From assembly GCA_033584155.1 (NCBI GenBank), contig CP138355.1, positions 3,481,826-3,545,825 of the forward strand: a stretch of DNA of 64,000 nucleotides. Reading direction: 5' to 3'. Of the stretch, positions 1 to 64,000 are shown in pieces. A model generated the notes under the pieces. That model was not told where the DNA came from. It searched no databases and saw only the letters and a list, made by a program, of their open reading frames with translations. Numbering within the stretch: the stretch's first letter is position 1; each line of letters starts with the position of its first letter. Origin of the DNA: Candidatus Electrothrix scaldis. GTDB lineage: Bacteria > Desulfobacterota > Desulfobulbia > Desulfobulbales > Desulfobulbaceae. Made by a program: the position numbers and the translations under genes.

Positions 1-570
1 CAAGATGCTACAGAGCTGTCCCCAGGCAGCATCATGGGGAGCCTGAAGCACTGGCTCATCAAGTTTCTCGGCATCTTTGCTGGCGAGGTGGAAAAATCCT
101 ACCTGCGGGTTTTCTTTGTCTCTATTGCCGTTATTATCGGACTCAGCTGGGTTCTGGTCAAAAGCGTTATCATCTTTGGTGATGCCACAGCCATCCCTCC
201 GGTTATTGTTGCCCTGACCCTGCTGGCTGCTGGCACCTCTGCCCCGGACATGATTTCCTCTGTTGTGGTGGCTCGCCAAGGACGTGGAGACATGGCGGTA
301 GCCAATGCAGTGGGATCCAATATCTTTGATATCCTCATAGGGCTGGGGCTGCCTTGGCTCATTGCTATGGGGATGGGCATGATGACCGGTGGCCACATTT
401 TCGTGGAAGTCGGCACAGCAAACCTCCTCAGCTCTACCCTGGTTCTCTTGGGAACCGTCTTTGTCTTGTTTATCTTTCTCTATACCGAACGAACCCTGAG
501 CAGGAAAGAAGGAGGCATTTTAATTTTCCTCTATCTCATCTACGTGCTGTGGATCGTGTTATGGGGATAA
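1..570 (+). CDS. Na+/Ca2+ (CaCA family) exchanger, C-terminal half, partial
   Basis: The reading frame is open from the first base of the window, so the gene begins upstream and only about 189 residues are seen. The visible part has the second alpha repeat of the cation/Ca2+ antiporter superfamily, with [10 protein letters not shown] followed by [17 protein letters not shown], and about five hydrophobic membrane segments ending in a short cytoplasmic or periplasmic tail. Members exchange Na+ (sometimes K+) for Ca2+ across the inner membrane using acidic and small polar residues of the two alpha repeats. The GTSAPD spacing fits the K+-dependent/YrbG-like branch, but the ion specificity cannot be decided from half the protein. 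A perfect inverted repeat follows the stop codon. Confidence 0.85.
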
Positions 571-575
571 AAAGC

Positions 576-604
576 GATTATCATCTTTTCCCGGGATGAT
601 AATC
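576..604 (+). terminator. Inverted repeat after the exchanger gene
   Basis: GATTATCATC (576-585) is matched perfectly by GATGATAATC (595-604) across a 9-nt loop, beginning six bases after the exchanger stop. There is no strong T-run behind it, so termination is plausible but not certain. The GATAATC-like halves also resemble parts of Fur-type operators. Confidence 0.45.
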
Positions 605-761
605 ATCTTTCAGCACCCTTTCCCTTTCCAAGGTATTCCATCGTACCTAAGCCCTATCCTCCTGAGTTATTTCAATATAGCGCCTATCGATAACTATTAC
701 CACCTGCCATCATCGTAACCTTCTGAATAAAAAGAAAGTATTATTTTTAATACAAAACGAC

Positions 762-790
762 TTGACAGGGTAATCGTTATCAAATAGTAA
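762..790 (+). promoter_or_regulatory. Possible sigma-70 promoter of the small secreted protein
   Basis: A perfect TTGACA (762-767) lies 17 bp before a weak TAGTAA (785-790), about 55 bases ahead of the start codon at 846. The spacer contains TAATCGTTATC, which partly resembles a Fur-box half. The -35 is convincing; the -10 and any iron control are guesses. Confidence 0.35.
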
Positions 791-845
791 ATAATTATAC
801 GCTTTACAAAAAAAACTCATGTTAACCAAAAAGAGGGGGAAGAAC

Positions 846-1217
846 ATGAACAAGAACAATCTGAAATTCTTATTGGCTATCGCGCTTGCATCATCCTGGG
901 TCGGTGTGACAAATTCCTATGCTGCCTTAGGCACCACACCTGTACCCGATGTCAGTGCATTAACAGTAGAAGAAGCCGACGCAAAATACGGCGTTGGATC
1001 TGGATACGAATATCCAATTGTTTTCGAGGTCAACGCGAAAGTAGGCGCCCAAAAATGTGTCTCAATCGGGCCTGATTGCAGCTTCGCCTGCCCGACACCC
1101 AAAATCTACTACCAATCTCCTCATCATTACCTGAACGGGGACGGAAGTCGAATCATCCGCGTTGATGTTTACTATGATAATAATGAGACGGATACCTTCA
1201 GAGAGCCATCATGCTAA
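846..1217 (+). CDS. Small secreted protein with four cysteines, unknown function
   Basis: 123 residues from the ATG at 846, chosen because AGAGGGGGA lies just before it (about 831-839); an in-frame ATG at 819 has no such site. The first 26 residues form a typical signal peptide (basic MNKNNLK start, hydrophobic core, SYA cleavage-like end), so the protein should be exported to the periplasm or beyond. The mature part of about 97 residues carries four cysteines, three clustered (KCVSIGPDC, then FAC) and one as the last residue, enough for two disulfides. I do not recognise the family. The gene stands alone. Confidence 0.6.
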   Translation: MNKNNLKFLLAIALASSWVGVTNSYAALGTTPVPDVSALTVEEADAKYGVGSGYEYPIVFEVNAKVGAQKCVSIGPDCSFACPTPKIYYQSPHHYLNGDGSRIIRVDVYYDNNETDTFREPSC

Positions 1218-1517
1218 GAAGTTCCTCGCCAACCAGTCATTATAACAAAAGAGCTGCTCAGACAGTACTTGTTATCAATTTTTACACCTCATAAACGCCA
1301 TAATGAACAAGGGCGGATATCGAATCCGCCCCGATTATAGTACCCTGCATACCTCCACTTTGTTCCCTGGCTCCAGCCTACCACTCTCACCCCTTCCGCC
1401 CACCGTTAAAACAAAGGGCTATTTCCGGTCGCCCCTCTGGGGCTAAATGACCAGGCACCAACGTCCCAAAGGGATTGTCGATCATAGCACGGTGTTTCAA
1501 CGCCGGGCACAGAACCA
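1218..1517. other. Intergenic stretch without a recognised gene
   Basis: Reading frames here are short, have no plausible ribosome binding site, and mostly run into the tandem repeat that follows. I see no terminator with a T-run and no RNA gene. Confidence 0.5.
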
Positions 1518-1678
1518 GGGAGGATACAGGCATGTACTTTGGGAGCATGCAGGCATGCTCTTCGGGAGGATGCAGGCATGCTCTTCGGGAGTATGCAGGT
1601 ATGCTCTTTGGGAGGATGCAGGTATGCTCTTCGGGAGGATGCAGGCATGCTCTTCGGGAGGATACAGGCTTCCTCTTT
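1518..1678. repeat. Seven tandem copies of a 23-bp unit
   Basis: Seven back-to-back 23-bp units begin at 1518, 1541, 1564, 1587, 1610, 1633 and 1656. Each starts GGGAG and carries an ATGCAGGCATGCTC-like core; units 3 and 6 are identical and the end units are most diverged. The core includes the palindrome GCATGC in several copies. As 23 is not a multiple of three, the array is open in several frames on both strands, which creates false reading frames rather than a repeat protein. It lies about 85 bp from the CRISPR array. Confidence 0.9.
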
Positions 1679-1763
1679 GCAGAGGGCGCAATGTTCAAAA
1701 TGTATCTGATGTCGTTTTTTCCTTGCATAATTCGATGAGGCTATTATTGTTTGATGTAAGGCT

Positions 1764-2273
1764 GTTGGGGGTTACCCTATGAAGAGGGTATTAAGACTTT
1801 AGCAAAGGTTACTTCAGTCTGGGCATTAGTTGGAGTACCTACCCTATGAAGAGGGTATTAAGACATTTCTTATTTTGTTGTTAATTTGCTACAATTGTTG
1901 GAGTACCTACCCTATGAAGAGGGTATTAAGACACTATATATTTGTTCCCTAAAGCAGAACAAAAGCGGTTGGAGTACCTACCCTATGAAGAGGGTATTAA
2001 GACCTTCTGTTTCTGCTGGGTTTACTAAGTACTGCGTTGGAGTACCTACCCTATGAAGAGGGTATTAAGACCAAGCATTAGAACAAACCCAAACTGACTA
2101 ATGTTGGAGTACCTACCCTATGAAGAGGGTATTAAGACATCTTCTGATAACTTGTCTACCAGTCCATCTTCGTTGGAGTACCTACCCTATGAAGAGGGTA
2201 TTAAGACACCCCAAAGACCATTGATGTATTGGGTGTAGTCGGTTGGAGTACCTACCCTATGAAGAGGGTATTA
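1764..2273 (+). CRISPR. Orphan CRISPR array, 8 repeats and 7 spacers
   Basis: Six exact 36-nt repeats (starts 1829, 1897, 1968, 2036, 2103, 2172) begin GTTGGAGTACC and end GGGTATTAAGAC. A first copy at 1764-1797 is degenerate in its 5' part and a last copy at 2242-2273 loses the terminal AGAC. Spacers are 31, 32, 35, 32, 31, 33 and 34 nt, all different. The repeat has an internal stem TACCCT/AGGGTA around a 6-nt loop. No cas gene is visible, so type and activity cannot be told. With both end repeats degenerate, the leader side is uncertain; AT-rich sequence at 1690-1763 is one candidate. Confidence 0.95.
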
Positions 2274-2502
2274 CAACCCGTAGGGGCGACCGGTCGGTCG
2301 CCCTTGTGCTTGCACCACCGCAACAGGACAGAGCGAACCCGCAGCATACTCAGGGTGTTACCCTGAGCTGATATATACAGCCCCTTCGGGGCAATGCCCT
2401 GAAAGGGCAATATATAACCAGGCCGGGGTAACACCCCGGACAGAAACGACCCTATGAAGAGGGTATTACAACCCGCAAGGGCGACCGACCGGTCGCCCCT
2501 AC
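2254..2502. repeat. CRISPR-repeat fragment duplicated around REP-like palindromes
   Basis: A 27-nt segment taken from the 3' half of the CRISPR repeat (begins ACCCTATGAAG, ends TTACAACCCG) occurs at 2254-2280 and again, in the same direction, at 2449-2475. Each copy is followed directly by a 27-nt GC-rich palindrome with a GGGCGACC core, at 2280-2306 and 2476-2502. The second palindrome is the exact reverse complement of the first. The arrangement suggests repeat elements entered the trailing end of the array and were duplicated. Confidence 0.75.
2350..2439. repeat. Structured four-hairpin palindromic element
   Basis: Four perfect short hairpins follow one another: TCAGGGT/ACCCTGA (2350-2366), GCCCC/GGGGC (2380-2392), GCCCT/AGGGC (2396-2408) and CCGGGGT/ACCCCGG (2423-2439), the middle two framed by TATATA-rich sequence. 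This looks like a member of a dispersed non-coding repeat family. It sits between the two copies of the CRISPR-repeat fragment. Confidence 0.7.
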
Positions 2503-2613
2503 ATTTTCCCTACCACTGAAGTAAACATACGGCCCTACCTTATCCCTTAGCCGGGTAGGGGTGCCTCCGCACCGAAACGGTGCATGGAATGCACCCTCTC
2601 CATGTATACCACT

Positions 2614-2934
2614 TTAAATTTCATCATAACTTTCAGAGAATTCGTCCAATGTTCCTTCAAAGAGCAATTTCTTGTTGTAGCCGTACACGGTTACCTTGTA
2701 ATGCTCCTCAGATGCATCAACTTCACAGAGATAACTCAACCCCTCATCACTTTCATAGTCGTCACACATAAACCTGAATAACTGTCTATTTTTCCGAATC
2801 GTTTCTGGAGTCGTCTGTCGTAATGCAGTGATGAGTATCGGAGCCCAATTCTCGACATGTCCGTCCATATTAAAATACTTCGCACACACATATTTGCCCT
2901 TTGTTTCTATCCGGATCTTTGCTCGTGTCCCCAT
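2614..2934 (-). CDS. Small conserved-looking protein of unknown function
   Basis: 106 residues starting MGTRAKIRIETKGKY, with an acidic C-terminus. The start is supported by a clear GGAGAG ribosome site 3-4 bases before the ATG. Amino-acid make-up is that of a soluble globular protein; no signal peptide, membrane segment or catalytic motif was recognised. It lies 17 bp downstream of another small gene on the same strand, so the two are probably one operon. The pair sits beside the CRISPR array and repeats, a setting typical of accessory genes, but I see no toxin, antitoxin or Cas motif. Confidence 0.6.
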   Translation of the reverse strand: MGTRAKIRIETKGKYVCAKYFNMDGHVENWAPILITALRQTTPETIRKNRQLFRFMCDDYESDEGLSYLCEVDASEEHYKVTVYGYNKKLLFEGTLDEFSESYDEI

Positions 2935-2951
2935 ATGTCTCTCCTTTTTTA

Positions 2952-3314
2952 TTAAATTTCTGAAGGATCATAATCATCTAACCCACAAAGCAAGAGCACC
3001 TTACCCCTTGTGTCCTCACTAAGGGTATTGAACTCTGCCAAGGTGATCCATCGGTTGCCGACCCAGTGAGCCAGCAGGAAGTATGCATTGCTTCGTTTCA
3101 GATCATTGAAACCCTGAGCGATTTCATTATCCCTGTTTTGTAACATTTTATAGACATGCAGATACTGCTTGTGATGATTGTGATGATTTAGTGTATCATC
3201 TGTTGTCTGCAATGCACCTGCCAGATCATTGAGGATTCCTTTGCATGCACGATCCAGTACTGCTGCTTTCATATCTCTGATTTTGCGCCATTCAGGCTCT
3301 GGTATCTTGATCAT
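2952..3314 (-). CDS. Small protein of unknown function, first gene of a pair
   Basis: 120 residues, soluble and rich in charged residues, with an HHNHHKQYLH stretch around residue 43 and an acidic end (GLDDYDPSEI). The start at 3314 is the only ATG consistent with the full frame; its ribosome site is weak. The gene is followed after 17 bp by the 106-residue gene at 2614-2934 on the same strand. I do not recognise the family. Its helical, His/Asn-rich centre could bind metal or nucleic acid, but nothing in the sequence proves this. Confidence 0.55.
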   Translation of the reverse strand: MIKIPEPEWRKIRDMKAAVLDRACKGILNDLAGALQTTDDTLNHHNHHKQYLHVYKMLQNRDNEIAQGFNDLKRSNAYFLLAHWVGNRWITLAEFNTLSEDTRGKVLLLCGLDDYDPSEI

Positions 3315-3775
3315 AATTATGAGTTCAGACTTTGTTCATTTCTCTGGGTTTGCTTTCCTGTTTGATCCATACCACCTTTCTGATAAGCACGCAATACGCG
3401 TTGTTAAAACAAACTCAGCTGCTTGCCAGCCTGCTTTTTCGTAAAAGATTCTTCAGGAATAGGGAATCCGAAGCCGGAACTTGGAAACGAAAGAACCAGA
3501 GAAAGAGCACAACCACAACGCATTTCTAACAAATTGATAATTTCTCCTGAAACATTTTGTAAGCACGATAAAATCTCTCCTTACCGCCTCAAATCCGCCC
3601 TGCAAAAAAAATAATTTAGATGGCATTTGCGCTGTTTTTCCTGTATATATTTTTCTCAGTATCTATACATTGCAAAAGAATAATCCGCTCCTGCTCCGCA
3701 GAGGGTTGGTCTTCCAACGACACAAAAACTATCTGCTCCATTTCAGCAGGATAGACGATCAAAAAAGGTGGTACA
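3315..3775. other. 460-bp divergent intergenic region upstream of the secretion operon
   Basis: It separates the minus-strand gene pair from gspG. Only short overlapping frames without ribosome sites are present. The part nearest gspG (3600-3775) is AT-rich and should hold the operon promoter, but no convincing -35/-10 or sigma-54 pair was found. Confidence 0.5.
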
Positions 3776-4246
3776 TTGAAGAACGTCAGCAGAAAGCAGA
3801 AAGCAAATAAAGCAACTCAACGGGATGAACGCGGCTTTACCCTGATTGAGCTCATGGTGGTTATTGTTATCCTTGGTATTCTTGCCGGTATGATCGTGCC
3901 CAAGATCATGGATCGGCCTGAAGAGGCCCGACGCACCAAGGCCGGAGTCGATATCAGCGCATTGAGCCAGGCCCTGAAACTCTACAAGCTGGATAACGGC
4001 AAATACCCAACCACGGATCAGGGCTTACAGGCCCTGGTGGAACCGCCCTCTACTGGCCAACTGGCCAAAAAATGGCGCGAGGGAGGATACCTGGATAAGG
4101 CTAATGTGCCCAAAGATCCTTGGGATAATGACTTCATCTACATCAGCCCAGGAACACACGGTGACTTCGATCTCATGTCCTATGGCCCGGATAACGAACC
4201 CGGCGGTGAGGGTATGGATGCGGACATCAATAGCTGGGAAATGTAA
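3776..4246 (+). CDS. gspG: Type II secretion major pseudopilin GspG
   Basis: 156 residues. The cleavage and methylation motif [20 protein letters not shown] is at residues 20-36, typical of the major pseudopilin that polymerises into the periplasmic pseudopilus. The C-terminal half has the GspG signatures [25 protein letters not shown] and a Ca2+-site-like [15 protein letters not shown] loop. The start is a TTG at 3776 with AAGGTGG 5 bases upstream; the leader is longer than usual (20 residues) but no later start leaves a leader. First gene of the gspG-H-I-J-K-L-M-N-C-D-E operon. Confidence 0.95.
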
Positions 4247-4252
4247 GGTAGT

Positions 4253-4315
4253 TGTAGGGGGATGGCCCTGTGCCTGCCCGGCGGACAAAGGCGAACACAG
4301 GGGGGCGTCCCTACA
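4253..4315. repeat. REP-like palindromic element between gspG and gspH
   Basis: 63 bp whose ends are inverted repeats: TGTAGGGGGATGGCCCTGTG at the left and CACAGGGGGGCGTCCCTACA at the right, matching at most positions. The GTAGGGG-type end resembles the palindromes at 2280-2306 and 2476-2502, so they may be one repeat family. It could form a hairpin in the operon mRNA just downstream of gspG, which would help give the major pseudopilin more transcript than the rest. Confidence 0.7.
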
Positions 4316-4327
4316 GGATCAGGAATA

Positions 4328-4903
4328 ATGGATAAGATTTGTCTTGTTACATTCCTAAGAGAGCGCACCGGTACCGACCAACAGGGCTTCACACTGATTG
4401 AGCTGGTTGTTGTCATGGTGCTGATCTCCATCACAGCCGCCTTTACCATGCCCAAAATTCAATCCAGCCTGTATAGCAATGAGCTCAGCGCCACAGCGCA
4501 GCGCTTTGTGGGGCTGGTCACCGAAGCAGGCCAGGAGGCCCGGGCAAAACATATTGCCTTTATCTTGCGCTTTGACCGCGAAACAAAGGCCTTTCTCGCC
4601 ATCCCTGTCAGTACAGGACCGGAGACAGCTGAAGAAGAGGCAGAAAAAGCCTACCTCCGGGCCAAGCTGGATGATTCTGTCACCTTGACAGGCATAGAAA
4701 CCAAGAACGAGGACTCCCCGACAGACAGCGATGATACAGGAATCAGCTTTACAACCAAGGGCTATACCAGAAAGGCGGCCATTCATTTTGAGAGTGATAC
4801 CGGGGATCAGGTGACGGTCATGCTCTCTCCCTTTCTCGGCGTGGCCCGAATTCTGGAAGGGCATGTCTCGCTTGAGCAAGACCAGATCACACTGAACAGG
4901 TAG
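4328..4903 (+). CDS. gspH: Type II secretion minor pseudopilin GspH
   Basis: 191 residues from the ATG at 4328. The open frame extends upstream to 4262, but that part lies in the REP-like element, and an AGGA-containing site precedes 4328. The prepilin motif QQG|FTLIELVVVMVLISITAAF follows a short basic leader. The C-terminal domain is variable, with an acidic middle (ETAEEEAEKAY). GspH is a minor pseudopilin near the tip of the type II pseudopilus. The call rests on the pilin motif and its place after gspG. Confidence 0.85.
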   Translation: MDKICLVTFLRERTGTDQQGFTLIELVVVMVLISITAAFTMPKIQSSLYSNELSATAQRFVGLVTEAGQEARAKHIAFILRFDRETKAFLAIPVSTGPETAEEEAEKAYLRAKLDDSVTLTGIETKNEDSPTDSDDTGISFTTKGYTRKAAIHFESDTGDQVTVMLSPFLGVARILEGHVSLEQDQITLNR

Positions 4904-4930
4904 TTTATTGAGATAAGCAGACAACATAAC

Positions 4931-5359
4931 ATGCGCTCCCTTACGCCTTCCCAAAAAACAGATGCCGGTTTCACCCTCCTGGAAGTCATGGTTGCGGTGG
5001 CCATCATTGCCATGTCCTTTGTCTCTCTGCTGGGCTCCCAATCACAGAGCATCTCCATAGCTGACATCTCCCGTTTTGAAACAACGGCGGCCATGCTGGC
5101 CCGGGAAAAACTCAGCGAGCTGCAATTAGCAGGATATTCTGAGCTTACGGACGGGTCTGGCCAATTTGAAGATGATTTTTCCGATTATGCCTGGCAGAGC
5201 GAAGTAAGGGAGTTAGGTGAAGCTGAGACCGATATACCAGACAGCGATGGCATGCTCAAACTTCTTACCTTGAAAATCAGTCGCGGGGATGATCCAAACC
5301 AGACCTTCACGGTTCGCTCGGTAATCATGACCGAGATTGAACCTGCTGAGACAGAATGA
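4931..5359 (+). CDS. gspI: Type II secretion minor pseudopilin GspI
   Basis: 142 residues with the prepilin motif AG|FTLLEVMVAVAIIAMSF at residues 12-28 and the GspI-type continuation MLAREKLSELQLAGY. In characterised systems GspI forms the tip complex with GspJ and GspK. The length fits the family. The stop codon overlaps the start of gspJ, indicating translational coupling. Confidence 0.88.
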   Translation: MRSLTPSQKTDAGFTLLEVMVAVAIIAMSFVSLLGSQSQSISIADISRFETTAAMLAREKLSELQLAGYSELTDGSGQFEDDFSDYAWQSEVRELGEAETDIPDSDGMLKLLTLKISRGDDPNQTFTVRSVIMTEIEPAETE

Positions 5360-6057
5360 CTTCACCCGATTCTGAACAAGCAGGCTTCACCCTGCTGGAA
5401 ATCATGCTGGCCGTGCTGATTCTCGGTCTGGTTGTGGCAATGGTGACAACCGCTCTGTCCGGGTCCATCAACGCCATTGATGCCACCATAACCCAGGGGG
5501 ATCTCTATTATCGGGCCCAGGTGGCAATGGAACGAATCAACGAAGACCTGAGTTCGGCCCTGCTCACCAATGACATGGAATTCATAGGTCAATCCGGCAG
5601 CGACAGCAGTGAACAAACTGTCCTGCTCTCCTTTTCCTCCCTGGCCCATCTGGTCCTTGACCCGAAAAATGATCAACCAGGCCTGGGAAGGATTCACTAT
5701 GCCCTGCAGGCTGATCCTGATCAGAGCGGTCATCTTCTCCTTGTGCGGAGCGATGCCCTTCAGCGTCCCACAGAAGACGGGGAAGAAAGCGGCGAGGTCG
5801 AGGCCTATATACTCGCAGATCAGCTCCGGTCGGTTGATTTCACTTTTTATGATTACCAAGGCGAGGAACAGGAAAACTGGGACACCACCGTGGATGAGGA
5901 GGATGAAGAGGCAAAGGCCAAACGCCGTCTACCAGCTGCCGTAACCTGCCGTTTGGAATTCTGGGTTGATATAGAAGCGGAACGAACTATCGTCTTCCAA
6001 ACAACGGTTCTCCTGCCAACAGGCCTGATCCAGGCGCAACCAGAGGAAGACAGCTAA
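5356..6057 (+). CDS. gspJ: Type II secretion minor pseudopilin GspJ
   Basis: 233 residues. The motif AG|FTLLEIMLAVLILGLVVAM is near residue 10, followed by the GspJ-like VAMERINEDLSSAL and a soluble beta-rich domain with an acidic insert (about residues 176-190). GspJ joins GspI and GspK in the tip complex. It overlaps gspI by 4 bases and shares its stop region with the gspK start. Confidence 0.88.
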   Translation: MTSPDSEQAGFTLLEIMLAVLILGLVVAMVTTALSGSINAIDATITQGDLYYRAQVAMERINEDLSSALLTNDMEFIGQSGSDSSEQTVLLSFSSLAHLVLDPKNDQPGLGRIHYALQADPDQSGHLLLVRSDALQRPTEDGEESGEVEAYILADQLRSVDFTFYDYQGEEQENWDTTVDEEDEEAKAKRRLPAAVTCRLEFWVDIEAERTIVFQTTVLLPTGLIQAQPEEDS

Positions 6058-7121
6058 TGTCTGCGTCTCAGCACCAAAAGGACTCCGGCATGGCCTTGAT
6101 CCTGACCCTGATGGCGGTGAGCTTCCTTGTTGCGGTGACTGTTCGTCTCAGCACCTCGGTTAATCGCCAAATGATCTCTGCTGCTAACCAAAGCACAACA
6201 GTTCGTCTGGATGCCATGCTCTTGTCCGGGCTTCATATTGCCCGTGCCGCTTTGCTGGCAGACCAGCAACAGGAAGATAATACATCCGATACCCCACTTG
6301 ATACTTGGGGAACCCTTGATTCCGCATTGCTTAGTGAACTCTTTCCCGGCACCCTGGATGTTACGGTGACGGACCTCTCTGGTCGCTTGCAGGCCAATGC
6401 CTTGGTCTGGACTGAGAAAGAAAAAAAAGCATGGAAAAAAAAGCAAAAGAGTAAAAACAAAAAAAAAGACCCGGAAAAACTGCAACGGAGCCTTTGGAAA
6501 CGTTTTCTCAGTCTCGAAGACCTTGGGCTTGAAGCAATGGATGAAGAGCAGGTGGACATTATGCTGGACAGCCTGGTGGATTGGCTGGACAGTGATGATG
6601 AGCAAGAAGAAAATGGCGCGGAAAGAGGATACTACAGCGGCCTTGATCCCTCCTATGTTCCAAGCAACGGCCCTCTGCAACTGATTGAGGATCTGGTACT
6701 CGTCAAAGGTTGGGACCAGAAAATTCTTTACACCGGACTGAAGAAACGAGAGAATGCCTCTTCAAATCTCATTGACTATTTGACCTGCGGCGAGCAACCG
6801 GGTAAGGTCAATATCAATACGGCTCCTGCACTGGTTCTGCAGGCCCTTCATGGGGAAATGACCGAAGAAATTGCCGCAGACCTGATCTCCTTCAGGGAGA
6901 GCGAAGAGAATAAAGACACGCTGAAAGAAATCACCTGGTACCGCAATGTTCCAGGGTTCCCGAGCACCATCTCCTTTGATCAAATTCTGATTACAACAGA
7001 AAGTAATTTCTTTAAAATTACTCTCACCGCGACAGAAAATGGCCTCAAACGAACCGGTGAAGGAATTGTCCAGCGCAAAAAAAATCAGGAGCAGGTTCTG
7101 CTTTACTGGAAAATACAATGA
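6057..7121 (+). CDS. gspK: Type II secretion minor pseudopilin GspK
   Basis: 354 residues, the large minor pseudopilin expected after gspJ. The N-terminus SG|MALILTLMAVSFLVAV lacks the glutamate at +5 typical of other pilins, as is usual for GspK, which caps the pseudopilus tip. The C-terminal part has the VNINTAPALVLQAL helix-hairpin-like motif of the family. An unusual lysine-rich stretch (about residues 120-143, KKQKSKNKKKDPEK) is encoded by A-runs around 6418-6475. The frame is continuous through them. About 157 bp separate this gene from gspL. Confidence 0.9.
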   Translation: MSASQHQKDSGMALILTLMAVSFLVAVTVRLSTSVNRQMISAANQSTTVRLDAMLLSGLHIARAALLADQQQEDNTSDTPLDTWGTLDSALLSELFPGTLDVTVTDLSGRLQANALVWTEKEKKAWKKKQKSKNKKKDPEKLQRSLWKRFLSLEDLGLEAMDEEQVDIMLDSLVDWLDSDDEQEENGAERGYYSGLDPSYVPSNGPLQLIEDLVLVKGWDQKILYTGLKKRENASSNLIDYLTCGEQPGKVNINTAPALVLQALHGEMTEEIAADLISFRESEENKDTLKEITWYRNVPGFPSTISFDQILITTESNFFKITLTATENGLKRTGEGIVQRKKNQEQVLLYWKIQ

Positions 7122-7278
7122 ATAACAGCTTACAACCACCTGCCCTCTTCTCGAATACATCGTATAGATCGTATACTGCGTTGCGGTTTGTTTCCATCCC
7201 CTCCTTTCTGCCCTCTTGCTCTGGACTCCTGTCCTGTAGCCTGAGAAATTCCTCTTTGCTTATACGCCGCATGCTGTA

Positions 7279-8814
7279 ATGGGCCATCTTTCTTTTGGTA
7301 TAGATATCAGCGATGATCTGCTGACCGGGGTTGCTGTAGCCGGAAAAGGTAAAGAGGCCAAGGTGACGTCTTGCGCCTATCTCCGGCTTGATGGAGAAAA
7401 CGGCCTTACCGAACAACTCCCTCTCCTGCTAGACGCGCTACAATGGGAGAAAAAAGGGGCTTGTGATATCGGCCTCTCACTCTCTGAAATCAGCCTGCGT
7501 AATATCATCCTGCCCTTTGCAGATACCAAAAAGATTGAGCAGATCCTCCCCTTTGAGTTGGATGAGCAGCTCATGCTGCCCTTTGATGAGCAAGTCATTG
7601 CCACCAGTCCCTCAATCGTCGACAAGGAAGAGGGAGAAACACATCTACTGACGGCTGCCCTTGATAAAGACACCCTCTTAGAATACCTTGCCCTCTTTCA
7701 TGCACAGGGACTTGAGCCAGATCATATCAGTCCGACAGATTTCGTTCTCGGGGAACGACTCAGCCAAAGTGATCAGGAAACAGAAAACTTTTTGCTCCTC
7801 TCCTGTGATCTCTCGTCCAGCACAGTAACGGTTATCCATCAGGGTGCCGTGGTCTTTATGCGTCACCTGGCCTATCCTGCTGAAGTGTTTACCGAGGCAT
7901 TGTTCTCCTTTGACGGCCAGGAAATCCACACCGATAATCCTGATAAGGCTGAACAGGTAGTCAATCAGATCTGCGCAGATATTCAACAAAGTGTAGATTT
8001 TTTTAAACACCAATTTTCCCTTTCCTTGCAGCCAGCCTATATACTCCTGACCGGCCCCATGCTCCTTGGTCAGGGCTTTGAGGAAAAGATAGCAGCTGAA
8101 CTGGAGCTGCCTGTCAAAAAATCAGATCTTATTCAGGCAGAAACAGCTACCTTGTCTGCAACGATTGCCGGGCAATGGAGGCCGGAGCTTTTTGATCGCC
8201 CTCTTGCCTTGGCCTTGCAGGCCAGTTTCAGAAAAAAAACGACGGCCCTTAATTTCCGCAAAAACGAGTTTGCCCCACCGCATTATCTTCTGCGCTCGAA
8301 AAAACAGCTGACTGGTGCCGCCATAGCTGTGGGAGCTCTTTTTCTGATTTCTTTAAGCTACCTCTTCTTTGACGCCCGGCATCTGCAAAACACGTATGAT
8401 GAGCTGTCCACCGACATGGTGGATGTCTTCCAGGAGAGCTTTCCCGGCATAACACCAAGTGGAGACCCGCTGCTGCACATGCGTTCTAAACTTCAGGGTA
8501 TGGACACAGTCTCCGTTTCCATGCCTATCTTTAACGAGAAAAAACGGGTCCTTTTCACCCTCTATGACATTTCTTCCCGGATTCCAGCCACTCTGGATAT
8601 ACATGTCACCCGGCTCATTGTTGATCAAGGCTCAGTAAAGATTTCCGGGACCACGGATGCCTTTAATAATGTGAACACGATTAAAAATATGCTCACCGCA
8701 TCAGAACGTTATGCAGAAGTAAGTATTGTCTCCGCAACAAAGGGAACGGAGAAAGAAGGCATACGCTTTGAAATCAAGCTCCAGCTGACCAGTGCGAAAG
8801 GAGAACAATCCTAA
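7279..8814 (+). CDS. gspL: Type II secretion inner-membrane protein GspL
   Basis: 511 residues. The N-terminal half is an actin-like (PilM/GspL cytoplasmic) domain beginning GHLSFGIDISDDLLTGVAV, followed by a membrane segment near residues 338-360 (AAIAVGALFLISLSYLFF) and a periplasmic ferredoxin-like domain. GspL docks the ATPase GspE on the inner membrane and pairs with GspM. The stop overlaps the gspM start (TAATG). The 157-bp gap before it has no gene and no clear terminator. Confidence 0.85.
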   Translation: MGHLSFGIDISDDLLTGVAVAGKGKEAKVTSCAYLRLDGENGLTEQLPLLLDALQWEKKGACDIGLSLSEISLRNIILPFADTKKIEQILPFELDEQLMLPFDEQVIATSPSIVDKEEGETHLLTAALDKDTLLEYLALFHAQGLEPDHISPTDFVLGERLSQSDQETENFLLLSCDLSSSTVTVIHQGAVVFMRHLAYPAEVFTEALFSFDGQEIHTDNPDKAEQVVNQICADIQQSVDFFKHQFSLSLQPAYILLTGPMLLGQGFEEKIAAELELPVKKSDLIQAETATLSATIAGQWRPELFDRPLALALQASFRKKTTALNFRKNEFAPPHYLLRSKKQLTGAAIAVGALFLISLSYLFFDARHLQNTYDELSTDMVDVFQESFPGITPSGDPLLHMRSKLQGMDTVSVSMPIFNEKKRVLFTLYDISSRIPATLDIHVTRLIVDQGSVKISGTTDAFNNVNTIKNMLTASERYAEVSIVSATKGTEKEGIRFEIKLQLTSAKGEQS

Positions 8815-9353
8815 TGGCCACGTTAAGTCAGAAAGATAAAAGGGCATTGACCTTTCTGCTGATCGCGCTGGGTATTTTTGCCATTATTCAGTTTATATTT
8901 TTTCCTCTTCTTGCCCAGCGCAAGCAGCTGGAACGAAAAATACACAGCAAAGAAAAAGGCTTGGCTGAGATGCAGGCGATGCAAGATGAAATCACCCGAC
9001 TCAGTCAACGCAGCACCGGCCTGGAAGCCTTAGTTGCAGCGCGACCAGCAGACTTCAGTCTTTTTGCCTTTCTTGAGGAAAAATGCGCAGAAGTTCAGGT
9101 GAAGGATAATATCTCCTATATGAAACCCTCTGATGCCACAGGGGATGGGCCAGTGCAACAGATTATGGTGGAGATGAAACTCAAGGCTATCCGCCTTAAT
9201 CTGCTGGTTGCTTTTTTGGAACGCATTGAATCCTCAGAACATATCGTGGCCCTGCAACGCATCCAGGTGGACGTGAACGATAAAGATCTGGGGACACTGG
9301 ATGTGATTATGAAGGTTATCAGTCTGGTGCAAACCGGAGTGATCAGCGAGTAG
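8814..9353 (+). CDS. gspM: Type II secretion inner-membrane protein GspM
   Basis: 179 residues: a short cytoplasmic start, one membrane helix at about 12-33 (FLLIALGIFAIIQFIFFPLL), a coiled-coil stretch (QLERKIHSKEKGLAEMQAM) and a small periplasmic ferredoxin-like domain. This is the GspM/PilO layout and the gene sits directly after gspL, its usual partner in the inner-membrane platform. Sequence conservation in this family is low, so position and architecture carry the call. Confidence 0.8.
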   Translation: MATLSQKDKRALTFLLIALGIFAIIQFIFFPLLAQRKQLERKIHSKEKGLAEMQAMQDEITRLSQRSTGLEALVAARPADFSLFAFLEEKCAEVQVKDNISYMKPSDATGDGPVQQIMVEMKLKAIRLNLLVAFLERIESSEHIVALQRIQVDVNDKDLGTLDVIMKVISLVQTGVISE

Positions 9354-9356
9354 ATT

Positions 9357-10319
9357 ATGTTGATGAAGCTGCTCAAATTTTCCGGCTATCTCATCTACAC
9401 CGTGGTGGTCGTGCTTGCTTTGCTCTGGTATAAATTTCCAGCTGATGCCGTAAAAACCAGGATCGAAAAGGATCTGAACAGGACAAATCCCGGTTTACAA
9501 TGGGTTGTGGAAAGACTCACCTTGCTCCCCCCATTGCGTGTTCAGCTGCAAAATATTCAGGTGACAGGCAGGAGAGAACAAAAGAAAATATTCACTCTCC
9601 AGGACCTCACCTTAGGCCCAGACCTTATGACCTGGAAAAAAACAGGTAAGGTAACAGCACAATACACCGCTCACCTCCTCAAAGGGACAGTGCTCGGTCG
9701 TCTGGCCCTGACAAAAAATCGCAAGGCGCTGCAATACAACGGAGTGATACAGGATCTTGCCATAGACAATAAGGAACTCCCCTTGTTCCAAGAGGAATAT
9801 CAGCGCGATGTGCATGGTATCTTGTCTGGAAAATTTTCCGGCAAACGGAATTTGACCGATATAACGCATACCATGCAAGGAAAATTCGTCTTTGCCCAAG
9901 GATCAATCAGTCTCCAGCAGGCTGTTCTGGGTATGGACCAAATAGACTTTGATCGCCTTGAAACCCAATTGAACATGAACACCGGGACTATTGTCTTCAG
10001 CCAGGGCAAGGTAACATCTCCTCTATTTACTGCTAACTTTAAAGGAAATCTGCGCATGGCAGTTCCTTGCAGTGATTCAAATATTCGCGTAACAGGCTCT
10101 TTTCAGCCCGGACCGGACTTTACAGCTTCGCTCGGTAGCCCCTCCCTTGCTGCCTTGCTCAATAAAGAGATGCAAAAGGGACCTCTTCCTTTAACAGTGA
10201 ATGGCCCGCTGAAAAAGCCGAATATACTCTTTACCAGCCTTCCACCTGGATTTAACAGACAGATGGAATTGTTAAAAAAACAGCGCCAACAGCAGCCCAA
10301 AGGGGGCCCGGCACGATGA
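9357..10319 (+). CDS. gspN: Type II secretion protein GspN (delta-proteobacterial type)
   Basis: 320 residues with a single N-terminal membrane helix (residues 6-25, FSGYLIYTVVVVLALLWYKF) and a long periplasmic beta-rich domain of AsmA-like character. The TLLPPLRVQLQNIQV and LTLGPDL patterns fit the GspN form found in delta-proteobacterial type II systems. It starts 3 bp after gspM and overlaps gspC by 4 bases. Its exact role in secretion is not settled. Confidence 0.7.
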   Translation: MLMKLLKFSGYLIYTVVVVLALLWYKFPADAVKTRIEKDLNRTNPGLQWVVERLTLLPPLRVQLQNIQVTGRREQKKIFTLQDLTLGPDLMTWKKTGKVTAQYTAHLLKGTVLGRLALTKNRKALQYNGVIQDLAIDNKELPLFQEEYQRDVHGILSGKFSGKRNLTDITHTMQGKFVFAQGSISLQQAVLGMDQIDFDRLETQLNMNTGTIVFSQGKVTSPLFTANFKGNLRMAVPCSDSNIRVTGSFQPGPDFTASLGSPSLAALLNKEMQKGPLPLTVNGPLKKPNILFTSLPPGFNRQMELLKKQRQQQPKGGPAR

Positions 10320-11278
10320 TCCGAGTCCTGATTAAACTCGCTGCTATCTTTGTCCTGGCCTATGCTGCTGTTCACTTGGTCTATGCCAGACTGGAAAAGG
10401 AACTCCTCACTGGCAGCTGTTGCGGTATTGCCGAGTTTCCAGTTGCTCAGCCTGCAAAACAGAACGCTCCTGCCGGAAAGGATGTAACAAATCCTCCGGC
10501 TCAGCAGGAACTAGCTCTGGAGAAAGAGCAAGCGCCAGCACCGCAGCAACCTGACCCTCCTGTTCCTCCTGTTCCTCCTGTTCCTCAGGGAACAGCAGAA
10601 CCTCAGGAACCGGTAGATGCCCCTGCCCCTGAAGGTGCAGCACCAGCATTACCCTCTGCTGAACAACCGGTTGATTATGAGCATCCTGACTTTCAGGTCA
10701 TTGTTCGTCGTAATATTTTTCAGCTTGTGCAGACAGATCAACCTGAGACAGCAACACAGCAGCTACCTGAGGAGGTGCAACCAGTCGCAGCTGTAGAGGA
10801 AGCGCCTCAAACCTCGTTAAACCTGACTCTTCAGGGGACCATAATGGGCGATAATCAGGTAGCCCGCGCCATTATTATCGAGGACAAACAAACCGAGCAA
10901 AAGCTCTACCGGATCGGTGATGCAGTGCAAGGGGCCATCATCGAGTCCATTGAACGGGGTAAGGTTATCCTTGAGGTCTTCGGGGCACGGGAAACCCTTC
11001 TCATGGAAAAACGAAAAGGCGGTGGCCCACGTCTACCCAGTCCACCTGTCCGGACCAGCTCTCCTACGCCACGCCGCATTGACTCACGGGAGGAGCAGCA
11101 GGTACGCACGAATCGAAGGCCCCCTTCTATTCGTACCCCTCGCAGGATAAATATTAGGAGAAATCCGCTACGGAATGCAAGAGATACAAACGATGTCACC
11201 CAACTTGATGATGTAGTGGATGAAGAAGATGAACTCTTACCCGAAGATGATCTGCCATCTCTTGAGGAAGAGAATTAA
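10316..11278 (+). CDS. gspC: Type II secretion protein GspC-like, without a PDZ domain
   Basis: 320 residues: an N-terminal membrane helix (about 4-24), a long Pro/Ala/Gln-rich linker with PVPP repeats, then the GspC homology region (about residues 162-220: LTLQGTIMG, then RIGDAVQGAIIESIERGKVIL). This domain contacts the N0 domain of the secretin. The C-terminus is not the usual PDZ or coiled coil; it is an Arg/Pro-rich stretch (about 225-285) ending in a very acidic tail. The ATGA overlap with gspN and the position before gspD support the call. Confidence 0.8.
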   Translation: MIRVLIKLAAIFVLAYAAVHLVYARLEKELLTGSCCGIAEFPVAQPAKQNAPAGKDVTNPPAQQELALEKEQAPAPQQPDPPVPPVPPVPQGTAEPQEPVDAPAPEGAAPALPSAEQPVDYEHPDFQVIVRRNIFQLVQTDQPETATQQLPEEVQPVAAVEEAPQTSLNLTLQGTIMGDNQVARAIIIEDKQTEQKLYRIGDAVQGAIIESIERGKVILEVFGARETLLMEKRKGGGPRLPSPPVRTSSPTPRRIDSREEQQVRTNRRPPSIRTPRRINIRRNPLRNARDTNDVTQLDDVVDEEDELLPEDDLPSLEEEN

Positions 11279-11342
11279 TGGATAGGCACGATGCATCCCG
11301 TTTTTTTTAATAAGGTCAATTAATTTTGTATTGCAGGATATT

Positions 11343-13610
11343 ATGAACATTTCTTTATCACCCTTACGTATACTTTGCCTTACCCTGACGCTGCTCCTTG
11401 TCACCTCTCTGAGCTGCTTTGCAGAGACTCCTCAGCAGCATGATACGGACGATCAAGAATATGTAACTATTGACTTCAACGATGTTGATATCAGTGTTTT
11501 TATAAAATACATAAGCGAGTTAACGGGTAAAAACTTTATCGTAGATAGCTCGGTTAAGGGAAAGATTACTGTCATCTCTCCAACCCGTATGAGCAAGGAA
11601 GATGCCTACCGGGTTTTTGAGTCTGTTCTGGAAGTACATGGTTTTTCTACAATTCCCAGCGGACCTGTCATAAAGATTGTTCCTGCTGTTGAGGCCAGAT
11701 CAAAGAGCATTCCTACGGTCAAATCAGGAGATAAGCCTGTTGCTGAAGACAAGGTGGTGACCCGGATCATCCCGATGAAGTACTCTGACCCGGATGAGCT
11801 AACAAAAGTACTTAAGCCCCTGCTCTCTAAAACCAGCAATGTCATTGCCCACTCCCAATCCGGGATGATGATTCTGACCGATGTGCAGTCCAATATTAAA
11901 CGCCTGATGGAGATCCTCAAGGAGATTGACGTCCCCTCTGTAGATGAAGAACTGGTTATTATTCCTCTGCAATACGCATCTGTCACTGATGTGGGAAAAT
12001 CCTTTAGCCAGCTCTTTGTCCAATCAACACGAAGAAGGAGCAGAGGGAGTAGCGGCAGCTCCTCAAATATCAAAATCATTCCCTATGAGCGTACCAATTC
12101 GCTCATTGTCTTTGCTCCAAAGGCTCAAATAGAGAAATTACGGAACCTGTTAGAAGAATTGGACACCGAGGCCCCCCAAGGCGGGGGAAAGATTCATGTC
12201 TATTACCTTCAGCATGCGAATGCTGAAGAACTGGTTAAGGTGCTCACCAGCTTACCCACAAAGCAAACAAACACGACACGCAAGCAGAATACCAAGGAAG
12301 CAGCTGCCAAAGCCCCTCCCCTGTCTACAGACCTGAAAATTACTGCTGATCCAGAGACAAATTCTCTCATTATCACGGCACCCAAGGAAGAGTATCTGAT
12401 TCTTGAACAAATTATCAAAAAGCTTGATATTCCCCGCCGCATGGTCTACCTGGAGGCCCTGATCATGGAGGTCTCTATTAATAAACAATTCCAATTGGGT
12501 GTTGAATGGGGAGGACTCGGGAGTTTCCAGGACGAAACCGGCACCTTAGGTTCAGGGTTTACCAATAATAGTTTCAATCTCTTGCAGGGACTTAACTCGG
12601 GCGTTGCTGGTATGGCTGATGGAGCTACCCTGGGAATCCTCAAAAAAGGTGTAGAAATCGGAGGGGTATATTTTCCTGATATCGGAGCGGTTGTAAATGC
12701 CTTGAAGACAGACTCAGATATTAACATCATTGCCACACCACAAGTATTAACCACGGATAATAAGGAAGCCAGTATTACGGTTGGTCAGAATGTTCCTTAC
12801 ATTACCAGTAAAAACACCTCAGATAGCGGCAGTACTCAGGATTATACCAATTATGAGTATAAGGACGTCGGTACCACGCTGAAAATTACTCCGCAGATTA
12901 ATCAGGCTAATCTGCTCCGTCTTGAAATCGGTGTTGAAGTTACCCGCCTAAAAAGTGAAGCGGGTGTAACCACGCCCACCACCTATAAACGTTCTGCTGA
13001 AACTACCGTTGTTGTGCATAACGAGGAGATAGTGGTTATCGGTGGCATGATAGGACAGGATATCACCTCGGGAGATTACAAGGTTCCCTTGCTGGGTGAT
13101 ATTCCCTTGTTGGGCTGGCTTTTCAGGACACATGAAGACCTGGATAATAAAACAAACATGTTTATCTTTATCATGCCCCGCATTGTGGAAAGTTCTCCAG
13201 AGCTTGCTAATATCTATCAGCGAAAGCGGGATGTGATGGAGGATGTCCAGGAAGGATCCGGTGAGGTTCCAGAAAAAATCCTTCAGCTCAAACCGAACCA
13301 GGAAAATGTCTACGCCTTTATTGATCTGGGTTTTGCCAAACTCCAGCACAAACAATATCAGGAGGCAAAGGGCTACTTCCAGCAGGCTCTGAAGATTCAG
13401 CCAGAAAACTCCTATGCCTTAATCAACATGGGCCTTATTTACGAGCATGAAAAACAATGGAAAAAAGCAGAAGAAGTCTATCGACAGGTCCTTGATCTTT
13501 CGGATAGTCGTGGAGATTCTTCAGGAACAATTCATACCTCAGAGGACCAGGCCTTGCTCAATACAGCCAAGGAGAATCTGAGAAAAATTCATCAAAAAGA
13601 GTCCAAATAA
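11343..13610 (+). CDS. gspD: Type II secretion secretin GspD with C-terminal TPR repeats
   Basis: 755 residues from the ATG at 11343 (AGGA just upstream; a TTG at 11331 is also in frame). Signal peptide about 1-27, then the N0 domain (VTIDFNDVDISVFIKYISEL), N1-N3 domains with a Ser/Arg-rich loop and a Lys/Thr-rich loop, and the secretin domain with VPLLGDIPLLGWLF near residues 581-594. It forms the outer-membrane channel. After the secretin core, residues about 654-720 contain two tetratricopeptide repeats (LGFAKLQHKQYQEAKGYFQQ and the following unit), not part of the standard GspD plan. Confidence 0.93.
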   Translation: MNISLSPLRILCLTLTLLLVTSLSCFAETPQQHDTDDQEYVTIDFNDVDISVFIKYISELTGKNFIVDSSVKGKITVISPTRMSKEDAYRVFESVLEVHGFSTIPSGPVIKIVPAVEARSKSIPTVKSGDKPVAEDKVVTRIIPMKYSDPDELTKVLKPLLSKTSNVIAHSQSGMMILTDVQSNIKRLMEILKEIDVPSVDEELVIIPLQYASVTDVGKSFSQLFVQSTRRRSRGSSGSSSNIKIIPYERTNSLIVFAPKAQIEKLRNLLEELDTEAPQGGGKIHVYYLQHANAEELVKVLTSLPTKQTNTTRKQNTKEAAAKAPPLSTDLKITADPETNSLIITAPKEEYLILEQIIKKLDIPRRMVYLEALIMEVSINKQFQLGVEWGGLGSFQDETGTLGSGFTNNSFNLLQGLNSGVAGMADGATLGILKKGVEIGGVYFPDIGAVVNALKTDSDINIIATPQVLTTDNKEASITVGQNVPYITSKNTSDSGSTQDYTNYEYKDVGTTLKITPQINQANLLRLEIGVEVTRLKSEAGVTTPTTYKRSAETTVVVHNEEIVVIGGMIGQDITSGDYKVPLLGDIPLLGWLFRTHEDLDNKTNMFIFIMPRIVESSPELANIYQRKRDVMEDVQEGSGEVPEKILQLKPNQENVYAFIDLGFAKLQHKQYQEAKGYFQQALKIQPENSYALINMGLIYEHEKQWKKAEEVYRQVLDLSDSRGDSSGTIHTSEDQALLNTAKENLRKIHQKESK

Positions 13611-13623
13611 GAGGTATGTCTCT

Positions 13624-15312
13624 ATGAAACCTCTTGGACATATACTGGTTGACTCCTTTGGTCTTTCTGAGGAAGAAGTCGAGGAAGCCGTTGCCCTCCA
13701 GTTGGAGAAAGGAAAGCCCCTGGGGGAAATCCTTCTTCAGCAGAGTAGGATCTCGGAAACGGATCTCTTACTCGCTATTGGCGAACAATGGGATCTGGAA
13801 GTTCGTATGGAGCTTCCCCTCTTTCCTGATCCCTTCTTCACCAATAAGGTCTCTATAGGCTTCCTGAAAAAATTCAGGATGATGCCTGTAGCAACCCCTG
13901 ATGAGTCCTTCATCGCTCTCGGCAATCCCATGCATTTTCAGCAACTGGATGATCTCCAGCGGATTCTGCAATGGGAGGGCATGCATACGGTTCTTGTCCC
14001 GGCAGATGAAATCCTCGCTGCCGTGAACGTTGCCTATGACCGCACTAGCCAAGGAGCAGCAGATCAGGTTCTTCAGGATATTGATGAGGACGATCCTGAG
14101 GCACTCCTTTCCGAGATTGAGGAGACCACGGACCTCCTGGATGACACCAGCGATGCACCAGTTATCAAGCTGGTCAACCTGATTTTATCCCAGGCTGTCC
14201 GTGATGGTGCCAGTGATATCCATATTGAACCGTACAAGGACAGGGTGAAAATCCGCAAGCGTGTTGACGGCATCCTCTACGACATGCTCACCCCGCAAAA
14301 GCATGTGCAGGCTAAGCTGATCTCCAGGATCAAGATTATGGCCAAGATGGACATTGCAGAGAAACGCCTTCCCCAGGACGGCCGTATTGAGATCCGCATT
14401 GCAGACAAAAATATTGATCTCCGTGTCTCCTCACTGCCCACGGCCTTTGGTGAGCGGGTGGTTATGCGTCTGCTGGATAAATCCAACGTCCTGCTTTCCT
14501 TGGAGCAACTGGGTATGTCTCCCCGGGACCTTAATCTGCTGCTTAAACTGATCAAGGCACCGCATGGCATTATCCTGGTCACAGGTCCCACAGGTAGCGG
14601 TAAAACCACCAGTCTCTATTCCGCCCTGACCGTGCTGAATCAGCCTGATGTAAACATCATCACTGTAGAAGATCCTATCGAGTACCAGATAAATGGGATC
14701 AGCCAAGTGCAAGTCAATGCCAAAATAGACCTGACCTTTGCCAATGGTCTGCGCACCATTGTCCGGCAAGATCCAGATATCATTCTGGTAGGTGAGATTC
14801 GAGATATAGAAACTGCGGAGATGGCTATTCAAGCTGCCCTGACCGGGCATCTTGTCTTCTCCACCCTCCATACCAATGATGCGGCCAGTGCCGTGACCCG
14901 CCTCATTGATATGGGGGTTGAACCCTTCCTGGTTTCCTCCTCGGTCAACGCCATCATGGCCCAGCGCCTTGTCCGTAAAATATGCCCGCATTGTCGTGAA
15001 GCCTACCGACCTGCCCCTGAATACCTTGAACAGCTGGCCCTGCCCCCGGAATTTCACGATGCGGAACTCTACCGTGGTCAAGGCTGTGATGAATGCCTGA
15101 ATACCGGTTATCAAGGCCGCCACGGCATTTATGAACTCATGGTCCTGTCTGAGCATATCAAGAGCATCATGCTCACCACCTCCGACGCCGGACAGATCAA
15201 ACGGGAGGCAATACATGATGCGGAGAATCCTATGCTGACCTTACGCATGGATGGTCTGCGCAAGGTGCTGGAAGGTGTCACCACCCTGGAAGAGGTCTTC
15301 CGGGTGACCTGA
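13624..15312 (+). CDS. gspE: Type II secretion ATPase GspE
   Basis: 562 residues. N-terminal MshEN-type domain (1-140), linker, then the ATPase domain with Walker A GPTGSGKTT at 321-329, the Walker B/Asp-box region DPDIILVGEIRD and the His-box TGHLVFSTLHTNDA. A four-cysteine zinc site (CPHC, later GCDEC) lies near residues 459-498, typical of GspE. It powers pseudopilus assembly from the cytoplasm. This is the last gene of the operon; no gspF follows. Confidence 0.95.
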   Translation: MKPLGHILVDSFGLSEEEVEEAVALQLEKGKPLGEILLQQSRISETDLLLAIGEQWDLEVRMELPLFPDPFFTNKVSIGFLKKFRMMPVATPDESFIALGNPMHFQQLDDLQRILQWEGMHTVLVPADEILAAVNVAYDRTSQGAADQVLQDIDEDDPEALLSEIEETTDLLDDTSDAPVIKLVNLILSQAVRDGASDIHIEPYKDRVKIRKRVDGILYDMLTPQKHVQAKLISRIKIMAKMDIAEKRLPQDGRIEIRIADKNIDLRVSSLPTAFGERVVMRLLDKSNVLLSLEQLGMSPRDLNLLLKLIKAPHGIILVTGPTGSGKTTSLYSALTVLNQPDVNIITVEDPIEYQINGISQVQVNAKIDLTFANGLRTIVRQDPDIILVGEIRDIETAEMAIQAALTGHLVFSTLHTNDAASAVTRLIDMGVEPFLVSSSVNAIMAQRLVRKICPHCREAYRPAPEYLEQLALPPEFHDAELYRGQGCDECLNTGYQGRHGIYELMVLSEHIKSIMLTTSDAGQIKREAIHDAENPMLTLRMDGLRKVLEGVTTLEEVFRVT

Positions 15313-15637
15313 TAATCAGGTCCTCCCTTTCAAGATCACAGGAGAAATCCTCTTCCTTCCTCGGATAACCGCATAATCCACATAAGGATTATTGCAAGTT
15401 ATGCGCTAGACTATGCAATTTATCATATGAATTCAGGCACCAAAAACGGAGAAACATCATCATGAAGATGATGCTAAGTTGACAAATGGGGCAGAAATTA
15501 GCTCGCACTGAAGTAAAGAAGGGGCAGGGGTAAAAAAGAAAAGGTAAAAAGAATTCAGCACGAAGGGCTGACGAATGTCTGCTCTTCGTGCCTATACGCA
15601 CTGAATTCACTTCATCAGGTACGTCGGTTAAACAATA
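15313..15637. other. Intergenic region with a nested inverted repeat
   Basis: No gene was found between gspE and the cytochrome gene (convergent). A two-layer inverted repeat is present: GAATTCAG (15551-15558) with CTGAATTC (15601-15608) outside, and GCACGAAG (15558-15565) with CTTCGTGC (15584-15591) inside. The right arm has a 9-nt bulge. It could be a terminator for either convergent transcript or a structured RNA; there is no long T-run. Confidence 0.5.
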
Positions 15638-15967
15638 TTACTCTGCAGCAGGAGCAGCATCGTTCAGAGACATAATCCACTCAGCAATTGCTTTTGCATC
15701 ATCACCAGCCTGAGCCTGAGCAGGCATAGGCATAGGTCCACCCCATTTATCTTTGCTGCCTTCCTTGATGGATTTCTCCAGTGTTGCTACTGCGTCAGCA
15801 TCATCTTTGTATTTAGCAGCGATATCCTTATAGCTTGGGCCCATAGCCTTAGCATCCAGCTGATGGCATGCCATGCAGTTATTCTTCTTTGTTAATTCCT
15901 CACTCGCAAAAGCAGAACCAGCGACCAACAGAGATGCAACAACCAAGGCAACGACAGATGACTTCAT
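15638..15967 (-). CDS. Small periplasmic class I cytochrome c
   Basis: 109 residues. Signal peptide MKSSVVALVVASLLVAGSAFA, then one heme c site CMACH at about residues 31-35. A Met-containing segment (GGPMPMPAQAQ) near residues 76-86 supplies the sixth heme ligand. Size and layout match c551/c552-type soluble electron carriers. The start has AAGGAG about 9 bases upstream. Single gene. The electron donor and acceptor cannot be read from the sequence. Confidence 0.92.
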   Translation of the reverse strand: MKSSVVALVVASLLVAGSAFASEELTKKNNCMACHQLDAKAMGPSYKDIAAKYKDDADAVATLEKSIKEGSKDKWGGPMPMPAQAQAGDDAKAIAEWIMSLNDAAPAAE

Positions 15968-16247
15968 GACTTCCTTCTCCTTAAAATAAATTAGGTTATA
16001 ATACAGCCTGCATTAAAAACTCGACCTCTTCAGTATCCACACTCAAATAGGAGGCGCTTTTAGCCCCGAGCGTTAGACAAAAGATAGTATAGAGTTTAAA
16101 TAATTATACGCAACACTTTGAATAAGCTAGCTATGATTAATACCTGTTCAGCAACCTATCGTCAAGTAAAAAAACACGCTCTATGGGACAAGACAGGACT
16201 TGTTTTTCTTAGAGGGGCATCTCAAAAAATGCATCACCCTTTTCCTC

Positions 16248-16841
16248 TTATTTTAATACAGCACGTCTACTTACCCCAGCCTCCTTTTGTGGGAGTCCCT
16301 CGGAGTGAGGCTTTCCATGCTGCCGGACATACTCATATAACACGATAGATGCGGCGACACTGACGTTTAAACTCTGCACGTGCCCCCATTGCGGAATTGA
16401 TGTGGCTTCAATGTCTGGATAATCCGCTCTATCAAAACTGATGCCAAATTCCTCATGCCCCATAATAAAGGCGGATTTTTTTACCAAAGAACAGCTCCCC
16501 AGCAACTGAGAGCAGCCAGGCTCAAAAACTGTAAAAAGATATCCTTGTGCGCGTAAAGATTGATAGCAGGAAGAAAAATCGCTATGATGATAAAATTGAA
16601 CCCAGCGCACAGACCCCTTTGCCGGATCTGGATTAAACATCTGGACCCCCACCAGATGTATTTCGCGAACTCCAAAGGCATCTGCTGTTCTGAAAATTTT
16701 GCCAATATTAAAATCTGGCTTTAACCCATCCAATACTAGGACGCATTCATGTACCCCAGGTTTTGCACTGACAAGGTTTCTTCGTCGTGCCTGTTCGTAA
16801 CGGGCTTCAATATCTAATCGTTTATTATAGCGTCTCGCCAT
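16248..16841 (-). CDS. SpoU/TrmH-family RNA 2'-O-methyltransferase
   Basis: 197 residues with the three SpoU (SPOUT) motifs in order: NIGKIFRTADAFGV (about 46-59), IMGHEEFGIS (about 125-134), and IPQWGHVQSLNVSVAASIVLYE (about 149-170), which form the knotted SAM site. Members methylate ribose 2'-OH in tRNA or rRNA. Which nucleotide is modified cannot be told; the short length without an extra substrate-binding domain is closer to TrmH/TrmL-like proteins than to RlmB. Transcribed alone. Confidence 0.85.
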   Translation of the reverse strand: MARRYNKRLDIEARYEQARRRNLVSAKPGVHECVLVLDGLKPDFNIGKIFRTADAFGVREIHLVGVQMFNPDPAKGSVRWVQFYHHSDFSSCYQSLRAQGYLFTVFEPGCSQLLGSCSLVKKSAFIMGHEEFGISFDRADYPDIEATSIPQWGHVQSLNVSVAASIVLYEYVRQHGKPHSEGLPQKEAGVSRRAVLK

Positions 16842-17072
16842 TTTACAATCTCCTCCGGTCTTCTTTTGAGGAACCGAGTAATCAATAACAGATAACGACC
16901 ATTTTTCAGCTCACGTGGCCGTTTAAGGTAAAACATTATTTCTTCATGTTTACCTGAGATATTTTTTGGGTATTATCTAAGGTTTTACAGAACTACAGTT
17001 GTTCTTTTTGTTAACACGTTGTACTCTGATACAAGAAATATCATGAATAGAGTCAGTTTCAAAGGAGGCAAT

Positions 17073-17612
17073 GTGGAGGTGGAAAAAACATCGTCCCCGT
17101 GTTGTCAATTATGCGGGACAGAAGAACAAACAGTCCGCGAGGCTGGATTTCAGGTATGCTCCTCCTGCTGCACACTTGTGGAGATCCTGAAAAAACACCC
17201 TTCGATTATCGACAAAATTGCACCATATATCCAAGGAAACACCAGTCAACAGAACAGATCCACCGACAAAAAGGAAAAAGATCCTGAGCTTCCAGAGGTC
17301 TTGGATGGCAAACGCTACCGAACCATTGATAGAGACCAAAACAAATGGTACCTCTCAGTTAGTGAGGTTGACGGACAGCCTATAGAGGTCTTTGCATCAA
17401 CAGCATTTGATCGTGACCATGAATTGCAGTCACGCATATCCAACCTCACAACGATAACACGTTTAATTTCCTTAATTCTTCGCCACATCTTCTTGGGCGA
17501 AAAATTAACCCTGGAAAAATGTCTTAAGCAAATCCAGCGTAGCTCGCGCAACAAAAATGATCTGCCGGACATGCTGTACCGTGTTTTGAACAGCTATGTT
17601 GAGCCAACATAA
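17073..17612 (+). CDS. Zinc-ribbon protein with an NrdJ-type TSCPD domain
   Basis: About 180 residues if started at the GTG at 17073 (or the GTG at 17079), both just after AAAGGAGG (17061-17068); an upstream ATG at 17043 lacks such a site. The N-terminus has a four-cysteine cluster (CCQLC, then CSSCC), likely zinc-binding. After a charged linker, the second half (about VDGQPIEVFASTAFDRD through ITRLISLILRH) resembles the TSCPD domain at the C-terminus of B12-dependent ribonucleotide reductases. There is no catalytic reductase domain. Function unknown; a partner or regulator of a reductase is possible. It is followed 97 bp later by another zinc-ribbon protein. Confidence 0.6.
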   Translation: MEVEKTSSPCCQLCGTEEQTVREAGFQVCSSCCTLVEILKKHPSIIDKIAPYIQGNTSQQNRSTDKKEKDPELPEVLDGKRYRTIDRDQNKWYLSVSEVDGQPIEVFASTAFDRDHELQSRISNLTTITRLISLILRHIFLGEKLTLEKCLKQIQRSSRNKNDLPDMLYRVLNSYVEPT

Positions 17613-17709
17613 ATACTTGACAGAATCTGCGCAATCACAAAAACTGACCATATCATCACGAATCACACAACATTTTTTTGACATAAAAAACAGGTAATGT
17701 ACGTTCCTT

Positions 17710-20151
17710 ATGATTCTCTTTTGTGAAGAATGCGGTCAGAGAAACAGTATCACTCTGACCCCGTCCCTGATCGAAAACAACAACTTCACCTGTCAGTTCT
17801 GCGGGTTTCATAGCCCGTTCCCTTTTCTTGACCAGGATCGGCAGAGTACTGGCAGTAACCCCGGCATTACTTGGGAGCCAAGAATACTGCGTCTTGGCCC
17901 GGAAACGGAACACACCGAACAGCAGTTCCAGTTGATCTTCAAGGTCAATGACATTCAAACTCCAGAGCTTACGCTCGAACCATTCCAGGACTACGCTCAT
18001 CTTATACAAGTAAAAAAAACAGCTGCCGATAGTTTTACCGTGATCGTGCAGGCCTTGGGCACAGAAAGTATTCTCCAGCCCGGATTTAATGGGACCGGAC
18101 TCATTTACTGTGAAGAACAACTGATGAGTTGGGGAACGATCAACATTTCCTATGAGCACCAAATCGAACCAGCTGTAAAAAAAGAAGAAACCCCGAAACA
18201 CAGCAAAAAACATGCAAAGGCAAGTCCTCAACAAGAGAAAAAACAACAAGGTCAGGATGAGAATTATGAAATCCTGCATCAACAATTATCTGAATACAAA
18301 ACCCAGCTTCACCAAGCAAAAACCACCTCATACAGATTACAAAAAGAATTGTCCATCCGCCGTCAGGTCATGGACAATCAGGACTGCGGAATTCTCTTTA
18401 TTAATCTTGAGCAACGCATTGTCTACGCGAACCCGGTCTTTCTCAAACGAACAGGATATAGCTTAAAGGCTATACAGTCCAAAAGAATCGACCAAGTTAT
18501 TCGCTTGGGTGGTACAGACTGCACTCTCAAAGAGGCCATGAAACAGTCTGTGCATCATCAAAAATGGGAAGGCAGAGCCTTTCTCAAGGATGCAATCCGA
18601 CAAGGTAACTGGCAGGGAGAAAAAGAAGCTGAATCCTCTGAAGAAAAACCTTCCGTAATCTCCTTTAAATATTCAGATGGCCAGGAAGAGGGGCAGGAAA
18701 AAGGTTTCATCTGCCTCTTGCACCTTGAAGATTCTTTGACAGCATCTTCTCCTCTCAAATGGGGAGATCAAAACAGCTCCAGCTCGGGCAATCATCTCTC
18801 CACAGAACTTACCCATGATGCATTAACTGGGTTAGTCGACAGGCCCTCTTTTCAGCAATACCTTGAAGACTCAATCCACGCTGCCCAAGAGGACGATTCC
18901 AGGATAGGCTTGGTTTATGTAGATCTTGATCATTTTAAACGGATTAACCAAATCTTCGGCCCAGGTTTTGGCGACAAGATACTTTGTAGCGTCTCAACCA
19001 TTCTTCAGCAATGCGGTCAGGAATCTGGAGCAGACTTGGTGGCCAGGCTCAGCGGCGATGAGTTTGCTCTTATTCTCCCTCCCCCTTCAGATAAGGAGCT
19101 TGCTCATAAACTGGCTCAGAAGATCATGCAACGCTTTCGCACCCCGGTGAATAACGAATCTCGTGCAATCCTTATCAGGCCCAGTATAGGCTACAGCATG
19201 TTTCCAGATGACGGGGAAACCCCACTGGATGTACTGCGCAATGCGGACACGGCAATGGAAGCGGCCAAGAGTGAGGGCGGCAACAGAATCTGCTCCTGGA
19301 ATAGCGGCATGAAAATTCAGGCTGCGCAAAGTCTGTACCTGGAAAATGACCTCCGTCAGGCTGTGGCTGATGACGCTCTGATTAATTTTTACCAGCCGCA
19401 GATTAATTTGGTTGACGGCTCTATCTGTGGAATGGAGGCCTTAGCCCGCTGGATTCACCCAGTTAAAGGACTGATTTCACCGGCTGCCTTTATCCCCATT
19501 GCCGAGAGTACCGGCTTGATCGAAAAACTGGGCATTGATCTTGTCCGTCAGGCCTGTTTACAGGGGAAAAAATGGCGGGATATGGGCTTCCGTAAATTTG
19601 TCATGGCAGTGAATATTTCAGGGCGACTGCTCCGGCGACGTGATCTCTTCTATCAAATTATGAGCTGTATAGAAAGCACGGGTTTTCCTCCAAATGCTCT
19701 GGAAGTTGAATTCACCGAAGGCGTGCTCATTGAAAATATAGATTTCACTGTTGAGCTCATCAATAAACTCCGGGCCGAAGGAATAAAGCTGGCTATTGAC
19801 GATTTCGGGACCGGCTACTCATCTTTGAGTTATTTACAGCATCTGCAAGTCGACAAGATCAAAATAGATCGATCTTTCATCACTAATGTGACCACGAATA
19901 ATACCGATGCAGCCATCACCCTGGGTATCATAGCTATTGCTCAAAATCTGCGCTTCAAAGTGATTGCCGAGGGAATAGAAACCGAGGAGCATCTTTTCTT
20001 TCTCCAAAAAAACAAGTGCCACGAGGGGCAGGGTTTTCTCTTTAGCCCACCTATCCCGGAAAAAGAAATGACAGGTTTATTGCTTCGTGATTGCAGTGTA
20101 GCCCTGAACCATAAACGTATGATAGATAAATTTTATTCCATCAAGGCATAA
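17710..20151 (+). CDS. Zinc-ribbon / PAS / GGDEF-EAL cyclic-di-GMP protein
   Basis: 813 residues. The N-terminus has a zinc ribbon (CEEC at 5-8, CQFC at 28-31), then a domain of unknown type, a coiled-coil-like stretch (about 180-220) and a PAS domain starting at QDCGILFINLEQRIVYANP (224-242). The GGDEF domain follows with SGDEF at 448-452 and an intact DLDHFKRIN; the EAL domain starts with MEALARW (575-581) and keeps DDFGTGYSSLSYL. Both diguanylate cyclase and phosphodiesterase activity are possible; Ser for the first Gly in SGDEF is tolerated in active cyclases. No membrane segment is seen, so it should be cytoplasmic. Confidence 0.92.
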   Translation: MILFCEECGQRNSITLTPSLIENNNFTCQFCGFHSPFPFLDQDRQSTGSNPGITWEPRILRLGPETEHTEQQFQLIFKVNDIQTPELTLEPFQDYAHLIQVKKTAADSFTVIVQALGTESILQPGFNGTGLIYCEEQLMSWGTINISYEHQIEPAVKKEETPKHSKKHAKASPQQEKKQQGQDENYEILHQQLSEYKTQLHQAKTTSYRLQKELSIRRQVMDNQDCGILFINLEQRIVYANPVFLKRTGYSLKAIQSKRIDQVIRLGGTDCTLKEAMKQSVHHQKWEGRAFLKDAIRQGNWQGEKEAESSEEKPSVISFKYSDGQEEGQEKGFICLLHLEDSLTASSPLKWGDQNSSSSGNHLSTELTHDALTGLVDRPSFQQYLEDSIHAAQEDDSRIGLVYVDLDHFKRINQIFGPGFGDKILCSVSTILQQCGQESGADLVARLSGDEFALILPPPSDKELAHKLAQKIMQRFRTPVNNESRAILIRPSIGYSMFPDDGETPLDVLRNADTAMEAAKSEGGNRICSWNSGMKIQAAQSLYLENDLRQAVADDALINFYQPQINLVDGSICGMEALARWIHPVKGLISPAAFIPIAESTGLIEKLGIDLVRQACLQGKKWRDMGFRKFVMAVNISGRLLRRRDLFYQIMSCIESTGFPPNALEVEFTEGVLIENIDFTVELINKLRAEGIKLAIDDFGTGYSSLSYLQHLQVDKIKIDRSFITNVTTNNTDAAITLGIIAIAQNLRFKVIAEGIETEEHLFFLQKNKCHEGQGFLFSPPIPEKEMTGLLLRDCSVALNHKRMIDKFYSIKA

Positions 20152-20383
20152 AAAGTTATCAGACCTTGGTGTTACCATAGCATATTCAAAAAAAGCATGG
20201 TAATAATTGCTCCTGCAAACCGTGAAAATCGCATCTCAGATCTTTTCCTTCGCCTTACGGGGCAGAAAAGAGCGCAATACTTATCTGTACTCCAATCTCT
20301 CTTTTTTATTGTTCCACTGGAAATTTAAGGCACCTCTCCTTTTGGAGACATTTTATTCATTCATACTCAACACGGGAGGAAGT

Positions 20384-21046
20384 ATGAAATCAATTGTAAC
20401 GTTCACTTTTCTTATCACCTTGTTATTAACAGCGAGCACGGCTTTCTCGTATGATTGCTACGAGAGAACCCCGCCTTCTCGTTCCTGCCCCCAATGCCAA
20501 GCAATACAGTGCAGGCAACATCCCCCCTGCCCGACACGGTGCGGCCAATGTGATCGTTGCGCTATCCACAAAAGATCATGCAAGAAAAAGGTGGTCCATC
20601 AGCACACCTACCAATGTCAAACAACATGCACCGTCAAAACAAAACAGACAACCACTGTGCAATGTCAACTCTGCGGATCTCGATATCCTCAAGGCGTAGA
20701 GCATTACTGCCACTTGGTGCAATGTAAAAAATGCGGCCATGTACACCCCAGAGATGTAGAGCATCGCTGCGGCATGGTGCAATGCAAATCATGTGGGGTG
20801 TTCCACCCCCAGGGTATGCAGCATTACTGCGGTGAAGTGCGTTGTCAATTCTGTGGAGTTCATTATCACCCAGGAGTTGGTCATCATTGCCAGGCCCAAT
20901 GCCCCCAAGGCGACTGCTTCCGCCAGCCTCCTCCTTGCCAATATCCCGGAAAACAGTGTCCCACCCAAGGCTGTAATATGAGACGTTCGAGGGCCATGCA
21001 AACCAGCTGGCATGCCTGGTTTAAAAATCAGGAACAAGCTCTTTAA
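20384..21046 (+). CDS. Secreted cysteine-rich repeat protein, unknown function
   Basis: 220 residues from the ATG at 20384, which has GGGAGGA immediately upstream; the frame is open further back but without a site. Signal peptide about 1-21 (ending STAFS). The mature part is full of CxxC pairs, and four consecutive units of about 20 residues follow the pattern V-Q-C-x-x-C-G, six or seven residues, V-x-H-x-C (about residues 88-170). Each unit has two Cys, one His and a last Cys, fitting one metal or heme-free zinc/iron site or disulfides. Pro/Gln/Cys-rich stretches flank them. I do not recognise the family. Confidence 0.7.
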   Translation: MKSIVTFTFLITLLLTASTAFSYDCYERTPPSRSCPQCQAIQCRQHPPCPTRCGQCDRCAIHKRSCKKKVVHQHTYQCQTTCTVKTKQTTTVQCQLCGSRYPQGVEHYCHLVQCKKCGHVHPRDVEHRCGMVQCKSCGVFHPQGMQHYCGEVRCQFCGVHYHPGVGHHCQAQCPQGDCFRQPPPCQYPGKQCPTQGCNMRRSRAMQTSWHAWFKNQEQAL

Positions 21047-21150
21047 GAATGACCCGCCCTGCCCCATACATAGAATATATAGAGGCAGAGAGCATAAGCA
21101 ATCATAAATGCGAGGAGATTTCTCAAAGTCTCCTGACTCGACTTTTATAT

Positions 21151-21174
21151 CTCCCCCACAAAAAAGTGGGGGAG
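21151..21174. terminator. Strong hairpin after the Cys-rich gene
   Basis: CTCCCCCAC and GTGGGGGAG form a perfect 9-bp stem with a six-A loop, about 105 bp past the stop at 21046. There is no T-run directly behind it; a second hairpin with one follows. Confidence 0.6.
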
Positions 21175-21191
21175 TATAGTAAGTATTTTTT

Positions 21192-21226
21192 CCGCCCTCC
21201 AGCCCTACAAGGCGGGATATTTTTTA
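21192..21226 (+). terminator. Second hairpin with a T-run
   Basis: CCGCC (21192-21196) pairs with GGCGG (21211-21215) and is followed by GATATTTTTTATC, the shape of a factor-independent terminator, ahead of the glycosyltransferase gene. Confidence 0.55.
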
Positions 21227-21273
21227 TCTATTTCGCTGTAGAAAACTGCCCCTTCTGAGGGGTGGATCTGTTT

Positions 21274-22401
21274 ATGAGCAACAAAGATTCCGTCTCCACC
21301 GTAGCGCCGCTACTCTCTGTCATTGTCCCCTGCTATAATGAAGCTGATAATGTCGAAGAGCTGATCCATCGTCTTGCAGAGGCATTACAGGACATCTCCT
21401 GGGAAGTCATCTTTGTCGATGACGATTCACCGGATAAGACAAACCAACGGGTGGCTGACATGGCTTTTCAGGACCCGAGGGTTCGCTTGATCCATCGCAT
21501 CGGACGACGCGGCCTTTCTTCAGCCTGTGTGGAGGGCATGCTTTCCTCTTCAGCACCTTATCTTGCTGTTATAGATGCTGACCTTCAGCACGATGAAACG
21601 CTGCTTCCTGATATGCTCACAGCTTTACGTAGCCAGCAACTGGACATTGTGGTAGGCAGCCGCTACATACAAGGCGGCGGCATAGGAGCATGGGATGCAA
21701 AGAGGGCCGCCTATAGCCGTTTTGCCACCCGGATCAGTCGCTACTTCACCCGGACTGAACTCAGTGACCCTATGAGTGGCTTTTTTATGATTCGCCGGGA
21801 AGCCCTGATGCAACGGGTGCGTAGATTATCAGGCATGGGTTTTAAAATCCTGCTGGATCTCTTTGCCTCCTCCCCAACACCTATGCGTTTTCTGGAACTA
21901 CCCTATACCTTTAAAGAACGCCATGCTGGAGAAAGCAAGCTGGATAATCGAGCCTTGCTTGAGTTCGGGATGCTGCTTTTGGACAAATGGATAGGTCATC
22001 TACTTCCAGTTCGTTTTGTTGCCTTTGCACTGGTGGGAGGAATAGGCGTGCTGATCCATTTTCTGATCCTACTGCTGCTCTTCCGTGTGACCGGTGGACC
22101 ATTTGCCGTGGGACAGACTGTAGCCACCTTGGTGGCGATGACCACTAATTATCTTCTCAACAACCTCTTCACCTATAATGATATTCAGCTCAAGGGGTGG
22201 AAGTTGCTCACAGGCTGGTTTTCCTTCATCCTGGTTTGCGGGGTCGGAGCAGCCGCCAATGTAGGCATTTCTTCCTTGCTCTTTCAGCGCAAAACCAACT
22301 GGATTCTTTCAGCTTTAGCGGGAATAGCGGTGAGTTCGGTATGGAATTATGCGGTGACAGCGGTGTACACTTGGCGTGCGCCCTCTATCGGCACTAAATG
22401 A
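21274..22401 (+). CDS. GT2 glycosyltransferase fused to a GtrA-like membrane domain
   Basis: 375 residues from the ATG at 21274, with GAGGGGTGG about 8 bases ahead; a GTG at 21262 is less likely. Residues about 14-235 are a dolichol-phosphate-mannose-synthase-like GT2 domain: LSVIVPCYNEADNVEEL, the nucleotide-binding VFVDDD-like FVDDDSPDKT, and DADLQHDE with the metal-binding DxD. About 245-370 are four membrane helices of the GtrA type (RFVAFALVGGIGVLIHF). Such fusions transfer a sugar to polyprenyl phosphate and may help flip it for cell-wall or glycan decoration. Sugar unknown. Confidence 0.88.
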   Translation: MSNKDSVSTVAPLLSVIVPCYNEADNVEELIHRLAEALQDISWEVIFVDDDSPDKTNQRVADMAFQDPRVRLIHRIGRRGLSSACVEGMLSSSAPYLAVIDADLQHDETLLPDMLTALRSQQLDIVVGSRYIQGGGIGAWDAKRAAYSRFATRISRYFTRTELSDPMSGFFMIRREALMQRVRRLSGMGFKILLDLFASSPTPMRFLELPYTFKERHAGESKLDNRALLEFGMLLLDKWIGHLLPVRFVAFALVGGIGVLIHFLILLLLFRVTGGPFAVGQTVATLVAMTTNYLLNNLFTYNDIQLKGWKLLTGWFSFILVCGVGAAANVGISSLLFQRKTNWILSALAGIAVSSVWNYAVTAVYTWRAPSIGTK

Positions 22402-22443
22402 AATGATAGGCGGCGAGAAAGGTGTACTGGAACGGAAACAAGT

Positions 22444-22470
22444 CAGGGAGCGTAAGAGCAACGCTCCCTG
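22444..22470 (+). terminator. Hairpin after the glycosyltransferase gene
   Basis: CAGGGAGCGT and ACGCTCCCTG form a perfect 10-bp stem with a 7-nt loop, 43 bp past the stop. The following sequence (TTAACG) is a poor T-run, so it may stabilise the mRNA end rather than terminate by itself. Confidence 0.55.
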
Positions 22471-22515
22471 TTAACGACGACCCCCTCTAACTCCTCTCAA
22501 CAGCCCGCTTACACC

Positions 22516-22800
22516 CTAATTTTCTGAGGTACCATAATCTCTCTCAATCTTTTTTTCCGGTCGGTCATAATAATGGGGATTTTCTGTTTCATGTGCCCCC
22601 TCTCCGTTAAAAAAGCGATTCACCGTCCCAGGCATCTTTGTTACAGGCTCATTCATGATAACCTCGTAACCAATGGAAAACGCCAAAACTGCCATAAGAG
22701 TCAGGACTGGTTTCTTTTTCCTGTGTTCATGAGGTAACAGGATAAGCCCAACTAAAACCGCGATCATGATCCAAAGATGATATTCTGCCAATAACTCCAT
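22516..22800 (-). CDS. Small inner-membrane protein, unknown function
   Basis: 94 residues from the ATG at 22800, preceded by AAAGGAGAT; an upstream start at 22926 is open but has no site. Two hydrophobic segments (about 9-22, IMIAVLVGLILLP, and about 32-46, LTLMAVLAFSIGYEV) are separated by a short basic HEHRKKK loop. The C-terminal tail of about 45 residues is charged. No family recognised. It is divergent from nothing obvious and lies between the glycosyltransferase and L,D-transpeptidase genes. Confidence 0.55.
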   Translation of the reverse strand: MELLAEYHLWIMIAVLVGLILLPHEHRKKKPVLTLMAVLAFSIGYEVIMNEPVTKMPGTVNRFFNGEGAHETENPHYYDRPEKKIERDYGTSEN

Positions 22801-23015
22801 ACGATCTCCTTTCAATAGCATCTCCCGGCTCATCCCTCTTGTGCAGGTGACTGAAGAGCTATCTAATAATAAAAAAACTTCCAACTTCTTCTCAAGAAAT
22901 ATAACGAAAATATTCTTGAAAGGCAATTTGAGATCTACGTCATGACCTCCTCAAAAAAAGATTTGCCACGCCAAAACAACAGCATGAAATAGCTATAACA
23001 ATACAACAGAAAATA

Positions 23016-24878
23016 TTAATAAGTATATCTGCATTTGGCCTTTTTCAGAGGAAACAAGGCTGCTGCCAGTCGGGCATCACGCCCATAGATATCATCATAA
23101 AAATAAGCAGCTCCTGTGTTGCGATCCACTCGGGCTGTTCGATAAATAAGATGCACCGGGAGAGGTTGATTCAATACAAAAATCTTTCGTTCATGACTGG
23201 CAACCTGCGCTTCCAGCTGCTTACGGGAAATCATCTGGTAATCATGGGTCAGAATATAGCTGGCCAACTCCAGAGGGCGACTGACTCGAATACAGCCGTG
23301 GCTGAAGGCCCGCCTGGCTCTCCTGAACAAGCCATGAGCTGGCGTATCATGGAGATAGATATTTTTTGTATTGGGAAACATAAACTTCATAGTTCCCAGG
23401 GCATTTCCAGGCCCTGGCTCCTGACGGAGATGAAATTGATTAATACCTCTCCCTATATTTTCCCAGTCTATAGTTTCCGGCAAAATTTCAGGTGCTCCCT
23501 CCTGCCAATCGGCAAAGATACGAATACGCTGCTCCTGCAAGTAGAGAGGATTTTCCAAGACTTTGGGTACGATCTCATTACGGGCAATGTTTGGCGGGAT
23601 ATTCCAATACGGGTTAACCTCAATGTACGTCATGATATGACTAAAAATCGGCGTCTTATTGCGTACCTTGCCGACAATCACAGGCATACTGATCTCAACT
23701 TTACGATCATGCATTCCCACAAGGCGGAACCCTGCCACATTAACGATAATGCGCCTTCCTTCAAGTTGATGCGGTAGCCAACGCCAACGCTCCATATTGA
23801 GAATAAGCTTATTGATATGGTCCTGAACAGGCAAGTTCAGAGCACTCAATGTTTTTTTCCCGATAACTCCATCCTGCTCCAGACTGTAGCGTTGTTGAAA
23901 ATGTTGAACTGCCTTCAGCAGGGCATTGCTGTATTGAAGATGGTAGACAGGCAAAGGAAGAGGAAACATCCACCACGATGGCGGAAGCAAAGCCTGTCGC
24001 GGGGAGAGCTGTTGCCCTCTATCTCTCATCTTTCGTATCGGTCCAGGTGGAGATTTCGGACGCGCAAGTAAGGGCGGAGCAGGAATAACAGAAAAATCTT
24101 TCAGGTCACCAGTAATAAAAAGGCGCTCTGCCAAGACACTCACTCTCGAATCTTCCATGCCGGGCCGAAGAGTCTCTCCTGATGGAATTTCAGGCCACCC
24201 ACCTCGTGCTGCCAGCCTTCTATATTTGGCCAGTGTTTTTTTTAACGACTGGTAGTCGTAATGCCTAGGGGATAAGTTTTTTAAAAAAAGACGAAAATCA
24301 TGAGCTCCCACAGCCTCTCGGAGCATAGCATGACGATTTGCAGCTGTTGAACGAGCAGCATCAAAGAGGCCAGGATCAAGCATGCAACTGGCAACAGCAC
24401 CTTCCAACATATCTCCGAGATAGGTATAGAGGGCCAAGGTAAGCATGAGATCCAGCTGAGCAAGATCTGCTGTCTCCCTACTGACCAATAGAGCTGTGAG
24501 ATCTGTTATTTTATACCGTTCAAGCTCTAAGCCTTCCTCATCAACCCGACGTAACACAGAGAGGAGTATATGGGCATTTCGGGTGGGCCCATATTCTGTG
24601 ACCCAGTAGGGAAAAAAATTATTCTCCTGATAAAAAGCGAAGAGCAGTTCATCCAGTCCCTTAGAAGCCTGTTGCTGAATGATAAAGGAAAATTTAACAG
24701 AGGGTTTGTTTTCAAGAAGCCAGAACAGGTTCCTCTGAAGGGGTGTCATGTCGGTTGCGGGAATACTGCGAACAATCACCTCTGCTTCCTCATCAATATG
24801 CGCAAAAACAGAAGATACGCTGATGCCTACGACAACAGCAATACCTACACAGACAGCGAACAACTTCGATAAGGACAT
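23016..24878 (-). CDS. YcbB/LdtD-like L,D-transpeptidase
   Basis: 620 residues. Signal peptide or membrane anchor at 1-26, a YcbB-type N-terminal scaffold (about 60-290), a peptidoglycan-binding domain (about 310-365, LLKAVQHFQQRYSLEQDGVIG), and a YkuD catalytic domain ending in the motif HGLFRRARRAFSHGCIRVSR with Cys near residue 528 as the nucleophile. It should make 3-3 cross-links or attach proteins to peptidoglycan in the periplasm. The length matches the YcbB group. The start has no strong ribosome site. Confidence 0.93.
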   Translation of the reverse strand: MSLSKLFAVCVGIAVVVGISVSSVFAHIDEEAEVIVRSIPATDMTPLQRNLFWLLENKPSVKFSFIIQQQASKGLDELLFAFYQENNFFPYWVTEYGPTRNAHILLSVLRRVDEEGLELERYKITDLTALLVSRETADLAQLDLMLTLALYTYLGDMLEGAVASCMLDPGLFDAARSTAANRHAMLREAVGAHDFRLFLKNLSPRHYDYQSLKKTLAKYRRLAARGGWPEIPSGETLRPGMEDSRVSVLAERLFITGDLKDFSVIPAPPLLARPKSPPGPIRKMRDRGQQLSPRQALLPPSWWMFPLPLPVYHLQYSNALLKAVQHFQQRYSLEQDGVIGKKTLSALNLPVQDHINKLILNMERWRWLPHQLEGRRIIVNVAGFRLVGMHDRKVEISMPVIVGKVRNKTPIFSHIMTYIEVNPYWNIPPNIARNEIVPKVLENPLYLQEQRIRIFADWQEGAPEILPETIDWENIGRGINQFHLRQEPGPGNALGTMKFMFPNTKNIYLHDTPAHGLFRRARRAFSHGCIRVSRPLELASYILTHDYQMISRKQLEAQVASHERKIFVLNQPLPVHLIYRTARVDRNTGAAYFYDDIYGRDARLAAALFPLKKAKCRYTY

Positions 24879-24984
24879 AGATGATTCGTATAATACGCTT
24901 ACACCTCAGGATGGGGAAGCCCATCACCGTTGAGGCCTTATTCACAAGTAAACACAAGAGGAGATAATGCACAACACTCCACAG

Positions 24985-25023
24985 AAAAAGCAACAAAGGC
25001 ACAGGGGAAAACCCTGTGCCTTT
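24985..25023 (-). terminator. Terminator downstream of ahcY
   Basis: A perfect 12-bp stem pairs AAAGGCACAGGG with CCCTGTGCCTTT (24995-25006 with 25012-25023). Read on the minus strand it is followed by TTGCTTTTTC. It lies about 115 bp beyond the ahcY stop and probably ends the phosphonate/methyl-cycle operon. Confidence 0.8.
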
Positions 25024-25137
25024 CTCCAGATGCCGGAATCACTCTGCGTACAGCTCTATTGTATTACTTCAGAGCGCTACCGGCAAGGAACTCTTGATTT
25101 TTACACCATCAAGGTTCGAAAAAATACTGCCCTCCAA

Positions 25138-26424
25138 TCAATAACGATAATATTCAGGCTTGTACGGTCCTTCAACATCAACGCCAATATAATCAGCCTG
25201 CTCTTTACTCAGAACGGTCAGATGAGCCCCGATTTTCTCCAAATGCAGGCGTGCCACCATCTCATCAAGTTTCTTCGGCAAAAAATATACCTGTTTTTCA
25301 TAGAGAGCGTAGTTATTCCACAGTTCAATCTGGGCCAACACCTGATTGGTAAAGGAGTTGCTCATGACAAAGCTGGGATGACCGGTTGCGCAGCCAAGGT
25401 TCACCAAACGGCCCTCAGCCAGCACAATGATACGTTTGCCATCGGGCCAGATAACATGATCTACCTGGGGCTTGATATTCTCCCACTCCAGATCCTTGAG
25501 ACCAGCAATATCTATCTCAGAATCAAAATGACCAATATTACAAACAATGGCCTCATTTTTCATCTGATCCATATGGGCTCTGGTAATGACGCCCAAGTTA
25601 CCGGTGCAGGTCACAAAGATGTCACCAACAGCAGCAGCTTCTTCCATAGTCACAACCTTGAAGCCTTCCATAGCAGCCTGAAGTGCGCAGATAGGATCAA
25701 TCTCTGTCACATAGACAATAGCGCCCATGCCGCGCAGGGCCTGAGCACAGCCCTTACCAACATCACCATAACCAACAACCACACCAACCTTACCGGCAAT
25801 CATCACGTCTGTAGCGCGCTTAACGCCATCAATGAGGGACTCTCGGCAGCCGTAGAGGTTGTCAAATTTTGATTTGGTTACAGAGTCGTTGACGTTAATG
25901 GCCGGAGCAAGCAGGATGCCTTTTTTCGCCATCTCGTTCAAGCGATGAACACCAGTGGTAGTCTCTTCGGAAATTCCGCGAATATCCTTCATCATTTCTG
26001 GATATTTCTCGTGCATGATCTGGGTCAGATCACCACCATCATCCAGAATCATATTGGGTTTCCAGTCATCAGGCCCAAAAATAGTCTGCTCAATACACCA
26101 CCAGAATTCCTCCTCAGTCTCACCCTTCCAGGCAAAAGTAGGAATTCCCGCAGCAGCCATCGCAGCCGCAGCCTGATCCTGGGTGGAAAAAATATTACAG
26201 GAAGACCAACGCAGCTCTGCACCCAGCTCAACCAGGGTTTCCATCAGAACAGCTGTCTGGATCGTCATATGAAGGCAACCCGCAATACGGGCACCCTGCA
26301 AGGGCTTATCTTTACCATACTCGGCACGCAAGGCCATCAGGCCAGGCATCTCAGTTTCAGCAATAGCGATTTCCTTGCGTCCCCATTCGGCAAGGCCCAT
26401 ATCCGCCACTTTATAATCATTCAT
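25138..26424 (-). CDS. ahcY: Adenosylhomocysteinase (S-adenosylhomocysteine hydrolase)
   Basis: 428 residues from the ATG at 26424 ([19 protein letters not shown]), with GGGAG about 11 bases before it; an ATG six codons earlier overlaps that site. It splits S-adenosylhomocysteine into homocysteine and adenosine in the cytoplasm, lifting product inhibition of methyltransferases. Seen are the NAD-binding [11 protein letters not shown], the substrate/catalytic [20 protein letters not shown], and the C-terminal [10 protein letters not shown]. Downstream of metK and the methyltransferase/phosphonate genes, it is the last gene before a strong terminator. Confidence 0.97.
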
Positions 26425-26590
26425 TGTACAACGCACTCCCATAGGGTAGCTAATTGGTAACCAGGTAATGTCTCATCTGAAGGAAAAGCAATTTATCCAG
26501 ACAGAAGGCATAGAAAAAGGCCGAGCAAAGGATTGACCTCTGCCCGGCAGCAAATATACAAAAAACAGCCAAGGATGAACAGGATATTCT

Positions 26591-27754
26591 TTAGATTCCT
26601 GCTGCGTTTTTCAGCTCCTCAGCTTTGTCGGTTCGTTCCCAGGTGAAGTTAGGCAACTCGCGACCAAAATGGCCATAAGCTGCTGTATCCTTATAGATAG
26701 GACGAAGCAGGTTAAGCTGTTGAATAATAGCCTTAGGACGAAGGTCAAAGACCTCCCCAACCAACTGAACCAAGCGCTCTTCAGAAACCTTACCCGTACC
26801 AAAAGTCTTCACATTAATAGAAACAGGCTGAGCAATACCAATAGCATAGGCTACCTGCACCTCAACAGTAGAGGCCAGGCCAGCAGCAACAATATTTTTC
26901 GCCACATAGCGACCCATATAAGAGGAAGAACGGTCAACTTTGGACGGATCCTTACCTGAGAAAGCGCCACCACCATGAGAACCACGACCACCATAGGAGT
27001 CAACAATGATCTTCCGGCCAGTCACACCACAATCGCCCACAGGTCCACCGATAACAAAGCGACCCGTTGGATTGATGAAATACTTGGTGTTCTCGTCAAT
27101 CATCTCAGCAGGGAGGGTGGGCTTAATGATCTCCTCCATCACCCCTTCTTTCAGGTCAGCGTAGGAAACATCCTCGCTATGCTGGGTAGAAACAACGATT
27201 GCCTCAATGCGCTTAGGGATATCATCCTCATACTGAATCGTAACCTGACTCTTAGCATCAGGGCGAAGCCAAGGAAGTACCTTATTCTTCCGGACTTCAG
27301 ACTGCCGCTTAACCAGACGATGCGCATAGGTAATGGGCATGGGCATGAGGACCTTAGTCTCATCACAGGCATAACCGAACATCAGACCCTGGTCACCAGC
27401 ACCCTGATCCAGGTCAAGGCCACTCCCCTCATCTACCCCCTGGGCAATATCTGGTGATTGCTTATCAATGGAAGTCATAACAGCACAAGACTGCCAGTCA
27501 AATCCCATATCAGATGAGTTGTACCCAATACCACGGATAGTCTGGCGGACGATCTCCGGCATATCCACCCAAGCTGAAGTGGTAATCTCTCCGGCAATCA
27601 TGGCCAATCCGGTTGTCACCAAGCTCTCACAGGCAACACGAGCATGGGCATCTTGCTCCAGAATAGCATCGAGAATCGCATCAGAAATCTGATCAGCCAC
27701 CTTGTCAGGATGGCCTTCGGAAACAGATTCTGATGTAAAAAGATGACTTGACAT
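26591..27754 (-). CDS. metK: S-adenosylmethionine synthetase
   Basis: 387 residues. The ATG at 27754 is chosen: TAAGGAGAAT is 6 bases before it and the protein then starts [19 protein letters not shown] as the family does. It makes SAM from methionine and ATP. The ATP-binding [17 protein letters not shown] and the P-loop [16 protein letters not shown] are intact. The order gene 27868-28671 / metK / ahcY on one strand, with gaps of 113 and 166 bp, suggests co-transcription or internal promoters. Confidence 0.97.
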
Positions 27755-27790
27755 AAATAGATTCTCCTTAAATAAAGGTAATAAAACTTC

Positions 27791-27830
27791 CCTCCCTTTT
27801 AGGGCGGTAGGCTGCGACTTCCGCAGCGCC
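27791..27830 (-). promoter_or_regulatory. Possible structured leader of metK
   Basis: On the minus strand GCTGCG and CGCAGC form a perfect 6-bp stem with a 5-nt loop, extended by a GGC/GCC pairing, and followed by a CCCTAAAAGGG hairpin. All lie 35-80 bases before the metK start. I could not match it to a known SAM or SAH riboswitch consensus; it may be an attenuator, a transcript end for the upstream gene, or neither. Confidence 0.3.
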
Positions 27831-27867
27831 AAATAAGACTATGTTTCGTAAAATGATGCGCGGATAC

Positions 27868-28671
27868 CTACCATCGCATCACCCTCATGTCTTTACTCTT
27901 TTTTCTTTCCATGACCCATGTTGTGCTGTAAGCGCAAGACACGTTGTAGTGCTCGCGTTCTTCGGGAAGCAGGTAACGCTGCATTCCTCCGACACAATTA
28001 ATAAAGTCAAGTTTATTTACAATATATTGCTTGAATTTTTTATGATGTTTCATAAAAACATAATTAAATGCGGCAATGAGAATTCCTGATCCGCTACCCG
28101 CAGCAAACGCATCAATAATAAAATAAAAGTTTTCAAGGTTGATATATCCCGGAGCACCGAGATGGACAAAATCAGCAACACCGAGTGCATCAGAGAGTCT
28201 CTGTCGCTCAGATGCCGACGGATTATTGATATCAAGTTCCATAGTTTCGTCAAAAATACCTGCTCGGCGACCATAATCCAAAGCCGGTCCCGATAAATCA
28301 ACTCCTAATGTTTTACAGGAAAAACGCCTCGACTTAAGAGACTTCAAACTTTTTTCCTCGCTGCTCCAAGCCTCAAGAATTTCTTCCGGGGACATTCCAT
28401 GCACAGCGGCAAAAAATGAATCACCGTAAGAGGACAACAGATCAATGCAGTAAAGCGGTTTTTCCCGCGCGGCTTGTTCAATCAACCTGCCATATACTTC
28501 TAAATCAAAAATTTCTTTAAGAATTCCGTCTTTGCAATGAATCTGGCACTTATCCATCAGCTCTTTGCGATAGGTTACCGGATACGCCGAATTGTAGGCT
28601 GCGGACCAGTCCTTTTTATACTCCTGACCTGGCTCAGTCCTAGAGAAAAAACGAATTTCTTCATTTATCAT
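27868..28671 (-). CDS. Methyltransferase-like protein of unknown substrate
   Basis: 267 residues. The region LYCIDLLSSYGDSFFAAV (about 73-90) resembles motif I of a Rossmann-type SAM methyltransferase, and GVDLSGPALDYGRRAGIFDE (about 123-142) the acidic loop after beta-2. FVHLGAPGYI (about 168-177) would be motif IV. The glycine loop is altered (SSYGD rather than GxGxG), so SAM binding is likely but not certain. It is 10 bp after the PLP-enzyme gene and just ahead of metK, in the phosphonate cluster. Substrate unknown. Confidence 0.6.
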   Translation of the reverse strand: MINEEIRFFSRTEPGQEYKKDWSAAYNSAYPVTYRKELMDKCQIHCKDGILKEIFDLEVYGRLIEQAAREKPLYCIDLLSSYGDSFFAAVHGMSPEEILEAWSSEEKSLKSLKSRRFSCKTLGVDLSGPALDYGRRAGIFDETMELDINNPSASERQRLSDALGVADFVHLGAPGYINLENFYFIIDAFAAGSGSGILIAAFNYVFMKHHKKFKQYIVNKLDFINCVGGMQRYLLPEEREHYNVSCAYSTTWVMERKKSKDMRVMRW

Positions 28672-28681
28672 TATCTGTTCC

Positions 28682-29857
28682 TCATTGTTTGATATGTGGG
28701 AGAGCTTTGATGAACGAAGTTTCTATATCATCAATGATCAGGTCAACATTCTCGTAGCCGAGACTGAGCCTGATCAAACTATCACTGATATCCAATTCCC
28801 TCCGTTCATCACCGGTATAGTGATAGTATGTAAAAACGGAACACTGCTCGATCAGCGTTGTATCTGTACCGAAGTTTGATCCCATAAAGGGAAGCTGCAC
28901 AGTGTCAACGAAACGTGCCGTTTCTTGAGAATCTCCCTTTATATCAAATGAAAGCACTCCGCCATGCCCCTTAAGCTGTTTCTTGGCCAAATCAGCATGG
29001 GGATGACTTTCAAGCCCTGTGTAAAAGACTCTATCAACATAGGGTGAGTCTTCAAGATAACGGGCAAGTTTCATTCCTGCCTGATTATAGTGTTTCATAC
29101 GCAGGCCGAAAGTTTTCAGACTGCGATTGAGCAGGGCGGCGCATCTTGGGTCCGCTATACCTCCTACGACACCTCTATAGGCTCTGACCTGCCTGATTAA
29201 CTCCTTGGATCCGGCAATACTGCCCGCCATTATATCGCCGTGCCCACTCAAATATTTAGTGCAGCTATGAATAACAAGATCAGCACCGAAGTAAAGTGGT
29301 TTGAAATTATACGGAGAACTCATAGTACTGTCCACAACGAGCAACGTATCGCTATGAATAATACTTCTGATTTTTTTTATATCTACCAAATAGAGATGGG
29401 GATTGCAGGGAGCTTCCACAAAGATTATTTTCGGCTGTAACACCCTGTACTGTTTTAAAAAAACTTCATCAAATTGCTCAGGATCAGCACTACTGACAGG
29501 ATAGGCTGTCACTCCCATATCTGAAAGCATCGAAGTAAAGAAGGTTCGGGTATTTCTGTAGCAATTGCCCGTAAAAATGATATTGTCGCCAGATCGTATA
29601 AAAGTCAGCATTGCAGTGACAATGGCATTCATCCCTGTGGAGAACAGTAAGGCTTCCTCCGCATCATCAAGCCGGGCGAGATGCTCTTCAGCCTCTGTCC
29701 AATTGGGATTGCTGTAGCGACCGTAACGTCCCAACTCAACCTCGCCCTTATGATATTGAATGACCTGCTCCGTGTCTTTGAAGACATATGTCGCGGTTTG
29801 ATATATGGGGGTGTTGCAGCTATTGATGTGTTCACTTAACATCTTTTCATTAGGCAT
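28682..29857 (-). CDS. Cys/Met-metabolism PLP enzyme (cystathionine gamma-synthase/lyase type)
   Basis: 391 residues with the family signatures: YGRYSNPNWTEAEEHLARL (about 45-63), the SSGM-like STGMNAI (73-79), VVDSTMSSP (174-182) and the PLP lysine in HSCTKYLSGHGDIMAG (Lys201). The start has AAAAAGGAGA before it. Members make or break C-S bonds: cystathionine synthesis or cleavage, homocysteine formation, or methionine gamma-lyase. The exact reaction is not readable. In this cluster it could move sulfur between homocysteine and cysteine. A 300-bp gap separates it from the decarboxylase gene. Confidence 0.85.
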   Translation of the reverse strand: MPNEKMLSEHINSCNTPIYQTATYVFKDTEQVIQYHKGEVELGRYGRYSNPNWTEAEEHLARLDDAEEALLFSTGMNAIVTAMLTFIRSGDNIIFTGNCYRNTRTFFTSMLSDMGVTAYPVSSADPEQFDEVFLKQYRVLQPKIIFVEAPCNPHLYLVDIKKIRSIIHSDTLLVVDSTMSSPYNFKPLYFGADLVIHSCTKYLSGHGDIMAGSIAGSKELIRQVRAYRGVVGGIADPRCAALLNRSLKTFGLRMKHYNQAGMKLARYLEDSPYVDRVFYTGLESHPHADLAKKQLKGHGGVLSFDIKGDSQETARFVDTVQLPFMGSNFGTDTTLIEQCSVFTYYHYTGDERRELDISDSLIRLSLGYENVDLIIDDIETSFIKALPHIKQ

Positions 29858-30158
29858 AGCGTAATCTCCTTTTTAACTCGTTCTCATAGCTACCAGCTTA
29901 AGCCGGGACAAAAGAGGAAAATCGGAATCAAAAAAATATCGGCGGTCTCCCCAGCGAGTGTTGTTGAAGATTCAGAAACGCATAAGCCGGACACAGCTCA
30001 AAAAAAACGACCATTTTACAGAGCGCGGAGCCGTAAGCTCAAAACAGCTGGCATTACAAGCTTTAGCCCCTGACAACATTCAAAAAGGTGATCAGCAAAA
30101 TATCAAGAATGAAGATTTGCCCCGGATAAATGAGACGACGTTATGCTGATTTTTGCTT
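29858..30158 (-). other. 300-bp non-coding gap inside the phosphonate cluster
   Basis: No credible gene is present on either strand. This is the longest gap in the cluster, directly upstream of the PLP-enzyme gene, and could hold a second promoter or a regulatory leader. I found no match to a known riboswitch and no clear terminator. Confidence 0.5.
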
Positions 30159-31331
30159 TCAGGCTTCCGCTCTGTTTCTTATCTCATCAGGAAAATAAGC
30201 TCCCCATTGATTCATAAAGGCGAGCTTATTTTCAACCGGCGATGTTGTTGGGCGCCCCAGATCCGGTCGTGCGCCTTTCCTGACCTTGATAACCAGCATG
30301 GTTGGTCCATCCCCTCCCGGCAGTCGGGTCAGAGCGTCCCGCAGTTCCTCGGCGGAAGAGACGGTTGCTGCCTCTCTGTAACTGTTGGCCAGCGCAGTCC
30401 GGGCAAAATCTGTTGCGGAAGATGTGCTCGGCTGGCCTCCGGTCGAATCATAGGCATGATTATCAAAGACCAGATGCACAAGATTCTTGGGAGCATAATA
30501 CCCGATAGTCGATAGCACGCCCGCATTCATAAGCAGGGCACCGTCGCCGTCCAGAATATACACTCTCTGCTCAGGTCGTTGTAAGGCGATTTCAGCGGCA
30601 AAGGAAGAGGCTAGGCCCATAGACCCGACCATGAGAAAGTCCTGCGCATGCCCGGATCCGAAAGCTTCACGGTATTCAAACAGCTCTCTGGAGAGCTTTC
30701 CGGTGGTTGCGACAATCACATTATTTTTATGCAGCGTTTTTAGCAGGATACCGAGTGCCTCCTCGCGCCCCAGTTCGTACTGCCGGGAAGCAGCCTCCTC
30801 CTGTCCCCCTACTGAAGGGGCAAAGGTCTTTCTCGGAACAATCAGCGCATACGGTGCGTTCTCTGCCGTCATAAAACGTTTCGCCTCGGCCACGACTTGT
30901 TCCGCAGCCTGCACCGTATCAGGAAGAAGACTGTAACAGATACCCATGAGGTCGAGCAGGCCCTCTGTCATTGCGCCCATCCTGCTATGCTGCGGTTCGT
31001 CGGGTTCGCCGGGGCGACCGCGCCAACCGATCAGCAGCAGGACAGGAATATTGTAGACTGCCGGGTCAAGCAGCGAGGTGACCGGATTAACAATATTGCC
31101 TAAACCGGAATTCTGCAGATACACGGTCCCGATTTTTTCGGTGGCGGCATGATATCCGGCTGCCCAGCCGACAGCATCCCGCTCAATAGAGACAATTCTG
31201 TTCGTCAGTCCTTGGCTGCGGTGCTGATCCAAAAAATGCAGCCAGTGTTTCAAGGTGCTGTCAGGCACACCACAGAAATAGGTCAGATCATAACGTTGAA
31301 AAATTGTACACAACTCTTCACCGGTCAGCAT
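30159..31331 (-). CDS. ppd: Phosphonopyruvate decarboxylase
   Basis: 390 residues, a ThDP-dependent enzyme that decarboxylates phosphonopyruvate to phosphonoacetaldehyde, the step pulling the unfavourable PEP mutase reaction forward. N-terminal PYR domain with YFCGVPDSTLK (18-28), IGWRGRPGEPDEPQH (101-115); C-terminal PP domain with the diphosphate/Mg2+ motif GDGALLMN (262-269) and FDNHAYDSTGGQ (289-300). The GVPDSTLK and GWRG..DEPQH motifs separate Ppd from sulfopyruvate decarboxylase and acetolactate synthase. It overlaps the PEP mutase gene by 7 bases. Confidence 0.93.
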   Translation of the reverse strand: MLTGEELCTIFQRYDLTYFCGVPDSTLKHWLHFLDQHRSQGLTNRIVSIERDAVGWAAGYHAATEKIGTVYLQNSGLGNIVNPVTSLLDPAVYNIPVLLLIGWRGRPGEPDEPQHSRMGAMTEGLLDLMGICYSLLPDTVQAAEQVVAEAKRFMTAENAPYALIVPRKTFAPSVGGQEEAASRQYELGREEALGILLKTLHKNNVIVATTGKLSRELFEYREAFGSGHAQDFLMVGSMGLASSFAAEIALQRPEQRVYILDGDGALLMNAGVLSTIGYYAPKNLVHLVFDNHAYDSTGGQPSTSSATDFARTALANSYREAATVSSAEELRDALTRLPGGDGPTMLVIKVRKGARPDLGRPTTSPVENKLAFMNQWGAYFPDEIRNRAEA

Positions 31332-33058
31332 TGCAGACTCTCCAGGGCATATTGATAATCACGAACAGTACGAATCTCCAACCAGCCCTGATTCACCTCG
31401 TACGCATTGACAGGATAGCCCATGTCAATGATCTCCTGAATAATATCAGCGACTGAAGCTGTCTCGAAGGTGGAGGCTTCATGAAACGGTCCGCCTGCAT
31501 ATTTATGCTGTGCTTCATGATATACGTTTTTTAAAATGTCAGCCCCCTGTTCAGAAAAATAGGCAATCCCGGAAAACTCATGGGTTGCTCTGTTTCGGGA
31601 AATTGTTCGTCCGATCATCTTGACATCCATATCCGCTAAGGGATTCAGCATACGATAATGTTCATTACTGACAGTGCTTTTTGCGATGACCGTTTCCATA
31701 TCGGGTTTGTCTGTCTCCCCTGGATGATGCCGATAACTGTGATCAATAACCAGAACAATGTCCTGCTGCATCTGAAAAATTTCTCTGATGATTTTCTCGG
31801 AAAACAAAACGTCTGAATAAATCATAACAAATCCATTCAGCATATATTCTTCAGCGCAGAGTAAGGCATACAGCGAAGAGTTCAGATCATACTGAGGATT
31901 ATAAATTTTTTCAATCTGTTGATAGGTAACCTCCTCAGATCCGAAACCTGCCACCAAATAAACATTGCAAATTCCTACATTATTAAGGACCTCTACCTGG
32001 TGCTGAATAATTGTTTTATCCTGAAGTGGAATCAAACTGGCCGACATTTCACCGAGTTCATCAGTTAACGCCGTATTTAATGGGCCTGCATCAGGAATAA
32101 CAGCGCAAATTTTGATCTGATTATAGGTCTTATCTTTTTCTTTCACATCCATAAAGCCCACGGTCTTGAAAACCTGCCTGACAGGTGCGCAGATTGGGTC
32201 CGCTTCAAAGCTTCTCCCAGATTTCAGGATGGTTCTACACACCTTATCCATGGCCGCATAGGCTGCACGTAACAGGTGATTGGCATGGATGATAATATCA
32301 AACCCCTGCCGCACCAACTCCTGTTCCGTGATCATATTATAGGTGGTGGGCACACAGACTAAGGGCTTTCTGAAGCCTAATGCATCGCATATCTTTGCAT
32401 ATTCCTGGGCAAAACGAAAAATTTCATCAGGTTCATGTTGTTTGGAATGAATCATGATGCCGTCCGCTCCGGCGTTCAAATAGACTTTTGCCCGCTTGAC
32501 GGCATCGTCAATCCCCTTATTGGCAATAAGACTCTCCAGACGGGCCATAATCATAAAATCTTGGGATAAAAGTATCTCCTTGCCTCGACGAATTTTTGTC
32601 GCAACGACGTACGGGTCTTCCAGGTCCTGCCTTGCTCCGGCCTCAAGGCTGTTCCGTTTAGGAAAGACCTTATCTTCAATAATTACTGCCGACACACCGA
32701 TACGTTCCAGTTTGGAGCAGAAATATTCAAAATGCGTTGCCTCGCCGCCGGTATCGCCGTCAACAATCATGGGCTTGTTGGTGACGCTCAAGATTTCTTC
32801 AATAGTCTGCAGGCGCGACTCAACCCCGATTATCTCCGCATCCGGGTACCCTTTTGATGCGGAATCCGTAAAACTGCTCTCCCACAAGCCGTCAAACTCC
32901 AAACTGTCTTCGTTCTGCAAACGAACGCAGGCGTCGTTCGCGATCAATCCGCTTAACCCGTTATGAGCTTCAATGATTCGGGCAACACCTTTTTTTTGCA
33001 GAACTTGTTTCAGCTTACTTCGACGTTGTTCGGGACTGATAAGATTTTTTAATGACAT
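31325..33058 (-). CDS. pepM: Phosphoenolpyruvate mutase fused to a nucleotidyltransferase-like domain
   Basis: 577 residues. Residues 1-305 are the isocitrate-lyase-fold PEP mutase, which converts PEP to phosphonopyruvate, forming the C-P bond: LWESSFTDSAS (58-68), VDGDTGG (99-105), and the hallmark EDKVFPKRNS (128-137). Residues about 316-577 are a nucleotidyltransferase (LicC/GlmU-N-like) domain with IPLQDKTIIQHQVEVLNNVG and LNSSLYALLCAEEY. Its nucleotide loop, normally LAAGxGxR, reads IPDAGPLNT here, so activity is uncertain. The fusion hints that the final phosphonate is linked to a nucleotide. Central gene of the cluster; overlaps ppd. Confidence 0.95.
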   Translation of the reverse strand: MSLKNLISPEQRRSKLKQVLQKKGVARIIEAHNGLSGLIANDACVRLQNEDSLEFDGLWESSFTDSASKGYPDAEIIGVESRLQTIEEILSVTNKPMIVDGDTGGEATHFEYFCSKLERIGVSAVIIEDKVFPKRNSLEAGARQDLEDPYVVATKIRRGKEILLSQDFMIMARLESLIANKGIDDAVKRAKVYLNAGADGIMIHSKQHEPDEIFRFAQEYAKICDALGFRKPLVCVPTTYNMITEQELVRQGFDIIIHANHLLRAAYAAMDKVCRTILKSGRSFEADPICAPVRQVFKTVGFMDVKEKDKTYNQIKICAVIPDAGPLNTALTDELGEMSASLIPLQDKTIIQHQVEVLNNVGICNVYLVAGFGSEEVTYQQIEKIYNPQYDLNSSLYALLCAEEYMLNGFVMIYSDVLFSEKIIREIFQMQQDIVLVIDHSYRHHPGETDKPDMETVIAKSTVSNEHYRMLNPLADMDVKMIGRTISRNRATHEFSGIAYFSEQGADILKNVYHEAQHKYAGGPFHEASTFETASVADIIQEIIDMGYPVNAYEVNQGWLEIRTVRDYQYALESLQC

Positions 33059-33159
33059 ATCGAGAGATTCTATTTATCCGTTTCAGGCTGCTCTCTTTAA
33101 GGTAACAGATACCCGCAGCCTGTCACGTTATTCATTCAGGTCGTACAAAGCGACAACAT

Positions 33160-33861
33160 TCATATAAGCACTTTGTACAGACAGTAAAATATTTTTATCT
33201 TATCGCTGTAATCGGGGTTTTCCGGCATATACGGCATGGCAGGAGACAGATAGGCGGGCTCAAGCATCCCCTGCTCTTCCATTGCCTGCAGCAGAGAAGG
33301 ATAGTTGCGTTGACTATGGATATCGGTGCGGTTGGTAAACAGTATATAGCCCTGCGATCGTATAATTCTGCAGAATTCGTTCAGCAGGGGCTCGGGATCT
33401 GCAATATAGGTGAGCACTGCTGTGCAGATAACCGCATCAAAGATCTTATCCGCAAAGGGCAGCTGCTGTTGGGCATCCACCCGATGCAGCTCTGTATACA
33501 CTTTTTTCTTTTCAGCAAGGGCCAGCGATTTCTCGGAAATGTCTGCTCCAGTTATGTGCTGATAACCCTGTTGGGCAAGGGCTTCTCCGGCAAGCCCTGT
33601 GCCGCAGCCAAGGTCCAGAATTCTTCCCTGCACAGGAAGGAATTTCTTCAGCAGATCAGCCGCCACTTCATGACATTTATAGTTCCACTGCGCCACCTGC
33701 TGCTCATACACTTGGGAGAGACAGTCGTATTCCGTTGCAGCTTTCCGACTGTCTGTTGTGGCTCCGCCTGCCCATTTTCCGAAGAAATCCGCCTGATCTG
33801 TATTCAGAAATTCTTCTTCACAGGCATTCTGCATGTTCTGCTCTGTCATCGATTCTGTCAC
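33160..33861 (-). CDS. Class I SAM-dependent methyltransferase
   Basis: About 233 residues if started at the GTG at 33861, with CAGGAGA 9 bases upstream; an ATG at 33900 would overlap the gene before it by 23 bases. A SAM-binding Rossmann domain is clear: LDLGCGTGLAGEAL (motif I), TGADISEKSLALA, a motif IV at FDAVICTAVLTYI. N-terminal residues with a Cys/Glu-rich start are not conserved-looking. It belongs to the broad Methyltransf_11/25 group, substrate unknown. It lies between two genes of 2-aminoethylphosphonate synthesis. Confidence 0.85.
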   Translation of the reverse strand: MTESMTEQNMQNACEEEFLNTDQADFFGKWAGGATTDSRKAATEYDCLSQVYEQQVAQWNYKCHEVAADLLKKFLPVQGRILDLGCGTGLAGEALAQQGYQHITGADISEKSLALAEKKKVYTELHRVDAQQQLPFADKIFDAVICTAVLTYIADPEPLLNEFCRIIRSQGYILFTNRTDIHSQRNYPSLLQAMEEQGMLEPAYLSPAMPYMPENPDYSDKIKIFYCLYKVLI

Positions 33862-33877
33862 CGGTTCAGTTCTCCTG

Positions 33878-34705
33878 TTATGCTTTGCGGGCAAACACAA
33901 AGGTTGCCTGCCCTATATTTCTTCGTAATGCCTCCCTCTGCTCAAGATACGCAGCCATCGTGCCTTGAGCATTCATTGTGCGGACCCGTTCCAAAGCCGC
34001 ATCCAGTTCCTCCTGCTCTGCTAAAGACCACGTCGAATCACCGTCACGATAGCTTTTTTTCAGAGGCCCCTGCGGGTCCAGATAGCCTTGCCCCTGCAGG
34101 ACTTCATGCAAAGGCACGAGCCTGCCCGCAGAGTGAAAGCCTGCAGCCCGGAAGCTTGCTTCAATCTCGGTTATGGGAGGAAAGCGCACGGCAATGCGGT
34201 CTACGGCCCGGGGAATCAGGTCCGCCCACCAGAAGCCATCGCGCAGCTGCTTCCGGCTGCTTGTGTTCAGGACAATAACCCCGTTCGGGCGCAGCACACG
34301 AAAGGCTTCCTGCAACAATCGGGTCAGCTCAGGAAATGCGCTGTTCGACCGGCCGGACCCGAGATGATGCAAAACCTGATTGCACATCAGGCCGTCAAAG
34401 CTTTCCGCTTCATAAGGAAGTTCCGGCAGTTTTCCGTGCCTCAGATGAACATTTCGGATTCCCTGCAGATTCTCCTGCGCCCGGCGCAGCATATTTTTAT
34501 TCAGCTCCAGACCGTGCAGACAGCCGATCTTATCGCTCAACATCCTGATGCAGGTCCCGGTGCCGCAACCTGCGTCTAAAACCGTTTGTTCAGATAAGGG
34601 GCGGGGATTTGCCGCAAAGCAGCCCAGAAGGATTTCAAGCCCGGCAGGTGTTCGGGTCTGGTCATAGTTTGCTGCTGTGGCATGATAGTCTTCATACTTA
34701 CTCAT
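33878..34705 (-). CDS. Class I SAM-dependent methyltransferase (UbiE-like)
   Basis: 275 residues. MSKYEDYHATAANYDQTR at the start, then motif I VLDAGCGTGTCIRML (about 42-56), HGLELNKNML, and motif IV FDGLMCNQVLHHLG. The C-terminal half has a GFWWADLIPRAVDRI element absent from plain UbiE proteins and likely substrate-specific. The stop overlaps nothing; its start overlaps the AEP transaminase stop by 4 bases (ATGA), which argues that it acts in the same pathway, perhaps N-methylating an aminophosphonate. This last point is inference. Confidence 0.88.
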   Translation of the reverse strand: MSKYEDYHATAANYDQTRTPAGLEILLGCFAANPRPLSEQTVLDAGCGTGTCIRMLSDKIGCLHGLELNKNMLRRAQENLQGIRNVHLRHGKLPELPYEAESFDGLMCNQVLHHLGSGRSNSAFPELTRLLQEAFRVLRPNGVIVLNTSSRKQLRDGFWWADLIPRAVDRIAVRFPPITEIEASFRAAGFHSAGRLVPLHEVLQGQGYLDPQGPLKKSYRDGDSTWSLAEQEELDAALERVRTMNAQGTMAAYLEQREALRRNIGQATFVFARKA

Positions 34706-35838
34706 AATGTCCTGCTCTTTTCTGCACTTAAGAGCTGAATATTCAGCTCAATTAATATCTCCCGCAACGACCCGAGAAAACACAGAATGTCCTGTTCCGT
34801 GATCGCGCCCATATTGGCCAGACGGAAGGTGTCTTTTTTCCCTATCTTACCCGGATAGATGGTAATCCCGCTTTCATACAGTTTGTCGTGCAGGACGTCA
34901 AAATCAAAGGCGGACGAGTCGGGATATTCAACAGTGATCAGAATATGCGATTCCTGTTCCGGCTGCGTTAAGATCCGAAATCCGAGTTCCTGCATACCCT
35001 TGCGCAGAACACGCCAGTTTCGGGTATAGCGCGCATAACGCTGTTCCATGCCTTCTGCAAGAAATTCATCTATTGCCTGCCGTAGGGCATACATAGTCTG
35101 GACCGGAGGGGTAAAACGCATCTGCAGATTCTTCTCAAAATACGCATACTGATCATAGAGACTGAGATAAAAAGAGCGCCGGGGATAGGACTGAATACGG
35201 TCTAACGATACAATTTTACAAATCACAAAGGCAATGCCTGCCATACCCTGGAGGCATTTGTTGGAGGTGGACATCATAAAGTCTATGTTGCATGCCTTGA
35301 TGTCTAGTGGAATTCCGGCAAAGCTGGAAATGGTGTCAACAACAAAGACCTTATTATACTGTCTGACCAAGACCCCTATGTCCTGAATCGGGTTGAGCAG
35401 GCCTGTGGTGGTTTCATGATGCACCATGCCGATCACAGCGATCTCGGAATCCTGCTGTAAGGCCGCTTCAATTCTGCCGATATCAGGAAGTTCATCCCAG
35501 GGAAACCGGAGTTCGATATACTCTATGCGGTAGGCCTGGGCGATTTTGACCATGCGTTCGCCGTAGGCCCCGTTGTTGATGATCAGAATCTTTTTTTCAA
35601 GCGGGATGACAGAATTAATGACCGCATCCATAGCAGCTGTTCCTGAGCCGCCGAACAGGACGCTTGCATACTCTGCCCCCCCTCCGGCGATATCGGTCAG
35701 GTCATCCGCCACTGAACGCATTAATTCCCCGAACTCCTGTTCTCTGGGACAGATATCAGGAACAACCTGCGCGAGTTTAACGCTGTCCGTAGTGGTTGCA
35801 GGTCCCGGATTTAATAAAATGTTGCGCTGTATCTGCAT
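34702..35838 (-). CDS. phnW: 2-aminoethylphosphonate--pyruvate transaminase type enzyme
   Basis: 378 residues, fold-type I PLP enzyme. The N-terminal LLNPGPATTTDSVKLAQVVP and DICPREQEFGEL are near-diagnostic for PhnW-type transaminases; the PLP lysine is Lys194 in TSNKCLQG, and FGGSGTAAMD (62-71) is the phosphate site. In degradation PhnW removes the amine of AEP; next to PEP mutase and decarboxylase genes it is expected to work in reverse, forming 2-aminoethylphosphonate from phosphonoacetaldehyde. It sits 25 bp after the MetE-core gene. Confidence 0.92.
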   Translation of the reverse strand: MQIQRNILLNPGPATTTDSVKLAQVVPDICPREQEFGELMRSVADDLTDIAGGGAEYASVLFGGSGTAAMDAVINSVIPLEKKILIINNGAYGERMVKIAQAYRIEYIELRFPWDELPDIGRIEAALQQDSEIAVIGMVHHETTTGLLNPIQDIGVLVRQYNKVFVVDTISSFAGIPLDIKACNIDFMMSTSNKCLQGMAGIAFVICKIVSLDRIQSYPRRSFYLSLYDQYAYFEKNLQMRFTPPVQTMYALRQAIDEFLAEGMEQRYARYTRNWRVLRKGMQELGFRILTQPEQESHILITVEYPDSSAFDFDVLHDKLYESGITIYPGKIGKKDTFRLANMGAITEQDILCFLGSLREILIELNIQLLSAEKSRTL

Positions 35839-35862
35839 TGTTTCTCCATAAAAAAACAGGTA

Positions 35863-36915
35863 TTATCCTGCAATTTTTGCAGCCTGCACCATATTCCGTA
35901 ATTTCGCGATCACCGTTGCATGATCCAGCATAGCCAGACCGCAGTCCGGGGCAGCAATCAGGCGTTCCGCATCAATATGCTCCAAGGCCTGTTGCAGGCG
36001 GGCGGTTATTTCATCAACCTGCTCTATTCTGGATCGGGCAATGGCAATGACACCGAAAATGACGGTCGTTTGACGAAAATGCTCCAGGAGCTTCAGGTCA
36101 TTGTTCTGATGCGCATCTTCAATGGAAACTGCATCAATGTCCGCCGCATCCAAAGGCGCGGCCAGCTGAAAATAGGCGGCCCGATCCGCCTTATAATAAT
36201 TTTCGTCGTCCACCCTGGCCGGATAACCGCAGCAGATATGGGTTATTCGGGTCACCGAATCGGGCAGGTTGTGAAAACAACGTTCCAAGTTTTCTATACC
36301 GAAGGCAAGTGCCTTGTCCGGCTGCCGGGCAAAGAGCGGTTCATCAATCTGAATCCGTTGACATCCGGCCTCTGCCAAGGCCAGTATTTCGTACTGTAAA
36401 GCAGCTGCCAATTCTCGACAAAGCTGCCGCTCATCATTGTAGTATCCGTCAAAAAGTGAGTCGTTCAGGGTTAAGGGACCGGGAATGGTCACGGTTATCG
36501 GGCGGTTTGTTGCGGCCTGCGCAATTTTCCAATCCCGTACCAAAAAATGCTCATAAGCCCGAACAGGCCCTGCAATGGTGGGCACTTTATTGAACCATGC
36601 ACCGGAGCGCATCGTTTTTTCAGTTAACCTGGAAAAGTCAATGCCCTTAAGATGGCGACAGTGGTAGTGGATGTAGTTTTCTCGGCGAACTTCGCCGTCC
36701 GTAGGGAAATCAATGCCTAGGTTAACCTGTTCCTGTACTACCTCCTGTGCAGCCCTGTCCATAACTTTTTCCGTATTTTCCTCCGAGCGCAGAGTGTATT
36801 CATTATACGCTGTGACAGAATCCGTCTGAACCGTATCCCCGTCCTGAAACCAATCAGGAACAGCAAGGTACGCGGGTTTAGGATATGCTCCTATGGTGGC
36901 GGTTAACAATGTCAT
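35863..36915 (-). CDS. MetE catalytic-core-like methyltransferase (cobalamin-independent type)
   Basis: 350 residues, matching only the C-terminal catalytic barrel of MetE; the N-terminal half is absent. The zinc ligands are kept: HIC in ITHICCGYP, Glu in VSIEDAHQNNDLKLL, and Cys in APDCGLAML. QIDEPLFAR and the DGEVRRENYI loop are also seen. Such core proteins methylate homocysteine or act on other thiols (the coenzyme M-epoxyalkane enzymes are relatives). The methyl donor is unknown. First gene of the phosphonate operon, with AAAGGAAG before the ATG. Confidence 0.85.
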   Translation of the reverse strand: MTLLTATIGAYPKPAYLAVPDWFQDGDTVQTDSVTAYNEYTLRSEENTEKVMDRAAQEVVQEQVNLGIDFPTDGEVRRENYIHYHCRHLKGIDFSRLTEKTMRSGAWFNKVPTIAGPVRAYEHFLVRDWKIAQAATNRPITVTIPGPLTLNDSLFDGYYNDERQLCRELAAALQYEILALAEAGCQRIQIDEPLFARQPDKALAFGIENLERCFHNLPDSVTRITHICCGYPARVDDENYYKADRAAYFQLAAPLDAADIDAVSIEDAHQNNDLKLLEHFRQTTVIFGVIAIARSRIEQVDEITARLQQALEHIDAERLIAAPDCGLAMLDHATVIAKLRNMVQAAKIAG

Positions 36916-37038
36916 ATATTCTTCCTTTGAGGCATTTTCGGCAGACGCCTTCCGGCTCTTCTTTCAACTTTTTCATGCAAAATAAAAAAAAATCAATCGA
37001 ACATACTGAAATATCAAGACATCACATCTAATATCGCA

Positions 37039-37067
37039 AAATTCACCCTCGGAAAAAGGGCGAATTT
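37039..37067 (-). terminator. Terminator of the MscS gene
   Basis: On the minus strand AAATTC-G-CCCT pairs with AGGG-T-GAATTT around a TTTTCCG loop, just past the channel gene's stop and followed by TTGCG. It separates the channel transcript from the phosphonate operon, whose promoter should lie in 36,920-37,035. Confidence 0.7.
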
Positions 37068-37068
37068 A

Positions 37069-39330
37069 TCAGGCTGCTTTGTTCTCCGGCAAGGCTTTTG
37101 CTTGCTCAGGATGATGCACTTCAACGGGTTTGAGCTGGAGAATATTCCATCCATATTTATTAGCAGCCCGCAGACAAATATGCGTTACGGTGCGTTTGAT
37201 TCCGCTGTATTTGGCCGCTATCTCAGGACGCGCCTGAATCCATACAAGGAAACTGAGAGAAGTTTCATCTAACGAACCAAGTTCAACCCACGGATTTTCA
37301 ATGTCGATAATGTGTTCCGCGTAAGGTAACTTTTTGGCCTCTTCCCTAACAAAAGAAATGAGTTTATCAACAATTTCCTGATACTCCCTATGCTGATAGG
37401 AAAGACGAAAGGTAATACCCACCCAGAACGGCCTCGCCAGACTCAGTAAAGTACTATTCATGAAAACACTGGTAGGCATATATTCATCCATATCACAACC
37501 GTACCAATCAAGTTTAACATACTGCGGTGTAATCATGAGTACCTTACGCATGATATTGCCATTGACCAAAACGACTTCACCTTCCTTACAAGGAAACCAA
37601 GGTTCGCTTTCATCATAAGGCCGCGAGCGCATTCCAACCAGATCTTTCAAGGGGAGACGAAGGGTACCACCGGTGAGGAGCGGATTATTCAGATAACTGT
37701 ACACCCCCATCATTTCCACTCGGTACGGGATACCGTCAACCATAACTTTTTCCCCCTGACGGACAGGTCCAAAACCGAGGAGCAACTTAATCTGCTCAAC
37801 AAACTGCGGTAAAGTATTCCGCGCTCCCCAAATGATCCCGATAACCAACAGCAACACAATAGCCAGAATCAACCAGTCTCCTGAAGTAAACAGAACTGCA
37901 ATCAGAGCACCAGTGGCAACGATAAGTGCAAGTCCGTAGAGCATAACATCCACAAGATTTGCCCAAAACATATATTTCGGCGACCTGTGTAACGGACTGA
38001 TCCACTGAATTCCTTTCTGGATAAAACGGAAGAGCAAGTAAATCCCCACAAAAGCAAGCAGGGCGAAAAAGAGATTTTTACCCCGATTCTTGACAAAAGA
38101 ATCAAAAAATACTTTGAATGAAGTCAGGAGAGACTTGCGTTCGTTTTCGGCTTTAAGAAGCTGATTCTTAGCAGCCTCTTCCTGAGTGACAAATTCTTTT
38201 TCCAGTTGCACCCAGTATTCTTTCCAGGATTCAAGGCGACCTTTCACCTTTTTATCTGAAACTTTTTCCAGAAACTTATCTAAATCCTCAGAGGCCTGCT
38301 GTATTTGTGGAATGCGTTTCTCAAGGTATAGTATCTGACTACGGAGTCTTTCCATTTTGCGGGGACGTTCGGTAGTCTCCTTCAGCTCCACAATGATGGG
38401 AGAAAAAATTTCTTTGAGTTCTTTTTCCCAATCAACCTCTTTCCCCTCTTTTTTCAGAAAAGTATTGTAGTCAATTCCGGTTGTGAGAAGAGAAAAATCA
38501 TTCTCTGTCTTTTCCAGACGATCATTTAATTCGCTCAGATAGGATGAAATATTTTTTTTCTGCTCCTCAGACCCGGCATTTTTCAACTCAGCTTCGTATT
38601 TTTTAATCTCTTTCTTGATTGAGTCGCTTGACTCAACCATGTCGCTGAGCGTTCCAATTTTCTTGGCGAACAGTGCCTGCTCCAGGATATGTCTGGTGAT
38701 AACCTCTGCCTGGTCGCTTTCTTGTCCAGCCTCCTTCAACACAGCTGTAATCTGCTCTGTTTGTGTTCCGTCAATATCTGATATAATTTGAGAGAGCCTG
38801 TTCTCCTGTTGCTTGAAAAGATTATGCTGTTTTCTTAGCTCATCAGAGAGTTTCTTCTTCTCTTCCTCCTGCTGCGTACTTTCAAGTACCTCCTCGTTCT
38901 TTTCAATATCTCTCCAGATTCTTTCCATTTTCAAAGCAACGGGAGCAGCTTGTACAATCGCCTTTATAAATTTCTGTCGTTCATGGACAAGATTCAGGAC
39001 AGTTTCAAGCTCCTCCTCCGAAAATGCTAGCCCCTGTAGATCTTCGACAAGTTGCGCTTCGGAAAATTCTTTATCTTTCAGTTCTCCGATTTGTTCAAAC
39101 TTCTCGTCAGAAATTCTGCCCTCCAAACTTTGGACTATGCTCCCATCAAAGAGAAACAAACCTTCAGGTTGCATCTGCTCGTCCGCCTGAGCGGCCTGCT
39201 GTTGCGCTTGCTCACCACCAGCTTTAACAGGACTCTCCTGATCTTGCTGTGCCCATACCGGGTTCAGCAGAACCAATAGCAAAATTCCTATAACTGAACA
39301 GTACCTTCTAATACAGCTATTCTGTTTCAT
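37069..39330 (-). CDS. Large MscS-family mechanosensitive channel
   Basis: 753 residues. A signal peptide (1-27, cut after VWA) leads into a long periplasmic region (about 40-400) that is acidic, Glu/Lys-rich and predicted coiled coil. Three or four membrane helices follow (about 415-530; LLLVIGIIWGARNTLPQFVEQ is the pore-helix region), then the MscS beta-domain (GEKVMVDGIPYRVEMMGVYS) and C-terminal domain. Large MscS types with periplasmic extensions protect against osmotic shock or gate on ligands. It is 88 bp downstream of the methyltransferase triplet. Confidence 0.88.
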   Translation of the reverse strand: MKQNSCIRRYCSVIGILLLVLLNPVWAQQDQESPVKAGGEQAQQQAAQADEQMQPEGLFLFDGSIVQSLEGRISDEKFEQIGELKDKEFSEAQLVEDLQGLAFSEEELETVLNLVHERQKFIKAIVQAAPVALKMERIWRDIEKNEEVLESTQQEEEKKKLSDELRKQHNLFKQQENRLSQIISDIDGTQTEQITAVLKEAGQESDQAEVITRHILEQALFAKKIGTLSDMVESSDSIKKEIKKYEAELKNAGSEEQKKNISSYLSELNDRLEKTENDFSLLTTGIDYNTFLKKEGKEVDWEKELKEIFSPIIVELKETTERPRKMERLRSQILYLEKRIPQIQQASEDLDKFLEKVSDKKVKGRLESWKEYWVQLEKEFVTQEEAAKNQLLKAENERKSLLTSFKVFFDSFVKNRGKNLFFALLAFVGIYLLFRFIQKGIQWISPLHRSPKYMFWANLVDVMLYGLALIVATGALIAVLFTSGDWLILAIVLLLVIGIIWGARNTLPQFVEQIKLLLGFGPVRQGEKVMVDGIPYRVEMMGVYSYLNNPLLTGGTLRLPLKDLVGMRSRPYDESEPWFPCKEGEVVLVNGNIMRKVLMITPQYVKLDWYGCDMDEYMPTSVFMNSTLLSLARPFWVGITFRLSYQHREYQEIVDKLISFVREEAKKLPYAEHIIDIENPWVELGSLDETSLSFLVWIQARPEIAAKYSGIKRTVTHICLRAANKYGWNILQLKPVEVHHPEQAKALPENKAA

Positions 39331-39418
39331 TTTTTTTAAAGTTCCTTAGTAGGATTTTTCGTTTTCAAACCAGAAAAGAAAGGAAATCAACAGGACGGGA
39401 CTCTTCACGAATGGAAAA

Positions 39419-40093
39419 TTATAACAAACTATATGTGAAAAGCTCATGTTGGACAGAACTCCCGTCCAACAATTTTCGATGTCTATACTTCTGACGGTTA
39501 AGGAGGATATATTGCTCATTCATCCATTGCAGAATATCCTGTCGACGACGATGGAAAGGGTCCTCCACCAAATTGAAAACAACATAGGATGGTTTTGCCA
39601 ACAAAGCAAGATAATATTTATAATCTTTTAAGGTTAGATGATTTGCAGCTCCACAAATTATCAGACAATTGATATTTTTAACCTTGAGCTCAGAGAGATC
39701 GTCTTCTGGAAGTAAAAAACATGTATCGTACACACCGGGTGTATCACGCTCTAGCGCAGTCAATGCTTCCGGTGTAACCTCAACACCAGCAAGATATTCA
39801 ATAATAAAACGATTGCAGTCTCTTATTCTCTTGCCCATAAGGCCGCTGCCGCAGGCAATGTCAGCTATTCTCATTGGCAAATTCTGCGGGATAAAAGTAA
39901 GCATTGCCTTCTCTACAGCAGCATAAATGCCACATTGCAGGAAATCTGCAATCAGACAACGATAAAGATCGCGATGGCTATAGAGGAATTGATAATCCCA
40001 GATGTGAAATTTCTGTTCCACACCATTAGGAAACCGTACGCTCAGCAGCTCATCTCCTTGTTGTCCAGCTTTGACGCAGCTGAAGCTATACAT
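39419..40093 (-). CDS. Methyltransferase-fold protein of unknown substrate
   Basis: 224 residues. Motif I reads MRIADIACGSGLMGKRI (about 73-89) and an acidic pair follows at YLAGVEVTPEAL, as in Rossmann-type SAM methyltransferases. ICLIICGAANHLT-like sequence (NCLIICGAANHLTLKDYKYY, about 140-159) would be motif IV. The N-terminal 70 residues have no match I recognise. It overlaps the cysteine-synthase-like gene by 8 bases, so the two are translationally coupled and probably act together. Confidence 0.75.
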   Translation of the reverse strand: MYSFSCVKAGQQGDELLSVRFPNGVEQKFHIWDYQFLYSHRDLYRCLIADFLQCGIYAAVEKAMLTFIPQNLPMRIADIACGSGLMGKRIRDCNRFIIEYLAGVEVTPEALTALERDTPGVYDTCFLLPEDDLSELKVKNINCLIICGAANHLTLKDYKYYLALLAKPSYVVFNLVEDPFHRRRQDILQWMNEQYILLNRQKYRHRKLLDGSSVQHELFTYSLL

Positions 40094-41063
40094 TCAACAC
40101 CTCTATATGCTGTTCCTGCAAAAAAGATGGGTTATAAATTTTTGATAAATACTTGACACCGTGGTCGCAAAGGATAGTCACAATAACTCCTGTATCAAGT
40201 CGCTCACTCAGTTTTTGACAAGCTGAAAGATTTAACCCACTGCTGCCGCCAACAAAAAGGCCTTCTGTTTGCGCCAACTGATGACAGCAGGCGACAGCTT
40301 CCTCATCAGAGACATTAATGACCTCATCAATCAAAGAAAAGTCCGCGCAACCAGAGGGAGTTGCTTTTCCAGCCCCTTCAATGAAATATTTTTTTCGAGA
40401 AAGTTTTTCGAAAGGACGTTGTTTGTATTGCCAATAGTAATCAGAAACCCCTGAATACAGAGGGTCAGCAAGTACAACGTGAATGTCTCTGTTTTGCTCC
40501 TTTAAGTAGCCTGCTGTTCCACCGATACATCCAAAGGTAGAGGACGTCATAACCAGACAGCTGACCTCTCCTTGGCTTTGCCTCCATATCTCCGGCCCCA
40601 AGGTTGCATAATAAGCCTGGGGATTATCAGGATTATCGTACTGATTAATATCAAAATAGCCGTGTTTTTTTGCCAGCTCCCCGGCATACTCCATATATTC
40701 TTCTTCATCAACAACAAGAAGCTTGGCATTAAAGGCGCGGATATGATCCCTTTTCTCGGAGCTGCATTTCTCAGAAGTGACCACAATAACCTTATATCCC
40801 TTTACCGCCCCCAGCATAGCGACACTTAAGCCGGTGTTTCCGCTTGAAGCACAAATGATAGTGTCTCCTGGCTGCAAATCTTTTTTTCCTTCTGCCTCAA
40901 GCAATATATAGTTGATCAAGCGATCCTTCATACTTAGGCCAGGATTCATAAACTCACACTTTGCATAGAGTTGGACAGAATCGTTCACCATTGTACTCAC
41001 ATCAACCAGTGGAGTATCACCGATTAAATCAACAAGTCTTTTTGGAGCCAAAGAAGTCGTCAT
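40086..41063 (-). CDS. Cysteine synthase / cystathionine beta-synthase family PLP enzyme
   Basis: 325 residues from the ATG at 41063, whose ATGA overlaps the stop of the upstream gene; the frame is open to 41102 but inside that gene. Fold-type II PLP enzyme: LIGDTPLVDV (13-22), the PLP lysine in NPGLSMKDRL (Lys46), the ASSGNTGLSVA loop and the phosphate loop FGCIGGTAGY, a variant of GTGGT. Members join or exchange groups at the beta carbon of serine-type amino acids with a sulfur or other nucleophile. The flanking methyltransferases suggest a special substrate. Confidence 0.85.
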   Translation of the reverse strand: MTTSLAPKRLVDLIGDTPLVDVSTMVNDSVQLYAKCEFMNPGLSMKDRLINYILLEAEGKKDLQPGDTIICASSGNTGLSVAMLGAVKGYKVIVVTSEKCSSEKRDHIRAFNAKLLVVDEEEYMEYAGELAKKHGYFDINQYDNPDNPQAYYATLGPEIWRQSQGEVSCLVMTSSTFGCIGGTAGYLKEQNRDIHVVLADPLYSGVSDYYWQYKQRPFEKLSRKKYFIEGAGKATPSGCADFSLIDEVINVSDEEAVACCHQLAQTEGLFVGGSSGLNLSACQKLSERLDTGVIVTILCDHGVKYLSKIYNPSFLQEQHIEVLNV

Positions 41064-41764
41064 GATTTTCTGAATTCTAGAATATAGATTTTCTTCTTCC
41101 ACTGCTCACCTTGCCAAATGAGCTCACGTCCTATCCGTTCATCCTCTTGCATCTCTTCCACAGCCGGATAAAAAACTTCTCGTAGCGGCACAGTTGCGAC
41201 GCATTTCCTTATCCCTGCCAAGCCCGCCTGGCTTGCATATTCCAACACGTTATCAATGAACAGTACTGATGAAATTCCAAGATAGGCTCTGCTCCTTGCA
41301 GGCAAAGAGTCAGACAGCCATTCTATAAATTGATCAATCAAGTTACGACCATCAGCTCCGCCATCACGAAAAACGCGTTCCCGGCTATCGCTGTATCGTG
41401 TAATTGGTACAAGATCTGTCGGTAGTTGCGGCGGGTTAAAAAAAACAGCATCCAGCTGGTATTCAGTCGGATCAATCTGCTGAAAAGGAATATTGAGGAG
41501 ACAATAGGAGGATTCAGCAATGCGATGATGCCGCAGGTTTTGCTGCGTCAAGCGAATCGCATCTTTTTGAATATCATTAAAACAAACAAAGCTGCTTTCG
41601 TTAAGCAGGGCATATATCCCGACAATGCCGCTTCCGCAGCCGATATCCAGCAGGCGCGCAGGACGTTCCTGCGACAGAGCCTCGCACATCAGTTTGCTAA
41701 ACGGAGTTTTTTCAGGAATGCCCTCGTTGTTATACAGGTGAAGCTCATCAAATTGTACGACCAT
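41060..41764 (-). CDS. HemK-like methyltransferase with NPPQ motif
   Basis: 234 residues from the ATG at 41764 (AAGGAC about 10 bases upstream). Motif I is RLLDIGCGSGIVGIYALL (about 38-55) and the NPPQ motif (FFNPPQLPTDL, about 108-118) marks enzymes methylating planar amide or amine nitrogens (HemK/PrmC, RsmC-like groups). The family assignment is sound but the substrate is not readable. First gene of the overlapping triplet, and 43 bases downstream of the MITE-like element's left end. Confidence 0.82.
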   Translation of the reverse strand: MVVQFDELHLYNNEGIPEKTPFSKLMCEALSQERPARLLDIGCGSGIVGIYALLNESSFVCFNDIQKDAIRLTQQNLRHHRIAESSYCLLNIPFQQIDPTEYQLDAVFFNPPQLPTDLVPITRYSDSRERVFRDGGADGRNLIDQFIEWLSDSLPARSRAYLGISSVLFIDNVLEYASQAGLAGIRKCVATVPLREVFYPAVEEMQEDERIGRELIWQGEQWKKKIYILEFRKS

Positions 41765-41807
41765 AATCAACTCGGTCCTTAAGTCTTTTCTTATAAAGTA
41801 AACCTAA

Positions 41808-41986
41808 CTGTTACAGATTTAGGGGAGCAGCCTTGATTGGATCATCAAGCCTGAAATCTCAAAAGCAAGAAACCAACAACTTATGTTTATGCCCTTCTTT
41901 CAGGTGACTTTTAGAAGCTCTCCGGCGAACAAATTAACTTACTGATATCCCATTATTTGAGATAGCCTCCCCTAATTCCGTAACAG
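41808..41986. mobile_element. 179-bp MITE-like element
   Basis: CTGTTACAGATTTAGGGGAG at 41808-41827 and its inverted counterpart CTCCCCTAATTCCGTAACAG at 41967-41986 match at 18 of 20 positions. The interior has no gene. Terminal inverted repeats, small size and lack of coding capacity fit a miniature inverted-repeat transposable element. I could not identify a clear target-site duplication or its transposase family. Confidence 0.6.
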
Positions 41987-42006
41987 TCAGAAAAAAATCT
42001 ATAGCT

Positions 42007-43917
42007 CTATAACGAAGCAGTCTTAAAAGCTTTCACCCGCCCGCTGCCCTGCCAGCCCGCCTGACGAGCCTGAACAACGAAATCAAGCGTGATGTCCCAT
42101 TTATTGAGAGGGCTAATCAGGTATAATCCATCAATAAAAGATGAAATTTTCTCTACCAGCTCTGCCGTATATTCCAGAGCCGCCTTACGCTGGTCCGCCA
42201 CCTCAGCAAAAGAGGCAAGTCGCTTGCGCAAATCAGCGGGGACATCAATGCCAGGGACTTCATTATGAAGAAATTCGGCATTTCTTGAGGATATAAGGGG
42301 AAAAATACCAGGGAACATGAGTATATTGATATGCTGAACCTGCTCCATCATTTGCTCAACCTCATCAGCAGAAAATAGAGGCTGGGTCATGGCATAGCGA
42401 GCGCCGAAAGCAACTTTTTTCTCAAGTCGTCGGATTTGCAGGTCAGGTGAGGCAGGACGAAAACTAAATGCAGCACCAATGGAAAAATTGGCCTGTTGTC
42501 TTAAAGGGCTTCCAGCCATATTCACCCCTCGATTCAGACTGTCCAGCATCCTGATTAAACCAGCAGAGCGTAAATCAAACACTCCGCTCACACCTGGTTG
42601 GTCAGTACCTGCTGCCGAGTCTCCAGAAACAGCCAGCACAGCTTCAATCCCCAGAAGATGCGCTTCCATCATGCGGGATTGGAGCCCCAAGGCATTAAGG
42701 TCACGCCCTGTCTGATGGATAATGGTTTGCACCCCAGTCCGTTGCCGAATTAAAGAGGCCATACCAAGATTCCCTGCCCGCAAGATAGCGAGTGGATTTT
42801 CTCCAAGAGAGATGGCATCAACCCCGGCCTCGGTCAGACGCTCAGCGCCAGTCAAAACAGGCTCTACATCAAGATGGGTGGGGGGATCAAGTTCAGCTAT
42901 AATAGGTAAACGCCCCGGCTGAAGATTCTCAAGAAACCCGCCATTGCGGTTTTCTTGAGTGATATTTTCCTGTACCTTTTCTTTGACTTTGACTTCCCGG
43001 ACCTGAATACGTACCGGTTTAATTTTCAGGACAGAACGAAATTCCTGGATATGCGCAGGGATTGTACCACAACACCCGCCGATGAGATGAACCCCCTTGC
43101 GGATCATTTCCTTGGCTCTGGAAGCCATATAGCCAGGTTGAGCCGGGTAGATCATGCGGTGCCCAACCACTTCCGGCATACCCGCATTAGGAAAAGCGGA
43201 AAGCGGAATACCTTCCCCTGCCAAGGTGGACATTCTGTCAATAGCCGAAACCATAGCATCAATACCCCGCCCGCAATTGGTCCCCACTATGTCAGCACCA
43301 GCTTTAATCATAGCTCTACCGCAGAGCAAAGCATCCTCTCCCTGAACGCTCATCTCACGGGCCGGAAAAACCATTTGACCGATAAGCGGGAGATCAGGAG
43401 CTTCACTCCGAGCGACTTCAATAGCAAGCAGTATTTCGCACAGGCTCGAATAGGTCTCAACAATCAGGACATCAACGCCTCCGAGTGCCAAGCCACGGAT
43501 TTGTTCGCGCAGGCTCTCCCGTATATCATCTGTGGAAAACTCCTCATCATCGCAAGGAAAGTTAATTCCAGAAGGACCAACAGACCCGGCAACGTATACT
43601 TGGTGCCCAGCCGCCTTTACAGCAATTTCTGCCCCAATCCGGTTAATCTCCTCTACACGTTCTTCTGCTCCAGATTCACGGAGCTTAAAACGATTAGCAC
43701 CGAAAGTATTGGTCTCAATCAGCTGACTTCCTGACCGAATATATTCTTCATGAGCACTAAAAATAATATCTGGAGCCTGCACATTCAGCAGGTCCAGATT
43801 TCTACCTCGTTCAACACCGCGTTCAAACAGATACGAGCCAAGGGCACCATCCGCCAGCACAACATGATCATGAATATATTCGATAAAAGGAGGTTTCATT
43901 ACGCGTTTTTTGACCAC
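42007..43917 (-). CDS. Homocysteine S-methyltransferase / methylenetetrahydrofolate reductase fusion
   Basis: 636 residues. Residues about 1-300 are a betaine/Pcf-type homocysteine methyltransferase barrel with the zinc cysteines in GTNCGRG (about 217) and GGCCGT (about 282-284). Residues about 330-620 are a MetF-like reductase (ELDPPTHLDVE, GDSAAGTDQ). Such fusions (as in Bacillus YitJ) make 5-methyl-THF and use it or SAM-type donors to methylate homocysteine without a B12 domain. The start is a GTG at 43917, or the ATG at 43899. It adds a second homocysteine-methylating protein to this region. Confidence 0.88.
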   Translation of the reverse strand: MVKKRVMKPPFIEYIHDHVVLADGALGSYLFERGVERGRNLDLLNVQAPDIIFSAHEEYIRSGSQLIETNTFGANRFKLRESGAEERVEEINRIGAEIAVKAAGHQVYVAGSVGPSGINFPCDDEEFSTDDIRESLREQIRGLALGGVDVLIVETYSSLCEILLAIEVARSEAPDLPLIGQMVFPAREMSVQGEDALLCGRAMIKAGADIVGTNCGRGIDAMVSAIDRMSTLAGEGIPLSAFPNAGMPEVVGHRMIYPAQPGYMASRAKEMIRKGVHLIGGCCGTIPAHIQEFRSVLKIKPVRIQVREVKVKEKVQENITQENRNGGFLENLQPGRLPIIAELDPPTHLDVEPVLTGAERLTEAGVDAISLGENPLAILRAGNLGMASLIRQRTGVQTIIHQTGRDLNALGLQSRMMEAHLLGIEAVLAVSGDSAAGTDQPGVSGVFDLRSAGLIRMLDSLNRGVNMAGSPLRQQANFSIGAAFSFRPASPDLQIRRLEKKVAFGARYAMTQPLFSADEVEQMMEQVQHINILMFPGIFPLISSRNAEFLHNEVPGIDVPADLRKRLASFAEVADQRKAALEYTAELVEKISSFIDGLYLISPLNKWDITLDFVVQARQAGWQGSGRVKAFKTASL

Positions 43918-44043
43918 TTACTCCCGTTGCTTATAGCGTGCTTTAGTTAATATTCTTAGCGAGGTATTCTGATCGCTCATTAACTTACCCACATCTTCCT
44001 GCATAAAAAAGACATACAATAAGAGACGAGCAACGTATCCAGA

Positions 44044-46455
44044 TTACTTTTTCTTGGCAGTAGTCGTTTTTTTCCAACCACCAAGAGCAATATCAACTAC
44101 CTCATCCATATGGGTGACAGGAAAGAAAGAGAGCTTTTTACGCATCTCATCAGGAATCTCCACCAAATCCTTTTCATTATCAAAAGGAATAATAATTTTC
44201 TTAATTCCTGCCCGCAGGGCGGCAAGGGCCTTTTCCTTCAGACCACCGATAGGCAGTACCCGGCCACGTAGCGTGACTTCTCCAGTCATAGCTACTCCCT
44301 TTTTCACCATTTGCCCGGTAATTGCCGAGCATAGTGCTGTCGTCATGGTAATACCGGCTGAGGGCCCATCTTTAGGAATTGCTCCAGCAGGGACATGGAC
44401 ATGGATATCAATGGTATCAAAATACTCATTCTTTACCCCAAGGGCCTCGCTTCGACTCCGACAATAGGTCAAGGCAGCCTGAGCTGATTCCTTCATCACA
44501 TCGCCGAGCTGACCAGTCAAAATGAGTTTGCCTTTACCAGGCAGGACAGAGGTCTCAATATGCAGCAAGGCTCCTCCCACAGATGTCCATGCAAGACCAA
44601 TTGCCAAACCAGGCTGTTGTAAGGTGTCGAGCTCGGTTTCCGGCAGATATTTAGGCGGTCCCAGATATTTTTGCACGGTATTTTTGGAAATCGTATACGG
44701 GCCTTTACCGCCTTCAGCGATCTTACGCGCCAACTTACGGCAAATTTTGCCCAGTTCACGTTCAAGATTTCTGACCCCGGCTTCCAGGGTATAATTGGTG
44801 ATAATCAACTCCATAATATCATCATCCAACCTGATAAGACTCAGCTTGATCCCGTTCTCCTTTACCTGTCTTGGCAAAAGGTATTTCCTTGCGATAACGA
44901 GTTTTTCCTCCAGCGTATAACCGGCAAGACGGATAACCTCCATTCTGTCCATAAGCGGCCCAGGAATGGTGTCTGTCCGGTTGGCCGTAGTAATAAACAT
45001 GACTTTGGACAAATCAAAAGGCATGTTCATATAATGATCAGAGAAGGTGTCGTTCTGCTCAGGATCAAGAACCTCCAGCAGAGCTGAAGAAGGATCGCCA
45101 CGGTAATCTGAGCCAATTTTATCGATCTCATCCATCATAAAAACAGGGTTGTTAGTTCCTACGCTTTTTAAGCCCTGAAGAATACGACCAGGCATTGCGC
45201 CGATATAGGTCCGACGATGACCACGAATCTCTGCTTCATCCCGCATACCGCCCAGAGAAAGGCGATAGAACTTACGTCCCATAGCTTTGGCGACCGCCTG
45301 GCCCAAAGATGTCTTACCTACGCCTGGAGGACCAGCAAAGCAGAGGATAGGCCCCTTGGTCTCCTTATTCAATTTGCGGACAGCAAGAAATTCCAGAATA
45401 CGCTCCTTGATCTTTTCCAGGCCATGATGATCCTCATCCAACACCTTGGCAGCGAGCTCCAGATCAAGAATATCTTTGGACGATTTTTTCCAGGGCAGGT
45501 CAATAATCCACTCGATATAAGTACGAATAATATTGGCCTCAGATGCATCAGGATGCATCATCTCCAGACGTTTTAATTCCTTCCGTGCTTCCTTACGAGC
45601 ATACTTGGGCATCCGTTTCTTTTTAATTTTTCTGCCCAATTCCTCAATTTCTTGGGAATAGGCATCATCATCGCCCAGTTCTTTTTTCAGAGCCTGTAAT
45701 TGTTCGCGCAGAAAGTATTCCCGCTGAGAACGGGACATCTCTTCCTTGGCATCGGACTGAATTTTCGCCTGGACCGTAGCGACTTCCATCTCCTTATTCA
45801 GGAGTTCCGCTACCAAACGCAGTCGCTCCACCGGCTGCGCTGTCTCAAGTATTTTTTGCGATTCTGACACCTTAAGACGAAGATTCGACCCTACCAGATC
45901 AGCAAGCCTTCCCGGCTCTTCGATATTATTCACGATAGCCATTAAATCTGCGGAAAGCACACCACGTAAGGACATGATCTTCTCTGTCTGCTCCCGCACA
46001 AGGCGCATCAAGGCTTCCACCTCAACGGTGATCTCCTCTTCACTCGCCTCTTCTTCAAGCAAATCAACCTTGACCCGAAAATGCGGTTTTTTCTGCTCGT
46101 ATGATTTAATTTCAGCTTTTGACAAGGCCTGGACCAAAACCTTCAGCCTACCATCGGGCAGTTTCAAGGTCCGCATGATCATGGAAACCATTCCAACCTG
46201 GTAGAGGTCATCGGGCTCAGGCTCGTCACTGGTTGCATCTTTCTGCGTAACCAACATCAGCAGTTTATCGCCTTCCATAGCCTCGTTGACCGCAGATACA
46301 GAGCCGGGCCGCCCCACAAAAAGTGGCAGAATCATGTAGTTAAAAACAACTACATCCCGAACCGCCATCATGGGCAGCTCTTCCGGTATGTCCATATCTT
46401 GAGTATTTTCTGCGAAATCGTCCATGCTGGCTGATAACGAGTCGTCAAATTCCAT
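44044..46455 (-). CDS. lon: ATP-dependent protease Lon
   Basis: 803 residues from the ATG at 46455 with AAGAGGAT ahead; a start 10 codons upstream is also open. Domains in order: N-terminal substrate domain (about 25-220), AAA+ ATPase with Walker A GPPGVGKT and the sensor FITTANRTD, and the serine protease domain with DGPSAGITM (nucleophile Ser) and the catalytic Lys in GGLKEKALAALRAGIKKI. Lon degrades damaged and regulatory proteins in the cytoplasm. The C-terminus is Lys/Thr-rich. Monocistronic. Confidence 0.97.
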   Translation of the reverse strand: MEFDDSLSASMDDFAENTQDMDIPEELPMMAVRDVVVFNYMILPLFVGRPGSVSAVNEAMEGDKLLMLVTQKDATSDEPEPDDLYQVGMVSMIMRTLKLPDGRLKVLVQALSKAEIKSYEQKKPHFRVKVDLLEEEASEEEITVEVEALMRLVREQTEKIMSLRGVLSADLMAIVNNIEEPGRLADLVGSNLRLKVSESQKILETAQPVERLRLVAELLNKEMEVATVQAKIQSDAKEEMSRSQREYFLREQLQALKKELGDDDAYSQEIEELGRKIKKKRMPKYARKEARKELKRLEMMHPDASEANIIRTYIEWIIDLPWKKSSKDILDLELAAKVLDEDHHGLEKIKERILEFLAVRKLNKETKGPILCFAGPPGVGKTSLGQAVAKAMGRKFYRLSLGGMRDEAEIRGHRRTYIGAMPGRILQGLKSVGTNNPVFMMDEIDKIGSDYRGDPSSALLEVLDPEQNDTFSDHYMNMPFDLSKVMFITTANRTDTIPGPLMDRMEVIRLAGYTLEEKLVIARKYLLPRQVKENGIKLSLIRLDDDIMELIITNYTLEAGVRNLERELGKICRKLARKIAEGGKGPYTISKNTVQKYLGPPKYLPETELDTLQQPGLAIGLAWTSVGGALLHIETSVLPGKGKLILTGQLGDVMKESAQAALTYCRSRSEALGVKNEYFDTIDIHVHVPAGAIPKDGPSAGITMTTALCSAITGQMVKKGVAMTGEVTLRGRVLPIGGLKEKALAALRAGIKKIIIPFDNEKDLVEIPDEMRKKLSFFPVTHMDEVVDIALGGWKKTTTAKKK

Positions 46456-46789
46456 TTTTATCCTCTTTATATCAAATAGTTGCAAGAAAAGACACTCAAC
46501 ATCACCTTACTTGCAGCGCTGTTTATTGCATGATTGGTTGAAAGAAACTAAACATAACCTTATAGTAAGTCAAGGAGGCATGACAACTCCATGCGAAAAA
46601 TGTGGTCATCTTACCCTGTCTTGCTCTTCTTTTAAATGCTTACAAATACTGAAGCGGATAATTTTTTGAATTTTCAGGAGGACAAGAGGAAATATCCCAC
46701 CTCTTATTAGCTTCACCATCATCATATCATCTCTTTTTTATTAAAATTTCAACAGAATAGTTCATTCTACCCAGAAAACAGGAGCAACC
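46456..46789. other. Divergent intergenic region lon / hexapeptide protein
   Basis: 334 bp with both genes reading outward. It should hold both promoters. No clear heat-shock (CIRCE-type) or sigma-32 element was recognised; a short frame in the middle has no support. Confidence 0.5.
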
Positions 46790-47590
46790 ATGCTTGATGC
46801 CGCATCTTTTTTTGATTTGGCCGATTTTTCCCACAGAGAAATATTTCAGGGCTCAGAGTATGTTTGGGATGGTCTCGTCAATCTGAAACCTTATATGAAA
46901 GGTCTTGATTACAGTTCATTCAGGCATGAGGAGCTACAAGACGGCATTCCGCTAAAAAATCATCTTATCTATTATCAGGGCACCTTGCAAAGCGGAGAAA
47001 ATTGCTCATTTTCCTGGGATGAGGTAGGCAAAGGAAAATTATCCGTCATACGGGACGGGCAACTCCTTTCCGGTGCTTCTGTTATTATGGCAGGGGCAGT
47101 TATTATGGGGCAGGACATTCAACTGGGCAAAGGAGTCTTAATAGAATCAGGCGCTTTAATTAAGGGGCCAGCTGCTATTGGCGATTGTACAGAAATACGA
47201 CAAGGTGCCTATGTCCGAGGATATTGCCTGACAGGCAAACGCTGTGTGCTTGGCCACACCACAGAAATCAAACATTCTATTTTTCTTAATGATGCCAAGG
47301 CTGGCCATTTTGCCTATCTTGGCGACTCCATTCTGGGAAACGATGCGAACCTCGGGGCTGGGACGAAATTTGCTAACCTCCGTTTCCTTCCAGGAAATGT
47401 TCAGGTCAGGACCGATAAATCCGTCTTTGATACCGGCTTGCGCAAACTTGGAGCTATTCTTGGCGACAAGGCTCAAACCGGCTGCAATTCCGTTACCAAT
47501 CCCGGCACTCTGATTGGCCCTGAAGGCATCCTCATGCCCAACACCACTGCCGGTTCAGGTTATCATGTCCCGAGGAAGATCATCCGCTAG
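46790..47590 (+). CDS. Left-handed beta-helix (hexapeptide repeat) protein
   Basis: 266 residues. From about residue 90 hexapeptide repeats (e.g. GASVIMAGAVIMGQDIQLGK) build a left-handed beta-helix like the C-terminal domain of GlmU and acetyltransferases, with ending GPEGILMPNTTAGSGYHVPR. No N-terminal nucleotidyltransferase domain is present; the first 85 residues are unplaced. An acyltransferase or a sugar-nucleotide-like enzyme is likely. Substrate unknown. Converges on the SPFH gene. Confidence 0.75.
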   Translation: MLDAASFFDLADFSHREIFQGSEYVWDGLVNLKPYMKGLDYSSFRHEELQDGIPLKNHLIYYQGTLQSGENCSFSWDEVGKGKLSVIRDGQLLSGASVIMAGAVIMGQDIQLGKGVLIESGALIKGPAAIGDCTEIRQGAYVRGYCLTGKRCVLGHTTEIKHSIFLNDAKAGHFAYLGDSILGNDANLGAGTKFANLRFLPGNVQVRTDKSVFDTGLRKLGAILGDKAQTGCNSVTNPGTLIGPEGILMPNTTAGSGYHVPRKIIR

Positions 47591-47616
47591 AAACGCGACA
47601 AAAGGATCTCAGCGAA

Positions 47617-48774
47617 TTATTCAGGTATGCGCTGCCCGCAATTATCGCAGAATTTTGCATCAGGAAGATTTTCATTCTGACAGGCAGGGCAAATTCGAGC
47701 AGCAGGCTTTGCATCTGTCGGATGCCCGCAGCGGGAACAAAACTTTGCTCCTGGGGTGAGATTCTTTCCGCAATTGGCGCATTGCAGAAGAATAACCTGC
47801 TGATGACCGCAAAGAGGACAGAAACGGGAATCAGCAGGAATAGCATGTTCACAATCTGAACACTGTGTCGTTGCTTGTTGAGCTTGTACTCCGCTCTGAT
47901 TTCCTGCTGTTGGCTGCTGTGCATTGTGCGCACTGTATGCATTAGCAAACATAGCAGGCATCATCATCCCCATTCCCAGGCCTAAGCCAGCTCCGGCCTC
48001 ATTTCCAGCTAGGGCCGCCTTTTCCATAGCCATTCCTGCCTTCATACGGACAAAACCGTCCATATCCTTAATCGCGCTCAAACGACTGCGATCATCAATG
48101 GCTGCTTGCACATCTTCTGGTGGGGTAATAGAGGATATATACAACTCATCCAGGGCCAGCCCAAACCGAACAAAATCCTTTTCCAGGCGTTTCTTCACTC
48201 CTTCTGCTAACTCGTCAAACTGGGCAGGCAGGTTGAACAAGGTATCCAGAGTCTCACCAAGATAATCGTTCAACCGGGAAACAATCACTCGTCGCAGATA
48301 ATCCTCTATCTGCTCAGTGGTATATTTCCCCATTGTCCCGGCCAGGGTGTTAATGAAAAGCACCGGTTGGATAATGCGTATATTAAAGACCCCATGCGCA
48401 CGCAGGCGGACAAATCCCAGTTCGGAATCACGAAAAGCCACCGGATCACGGGTGCCCCATCGCAAGTTAGGAAACACCTTGAGATTAACAAAATATACCT
48501 CAGCCCGGAGGGGACTTGTCCCTGCCCAGGGTATGGAAAGTATTTTGGTAATGATGGGAATATTACCGGTTTTCAGGGTGTGACGTCCTGGACCGAAGGC
48601 GTCCCCTGCCCTGCCCTTATAATACAAGACTGCGGCTTGACTTTCCCGTACAGTCAGTTGCGCACCATACTTGATTTCCCCGGAACCGGACTCCGGCAGC
48701 CGATGTAATAACTCCTGGCCGGTTTCATCAAACCACTCCAGGGCTTCAAGAAAAACAACGTTATCCGTTCCCAC
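47617..48774 (-). CDS. SPFH-domain protein with C-terminal zinc ribbons
   Basis: 385 residues starting with a GTG at 48774 (GGAG six bases away). Residues about 25-260 form an SPFH/band-7 domain of the virion-core-like, YdjI-type group; a Gly/Met-rich segment (about 265-285) precedes three zinc ribbons with CxxC pairs (CSDC/CPLC, CANC/CSRC, CPAC/CDNC). Such proteins scaffold membrane-associated complexes; no enzyme function is visible. Probably one unit with the convergent or downstream genes is not indicated. Confidence 0.8.
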   Translation of the reverse strand: MGTDNVVFLEALEWFDETGQELLHRLPESGSGEIKYGAQLTVRESQAAVLYYKGRAGDAFGPGRHTLKTGNIPIITKILSIPWAGTSPLRAEVYFVNLKVFPNLRWGTRDPVAFRDSELGFVRLRAHGVFNIRIIQPVLFINTLAGTMGKYTTEQIEDYLRRVIVSRLNDYLGETLDTLFNLPAQFDELAEGVKKRLEKDFVRFGLALDELYISSITPPEDVQAAIDDRSRLSAIKDMDGFVRMKAGMAMEKAALAGNEAGAGLGLGMGMMMPAMFANAYSAHNAQQPTAGNQSGVQAQQATTQCSDCEHAIPADSRFCPLCGHQQVILLQCANCGKNLTPGAKFCSRCGHPTDAKPAARICPACQNENLPDAKFCDNCGQRIPE

Positions 48775-48826
48775 AACACTCTCCGCTTACAAGCAAAATA
48801 TGTACATCCCCTCCCTTATGCCTTTA

Positions 48827-48856
48827 AATCCTCTGTATTCGGGTATACAGAGGATT
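48827..48856 (-). terminator. Hairpin at the end of the FmdB-type gene
   Basis: AATCCTCTGTAT (48827-48838) and ATACAGAGGATT (48845-48856) form a perfect 12-bp stem that overlaps the stop codon of the following minus-strand gene (48855-49349). Flanking CCTTTA/TAAAGG can extend it. Confidence 0.6.
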
Positions 48857-49349
48857 AAAGGGTATACAGGGTTTCATCATGGACAAGAGGCCGTTTGCCG
48901 GAATACATCTTTTTCTTCAACCCCTCTAAGGAAAAAGCATCATCTGCGTCAAGCAGGTCTCCCATCTCTCGCTCAACCTGATCAGGATCTTCTCCCGCTT
49001 CCATGCGAGAAAGGGCCTCTTCCATCTGTTCACCCATTGCGATACCGGTTTTATCGGTGAATTTACGCATCAGCTGGGCCATTTGGCGAGGATCATCTTC
49101 ATTCATCCCTTCCGCCTCACGCATCAGCCCCTCAAAGGCCTGTTCCATCTTGCTCTCATCCAAACCAGCTAAAGGGTCATCAGCGTCCTCTTCCTTGGCC
49201 TTGCCGATGACAGCAAAACGAGACATTTGTCGGTGCAATTCTTTTTTTCCACATTTGGGGCAATCCGGTCGTTTTTCCGTGTTAATTCGACTGGAGAAAA
49301 AATTAAAGATGGTGTTGCAATCTTGGCAATAAAACTCGTAGATCGGCAT
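48855..49349 (-). CDS. FmdB-type zinc ribbon regulatory-like protein
   Basis: 164 residues. The start MPIYEFYCQDCNTIFNFF and CPKCG give a CxxC...CxxC zinc ribbon of the FmdB/CxxC_CXXC_SSSS family. The rest is acidic, helix-rich (EQMEEALSRMEAGEDPDQVE) and not part of the short family core. Role unknown; members are common in Desulfobacterota and are thought to be regulatory. Confidence 0.8.
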   Translation of the reverse strand: MPIYEFYCQDCNTIFNFFSSRINTEKRPDCPKCGKKELHRQMSRFAVIGKAKEEDADDPLAGLDESKMEQAFEGLMREAEGMNEDDPRQMAQLMRKFTDKTGIAMGEQMEEALSRMEAGEDPDQVEREMGDLLDADDAFSLEGLKKKMYSGKRPLVHDETLYTL

Positions 49350-49389
49350 GTTTTACTTTTAGGTAGCTTTTTACATAAAATTTCGACCA

Positions 49390-49429
49390 TACAAACAAAA
49401 AATCAGGTACCCGATAAGATACCTGATTT
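49390..49429 (-). terminator. Terminator of the DUF1566 gene
   Basis: AAATCAGGTA and TACCTGATTT make a perfect 10-bp stem (49400-49409 with 49420-49429). On the minus strand it is followed by TTTTTTGTTTG, a proper T-run, about 30 bases after the stop at 49461. Confidence 0.85.
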
Positions 49430-49460
49430 GCAATCTCTTTTCAATGAACTAAAATGTGGA

Positions 49461-50651
49461 TTACTGCGTAGCCGAAGTATCTTTTACTAGACGGACATAC
49501 TTCTTCACAGTACTAACATTTTCTGCGTAAAACGTACCACCGGTAGAAAAGTTTACATACCAAGCACGATCAGTCACACCACTTTTTGGAGAGTTGGACC
49601 AAACTGTGGAATCAGCAGGTGTCCCGGGAAATATCTCTGTATTAATAGCAGGAGATACATTTTGATATTCAACAAGAGACTGAAGCTCCTTTATATTCGG
49701 CAGACGCCACTCACCGTCATCCAAATTAAGGGCTTCCGACCAAGTGAAGGTTGTTGGAGATGTCTCAGTCTCACAATTTGAGCCGGAATATCCTTCCATA
49801 CATTTTTTCCATATCAATCCTGTCGCTGCATCAGTAACCGTCCCATTGCCATTATCAGTAAAGTCAGCTGTTTTTACAGTACCATGCACTAATCGAACAT
49901 AGAGCGAACTCTCTTTATAAGAGGCTCTATCAAGGAACCCTCCATTAAAATCAATATTCCAAGCACTAGTCGAGTCGCTTTGGTTTTCTATCGCTGTCCA
50001 GAAAACCGGCAACTCCGGAAGATGAAAATAATCAGTATCAACCGATTGCGTCGAGAGATTATACGCAACAATACTCATCAGCTCCTTAAGCGTAGGAACA
50101 CGCCAATCACTTGAAAAACCGCAATTGCTGTAGCTGGCCGCATACACTTGCTGAGCATCGGACCAAGATTTTTTATCGGCTACAGACCATGTAGGTTGAT
50201 CTGTCCACACAAGCCCTGTAACCTCATCTCTGACGCAATCCCAAGTACCATCTAGATTTGTTCCCTCATTTCCGCTGCTGTCCAATTTGGTAAAACTGAA
50301 CCCAGCATGCCCATCGCTATCGCTGTTTGTTGCCGAATCTGCATCTCTGCCGTAATTACAATCTTCCTTGTCACCTGTTCCACATGCTACTTGACTACTA
50401 TTTAGCACAATACCAGTATCATTAAACGGGGCTTCAGTGACAACTGTCGTGTTATTTTGAGCGCCGCTTAAAATTGCTGGCAAAAACAATAACCACTTAT
50501 TCGACGTATCTGTAGAAGGAGGAGTTGTCGTTGTCCCTCCTGAACCAGCAAGAATTGCTGGTAAATAAAGCAACCAATTATTCGCATAGGCTGTTGCCGA
50601 AAAAGCAACCCCCCCGGCGACCAGAGATGCTAATAAAATTATCTTTCTCAT
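49461..50651 (-). CDS. Secreted protein with two DUF1566 (Lcl C-terminal) domains
   Basis: 396 residues from the ATG at 50651, which begins a signal peptide (MRKIILLASLVAGG...ATAYA); an ATG at 50696 with GGGGAAG before it is an alternative. After cleavage come two copies of a hydrophobic motif, WLLYLPAILAG and WLLFLPAILSG, 27 residues apart, with a Thr/Pro linker. Two DUF1566 domains follow, each with WRxPxxKEL and a late YVRLV. Members are cell-surface or periplasmic lectin-like proteins. Function unknown. Confidence 0.8.
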   Translation of the reverse strand: MRKIILLASLVAGGVAFSATAYANNWLLYLPAILAGSGGTTTTPPSTDTSNKWLLFLPAILSGAQNNTTVVTEAPFNDTGIVLNSSQVACGTGDKEDCNYGRDADSATNSDSDGHAGFSFTKLDSSGNEGTNLDGTWDCVRDEVTGLVWTDQPTWSVADKKSWSDAQQVYAASYSNCGFSSDWRVPTLKELMSIVAYNLSTQSVDTDYFHLPELPVFWTAIENQSDSTSAWNIDFNGGFLDRASYKESSLYVRLVHGTVKTADFTDNGNGTVTDAATGLIWKKCMEGYSGSNCETETSPTTFTWSEALNLDDGEWRLPNIKELQSLVEYQNVSPAINTEIFPGTPADSTVWSNSPKSGVTDRAWYVNFSTGGTFYAENVSTVKKYVRLVKDTSATQ

Positions 50652-50862
50652 ATCTTCAGCCCTCAAAAATTGAATCATCTGCCAGAGGTATTTCATATTA
50701 CTTCCCCTGACTTTGTACCCTTCCTGAAGACAACAACATGTACCCCAGAAAGACAATCTACGTAACTCTGTATATTATATCAGACCAAAATTAGATGTAC
50801 AATTTTTTTCACTGAAAAATCAGCGAACAATACTCATTCATGTGACAATGCTTGAAAAAGGG

Positions 50863-51942
50863 TCAGGCAATGACTGCATCAACATCATCCTCACGCACCT
50901 GATCAGTAATCATCACCTTACCAATAGTTTCAGGGAGCACATAAAAGACACGTCCACCAATGGTCTTTTTATCATGGAGAAGATATTTTTTAATTAATTT
51001 CCTATCCAAATCTGCTGGGATAGCAACGGGTAACTCATACTGTTCAATCAATTCCTGAATCAGACGAGCATCCTTCTCACTCAAGCAGCCCGTTCGAACA
51101 GCCAAATCTGCTACAGCACACATACCGATTGCCACCGCCTTTCCATGAATAAGCTGAAATTTCGAGGCAGCCTCAACAGCATGTCCAATGGTATGACCAA
51201 AGTTTAATATCCTTCGCAGCCCGCCCTCTCGTTCATCCTGTTCAACCACCCACGCTTTGATTTCGCAGCACCGAGCGATAAGTTGGCCAAGAACATCCTG
51301 CTGCAAAGCAAAGACAGCATCCCGGTTTTTTCCAAGAAAAGAGAAAAATTCTGCATCGTGGATAACTCCATATTTAATCACCTCAGCAAGCCCTCCCCGC
51401 AGTTCATCAGGTGGGAGCGTACTCAGGACATCAATATCAATATAAACCACCTTAGGCTGATAAAAAACACCAACTAAATTTTTTCCATCAGGAAGATCAA
51501 CACCTGTTTTTCCCCCAACAGAACTATCGACCTGAGACAGCAGAGTGGTTGGCACCTGCACAAAAGGAATACCCCGCATATATATCGCAGCAAGGAATCC
51601 GGTGATATCTCCGGTCACCCCTCCACCAAGGGCAATAAGGGCATCGCCGCGATCAAAACCGCGCTGTGCAAGTTCACGGGCTAAGATAGCAACTGTCCCC
51701 ATATGCTTGTTTTCTTCCCCATGCGGAAAGCTGATAAGCTCAGCCTGTATCCCTGCCGCCTGCAGAGAATGCAGACACTGTTCACCGTACAGAGCAGCAA
51801 CTGTATCATCAGCAATAACGCCGTATTTGGTTCCAATTTTTTTCTGTTTCAGGTCAGATCCTATTTTCGCCATAAGCCCCGAACTAATTCGAATAGGATA
51901 ACTCCTGTCGCCCAAACCTACTGTTACTACTGTTTCAGTCAT
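50863..51942 (-). CDS. aroB: 3-dehydroquinate synthase
   Basis: 359 residues, the second step of the shikimate pathway: DAHP to 3-dehydroquinate, NAD+ and divalent-metal dependent. Seen are the NAD site IALGGGVTGDITGFLAA, TTLLSQVDSSVGGKTGVD, and metal ligands in GLAEVIKYG, HTIGHAVE and the LIHGKAVAIGM region. Length is normal. It is read alone or with the upstream ppaC; a terminator at 51984-52014 argues against joint transcription. Confidence 0.97.
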   Translation of the reverse strand: MTETVVTVGLGDRSYPIRISSGLMAKIGSDLKQKKIGTKYGVIADDTVAALYGEQCLHSLQAAGIQAELISFPHGEENKHMGTVAILARELAQRGFDRGDALIALGGGVTGDITGFLAAIYMRGIPFVQVPTTLLSQVDSSVGGKTGVDLPDGKNLVGVFYQPKVVYIDIDVLSTLPPDELRGGLAEVIKYGVIHDAEFFSFLGKNRDAVFALQQDVLGQLIARCCEIKAWVVEQDEREGGLRRILNFGHTIGHAVEAASKFQLIHGKAVAIGMCAVADLAVRTGCLSEKDARLIQELIEQYELPVAIPADLDRKLIKKYLLHDKKTIGGRVFYVLPETIGKVMITDQVREDDVDAVIA

Positions 51943-51983
51943 TGTTACATCCTTCTAATAGGCAAAGTACACATTCCGTACAA

Positions 51984-52014
51984 TAAAAAAAGGACCGGCA
52001 TAAGCCGATCCTTT
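51984..52014 (-). terminator. Terminator of ppaC
   Basis: AAAGGATCGGC and GCCGGTCCTTT (minus strand) form an 11-bp stem with one mismatch around TTAT, followed by TTTTTATTG. It lies 45 bases past the ppaC stop, before aroB. Confidence 0.85.
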
Positions 52015-52058
52015 CAAGACAATATACAAAAAAGCTGGATGCGCGAAGCTAGCTCAAC

Positions 52059-52982
52059 TTAGCAGCCAAATGCTTTCTGCATGTTAGGAATTGTCTGTTT
52101 TTTGCGGCTCATCATGCCGGGAATCCACATAGAATTACCATCCAGCTTGGCATCAAATGCAGACTCGACAAGGGCAGGATCATCAGATAGAACAACCAAG
52201 TCAGTCCCTTCTTTCACTACATCCGTCAGCATAAGAAGAATGGTGTGATGTCCACCAGCTGCTTTCTGCTCTTCCATAGCCTTGTACAGATCATCACGAA
52301 TCTCAGCAACCTGATCCAAAGTAGCAAGCTCAAGCTGACCACATCCGACCTTTTTACCTTTCATATCAAAATCTTTGTAATCGCGGTTCAGCAGGTCTTT
52401 GGCAGGCACTCCAGCAACAGAGCTTTTTGCTTTGAGCATCTCCATGAACAATTCATCAGTATCTTCTACAGAAGCAATCCCCTTCAACTCAGCTACAGCT
52501 TTTTTATCCTCTTCGGTGCAGGTCGGGGATTTGAAGTTTACAGTATCGCTGAGGATAGCAGACAGCATCAAGCCAGCAACCTTAGGCTCAACAGCAACAC
52601 CCTCAGTATCATACAACTGCTTCAAAACAGTACCGGTGCAACCAACAGGCTTTACATAACAAAAAATCGGATTATTTGTGGTCACATCACCAATCTTGTG
52701 ATGATCAACGATAGCAACCACGCTATCAGCGTTGAGGTTGTCAGGAGCCTGGGCCAAATCACTGTGATCTACCAGAGCTACAGTCTTACCAGCAGCATCA
52801 GTCATAATCTCCGGTGCAGCTACACCAAAGCGATTGAGAACAGCTTCCGTCTCTGGATTCATTTTTCCCTGCATAGACGCGATAGCATCTTGTCCACCGG
52901 CTTTCAGCAGCTCGGCATAAGCAATAGCAGCGGTGACGGAGTCGGTATCCGGATTTTTGTGGCCTGTAACATAGACTGCCAT
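52059..52982 (-). CDS. ppaC: Manganese-dependent (family II) inorganic pyrophosphatase
   Basis: 307 residues. The DHH-family motifs are complete: GHKNPDTDS (7-15), DHSD, VDHHKIG (about 92-98), and the C-terminal SRKKQ that binds substrate. It hydrolyses pyrophosphate to phosphate with Mn2+ or Co2+ in the cytoplasm. In sulfate-activating organisms this pulls ATP sulfurylase forward; sat lies 1.7 kb away. GGAGGGA before the ATG supports the start. Confidence 0.95.
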   Translation of the reverse strand: MAVYVTGHKNPDTDSVTAAIAYAELLKAGGQDAIASMQGKMNPETEAVLNRFGVAAPEIMTDAAGKTVALVDHSDLAQAPDNLNADSVVAIVDHHKIGDVTTNNPIFCYVKPVGCTGTVLKQLYDTEGVAVEPKVAGLMLSAILSDTVNFKSPTCTEEDKKAVAELKGIASVEDTDELFMEMLKAKSSVAGVPAKDLLNRDYKDFDMKGKKVGCGQLELATLDQVAEIRDDLYKAMEEQKAAGGHHTILLMLTDVVKEGTDLVVLSDDPALVESAFDAKLDGNSMWIPGMMSRKKQTIPNMQKAFGC

Positions 52983-53431
52983 AAGACTTCCCTCCTGGAA
53001 ATTTTAGAATATAATAAGAGCACGACAAAATGTTCTTATGCACTTGATTGAGCCGTTCCCTGTTGGACGGACTGTGCAACGGTACGTACCGATTGCACTC
53101 AAAAAGTTGTTTGTGATATTTAGCCCTTTCGGTGGAGAGCGTCAAGGGGAAAACTGTTAAAAGAAGGTTAGCCCCCTCATTTCCTGTAAAATATCAGATA
53201 CAAATGGCAAACACACACAGGCTCTTCAAAGTTATTCCCCTTGCATTCTGACCGTAACGCGATACCTTCAAGGGAGGTTAGGCGACTTGATTCTGGCTAT
53301 ACGTTTCAATGAAGCTAAAGAAGCATAGCCTTTTTCTCCAGCTCTCTTATGCAAACAATGCAAACAAGCGCTTACTGAACGTTGCATGCTATATCAGAAG
53401 AGTTATTAGTACCACAAAACAGGAAAACACT
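52983..53431. other. Divergent intergenic region ppaC / unknown gene
   Basis: About 450 bp without a gene I can support; short frames on both strands lack ribosome sites. It should contain promoters for ppaC and the plus-strand gene. No operator was identified. Confidence 0.5.
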
Positions 53432-54619
53432 ATGAAAAAGAAAACAATGCACACCATCGTATTTGGTTCTGCCGCTCTCACAGCAGCAACAGCCGGTGCA
53501 TGGTTCATGCTTTCATCTGAGCCAGCTCCTCCAAAAACACCAGTTCCAACTCTTCCTTCCGCTGACATAGAGAAAAATGCTCAGGTAAAAAACGAGCCAT
53601 CATTGCCTCAACTGCCCGATGCATCTCCTGTAGTGCCAGATCCCCCTAATGATCCCCTTGTAGATTCCTCAAAATCATTACTTGAAAATGCTCTTCTTGA
53701 TAATCCAGCTGAAAAACCAAGCGAAGACAAAGAAAGGGTCTTATCTGAGCAAGATGAACCTATGGAAAAAAAACATAACTCTCTCTCAAATAAAGAAGAG
53801 GATGCCTCCAGTCAAGAACCATCAAAATCTGATTTTCTTGTATCCCCATCTCTTCTAGGCAAGGGAAAAACTGAAAGCACTTTAACGGAGACACCCTCTT
53901 CTGTTATTACCCAGGGAAATGAAAACGAACTGCCTCAAGATATAAGCACTTCACCCCGGCAACAGGCCGCGAACGGGACAGCAGAGCCCCCATGCAAGGA
54001 GGTCACTCCACTTCTCAGTAATTTCCTGAACAAAGTAGAAGACAAGGGATACAGCAAGGACACAGAAGCGAAGCAATCTCTTCAGGAGCACTTTAATAAC
54101 CTTGCTACCCAACTTACGAAAAATCCGCCGGTTGTTACCCATGAGACTGATGACCTTTATACAGTCCTCACGAATACAGCCCATTTCTTTCGCATTCTGG
54201 GGAAAGACAATATGCAGCTTCTGCAAAAAGTTCTTAAGCAGAACTCATCAGATTTTGAAGCAATTGCAGCAGAAATCTATCAAACAAGTACAGGTGGTGA
54301 CACCTGTGTGAGTGGGAAAGAAACGCTAGAAATACCCTTTACCGCAGCCTACGAATATGCAGGATTCTTCCTCAATACCTTAGGTGGACGCTCTTATCTT
54401 TTCCGAAGAGACCCAGGAACGCGATTACTGGTAAATTATTATGCGGTTCTGATTCTTGATCAGGCAAACAAACGGCACATGAACAGTTACGGATTAGATA
54501 TCAGGGAGCAACTACCGTGGCTGATTCAGGAAATGGAGGCGAGCAACCGGCTCAGCCACAAGGAGAAGTATCTTGATAAGCTCTATGAGCTTTCTGAGGA
54601 GTATCAAGCCTTGCCGTAG
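53432..54619 (+). CDS. Membrane-anchored protein of unknown function
   Basis: 395 residues from the ATG at 53432 (AGGA nearby). Hydrophobic signal or anchor at about 8-26 (IVFGSAALTAATAGAWFML), then a 170-residue low-complexity Pro/Ser/Glu-rich linker, and a globular domain of about 200 residues (from about 195) with YEYAGFFLNTLGGRSYLFRRD and two cysteines. The layout fits a periplasmic protein tethered at the inner membrane. I do not recognise the domain. Confidence 0.7.
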   Translation: MKKKTMHTIVFGSAALTAATAGAWFMLSSEPAPPKTPVPTLPSADIEKNAQVKNEPSLPQLPDASPVVPDPPNDPLVDSSKSLLENALLDNPAEKPSEDKERVLSEQDEPMEKKHNSLSNKEEDASSQEPSKSDFLVSPSLLGKGKTESTLTETPSSVITQGNENELPQDISTSPRQQAANGTAEPPCKEVTPLLSNFLNKVEDKGYSKDTEAKQSLQEHFNNLATQLTKNPPVVTHETDDLYTVLTNTAHFFRILGKDNMQLLQKVLKQNSSDFEAIAAEIYQTSTGGDTCVSGKETLEIPFTAAYEYAGFFLNTLGGRSYLFRRDPGTRLLVNYYAVLILDQANKRHMNSYGLDIREQLPWLIQEMEASNRLSHKEKYLDKLYELSEEYQALP

Positions 54620-54653
54620 AGTGACTTTTCTGCCACCCTACAGCAAAAGCTCT

Positions 54654-54706
54654 GGGGCGAAAAGCACTTTCTTTCGCCCCTAATAACCAGAGTGATCTGG
54701 TTATTA
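54654..54706. terminator. Two hairpins between convergent genes
   Basis: GGGGCGAAA/TTTCGCCCC (54654-54680) gives a perfect 9-bp stem for the plus-strand gene. TAATAACCAG/CTGGTTATTA (54681-54706) is a perfect 10-bp stem that includes the sat stop codon. Together they probably end both transcripts. Confidence 0.7.
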
Positions 54707-55981
54707 CATAGCAGCACCAGAAGCAGCACCCTGCATCTTGACCTCAACTTTCTCGGTCAGGCTACCATAGTACTTCTTGAGGTGATCCAGAACCTCATCA
54801 CGACCAAAGTGATCCACAATCTCAGCGCCGTCAGACAGTGCCTTACGAAGTTTGGTACCGGACAGGATAACACGGTCATCTTTGGTGTGGTTACAGGTAC
54901 GGAGAGAGGCCATACCATCACATTTGTGGCAGTAGAAGGTCCAGTCAATCTTCATAGGCTGACAAAGCAGGTCTTTACCTGCCTCGCCGGTCTTGGGTAC
55001 GCGATCAAAGATCTCCTGAGCTTCGAACAGACCGTAGAAGTCACCTACACCAGCATGGTCACGACCGATCAGCATGTCGCTGATACCGTAGTTCTGACGG
55101 AAGGTAGCGTGCAGCAGTCCTTCACGGGGACCAGCATAACGCATATCCAGCGGGTAACCAGCGTTGATAACGTTGTCTTTTACAAAGTAGTTGTCAATCA
55201 GAATCTCGATAGCCTTTACACGGGTATCCGCAGGGATATCACCAGGCTTCAGGTTACCTATCAAAGAGTGAATCAGAACACCATCGCAAACCTCGATAGC
55301 AATCTTTGCCAGGTACTCATGGGAACGATGCATGGGGTTACGCAACTGCAGAGCAGCAACTTTAGACCAGCCACGCTCCTCAAACATAGCACGGGTTTCA
55401 GCAGGAGTTAGGTAAACGCCCTGGTACTCATCCGGGTAGCTTCCCTGAGAGAGAACTTTAACAGGTCCAGCAATGTTAACTGCCTTCTGGTTCATAACCA
55501 TGATAACGCCAGGATGATCTTCCGGCGCAATGGCCCAGAATTTATCATCAGCAGACTCTTCACCTTCGCCCTTGAAGACCTTCTCGCACTCCCATTTCTT
55601 ATCGGCTTCGGTCATTTCGTACTTCTCTGAGACCTTCATGGTAGCCATGATTTCGCCGTCAGCTTCCAAGGCAATCTCTTCGCCCAGCTCAATGGAATCA
55701 GCATCGTCCTTGGAGATATCCAGGGTGATGGGTACAGGCCAGAAAGTTCCGTCGCTCAGCTGAAAGTTCTCACATACGCCTTTCCAGTCAGCCTTGTTCA
55801 TGAATCCGTCCAGCGGAGAAAATCCACCGATACCCATCATGATCAGGTCACCTTTAGCACGAGCACTAACCTGAACTTTTTTCAGGCCTTCAGCCTTCTC
55901 TTTCTCTGCAACTAGCTCATTACCGTGTAACAGAGCACAAACAAGACCTTTTCCGCCGTGAGGGGCTACTAATTGAGACAT
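54704..55981 (-). CDS. sat: Sulfate adenylyltransferase (ATP sulfurylase), dissimilatory type
   Basis: 425 residues, the homo-oligomeric enzyme that makes adenosine phosphosulfate from sulfate and ATP, or the reverse in sulfur oxidation. Seen are the active-site [13 protein letters not shown] (usual QxRNPxHxxH), the sulfate loop [11 protein letters not shown], the zinc-like [13 protein letters not shown] and [13 protein letters not shown]. No APS kinase domain is present, as in dissimilatory Sat. AGAGGAAAGG precedes the ATG. Whether the host reduces or oxidises sulfur cannot be said from this gene alone. Confidence 0.96.
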
Positions 55982-55998
55982 AATCCTTTCCTCTTTGA

Positions 55999-56038
55999 GT
56001 TAAATGTTATGGTATTACCATGTGTTGTCGAATTTAAC
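55999..56038 (-). promoter_or_regulatory. Palindromic leader of sat
   Basis: GTTAAAT (55999-56005) and ATTTAAC (56032-56038) enclose the palindrome ATGGTATTACCAT (56009-56021), 18-57 bases before the start. It could be a repressor/activator site or an mRNA hairpin; no known regulator is assigned. Confidence 0.4.
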
Positions 56039-56225
56039 ACCCGTTATCGCCTGTAACCGTTATTGTCGGCACTCAGGCTGTCTGAGAATCAGGTATAAAA
56101 AAGGCTAAATATAGGCATGAACCCATAGAAGTCAAGGAAAAAATACTCTTTCAAAAAGGTAAACAATATATTCAACTTGTTTGATATAGCTGCGATAGCG
56201 ATGGCACCTTAAGAAGAAAAAATAT

Positions 56226-56256
56226 AAACAGCCTCCGGGAATCCCGAAGGCTGTTT
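56226..56256 (-). terminator. Terminator of the PilY1-like gene
   Basis: AAACAGCCT/AGGCTGTTT (56226-56234 with 56248-56256) plus an inner TCGGGA/TCCCGG-like pairing, followed on the minus strand by ATATTTTTTC, 28 bases beyond the stop at 56284. Confidence 0.9.
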
Positions 56257-56283
56257 ATGAATAAAATCTCTACAAAAAAACGT

Positions 56284-59200
56284 TTATTCTTCTACTCCAC
56301 ATTTATCGGACCAGTTCAACTTATTACTTTCACGCTTGGCTGGCTCAGGTTTTTCAGCATAGAACTCACCACCACTCCCTGCTGCTCCTGCAGAACCTAC
56401 GTTAGCCAGTCCTCGTACCGGACTTTTGAATTCATGGACTTCACCAGGGTTTTCAGAGCTACCTGTCGAGCTGCTTCCACCACCAAACCCTGAGCCGCTT
56501 GCTCCAAATGTACTCTCTCCAGAGCCCTTAGAGCCATCATCAGGATCTACCAGGATATCCCACGCTCCGGTTCCGGTAGTATGAGAGAGCTTATACAGAA
56601 AACTCTGGCCTTCAGCCTTACATTTATCATTATAGGGCTGATAGGTAGAGAAAAAAAGTTTGCTGTTAAACAACAAAGAACTGTTAAGATTACGCTCTCG
56701 CGGGTCGTGAAAGACATGATACCAGCCATCCAAACCAGTCGTGTATTCTCTGTCGTCAGAAGCTGTTTGACACCCCGTTCCAGTGATATACTGCTGCAAT
56801 TTTTCAAAAGTATATTCTTCCAGAGTCGTGTCATAAATAGGACCGTTTTTCCCGTCAGGAAAACAAATCTCATTCAATACATCATCCGAGTCAGCCGCCC
56901 ACCATGGCTCATAGTAGGTATCCTCATCTAACGTGACAAAATGACCGCAATAAAGGTAACCGGTATCCGCTCCGACAAGGATATTATCAGTCCGCATCAG
57001 GCCCCGCTGCCCAGGAACGCCTCCACTAGGAAGTGGGCCTCCAGGAACTAAGGGATTCATGCCGGTTTCGGAATTTGCTTCGGTCTTGCCGTTCGTGGCT
57101 GTACCCCAATCCGTAATATCCCATTCAATAGTAGCCCATGTCATTACACTGTCAGAACAAACATCAGACGCCGCTTGTAAATCACGCCCATCCTTTACCG
57201 GCTCCTTTAAACCGAAAAAAGCTTTTTGGGTCCTGTTGCTACAGCTATCCTCCGGGATACATTTGAGATCGTCAGTATTCCAAGTACACCCATCAGCAGC
57301 CCCACAATCTACATCGTTTCCAAATGACTCACAATCTGCATATATACATCGACCATCATCCGTTTTATCCTTCTCATCGTAGAAACGACCTGTTCCGACA
57401 TAAATCCAGAAGTTCTTTCCTTCTTCATCATATCCTGCTGAAGGTCCAGAAGTAACCGGGCCTTTTACATCCATCAGCATCCGTATAGGTCCTTCACTTT
57501 CTCCTTTCACAGAATCTGGCAAGCCTGGTGGTGTTGTCCAGCTAGCTGGTGTGGATGCAATCTCATCCCCCAAAGTATCGTTTTGTCTTGTCACCAAGCG
57601 AAAGACCCTCCCCCCGCCATTCCAGTACCACTGATCGCCCAACGTGTAAATATCAGTAGCTTTAGGGTATATGGTTTGAATCTCACTGTCTGAATACTTA
57701 CCAAAATCAGTTCCGTCCACTGTCCCAAAATACACAGCATCTGTCCTGTAGCGAGCTCCTAAGCCATCACCTGCTGTCAGATCTATATTATAATCCATTG
57801 AAATAATATGTGAAATATAGCTTCCACTTGTCTGATCTCCATCCGGAAATGGCACATTAAACACCCCACCATCATAGGTAGCTGTACTAGGGAGAGTATC
57901 AGGTATTCTAATGGCTTTTTTCGTTTCTGAAGTAATTGCATTAGGCACGCCTTCAGTCCATGAGGATATCGTCCCGTTCAACCATTCAAGAGGGAGAACA
58001 GCTACTTTCCCCTGAGTTCCCGCATTGTTCGTGCCATCCAGCTCCGCAGGTCCATTTCCCATCACAAGATACCATTTAGAACCTCCATCATCCTGACGCA
58101 TGGAAACAATGGTGGGGGAAGAAGTAGTATAATTCAAATCAACACAAGCATCATCCCCTGCACATGTACCATCGGTTGTTCTGGTCAATTCACCCAACAC
58201 TCTGGGGTTCTCTGGGTCGGTGATATCCAAGATAAAATAGGAAGAGCTAAACTCCCGCGTATCATGTATTCCATCAGCGCCTGAACCGTCAAGCCCGTTC
58301 AGATTTTCAGCGTCTATTGCTGCACCTCCAAAACGCATACCACCGATAAGTATCGTTCCCCAGCCTCCCGCATGTATACAGTCATCTGAGGTTACGTCTG
58401 TTGCGCATGCCGTCTCCGGTTTAAAAATCTGCACGTCAGCAATTCTAGGTTCTAAATCAACAAAATACTTATGATCATAAAATTTACCAGCCAGACATTT
58501 CAGGTGCGGTTGTAGATTATAAGGTATATAAGCCCACATCTCTTCACCGAGATTATATTCGCCGTCACCACAATCACCGTGGTCTGCCTGACCTGTATAT
58601 CCTTTTGAACAATAAAACTGGCGGTCTGTATCCTTATAAAAACCGCTGTTCACAGCATGCAACATGCCGTCATTGGCACCGAAGTAAACAACTGTACGTC
58701 TATCTGTCCACCGCCTTACGTAATCCTTATAAGTCGGGTCACGATAAATAAGGTGAAAATTCTCTGCTGGCTTGTTCACAGTAATTGGTGAAGAATGAAT
58801 AACATCACCAAGTCGCCATTCGGTATCTTCGGTTGAGGTAATTGTTCCGTCATCATCTTTAGTTACGAACCTGTATTGTCGGGATCGCAGTGGTCTGTCT
58901 AGCCAAGAATTATTGTTATCATCTGTAGATTCATAGTTCAGTTGATCCACCCCCATCAACCATGTGACTAAAGCATTCATCGCATCATTTACCTGGGTGT
59001 CCGAGGGGCCAGCAAAATCACTGTAGTCAGCATCTGTCAGAAAATCATTAACCAAGGAACCACGATTATAAAGTTTCTGATCTTCATCGCTGATCAAGCT
59101 CGCCCAATCAGTTCGGTGCTTCAGCAGGAACGTCTCCCCTGTATCATTGAGAGAACTATCTTCGTCGTCATTAACAATGCCATCGTTATCCAAATCGTTC

Positions 59201-62200
59201 CAGGTAAATATTTTACGATCAGGAAGGCCATCAAGATCTTCATCTTTCATCTTTCGCAGCTGATCATTAGCTGACCAGAGATATCTAATATCCTCTAACT
59301 CGGCACAGTCGCTCCCAACAACGCAGTCGGTTGCAGGATCAGTCGGACATTGATCATCCACTAAATCAACATAGCAGCCCCTTGCCCTACTCACTGTATT
59401 ACTGAAATATATATGGATTTCCTTATCCGGAGTACCGGCAGCATCTGGATCCAGTTTACCGTTCTGATTTGTATCTTCATAGAGGATATTATTAGAGTCA
59501 ATAAATAAGGCATGGATGTTACCAGCCCAGCTGATGGTACCTTCAACACCATCAACCTCAATACCGTTCTCTTTTCTGGGCCAGAAAAGTGCCTGATAAA
59601 TAGCACCGTCACCACTTCTGGAGTTAGAAATAACCGAGGCAGCAGCACCGGCTGAGGCACGGGTCATAATATCTCCCAGTACAGCATAGAGGTTATCCTC
59701 AAGCTGTTGAGGATCCTCACCAGAGTAGTAGTATTCTGTACCACCGTTTACAGCAGCATTAGTCATTAATGTATCCGGATTACACTCGTCCGATGTATCA
59801 CCAGTCAGAGTTCCCGTAGTCACCATGTAAGTAGAAATTGGGTTCTTTTCATTCTGATTTCCGTCTGGATCAGACAGATATCTCTTTTTGTACAAAGGAA
59901 GAGAATTTTGCCCCCACCATGTCATATCATCAAGATAAGTACCGCCGTACAGACCATCCGTACATCCGCTATAATTATCGGTATCACCATCGGTATCGTC
60001 ATCTCCGACCCAACTTTTCTCATCAGAGGTTGCATCAGGTCCAAAATAACTGTCTGGAGCAGCGATAAATTTTGTAACAGAATCATTGAGGTCCGCAGTG
60101 GATTCTCCTTCCGTAATAACGAGGATATGATTATCCTGGCACCAGTACTGCACAGGATCATCATCTGCGGGATAGGCGCAGGTTTCAGGGTCAACATCAT
60201 AATACTCACTATCAGGATCATCATCAACATCCAGACACCAATCTAAGCAGTTACCGCTACCATCAACATTCAGGCAGAACATGCTATTCTGGGTATAATA
60301 ACCGAGAGCACTATACAGAGCCTCGCCCAGCGGTGTCCATGAGGTAGCTCTGGTATCATTAATATTTTGAGCCAGCTCATCTACATGCCGTCGTTTTCCA
60401 TTATCATAGCTGGAATCAAGAGCCTTTACCCAGTCCCCGTCCTCAATTTCACTCAATAAGACTGCGCCATCCCTATTTTTCCCCTCTGCCGGACAAAAAC
60501 GTTTAATCCCTTCAATTTGAAAATCCGCACCGCACTCGGTTGCGGCTCCGACATAGTTAAAAGCCATAAGGCCGAGACGAAGGTCATCTGCCACGGATTG
60601 AATAATACCTTCCGGTCTGGTGTCTTCGACAATATAGCCCTTCATCGTTGCCAGAGGAGCTTTTCCACCAAACTGTATAAGTACGCCGGAATCAGCCAGC
60701 ACACCGGGAATATTCCAGTTATCGCTGGTGCGTCCGTCCTGTTCCGAAGGATCAATAACCTCCTCCGCCAAATTATCCTGACAGTAGTCTCGGGCAGCCT
60801 GATACGTACATTCTCCATCCACATCATCCCAAGCGGCAGGAGATCCTCCATCACCTATCGACTCGGTTGCGCCTTCTGTATCACAGTCACCGGAACCGTT
60901 CGACCATGCAAACTGGAGATCCCAGTCCATATCTGTCAATTCACAATTATCCTCCTTATTAGCACCGCATTTATAATTATAACCATCTTCATTTTTATAG
61001 TATCTTGTTGGTTTTGTAGTATTATAACGACACGGATCTCCGTCACAACCACCTTCCGCCGCACTCACCGCCGGTTTCGCCTCACAGGTTTTAAACTGGC
61101 CTTGAGCCGGTTTCCAGCAACGTCCCATATAGCCGACCCGATCATCCTGATCAACGTCCTCATTATACAGACCATAACAGAAATATGCTCCATAGGCGGG
61201 TTCAATGGTTGAAGGAGGGTGCGGCACATCATACCCCTGACCTGTATAAAGTTTTGCACAAGCCCCGATATCATCGGTCAAGTTAGGATCGGGACAACCT
61301 TCGTGCCAAATCTTACCGCAAAGCTCCAGTGATCCCGCCATAACACTCTGCTGCTGCAAAAGATCCTCACTGATGTCACCTGACCTGACGCTTGTAAGGC
61401 AGGCATTGATTTCCGTTTTAGCACTATTGGCACTGCAACTTGAGCCGGTGGTGACTGCGATAAGAGCATCAACGGCTATCTGACATTCAGCTGTCGACTT
61501 AAGGCCTTCCGCTGTAATCCCCAGAATTTCCAAACGTGCTGTATCATCTACAGTATCAACCCGATCATTCATAAAAGGATCCGTTTCATCATGGTTGGAA
61601 CCCCGTACAGCTAATGATAAATAACCATCGCTGTTATCAAGCTTGACCTGCTTAATCAACTGATCACCTGCTGAACATCCCCGATGCTCGGAAACCAATA
61701 CCCCTTCATAATAATTATATTTACCACCTGTCAAAATATTCTTTTCCACATCAAATTTGGAAGCCATCGCCCAGTTCAAAAAATTGCCGTGAGCTGTAAA
61801 TGACGTCACCTTATGAGGAGTAACAGTCTCGTTTATTGAAAGACAGACTGCTCCACTCCGTGCATATTCTGTTCCCTCCGCATCCGGACATGCCTGATCG
61901 TCGTTAATTTCCTTGAAAGCTCCTTGTCGCAGACTTCTCCATACCGGGGAATCTGTCGTGGAATATTCATCCGGTCTCTTTCCCGTATTTCCATCAAGTG
62001 CTTCGTAATAAATTCCATTATAGGTGACGATGGCTTCTGCCGCATAAGAGGTGCCACTTTCCCAAGTGGATTGCTTCAACTCCCAATTTGTTCCGTCGTC
62101 CTGCTCAGGATCAAGACCTGTATTGGCCACTTTGGCTTTATACAGCCGGGAACCGACCCATGCATATTCTCCGACAGGATAGGAAACCTTACTCGACCAC

Positions 62201-62784
62201 TGATTTTTGGAAAATATACGGTCCCACTCCATTACTGTATCTTTTTCAATACTCTCACCGACGGAGGGACCTTGCTCCGTTTTCAATCCTATTGCTTTAT
62301 AAATATTTCCATAAACGGAAACACGATCTCCTACGTGATATTCATCTCCGCTCTGCCAGGAAGGATATTCTCCGTCCTCCCATTTATACCACTTTGCCCG
62401 TTTAAAATATCCAGCATAGTTCGTACCTTTGTCGTAACCGACCACAGTTGCAAGAACTTCTCCCCCGCTGGTGATCTCATAATCGCCATCCATACAACTC
62501 TGGTATTGGATTTCCTTTTGACTATTGCCGTTACCGACTGTAATAGGAACCGAATCTCCATCGCTATTTACCTGATATATATTTCCCGACTTACTATACG
62601 CCGCATCCAGCATGGAACCGGAGTTATCCAGCACCATAAGCAAATTCGGCCTTGCCCCGGAGGACAAAAATGGCGGAATACCGATCCCTTCGCCGCAGAC
62701 ATCAGCTGCAAGTCCTGTGCTTCTTGGTAGCAGTAATGCAGCTCCGATCAAGCTGTATACCGTTGTTCGAAGTATTTTATTCAT
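56284..62784 (-). CDS. Giant PilY1-like type IV pilus adhesin with three CBM5/12-like modules
   Basis: 2166 residues. Signal peptide about 1-26. Residues 48-60 carry a vWA-type metal site (LDNSGSM). The domain is interrupted by three modules of about 45 residues, each W...Y..GD.V.Y.G..Y.A...W, at about 143-190, 196-237 and 241-285, like chitin-binding CBM5/12. There are many Cys and several Asp-rich Ca2+ loops (e.g. DLDNDGIVNDDEDS). The C-terminal third has the PilY1 propeller motif VVYFGANDGMLHAVNSGFY near residues 1366-1384 and ends in a Gly/Ser linker and Lys-rich tail. It should be exported and displayed with type IV pili. Confidence 0.9.
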   Translation of the reverse strand: MNKILRTTVYSLIGAALLLPRSTGLAADVCGEGIGIPPFLSSGARPNLLMVLDNSGSMLDAAYSKSGNIYQVNSDGDSVPITVGNGNSQKEIQYQSCMDGDYEITSGGEVLATVVGYDKGTNYAGYFKRAKWYKWEDGEYPSWQSGDEYHVGDRVSVYGNIYKAIGLKTEQGPSVGESIEKDTVMEWDRIFSKNQWSSKVSYPVGEYAWVGSRLYKAKVANTGLDPEQDDGTNWELKQSTWESGTSYAAEAIVTYNGIYYEALDGNTGKRPDEYSTTDSPVWRSLRQGAFKEINDDQACPDAEGTEYARSGAVCLSINETVTPHKVTSFTAHGNFLNWAMASKFDVEKNILTGGKYNYYEGVLVSEHRGCSAGDQLIKQVKLDNSDGYLSLAVRGSNHDETDPFMNDRVDTVDDTARLEILGITAEGLKSTAECQIAVDALIAVTTGSSCSANSAKTEINACLTSVRSGDISEDLLQQQSVMAGSLELCGKIWHEGCPDPNLTDDIGACAKLYTGQGYDVPHPPSTIEPAYGAYFCYGLYNEDVDQDDRVGYMGRCWKPAQGQFKTCEAKPAVSAAEGGCDGDPCRYNTTKPTRYYKNEDGYNYKCGANKEDNCELTDMDWDLQFAWSNGSGDCDTEGATESIGDGGSPAAWDDVDGECTYQAARDYCQDNLAEEVIDPSEQDGRTSDNWNIPGVLADSGVLIQFGGKAPLATMKGYIVEDTRPEGIIQSVADDLRLGLMAFNYVGAATECGADFQIEGIKRFCPAEGKNRDGAVLLSEIEDGDWVKALDSSYDNGKRRHVDELAQNINDTRATSWTPLGEALYSALGYYTQNSMFCLNVDGSGNCLDWCLDVDDDPDSEYYDVDPETCAYPADDDPVQYWCQDNHILVITEGESTADLNDSVTKFIAAPDSYFGPDATSDEKSWVGDDDTDGDTDNYSGCTDGLYGGTYLDDMTWWGQNSLPLYKKRYLSDPDGNQNEKNPISTYMVTTGTLTGDTSDECNPDTLMTNAAVNGGTEYYYSGEDPQQLEDNLYAVLGDIMTRASAGAAASVISNSRSGDGAIYQALFWPRKENGIEVDGVEGTISWAGNIHALFIDSNNILYEDTNQNGKLDPDAAGTPDKEIHIYFSNTVSRARGCYVDLVDDQCPTDPATDCVVGSDCAELEDIRYLWSANDQLRKMKDEDLDGLPDRKIFTWNDLDNDGIVNDDEDSSLNDTGETFLLKHRTDWASLISDEDQKLYNRGSLVNDFLTDADYSDFAGPSDTQVNDAMNALVTWLMGVDQLNYESTDDNNNSWLDRPLRSRQYRFVTKDDDGTITSTEDTEWRLGDVIHSSPITVNKPAENFHLIYRDPTYKDYVRRWTDRRTVVYFGANDGMLHAVNSGFYKDTDRQFYCSKGYTGQADHGDCGDGEYNLGEEMWAYIPYNLQPHLKCLAGKFYDHKYFVDLEPRIADVQIFKPETACATDVTSDDCIHAGGWGTILIGGMRFGGAAIDAENLNGLDGSGADGIHDTREFSSSYFILDITDPENPRVLGELTRTTDGTCAGDDACVDLNYTTSSPTIVSMRQDDGGSKWYLVMGNGPAELDGTNNAGTQGKVAVLPLEWLNGTISSWTEGVPNAITSETKKAIRIPDTLPSTATYDGGVFNVPFPDGDQTSGSYISHIISMDYNIDLTAGDGLGARYRTDAVYFGTVDGTDFGKYSDSEIQTIYPKATDIYTLGDQWYWNGGGRVFRLVTRQNDTLGDEIASTPASWTTPPGLPDSVKGESEGPIRMLMDVKGPVTSGPSAGYDEEGKNFWIYVGTGRFYDEKDKTDDGRCIYADCESFGNDVDCGAADGCTWNTDDLKCIPEDSCSNRTQKAFFGLKEPVKDGRDLQAASDVCSDSVMTWATIEWDITDWGTATNGKTEANSETGMNPLVPGGPLPSGGVPGQRGLMRTDNILVGADTGYLYCGHFVTLDEDTYYEPWWAADSDDVLNEICFPDGKNGPIYDTTLEEYTFEKLQQYITGTGCQTASDDREYTTGLDGWYHVFHDPRERNLNSSLLFNSKLFFSTYQPYNDKCKAEGQSFLYKLSHTTGTGAWDILVDPDDGSKGSGESTFGASGSGFGGGSSSTGSSENPGEVHEFKSPVRGLANVGSAGAAGSGGEFYAEKPEPAKRESNKLNWSDKCGVEE

Positions 62785-62818
62785 AACGCTTTTCCCCTGA
62801 CTCTATCGTGATTATTTA

Positions 62819-63517
62819 CTAATAGCTACATTCGCCTTCAGTGCCAGGCCGATGCCTATATTGAACACATACCGTAGACTCACTGCCGTCCTGCCCTATC
62901 TGCTGCACATTAATATCATAAACAAGAGAAACTCCGCCAGCTCCGAGCCCTTTTCCCTTGCCCCGGTAGCCGTCAGACTGTTGTGTGGCCTCACCACCTA
63001 CCCATTTCGTATTGCCACCTATAGAGATATTTGCATGAGGCTGGGCATTGGTTTTCTCCCTGTCGAATACCTTGTTACTGCCGACTTCTTTAAACACAGC
63101 CGGATAAACCATCTGACGATCAGGAATACCGTCTCCGTCCTCATCATCACTGGGAATAGGTACTCCTTCCGTGTTGTAATTCCGCCAAAACCCCAACGCA
63201 TTTTCCTCAATATAAAGATCATGCCCAGCAGCCCCTGGAATCCTCACCCCTGCTTCCACATCATCCTTTTCCTCCTCCGTACTTAGCTGATCAAAACCGA
63301 AGCAGGCGATACTCTGAACCAGAACCTCAGTAGCCAACTCAGTAGCTGCATCGGCCGCATAAAATGTTTTCTTATGCACTCGATCATTCAAGGCAATCTT
63401 CACCTCAGTGCTTGTATTTCTATTGACAGAAATACCCATTACGGTCAGAACCAGCAGAATAAGTAGCGCTGCAACAAGAACAAACCCTTCCTCGTTTTCC
63501 TTTTTTTCTTTCTTCAT
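62819..63517 (-). CDS. PilX-like minor pilin
   Basis: 232 residues. A charged leader (MKKEKKENEEG) precedes FVLVAALLILLVLTVMGISV, a prepilin-type hydrophobic segment as in PilX N-terminal domains. The remainder is beta/loop-rich with few cysteines and an Asp-rich loop (DDEDGDGIPDRQM). GGAGGGG precedes the ATG. It sits 34 bases before the PilY1-like gene, the normal order of minor pilin operons. Confidence 0.8.
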   Translation of the reverse strand: MKKEKKENEEGFVLVAALLILLVLTVMGISVNRNTSTEVKIALNDRVHKKTFYAADAATELATEVLVQSIACFGFDQLSTEEEKDDVEAGVRIPGAAGHDLYIEENALGFWRNYNTEGVPIPSDDEDGDGIPDRQMVYPAVFKEVGSNKVFDREKTNAQPHANISIGGNTKWVGGEATQQSDGYRGKGKGLGAGGVSLVYDINVQQIGQDGSESTVCVQYRHRPGTEGECSY

Positions 63518-63531
63518 CGCCCCTCCTGTGG

Positions 63532-64000
63532 TTAATAATTTGGATTTTGTTTGATATATGAAAATTCTGCTGTCACTTTTTCATCACCGCTTCCGTTATC
63601 TCTCGTCACTGTAATATAGAGATGTTTAGGTCGGTATGGGGAGTCATTATCAAGCCCTATACCTCCCTCATCCTTCAAAGTACAGTCCTTCGAAACAGCC
63701 CAGTACACGAAATAATCAGGATGATTGGCAGTTTCCCCCTGAAAGTCGTCTCTCTGAATACGCAAAGGTTCGTCACTATAGTCCTCCCACCAATCGGATG
63801 AAGAGAAATCTACACAGGGTTTATATTTATTTATTCCGGCTGTTCCACCTTCTGTAATTTCATCATCATCGTAATTCAGGGCAATGAGTTGTTCAACTCG
63901 GTCGGAAGCAAGTGTCGCTCCGGTCGTAATATTATTGGCTGCTAAGTTCTCCTTGATCGCCGCAGTCTGCATACCGAACAGAGCCAGAATACCAATCGTA
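63532..64000 (-). CDS. PilV-like minor pilin, partial
   Basis: The frame is open to the window end, so the N-terminus is missing. The visible start (ILALFGMQTAAIKENLAAN) is the end of a pilin transmembrane helix of PilV type, where a hydrophobic stretch ends in LQTA-like sequence. The rest (about 145 residues) is a small beta domain with two cysteines. It lies 14 bases ahead of the PilX-like gene. A PilW is not seen between them. Confidence 0.7.
   Translation of the reverse strand, partial: TIGILALFGMQTAAIKENLAANNITTGATLASDRVEQLIALNYDDDEITEGGTAGINKYKPCVDFSSSDWWEDYSDEPLRIQRDDFQGETANHPDYFVYWAVSKDCTLKDEGGIGLDNDSPYRPKHLYITVTRDNGSGDEKVTAEFSYIKQNPNY

Follow-up and report, generated by a model that had tools for sequence, protein, structure and literature searches.

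Genes for the synthesis of 2-aminoethylphosphonate (AEP), and for what may be its methylation, lie in Candidatus Electrothrix scaldis within a SAM-cycle operon, between metF and metK; in a close relative (G005) a different cassette occupies the same position. That this is a host operon with cargo inserted into it we regard as nearly certain. That the cargo makes N-methylated AEP, the likeliest product we can name, is about an even bet; the two statements taken together fall slightly short of even. Observed are the position, the swap of cassettes and the linkage of MT1 to the AEP genes, and it is the product and its role that are inferred. The AEP and methylation module, with its accessory genes, would then be replaceable cargo that was acquired horizontally. 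The window analysed is a stretch of 64,000 nucleotides, and all of its genes and hairpins named here lie on the minus strand.

The original prediction described a block of ten same-strand genes in which phosphonate synthesis had merged with a complete SAM-recycling cassette. All ten open reading frames are present; the merger does not stand. The genes metK (26591–27754, with its ATG at 27754; 623.7 bits against a cut-off of 309.4) and ahcY (25138–26442; 648 bits against 497.6) are the only copies found in a search of the genome, and the order metF-metK-ahcY occurs without phosphonate genes in six of seven sister genomes (in the seventh, which is 69% complete, no metK was found). The SAM-recycling genes thus belong to the host, and membership of a phosphonate cluster is ruled out for both. 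Upstream of the cargo lies a 636-aa BHMT-type/MetF fusion (42007–43917), syntenic with metK-ahcY in the six sister genomes and in two genomes of the same order. Named by eye from its sequence, this metF-type gene completes with metK, ahcY and methyltransferases the grouping typical of glycine-betaine SAM-cycle operons. Co-occurrence of metK and ahcY with PEP mutase homologues had been proposed as a check; it is seen in none of 14 phosphonate neighbourhoods in other Desulfobacterota, nor in the cluster's closest relative (L040), so the SAM genes fall outside any conserved phosphonate cluster, a result that the prediction itself had named as counting against it. The host operon would provide and recycle SAM.

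The insert (27772–41886) is 14.1 kb long and carries 12 genes, every one co-directional with the operon. It goes beyond the ten-gene block by four further genes, with the BHMT-MetF gene just upstream. Its flanks are 97.7% and 98.2% identical to those in G005, and within it the match to G005 is limited to 37577–39333. The junctions of the swap are exact: the 3' side of metF and the ribosome-binding site of metK. Because flanks about 98% identical enclose another, 8-kb cassette in G005, the insert is replaceable. GC content, considered as proof of transfer, was not decisive (0.41–0.55 for the insert genes, 0.47–0.50 for the flanking genes). PEP mutase is absent from the seven other genomes of the genus. 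Methyltransferase cargo sits at the operon in five of seven genus loci, and two of the five cargoes are of the glycine-betaine type: in sister genomes G001 and G004 a GSMT above its curated cut-off lies beside the SAM cycle, together with an SDMT relative. The best GSMT match in the scaldis genome itself scores 41.6 bits against a cut-off of 350.

The chemistry of the PEP mutase, phosphonopyruvate decarboxylase (Ppd) and AEP transaminase families is established; in the insert these enzymes would yield phosphonopyruvate, phosphonoacetaldehyde and AEP in turn. The PEP mutase (31325–33058; TIGR02320, 331.8 bits against 319.55) is fused to a divergent NTP-transferase domain and reads EDKVFPKRNS at the EDKxxxxxNS motif, as that motif is defined in the portion of PMC6697681 available to us. 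Ppd (30159–31331; TIGR03297, 409.7 against 312.5) and the AEP transaminase (34702–35838; TIGR03301, 431.7 against 360.8; PDB 6pd1, E 1.1e-106) exceed their curated cut-offs as well, so that all three calls in the original prediction, along with those of metK and ahcY, hold good, and its theme of AEP synthesis plus methylation is supported. The genome's second PF13714 match (344704–345390, in locus L002) has no EDKxxxxxNS motif. On plasmids, PEP mutase relatives occur in 56 records; among the 20 matches listed, all are below 60% identity.

Two of three proteins called methyltransferase-like, MT1 (33878–34705; PF08241, 71.1 bits) and MT2 (33160–33900; PF08241, 78.4 bits), are class I enzymes above Pfam cut-offs. 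For the third, MT3 (27868–28671), Pfam and NCBIfam gave no family and the PDB no significant match, so its likeness to a methyltransferase is one seen by eye alone. In a Kiritimatiellae MAG (L040) the genes for PEP mutase, Ppd, the transaminase and MT1 stand together, 65–78% identical and without SAM genes; this linkage of MT1 to AEP genes comes from one relative, a single MAG contig of another phylum. MT1 is 68% identical to its counterpart there. Its sequence gives no evidence for AEP as substrate, and its predicted fold (pLDDT 85.2) matches class I enzymes only generically. Other relatives, 26–32% identical, occur in 5 other genomes of 395; they have no known link to phosphonates, around two of them the short flanks show nothing phosphonate-like, and we do not use them to judge function. 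A plasmid search gave no MT1 match at E <= 1e-15. MT1, perhaps with MT2, would N-methylate AEP from SAM to the mono-, di- or trimethyl form. The predicted gene overlaps are real (transaminase/MT1 4 bp, MT1/MT2 23 bp, PEP mutase/Ppd 7 bp), and gaps of 101, 301, 113 and 148 bp between other genes of the block leave a single transcript unproven.

The predicted MetE catalytic core is likewise confirmed (35863–36915; Meth_synt_2, 135 bits against 21). It is the genome's only PF01717 match, and no counterpart was found in seven genomes of the genus and two of the family. With the MesD-type core methionine synthase (PDB 3rpd) it shares the Zn ligands (H226, C228, E266 and C325), Glu75 and Asp191 of the homocysteine site, and the MesD-type Tyr. 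It differs in having Ala10 for Ser at the carboxylate contact, so that the Ser/Glu/Asp set of MesD is incomplete, and at 154.8 bits to 3rpd it is far from the MesD level given in the portion of PMC7857596 available to us, where MesD is described from aerobes only. No MesX (DUF1852) partner occurs among the insert genes. The enzyme would add local remethylation of homocysteine.

We suppose that the methylated AEP would stay a free zwitterion rather than be activated with a nucleotide and, with less assurance, by analogy with betaine operons and from the MscS-like gene close by, that it would serve as a compatible solute. The other methylation gene sets of sister species at the same spot, that for glycine betaine included, suggest a methylated phosphonate solute. 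The neighbour, a 753-aa membrane protein (37069–39330), is shared with G005 at 81–82% identity and has no Pfam or PDB sequence match. A Foldseek search with its predicted model gave 29 matches at E <= 0.001, to MscS-family or untitled membrane proteins; with a model this poor (pLDDT 55.6, pTM 0.29) the list is only a hint. An osmotic role we consider possible but doubtful. Doubtful to a greater degree is the broadest version: that in marine cable bacteria metF-metK-ahcY serves as an interchangeable locus for methylated solutes, loaded for glycine betaine, for the product of a KamA-type cassette or, in scaldis, for a phosphonate-betaine osmolyte—N-methylated AEP, up to trimethyl-AEP—releasable through the co-located MscS-type channel. 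We know of no compatible solute with a C–P bond, and such an osmolyte would be the first; it would also make sediments a source of small methylated phosphonates.

Instead, the phosphonate might be destined for the cell surface: the fused domain would make CMP-AEP or its methylated form, a transferase encoded elsewhere would attach it to lipid or glycan in the manner of the Pnt pathway, and methylation would decorate it or serve other ends. The part of PMC6697681 available to us describes the pathway as common and about 60% of Ppm enzymes as fusions with a nucleotidyltransferase domain. In scaldis the fused MobA-like domain scores 27.0 bits, exactly at its cut-off; it has neither the G-rich loop nor the PK lysine usual in such domains, and it keeps the YxDxxF motif. 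Conserved at 63% identity with L040 (the mutase part, 80%) and retaining that motif, the domain may still function. Nor can it be called simply dead, since the PK lysine is missing from six related fused domains too, even if these retain AAG; our claim goes no further than the absence of the usual motif. Against the surface route, an intact extra nucleotidyltransferase motif (G-rich loop plus PK lysine) occurs in all six clusters from other Desulfobacterota that have a true fusion and a transaminase—or all eight, if L101 and L102 are counted, which we do not do because both lack EDKxxxxxNS—and in neither positions 25000–42000 of the window nor the L040 cluster. The 12 insert genes include no LicD- or CDP-alcohol-type transferase. 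The nucleotide activation first proposed, as a step towards attachment to lipid or glycan, is therefore disfavoured, and a surface phosphonate is, in our estimate, unlikely if still worth keeping in view.

Less probable again is a bioactive phosphonate natural product, for which the CGS-like, CysK-like and core MetE enzymes would extend methylated AEP or join it to sulfur or amino-acid units. The insert is well stocked with extra PLP enzymes and methyltransferases. The cystathionine-type call of the original prediction is sound (CGS-like; 28682–29857; PF01053, 349.6 bits against 27), with no NCBIfam equivalog over cut-off. Beyond the original block come a CysK-like enzyme (40086–41102; PF00291, 238 bits against 35; best NCBIfam PRK10717 at 272 bits, under its cut-off of 387), an MTS-domain methyltransferase (41060–41770; PF05175, 39.4 bits against 23) and a possible methyltransferase (39419–40093; Methyltransf_12 alone, E 0.074, with an ADIACGSG motif). 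Presence in one of eight genus genomes is suitably patchy, and in Streptomyces, as the available text of PMC9296572 has it, dehydrofosmidomycin arises by way of methylated AEP. L040, however, lacks the CGS-like, CysK-like, MT2 and MT3 genes, and we assign them no step in the pathway proposed here; CGS-like (43% identical) and MT2-like (35% over residues 55–206) genes also occur in the G005 cassette, which has no phosphonate genes; and no dioxygenase, of the DfmD 2-oxoglutarate type or otherwise, is among the insert genes.

That the stretch between metF and metK does no more than tolerate insertions, its cargo functionally unlinked to SAM supply, gains something from the housekeeping status of metK and ahcY, the lack of SAM-cycle genes in the other phosphonate neighbourhoods and a terminator-like hairpin between metK and ahcY, but the repeated loading of this operon with methyltransferase cargo in the genus suggests that more than chance is probably behind the neighbourhood, and the co-directional insert genes also argue against a reading that we consider improbable. 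The hairpin in question (26520–26548; 12 pairs, 8 of them G–C, with a T-rich tail) lies inside the block. Terminators had been predicted on both sides: a strong terminator-like hairpin follows ahcY (24995–25023; 12 pairs), while the upstream hairpin (37067–37039) has no T-run after it. With 26 terminator-like sites found, against 17.4 +/- 4.6 in shuffles, individual sites mean little. Rfam gave no match over 24000–45000.

Cable bacteria are important sediment organisms. If their product here is N-methylated AEP, C–P synthesis in them would be tied to the logic of betaine-osmolyte operons, and a source of methylated phosphonates could be named. Three known systems resemble parts of the arrangement. 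With the Pnt pathway (PMC6697681, in the part available) it has in common the PEP mutase–MobA-like fusion, Ppd and AEP transaminase; here the usual loop and lysine are missing from the fused domain, and methyltransferases take the place of an extra intact nucleotidyltransferase and a transferase. With the dehydrofosmidomycin trimethyl-AEP branch of Streptomyces lavendulae it shares an AEP-type phosphonate with proposed SAM-derived N-methyls, and trimethyl-AEP is known as a metabolite of bacteria (PMC9296572, in part); the setting here is a SAM-cycle operon in another phylum, and the likeness is one of pathway, drawn without comparing the Streptomyces methyltransferase sequences. Glycine-betaine clusters, finally, group methyltransferases with metK, ahcY, a metF-type gene and sometimes methionine synthase, as here: GMT-DMT-MAT-SAHase-MTHFR in Halorhodospira and fusedMT-MTHFR-MS-MAT-SAHase in Roseivivax roseus are examples from the available text of PMC7824335. 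Two sister genomes match this layout with their GSMT and SDMT relative, whereas in scaldis AEP-forming genes and other methyltransferases replace GSMT, and a core MetE replaces the full synthase.

The most notable feature of this region is an exchangeable methylation cassette within a SAM-cycle operon. The operon is the host's own: metK (26591-27754), ahcY and the MetE-core family each give one hit across the whole genome, a single contig of 5,089,909 bases from the marine cable bacterium Candidatus Electrothrix scaldis GW3-3 (PMC10926707), and the order Lon-BHMT/MetF-metK-ahcY-L,D-transpeptidase is common to six sister genomes (G001-G005 and G007; the stretch covered in G001 does not take in the L,D-transpeptidase, and G006, 69% complete, yielded no metK and was excluded from the count). 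metF directly adjoins metK in G003 and G007. The metF-metK-ahcY arrangement is also kept in two genomes of the same taxonomic order, G062 and G084, and was not found within 20 kb in two members of the same family, G008 and G036. The original prediction had made the SAM genes part of a phosphonate set; single copies and sister synteny assign metK and ahcY to the host operon, instead. PEP mutase and the core MetE have no match in the seven other genomes of the genus, nor the core MetE in two family members. Among 96 genomes searched, PEP mutase matches at E <= 0.001 occur in 21, nearly all weak or single-domain.

The insert (27772-41886, minus strand) lies between the BHMT/MetF gene (42007-43917) and metK, and is flanked by DNA that matches G005 at 97.7% identity over 25135-27771 and 98.2% over 41887-49350. 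Between these flanks, DNA-level match is limited to 37577-39333, in an MscS-like gene. The slot measures 14.1 kb in the window versus about 8.0 kb in G005, where it comprises a dehydrogenase fragment, the MscS-like gene (82% to the window copy), a CGS-like gene (43% to the window copy at 28682-29857), a KamA-family, aminomutase-like radical SAM protein (TIGR00238, 202.9 bits against a cut-off of 199.2), a class I aminotransferase, and a methyltransferase with 35% identity to MT2 over residues 55-206; the CGS-like to methyltransferase genes span L041:12460-16644. In G001 and G004, a glycine/sarcosine methyltransferase (GSMT; 484 and 485 bits, cut-off 350) sits between Lon and metF, adjoined by a relative of sarcosine/dimethylglycine methyltransferase whose G001 protein scores 369, under the cut-off of 550; the pairs lie at L046:12869-14543 (G001) and L044:5147-6821 (G004), and may reflect one shared event. 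G002 has a different methyltransferase, called from weak domain matches; the G003 and G007 slots hold no ORF of at least 90 aa other than metF. Cargo is thus present at five of the seven genus loci, the window included, with a methyltransferase in all five. Downstream of Lon, a POPDC/cyclic-nucleotide-binding protein adjoins the methyltransferase cargo at L044:7110-7814 (G004, the protein covered by the family search) and L045:6681-7427 (G002).

Within the block at 25138-36915, the predicted gene content stands, with exceptions at the terminators and one gene. All ten ORFs lie on the minus strand where they were placed; PEP mutase, phosphonopyruvate decarboxylase (Ppd), 2-aminoethylphosphonate (AEP) transaminase, metK and ahcY each exceed curated-model cut-offs, and Pfam recognises the MetE core and the Cys/Met PLP enzyme. 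Two of three supposed methyltransferases, MT1 (33878-34705) and MT2 (33160-33900), are class I by Pfam, but MT3 (27868-28671) matches no family. Of the hairpin terminators said to bound the block, the downstream one is strong but the upstream one lacks a T-run. metK and ahcY are themselves separated by another strong hairpin. Elsewhere, 56284-63517 encodes a 232-aa protein whose N-terminus is pilin-like and, after it in the direction of transcription, a 2166-aa protein that by eye resembles PilY1.

The PEP mutase, in which EDKxxxxxNS is present, is fused to a MobA-like domain. Scanning 84,980 species in the genome_contigs collection with short peptide patterns, which detect close relatives only, returned a single fusion relative, 72% identical, from a Kiritimatiellae MAG (L040). 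In that MAG, PEP mutase, Ppd (65%), AEP transaminase (78%) and MT1 (68%) are contiguous in an order different from the window's, and the 16.4 kb locus has no match to metK, ahcY, the MetE core, the CGS-like gene, MT2 or MT3. MT1 thus appears to travel with the phosphonate module. A transposase-like gene, judged by eye, lies beside the L040 phosphonate genes. In that phylum, PEP mutase matches at E <= 1e-60 occur in 20 of 387 genomes, and besides the MAG itself one is full-length (33%). Among 395 Desulfobacterota genomes, 29 match the PEP mutase model at E <= 1e-40. A group of 15, counting the window, is set off from the rest at E <= 6.1e-78, and 11 of these exceed the model cut-off. The predicted co-occurrence with SAM-recycling genes did not materialize: at E <= 1e-5, none of the 14 other neighbourhoods (9.9-19.9 kb, some ended by contig edges) contains metK, ahcY, the MetE core, MT1 or the CGS-like gene, and MT2 has one weak match (L093, 28.8%, E 5.7e-6).

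Most Ppm enzymes are reported to carry fused nucleotidyltransferase domains (Rice et al. 2019, PMC6697681). Eight of the 14 neighbourhoods have a full-length fusion with a transaminase, the EDK motif being present in six and absent in two (L101, L102). Each of the eight also shows the loop-and-PK motif intact at another place in the stretch, by a pattern widened after a narrower version matched five; the same search found none in the window block or L040, whose own fused domains lack the usual loop and lysine. Six related fused domains are missing the lysine too, keeping AAG, and YxDxxF, presumably metal-binding, is kept in all ten aligned proteins, so the window's fused domain may retain a role. 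In G111, an intact nucleotidyltransferase, a CDP-alcohol phosphatidyltransferase and a methyltransferase adjoin PEP mutase (L094:4761-8014), which suggests a candidate phosphonolipid locus.

The core MetE, aligned to 3rpd with residue roles from PMC7857596, keeps the zinc ligands H226, C228, E266 and C325 and the homocysteine-site E75 and D191, with Ala10 in place of the carboxylate-contacting Ser; methionine synthesis is one possible function, action on a different thiol another. For the 753-aa neighbour (37069-39330), neither Pfam nor the PDB gave a sequence match. Its model is poor (pLDDT 55.6), and the 29 Foldseek matches at E <= 0.001 are titled MscS, MSL1, YbiO, YnaI or MscK, apart from three that read 'a membrane protein'; it is likely MscS-like. 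Against L041:9552-11846 its N-terminal and middle parts are near-identical and its C-terminus sharply divergent, as if recombined.

By the standard reactions of the three phosphonate families, PEP would pass through phosphonopyruvate and phosphonoacetaldehyde to AEP, which MT1 would then N-methylate. We infer this last step because MT1 is conserved with the AEP genes, the nucleotidyl route is missing, and the setting is a SAM cycle. MT1's 1,062 Foldseek matches at E <= 0.001, among them AtmM, 2o57 (sarcosine/dimethylglycine methyltransferase), RebM and phosphoethanolamine methyltransferases, fit AEP methylation, though generically. The original interpretation is half right. Methylated AEP remains the most probable product; the SAM genes, however, are part of the host's own operon. 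The pathway has no step for the CGS-like, CysK-like (40086-41102), MT2 or MT3 genes.

Trimethyl-AEP is described as a dehydrofosmidomycin intermediate (PMC9296572). Among the literature matches listed, none on phosphonates concerned cable bacteria, and of those on osmolytes one, on a DMSP transporter, mentioned AEP. Sereika et al. reported no osmotic-solute pathway for this genus; GSMT in G001 and G004 qualifies that statement, though these two genomes may lie outside their set. An osmotic role for the product can be proposed by analogy, from published betaine clusters, their arrangement in two sister genomes, and the MscS-like gene within the insert. In those clusters, as described in PMC7824335, MAT, SAHase and MTHFR, and in some cases methionine synthase, accompany glycine methyltransferases.
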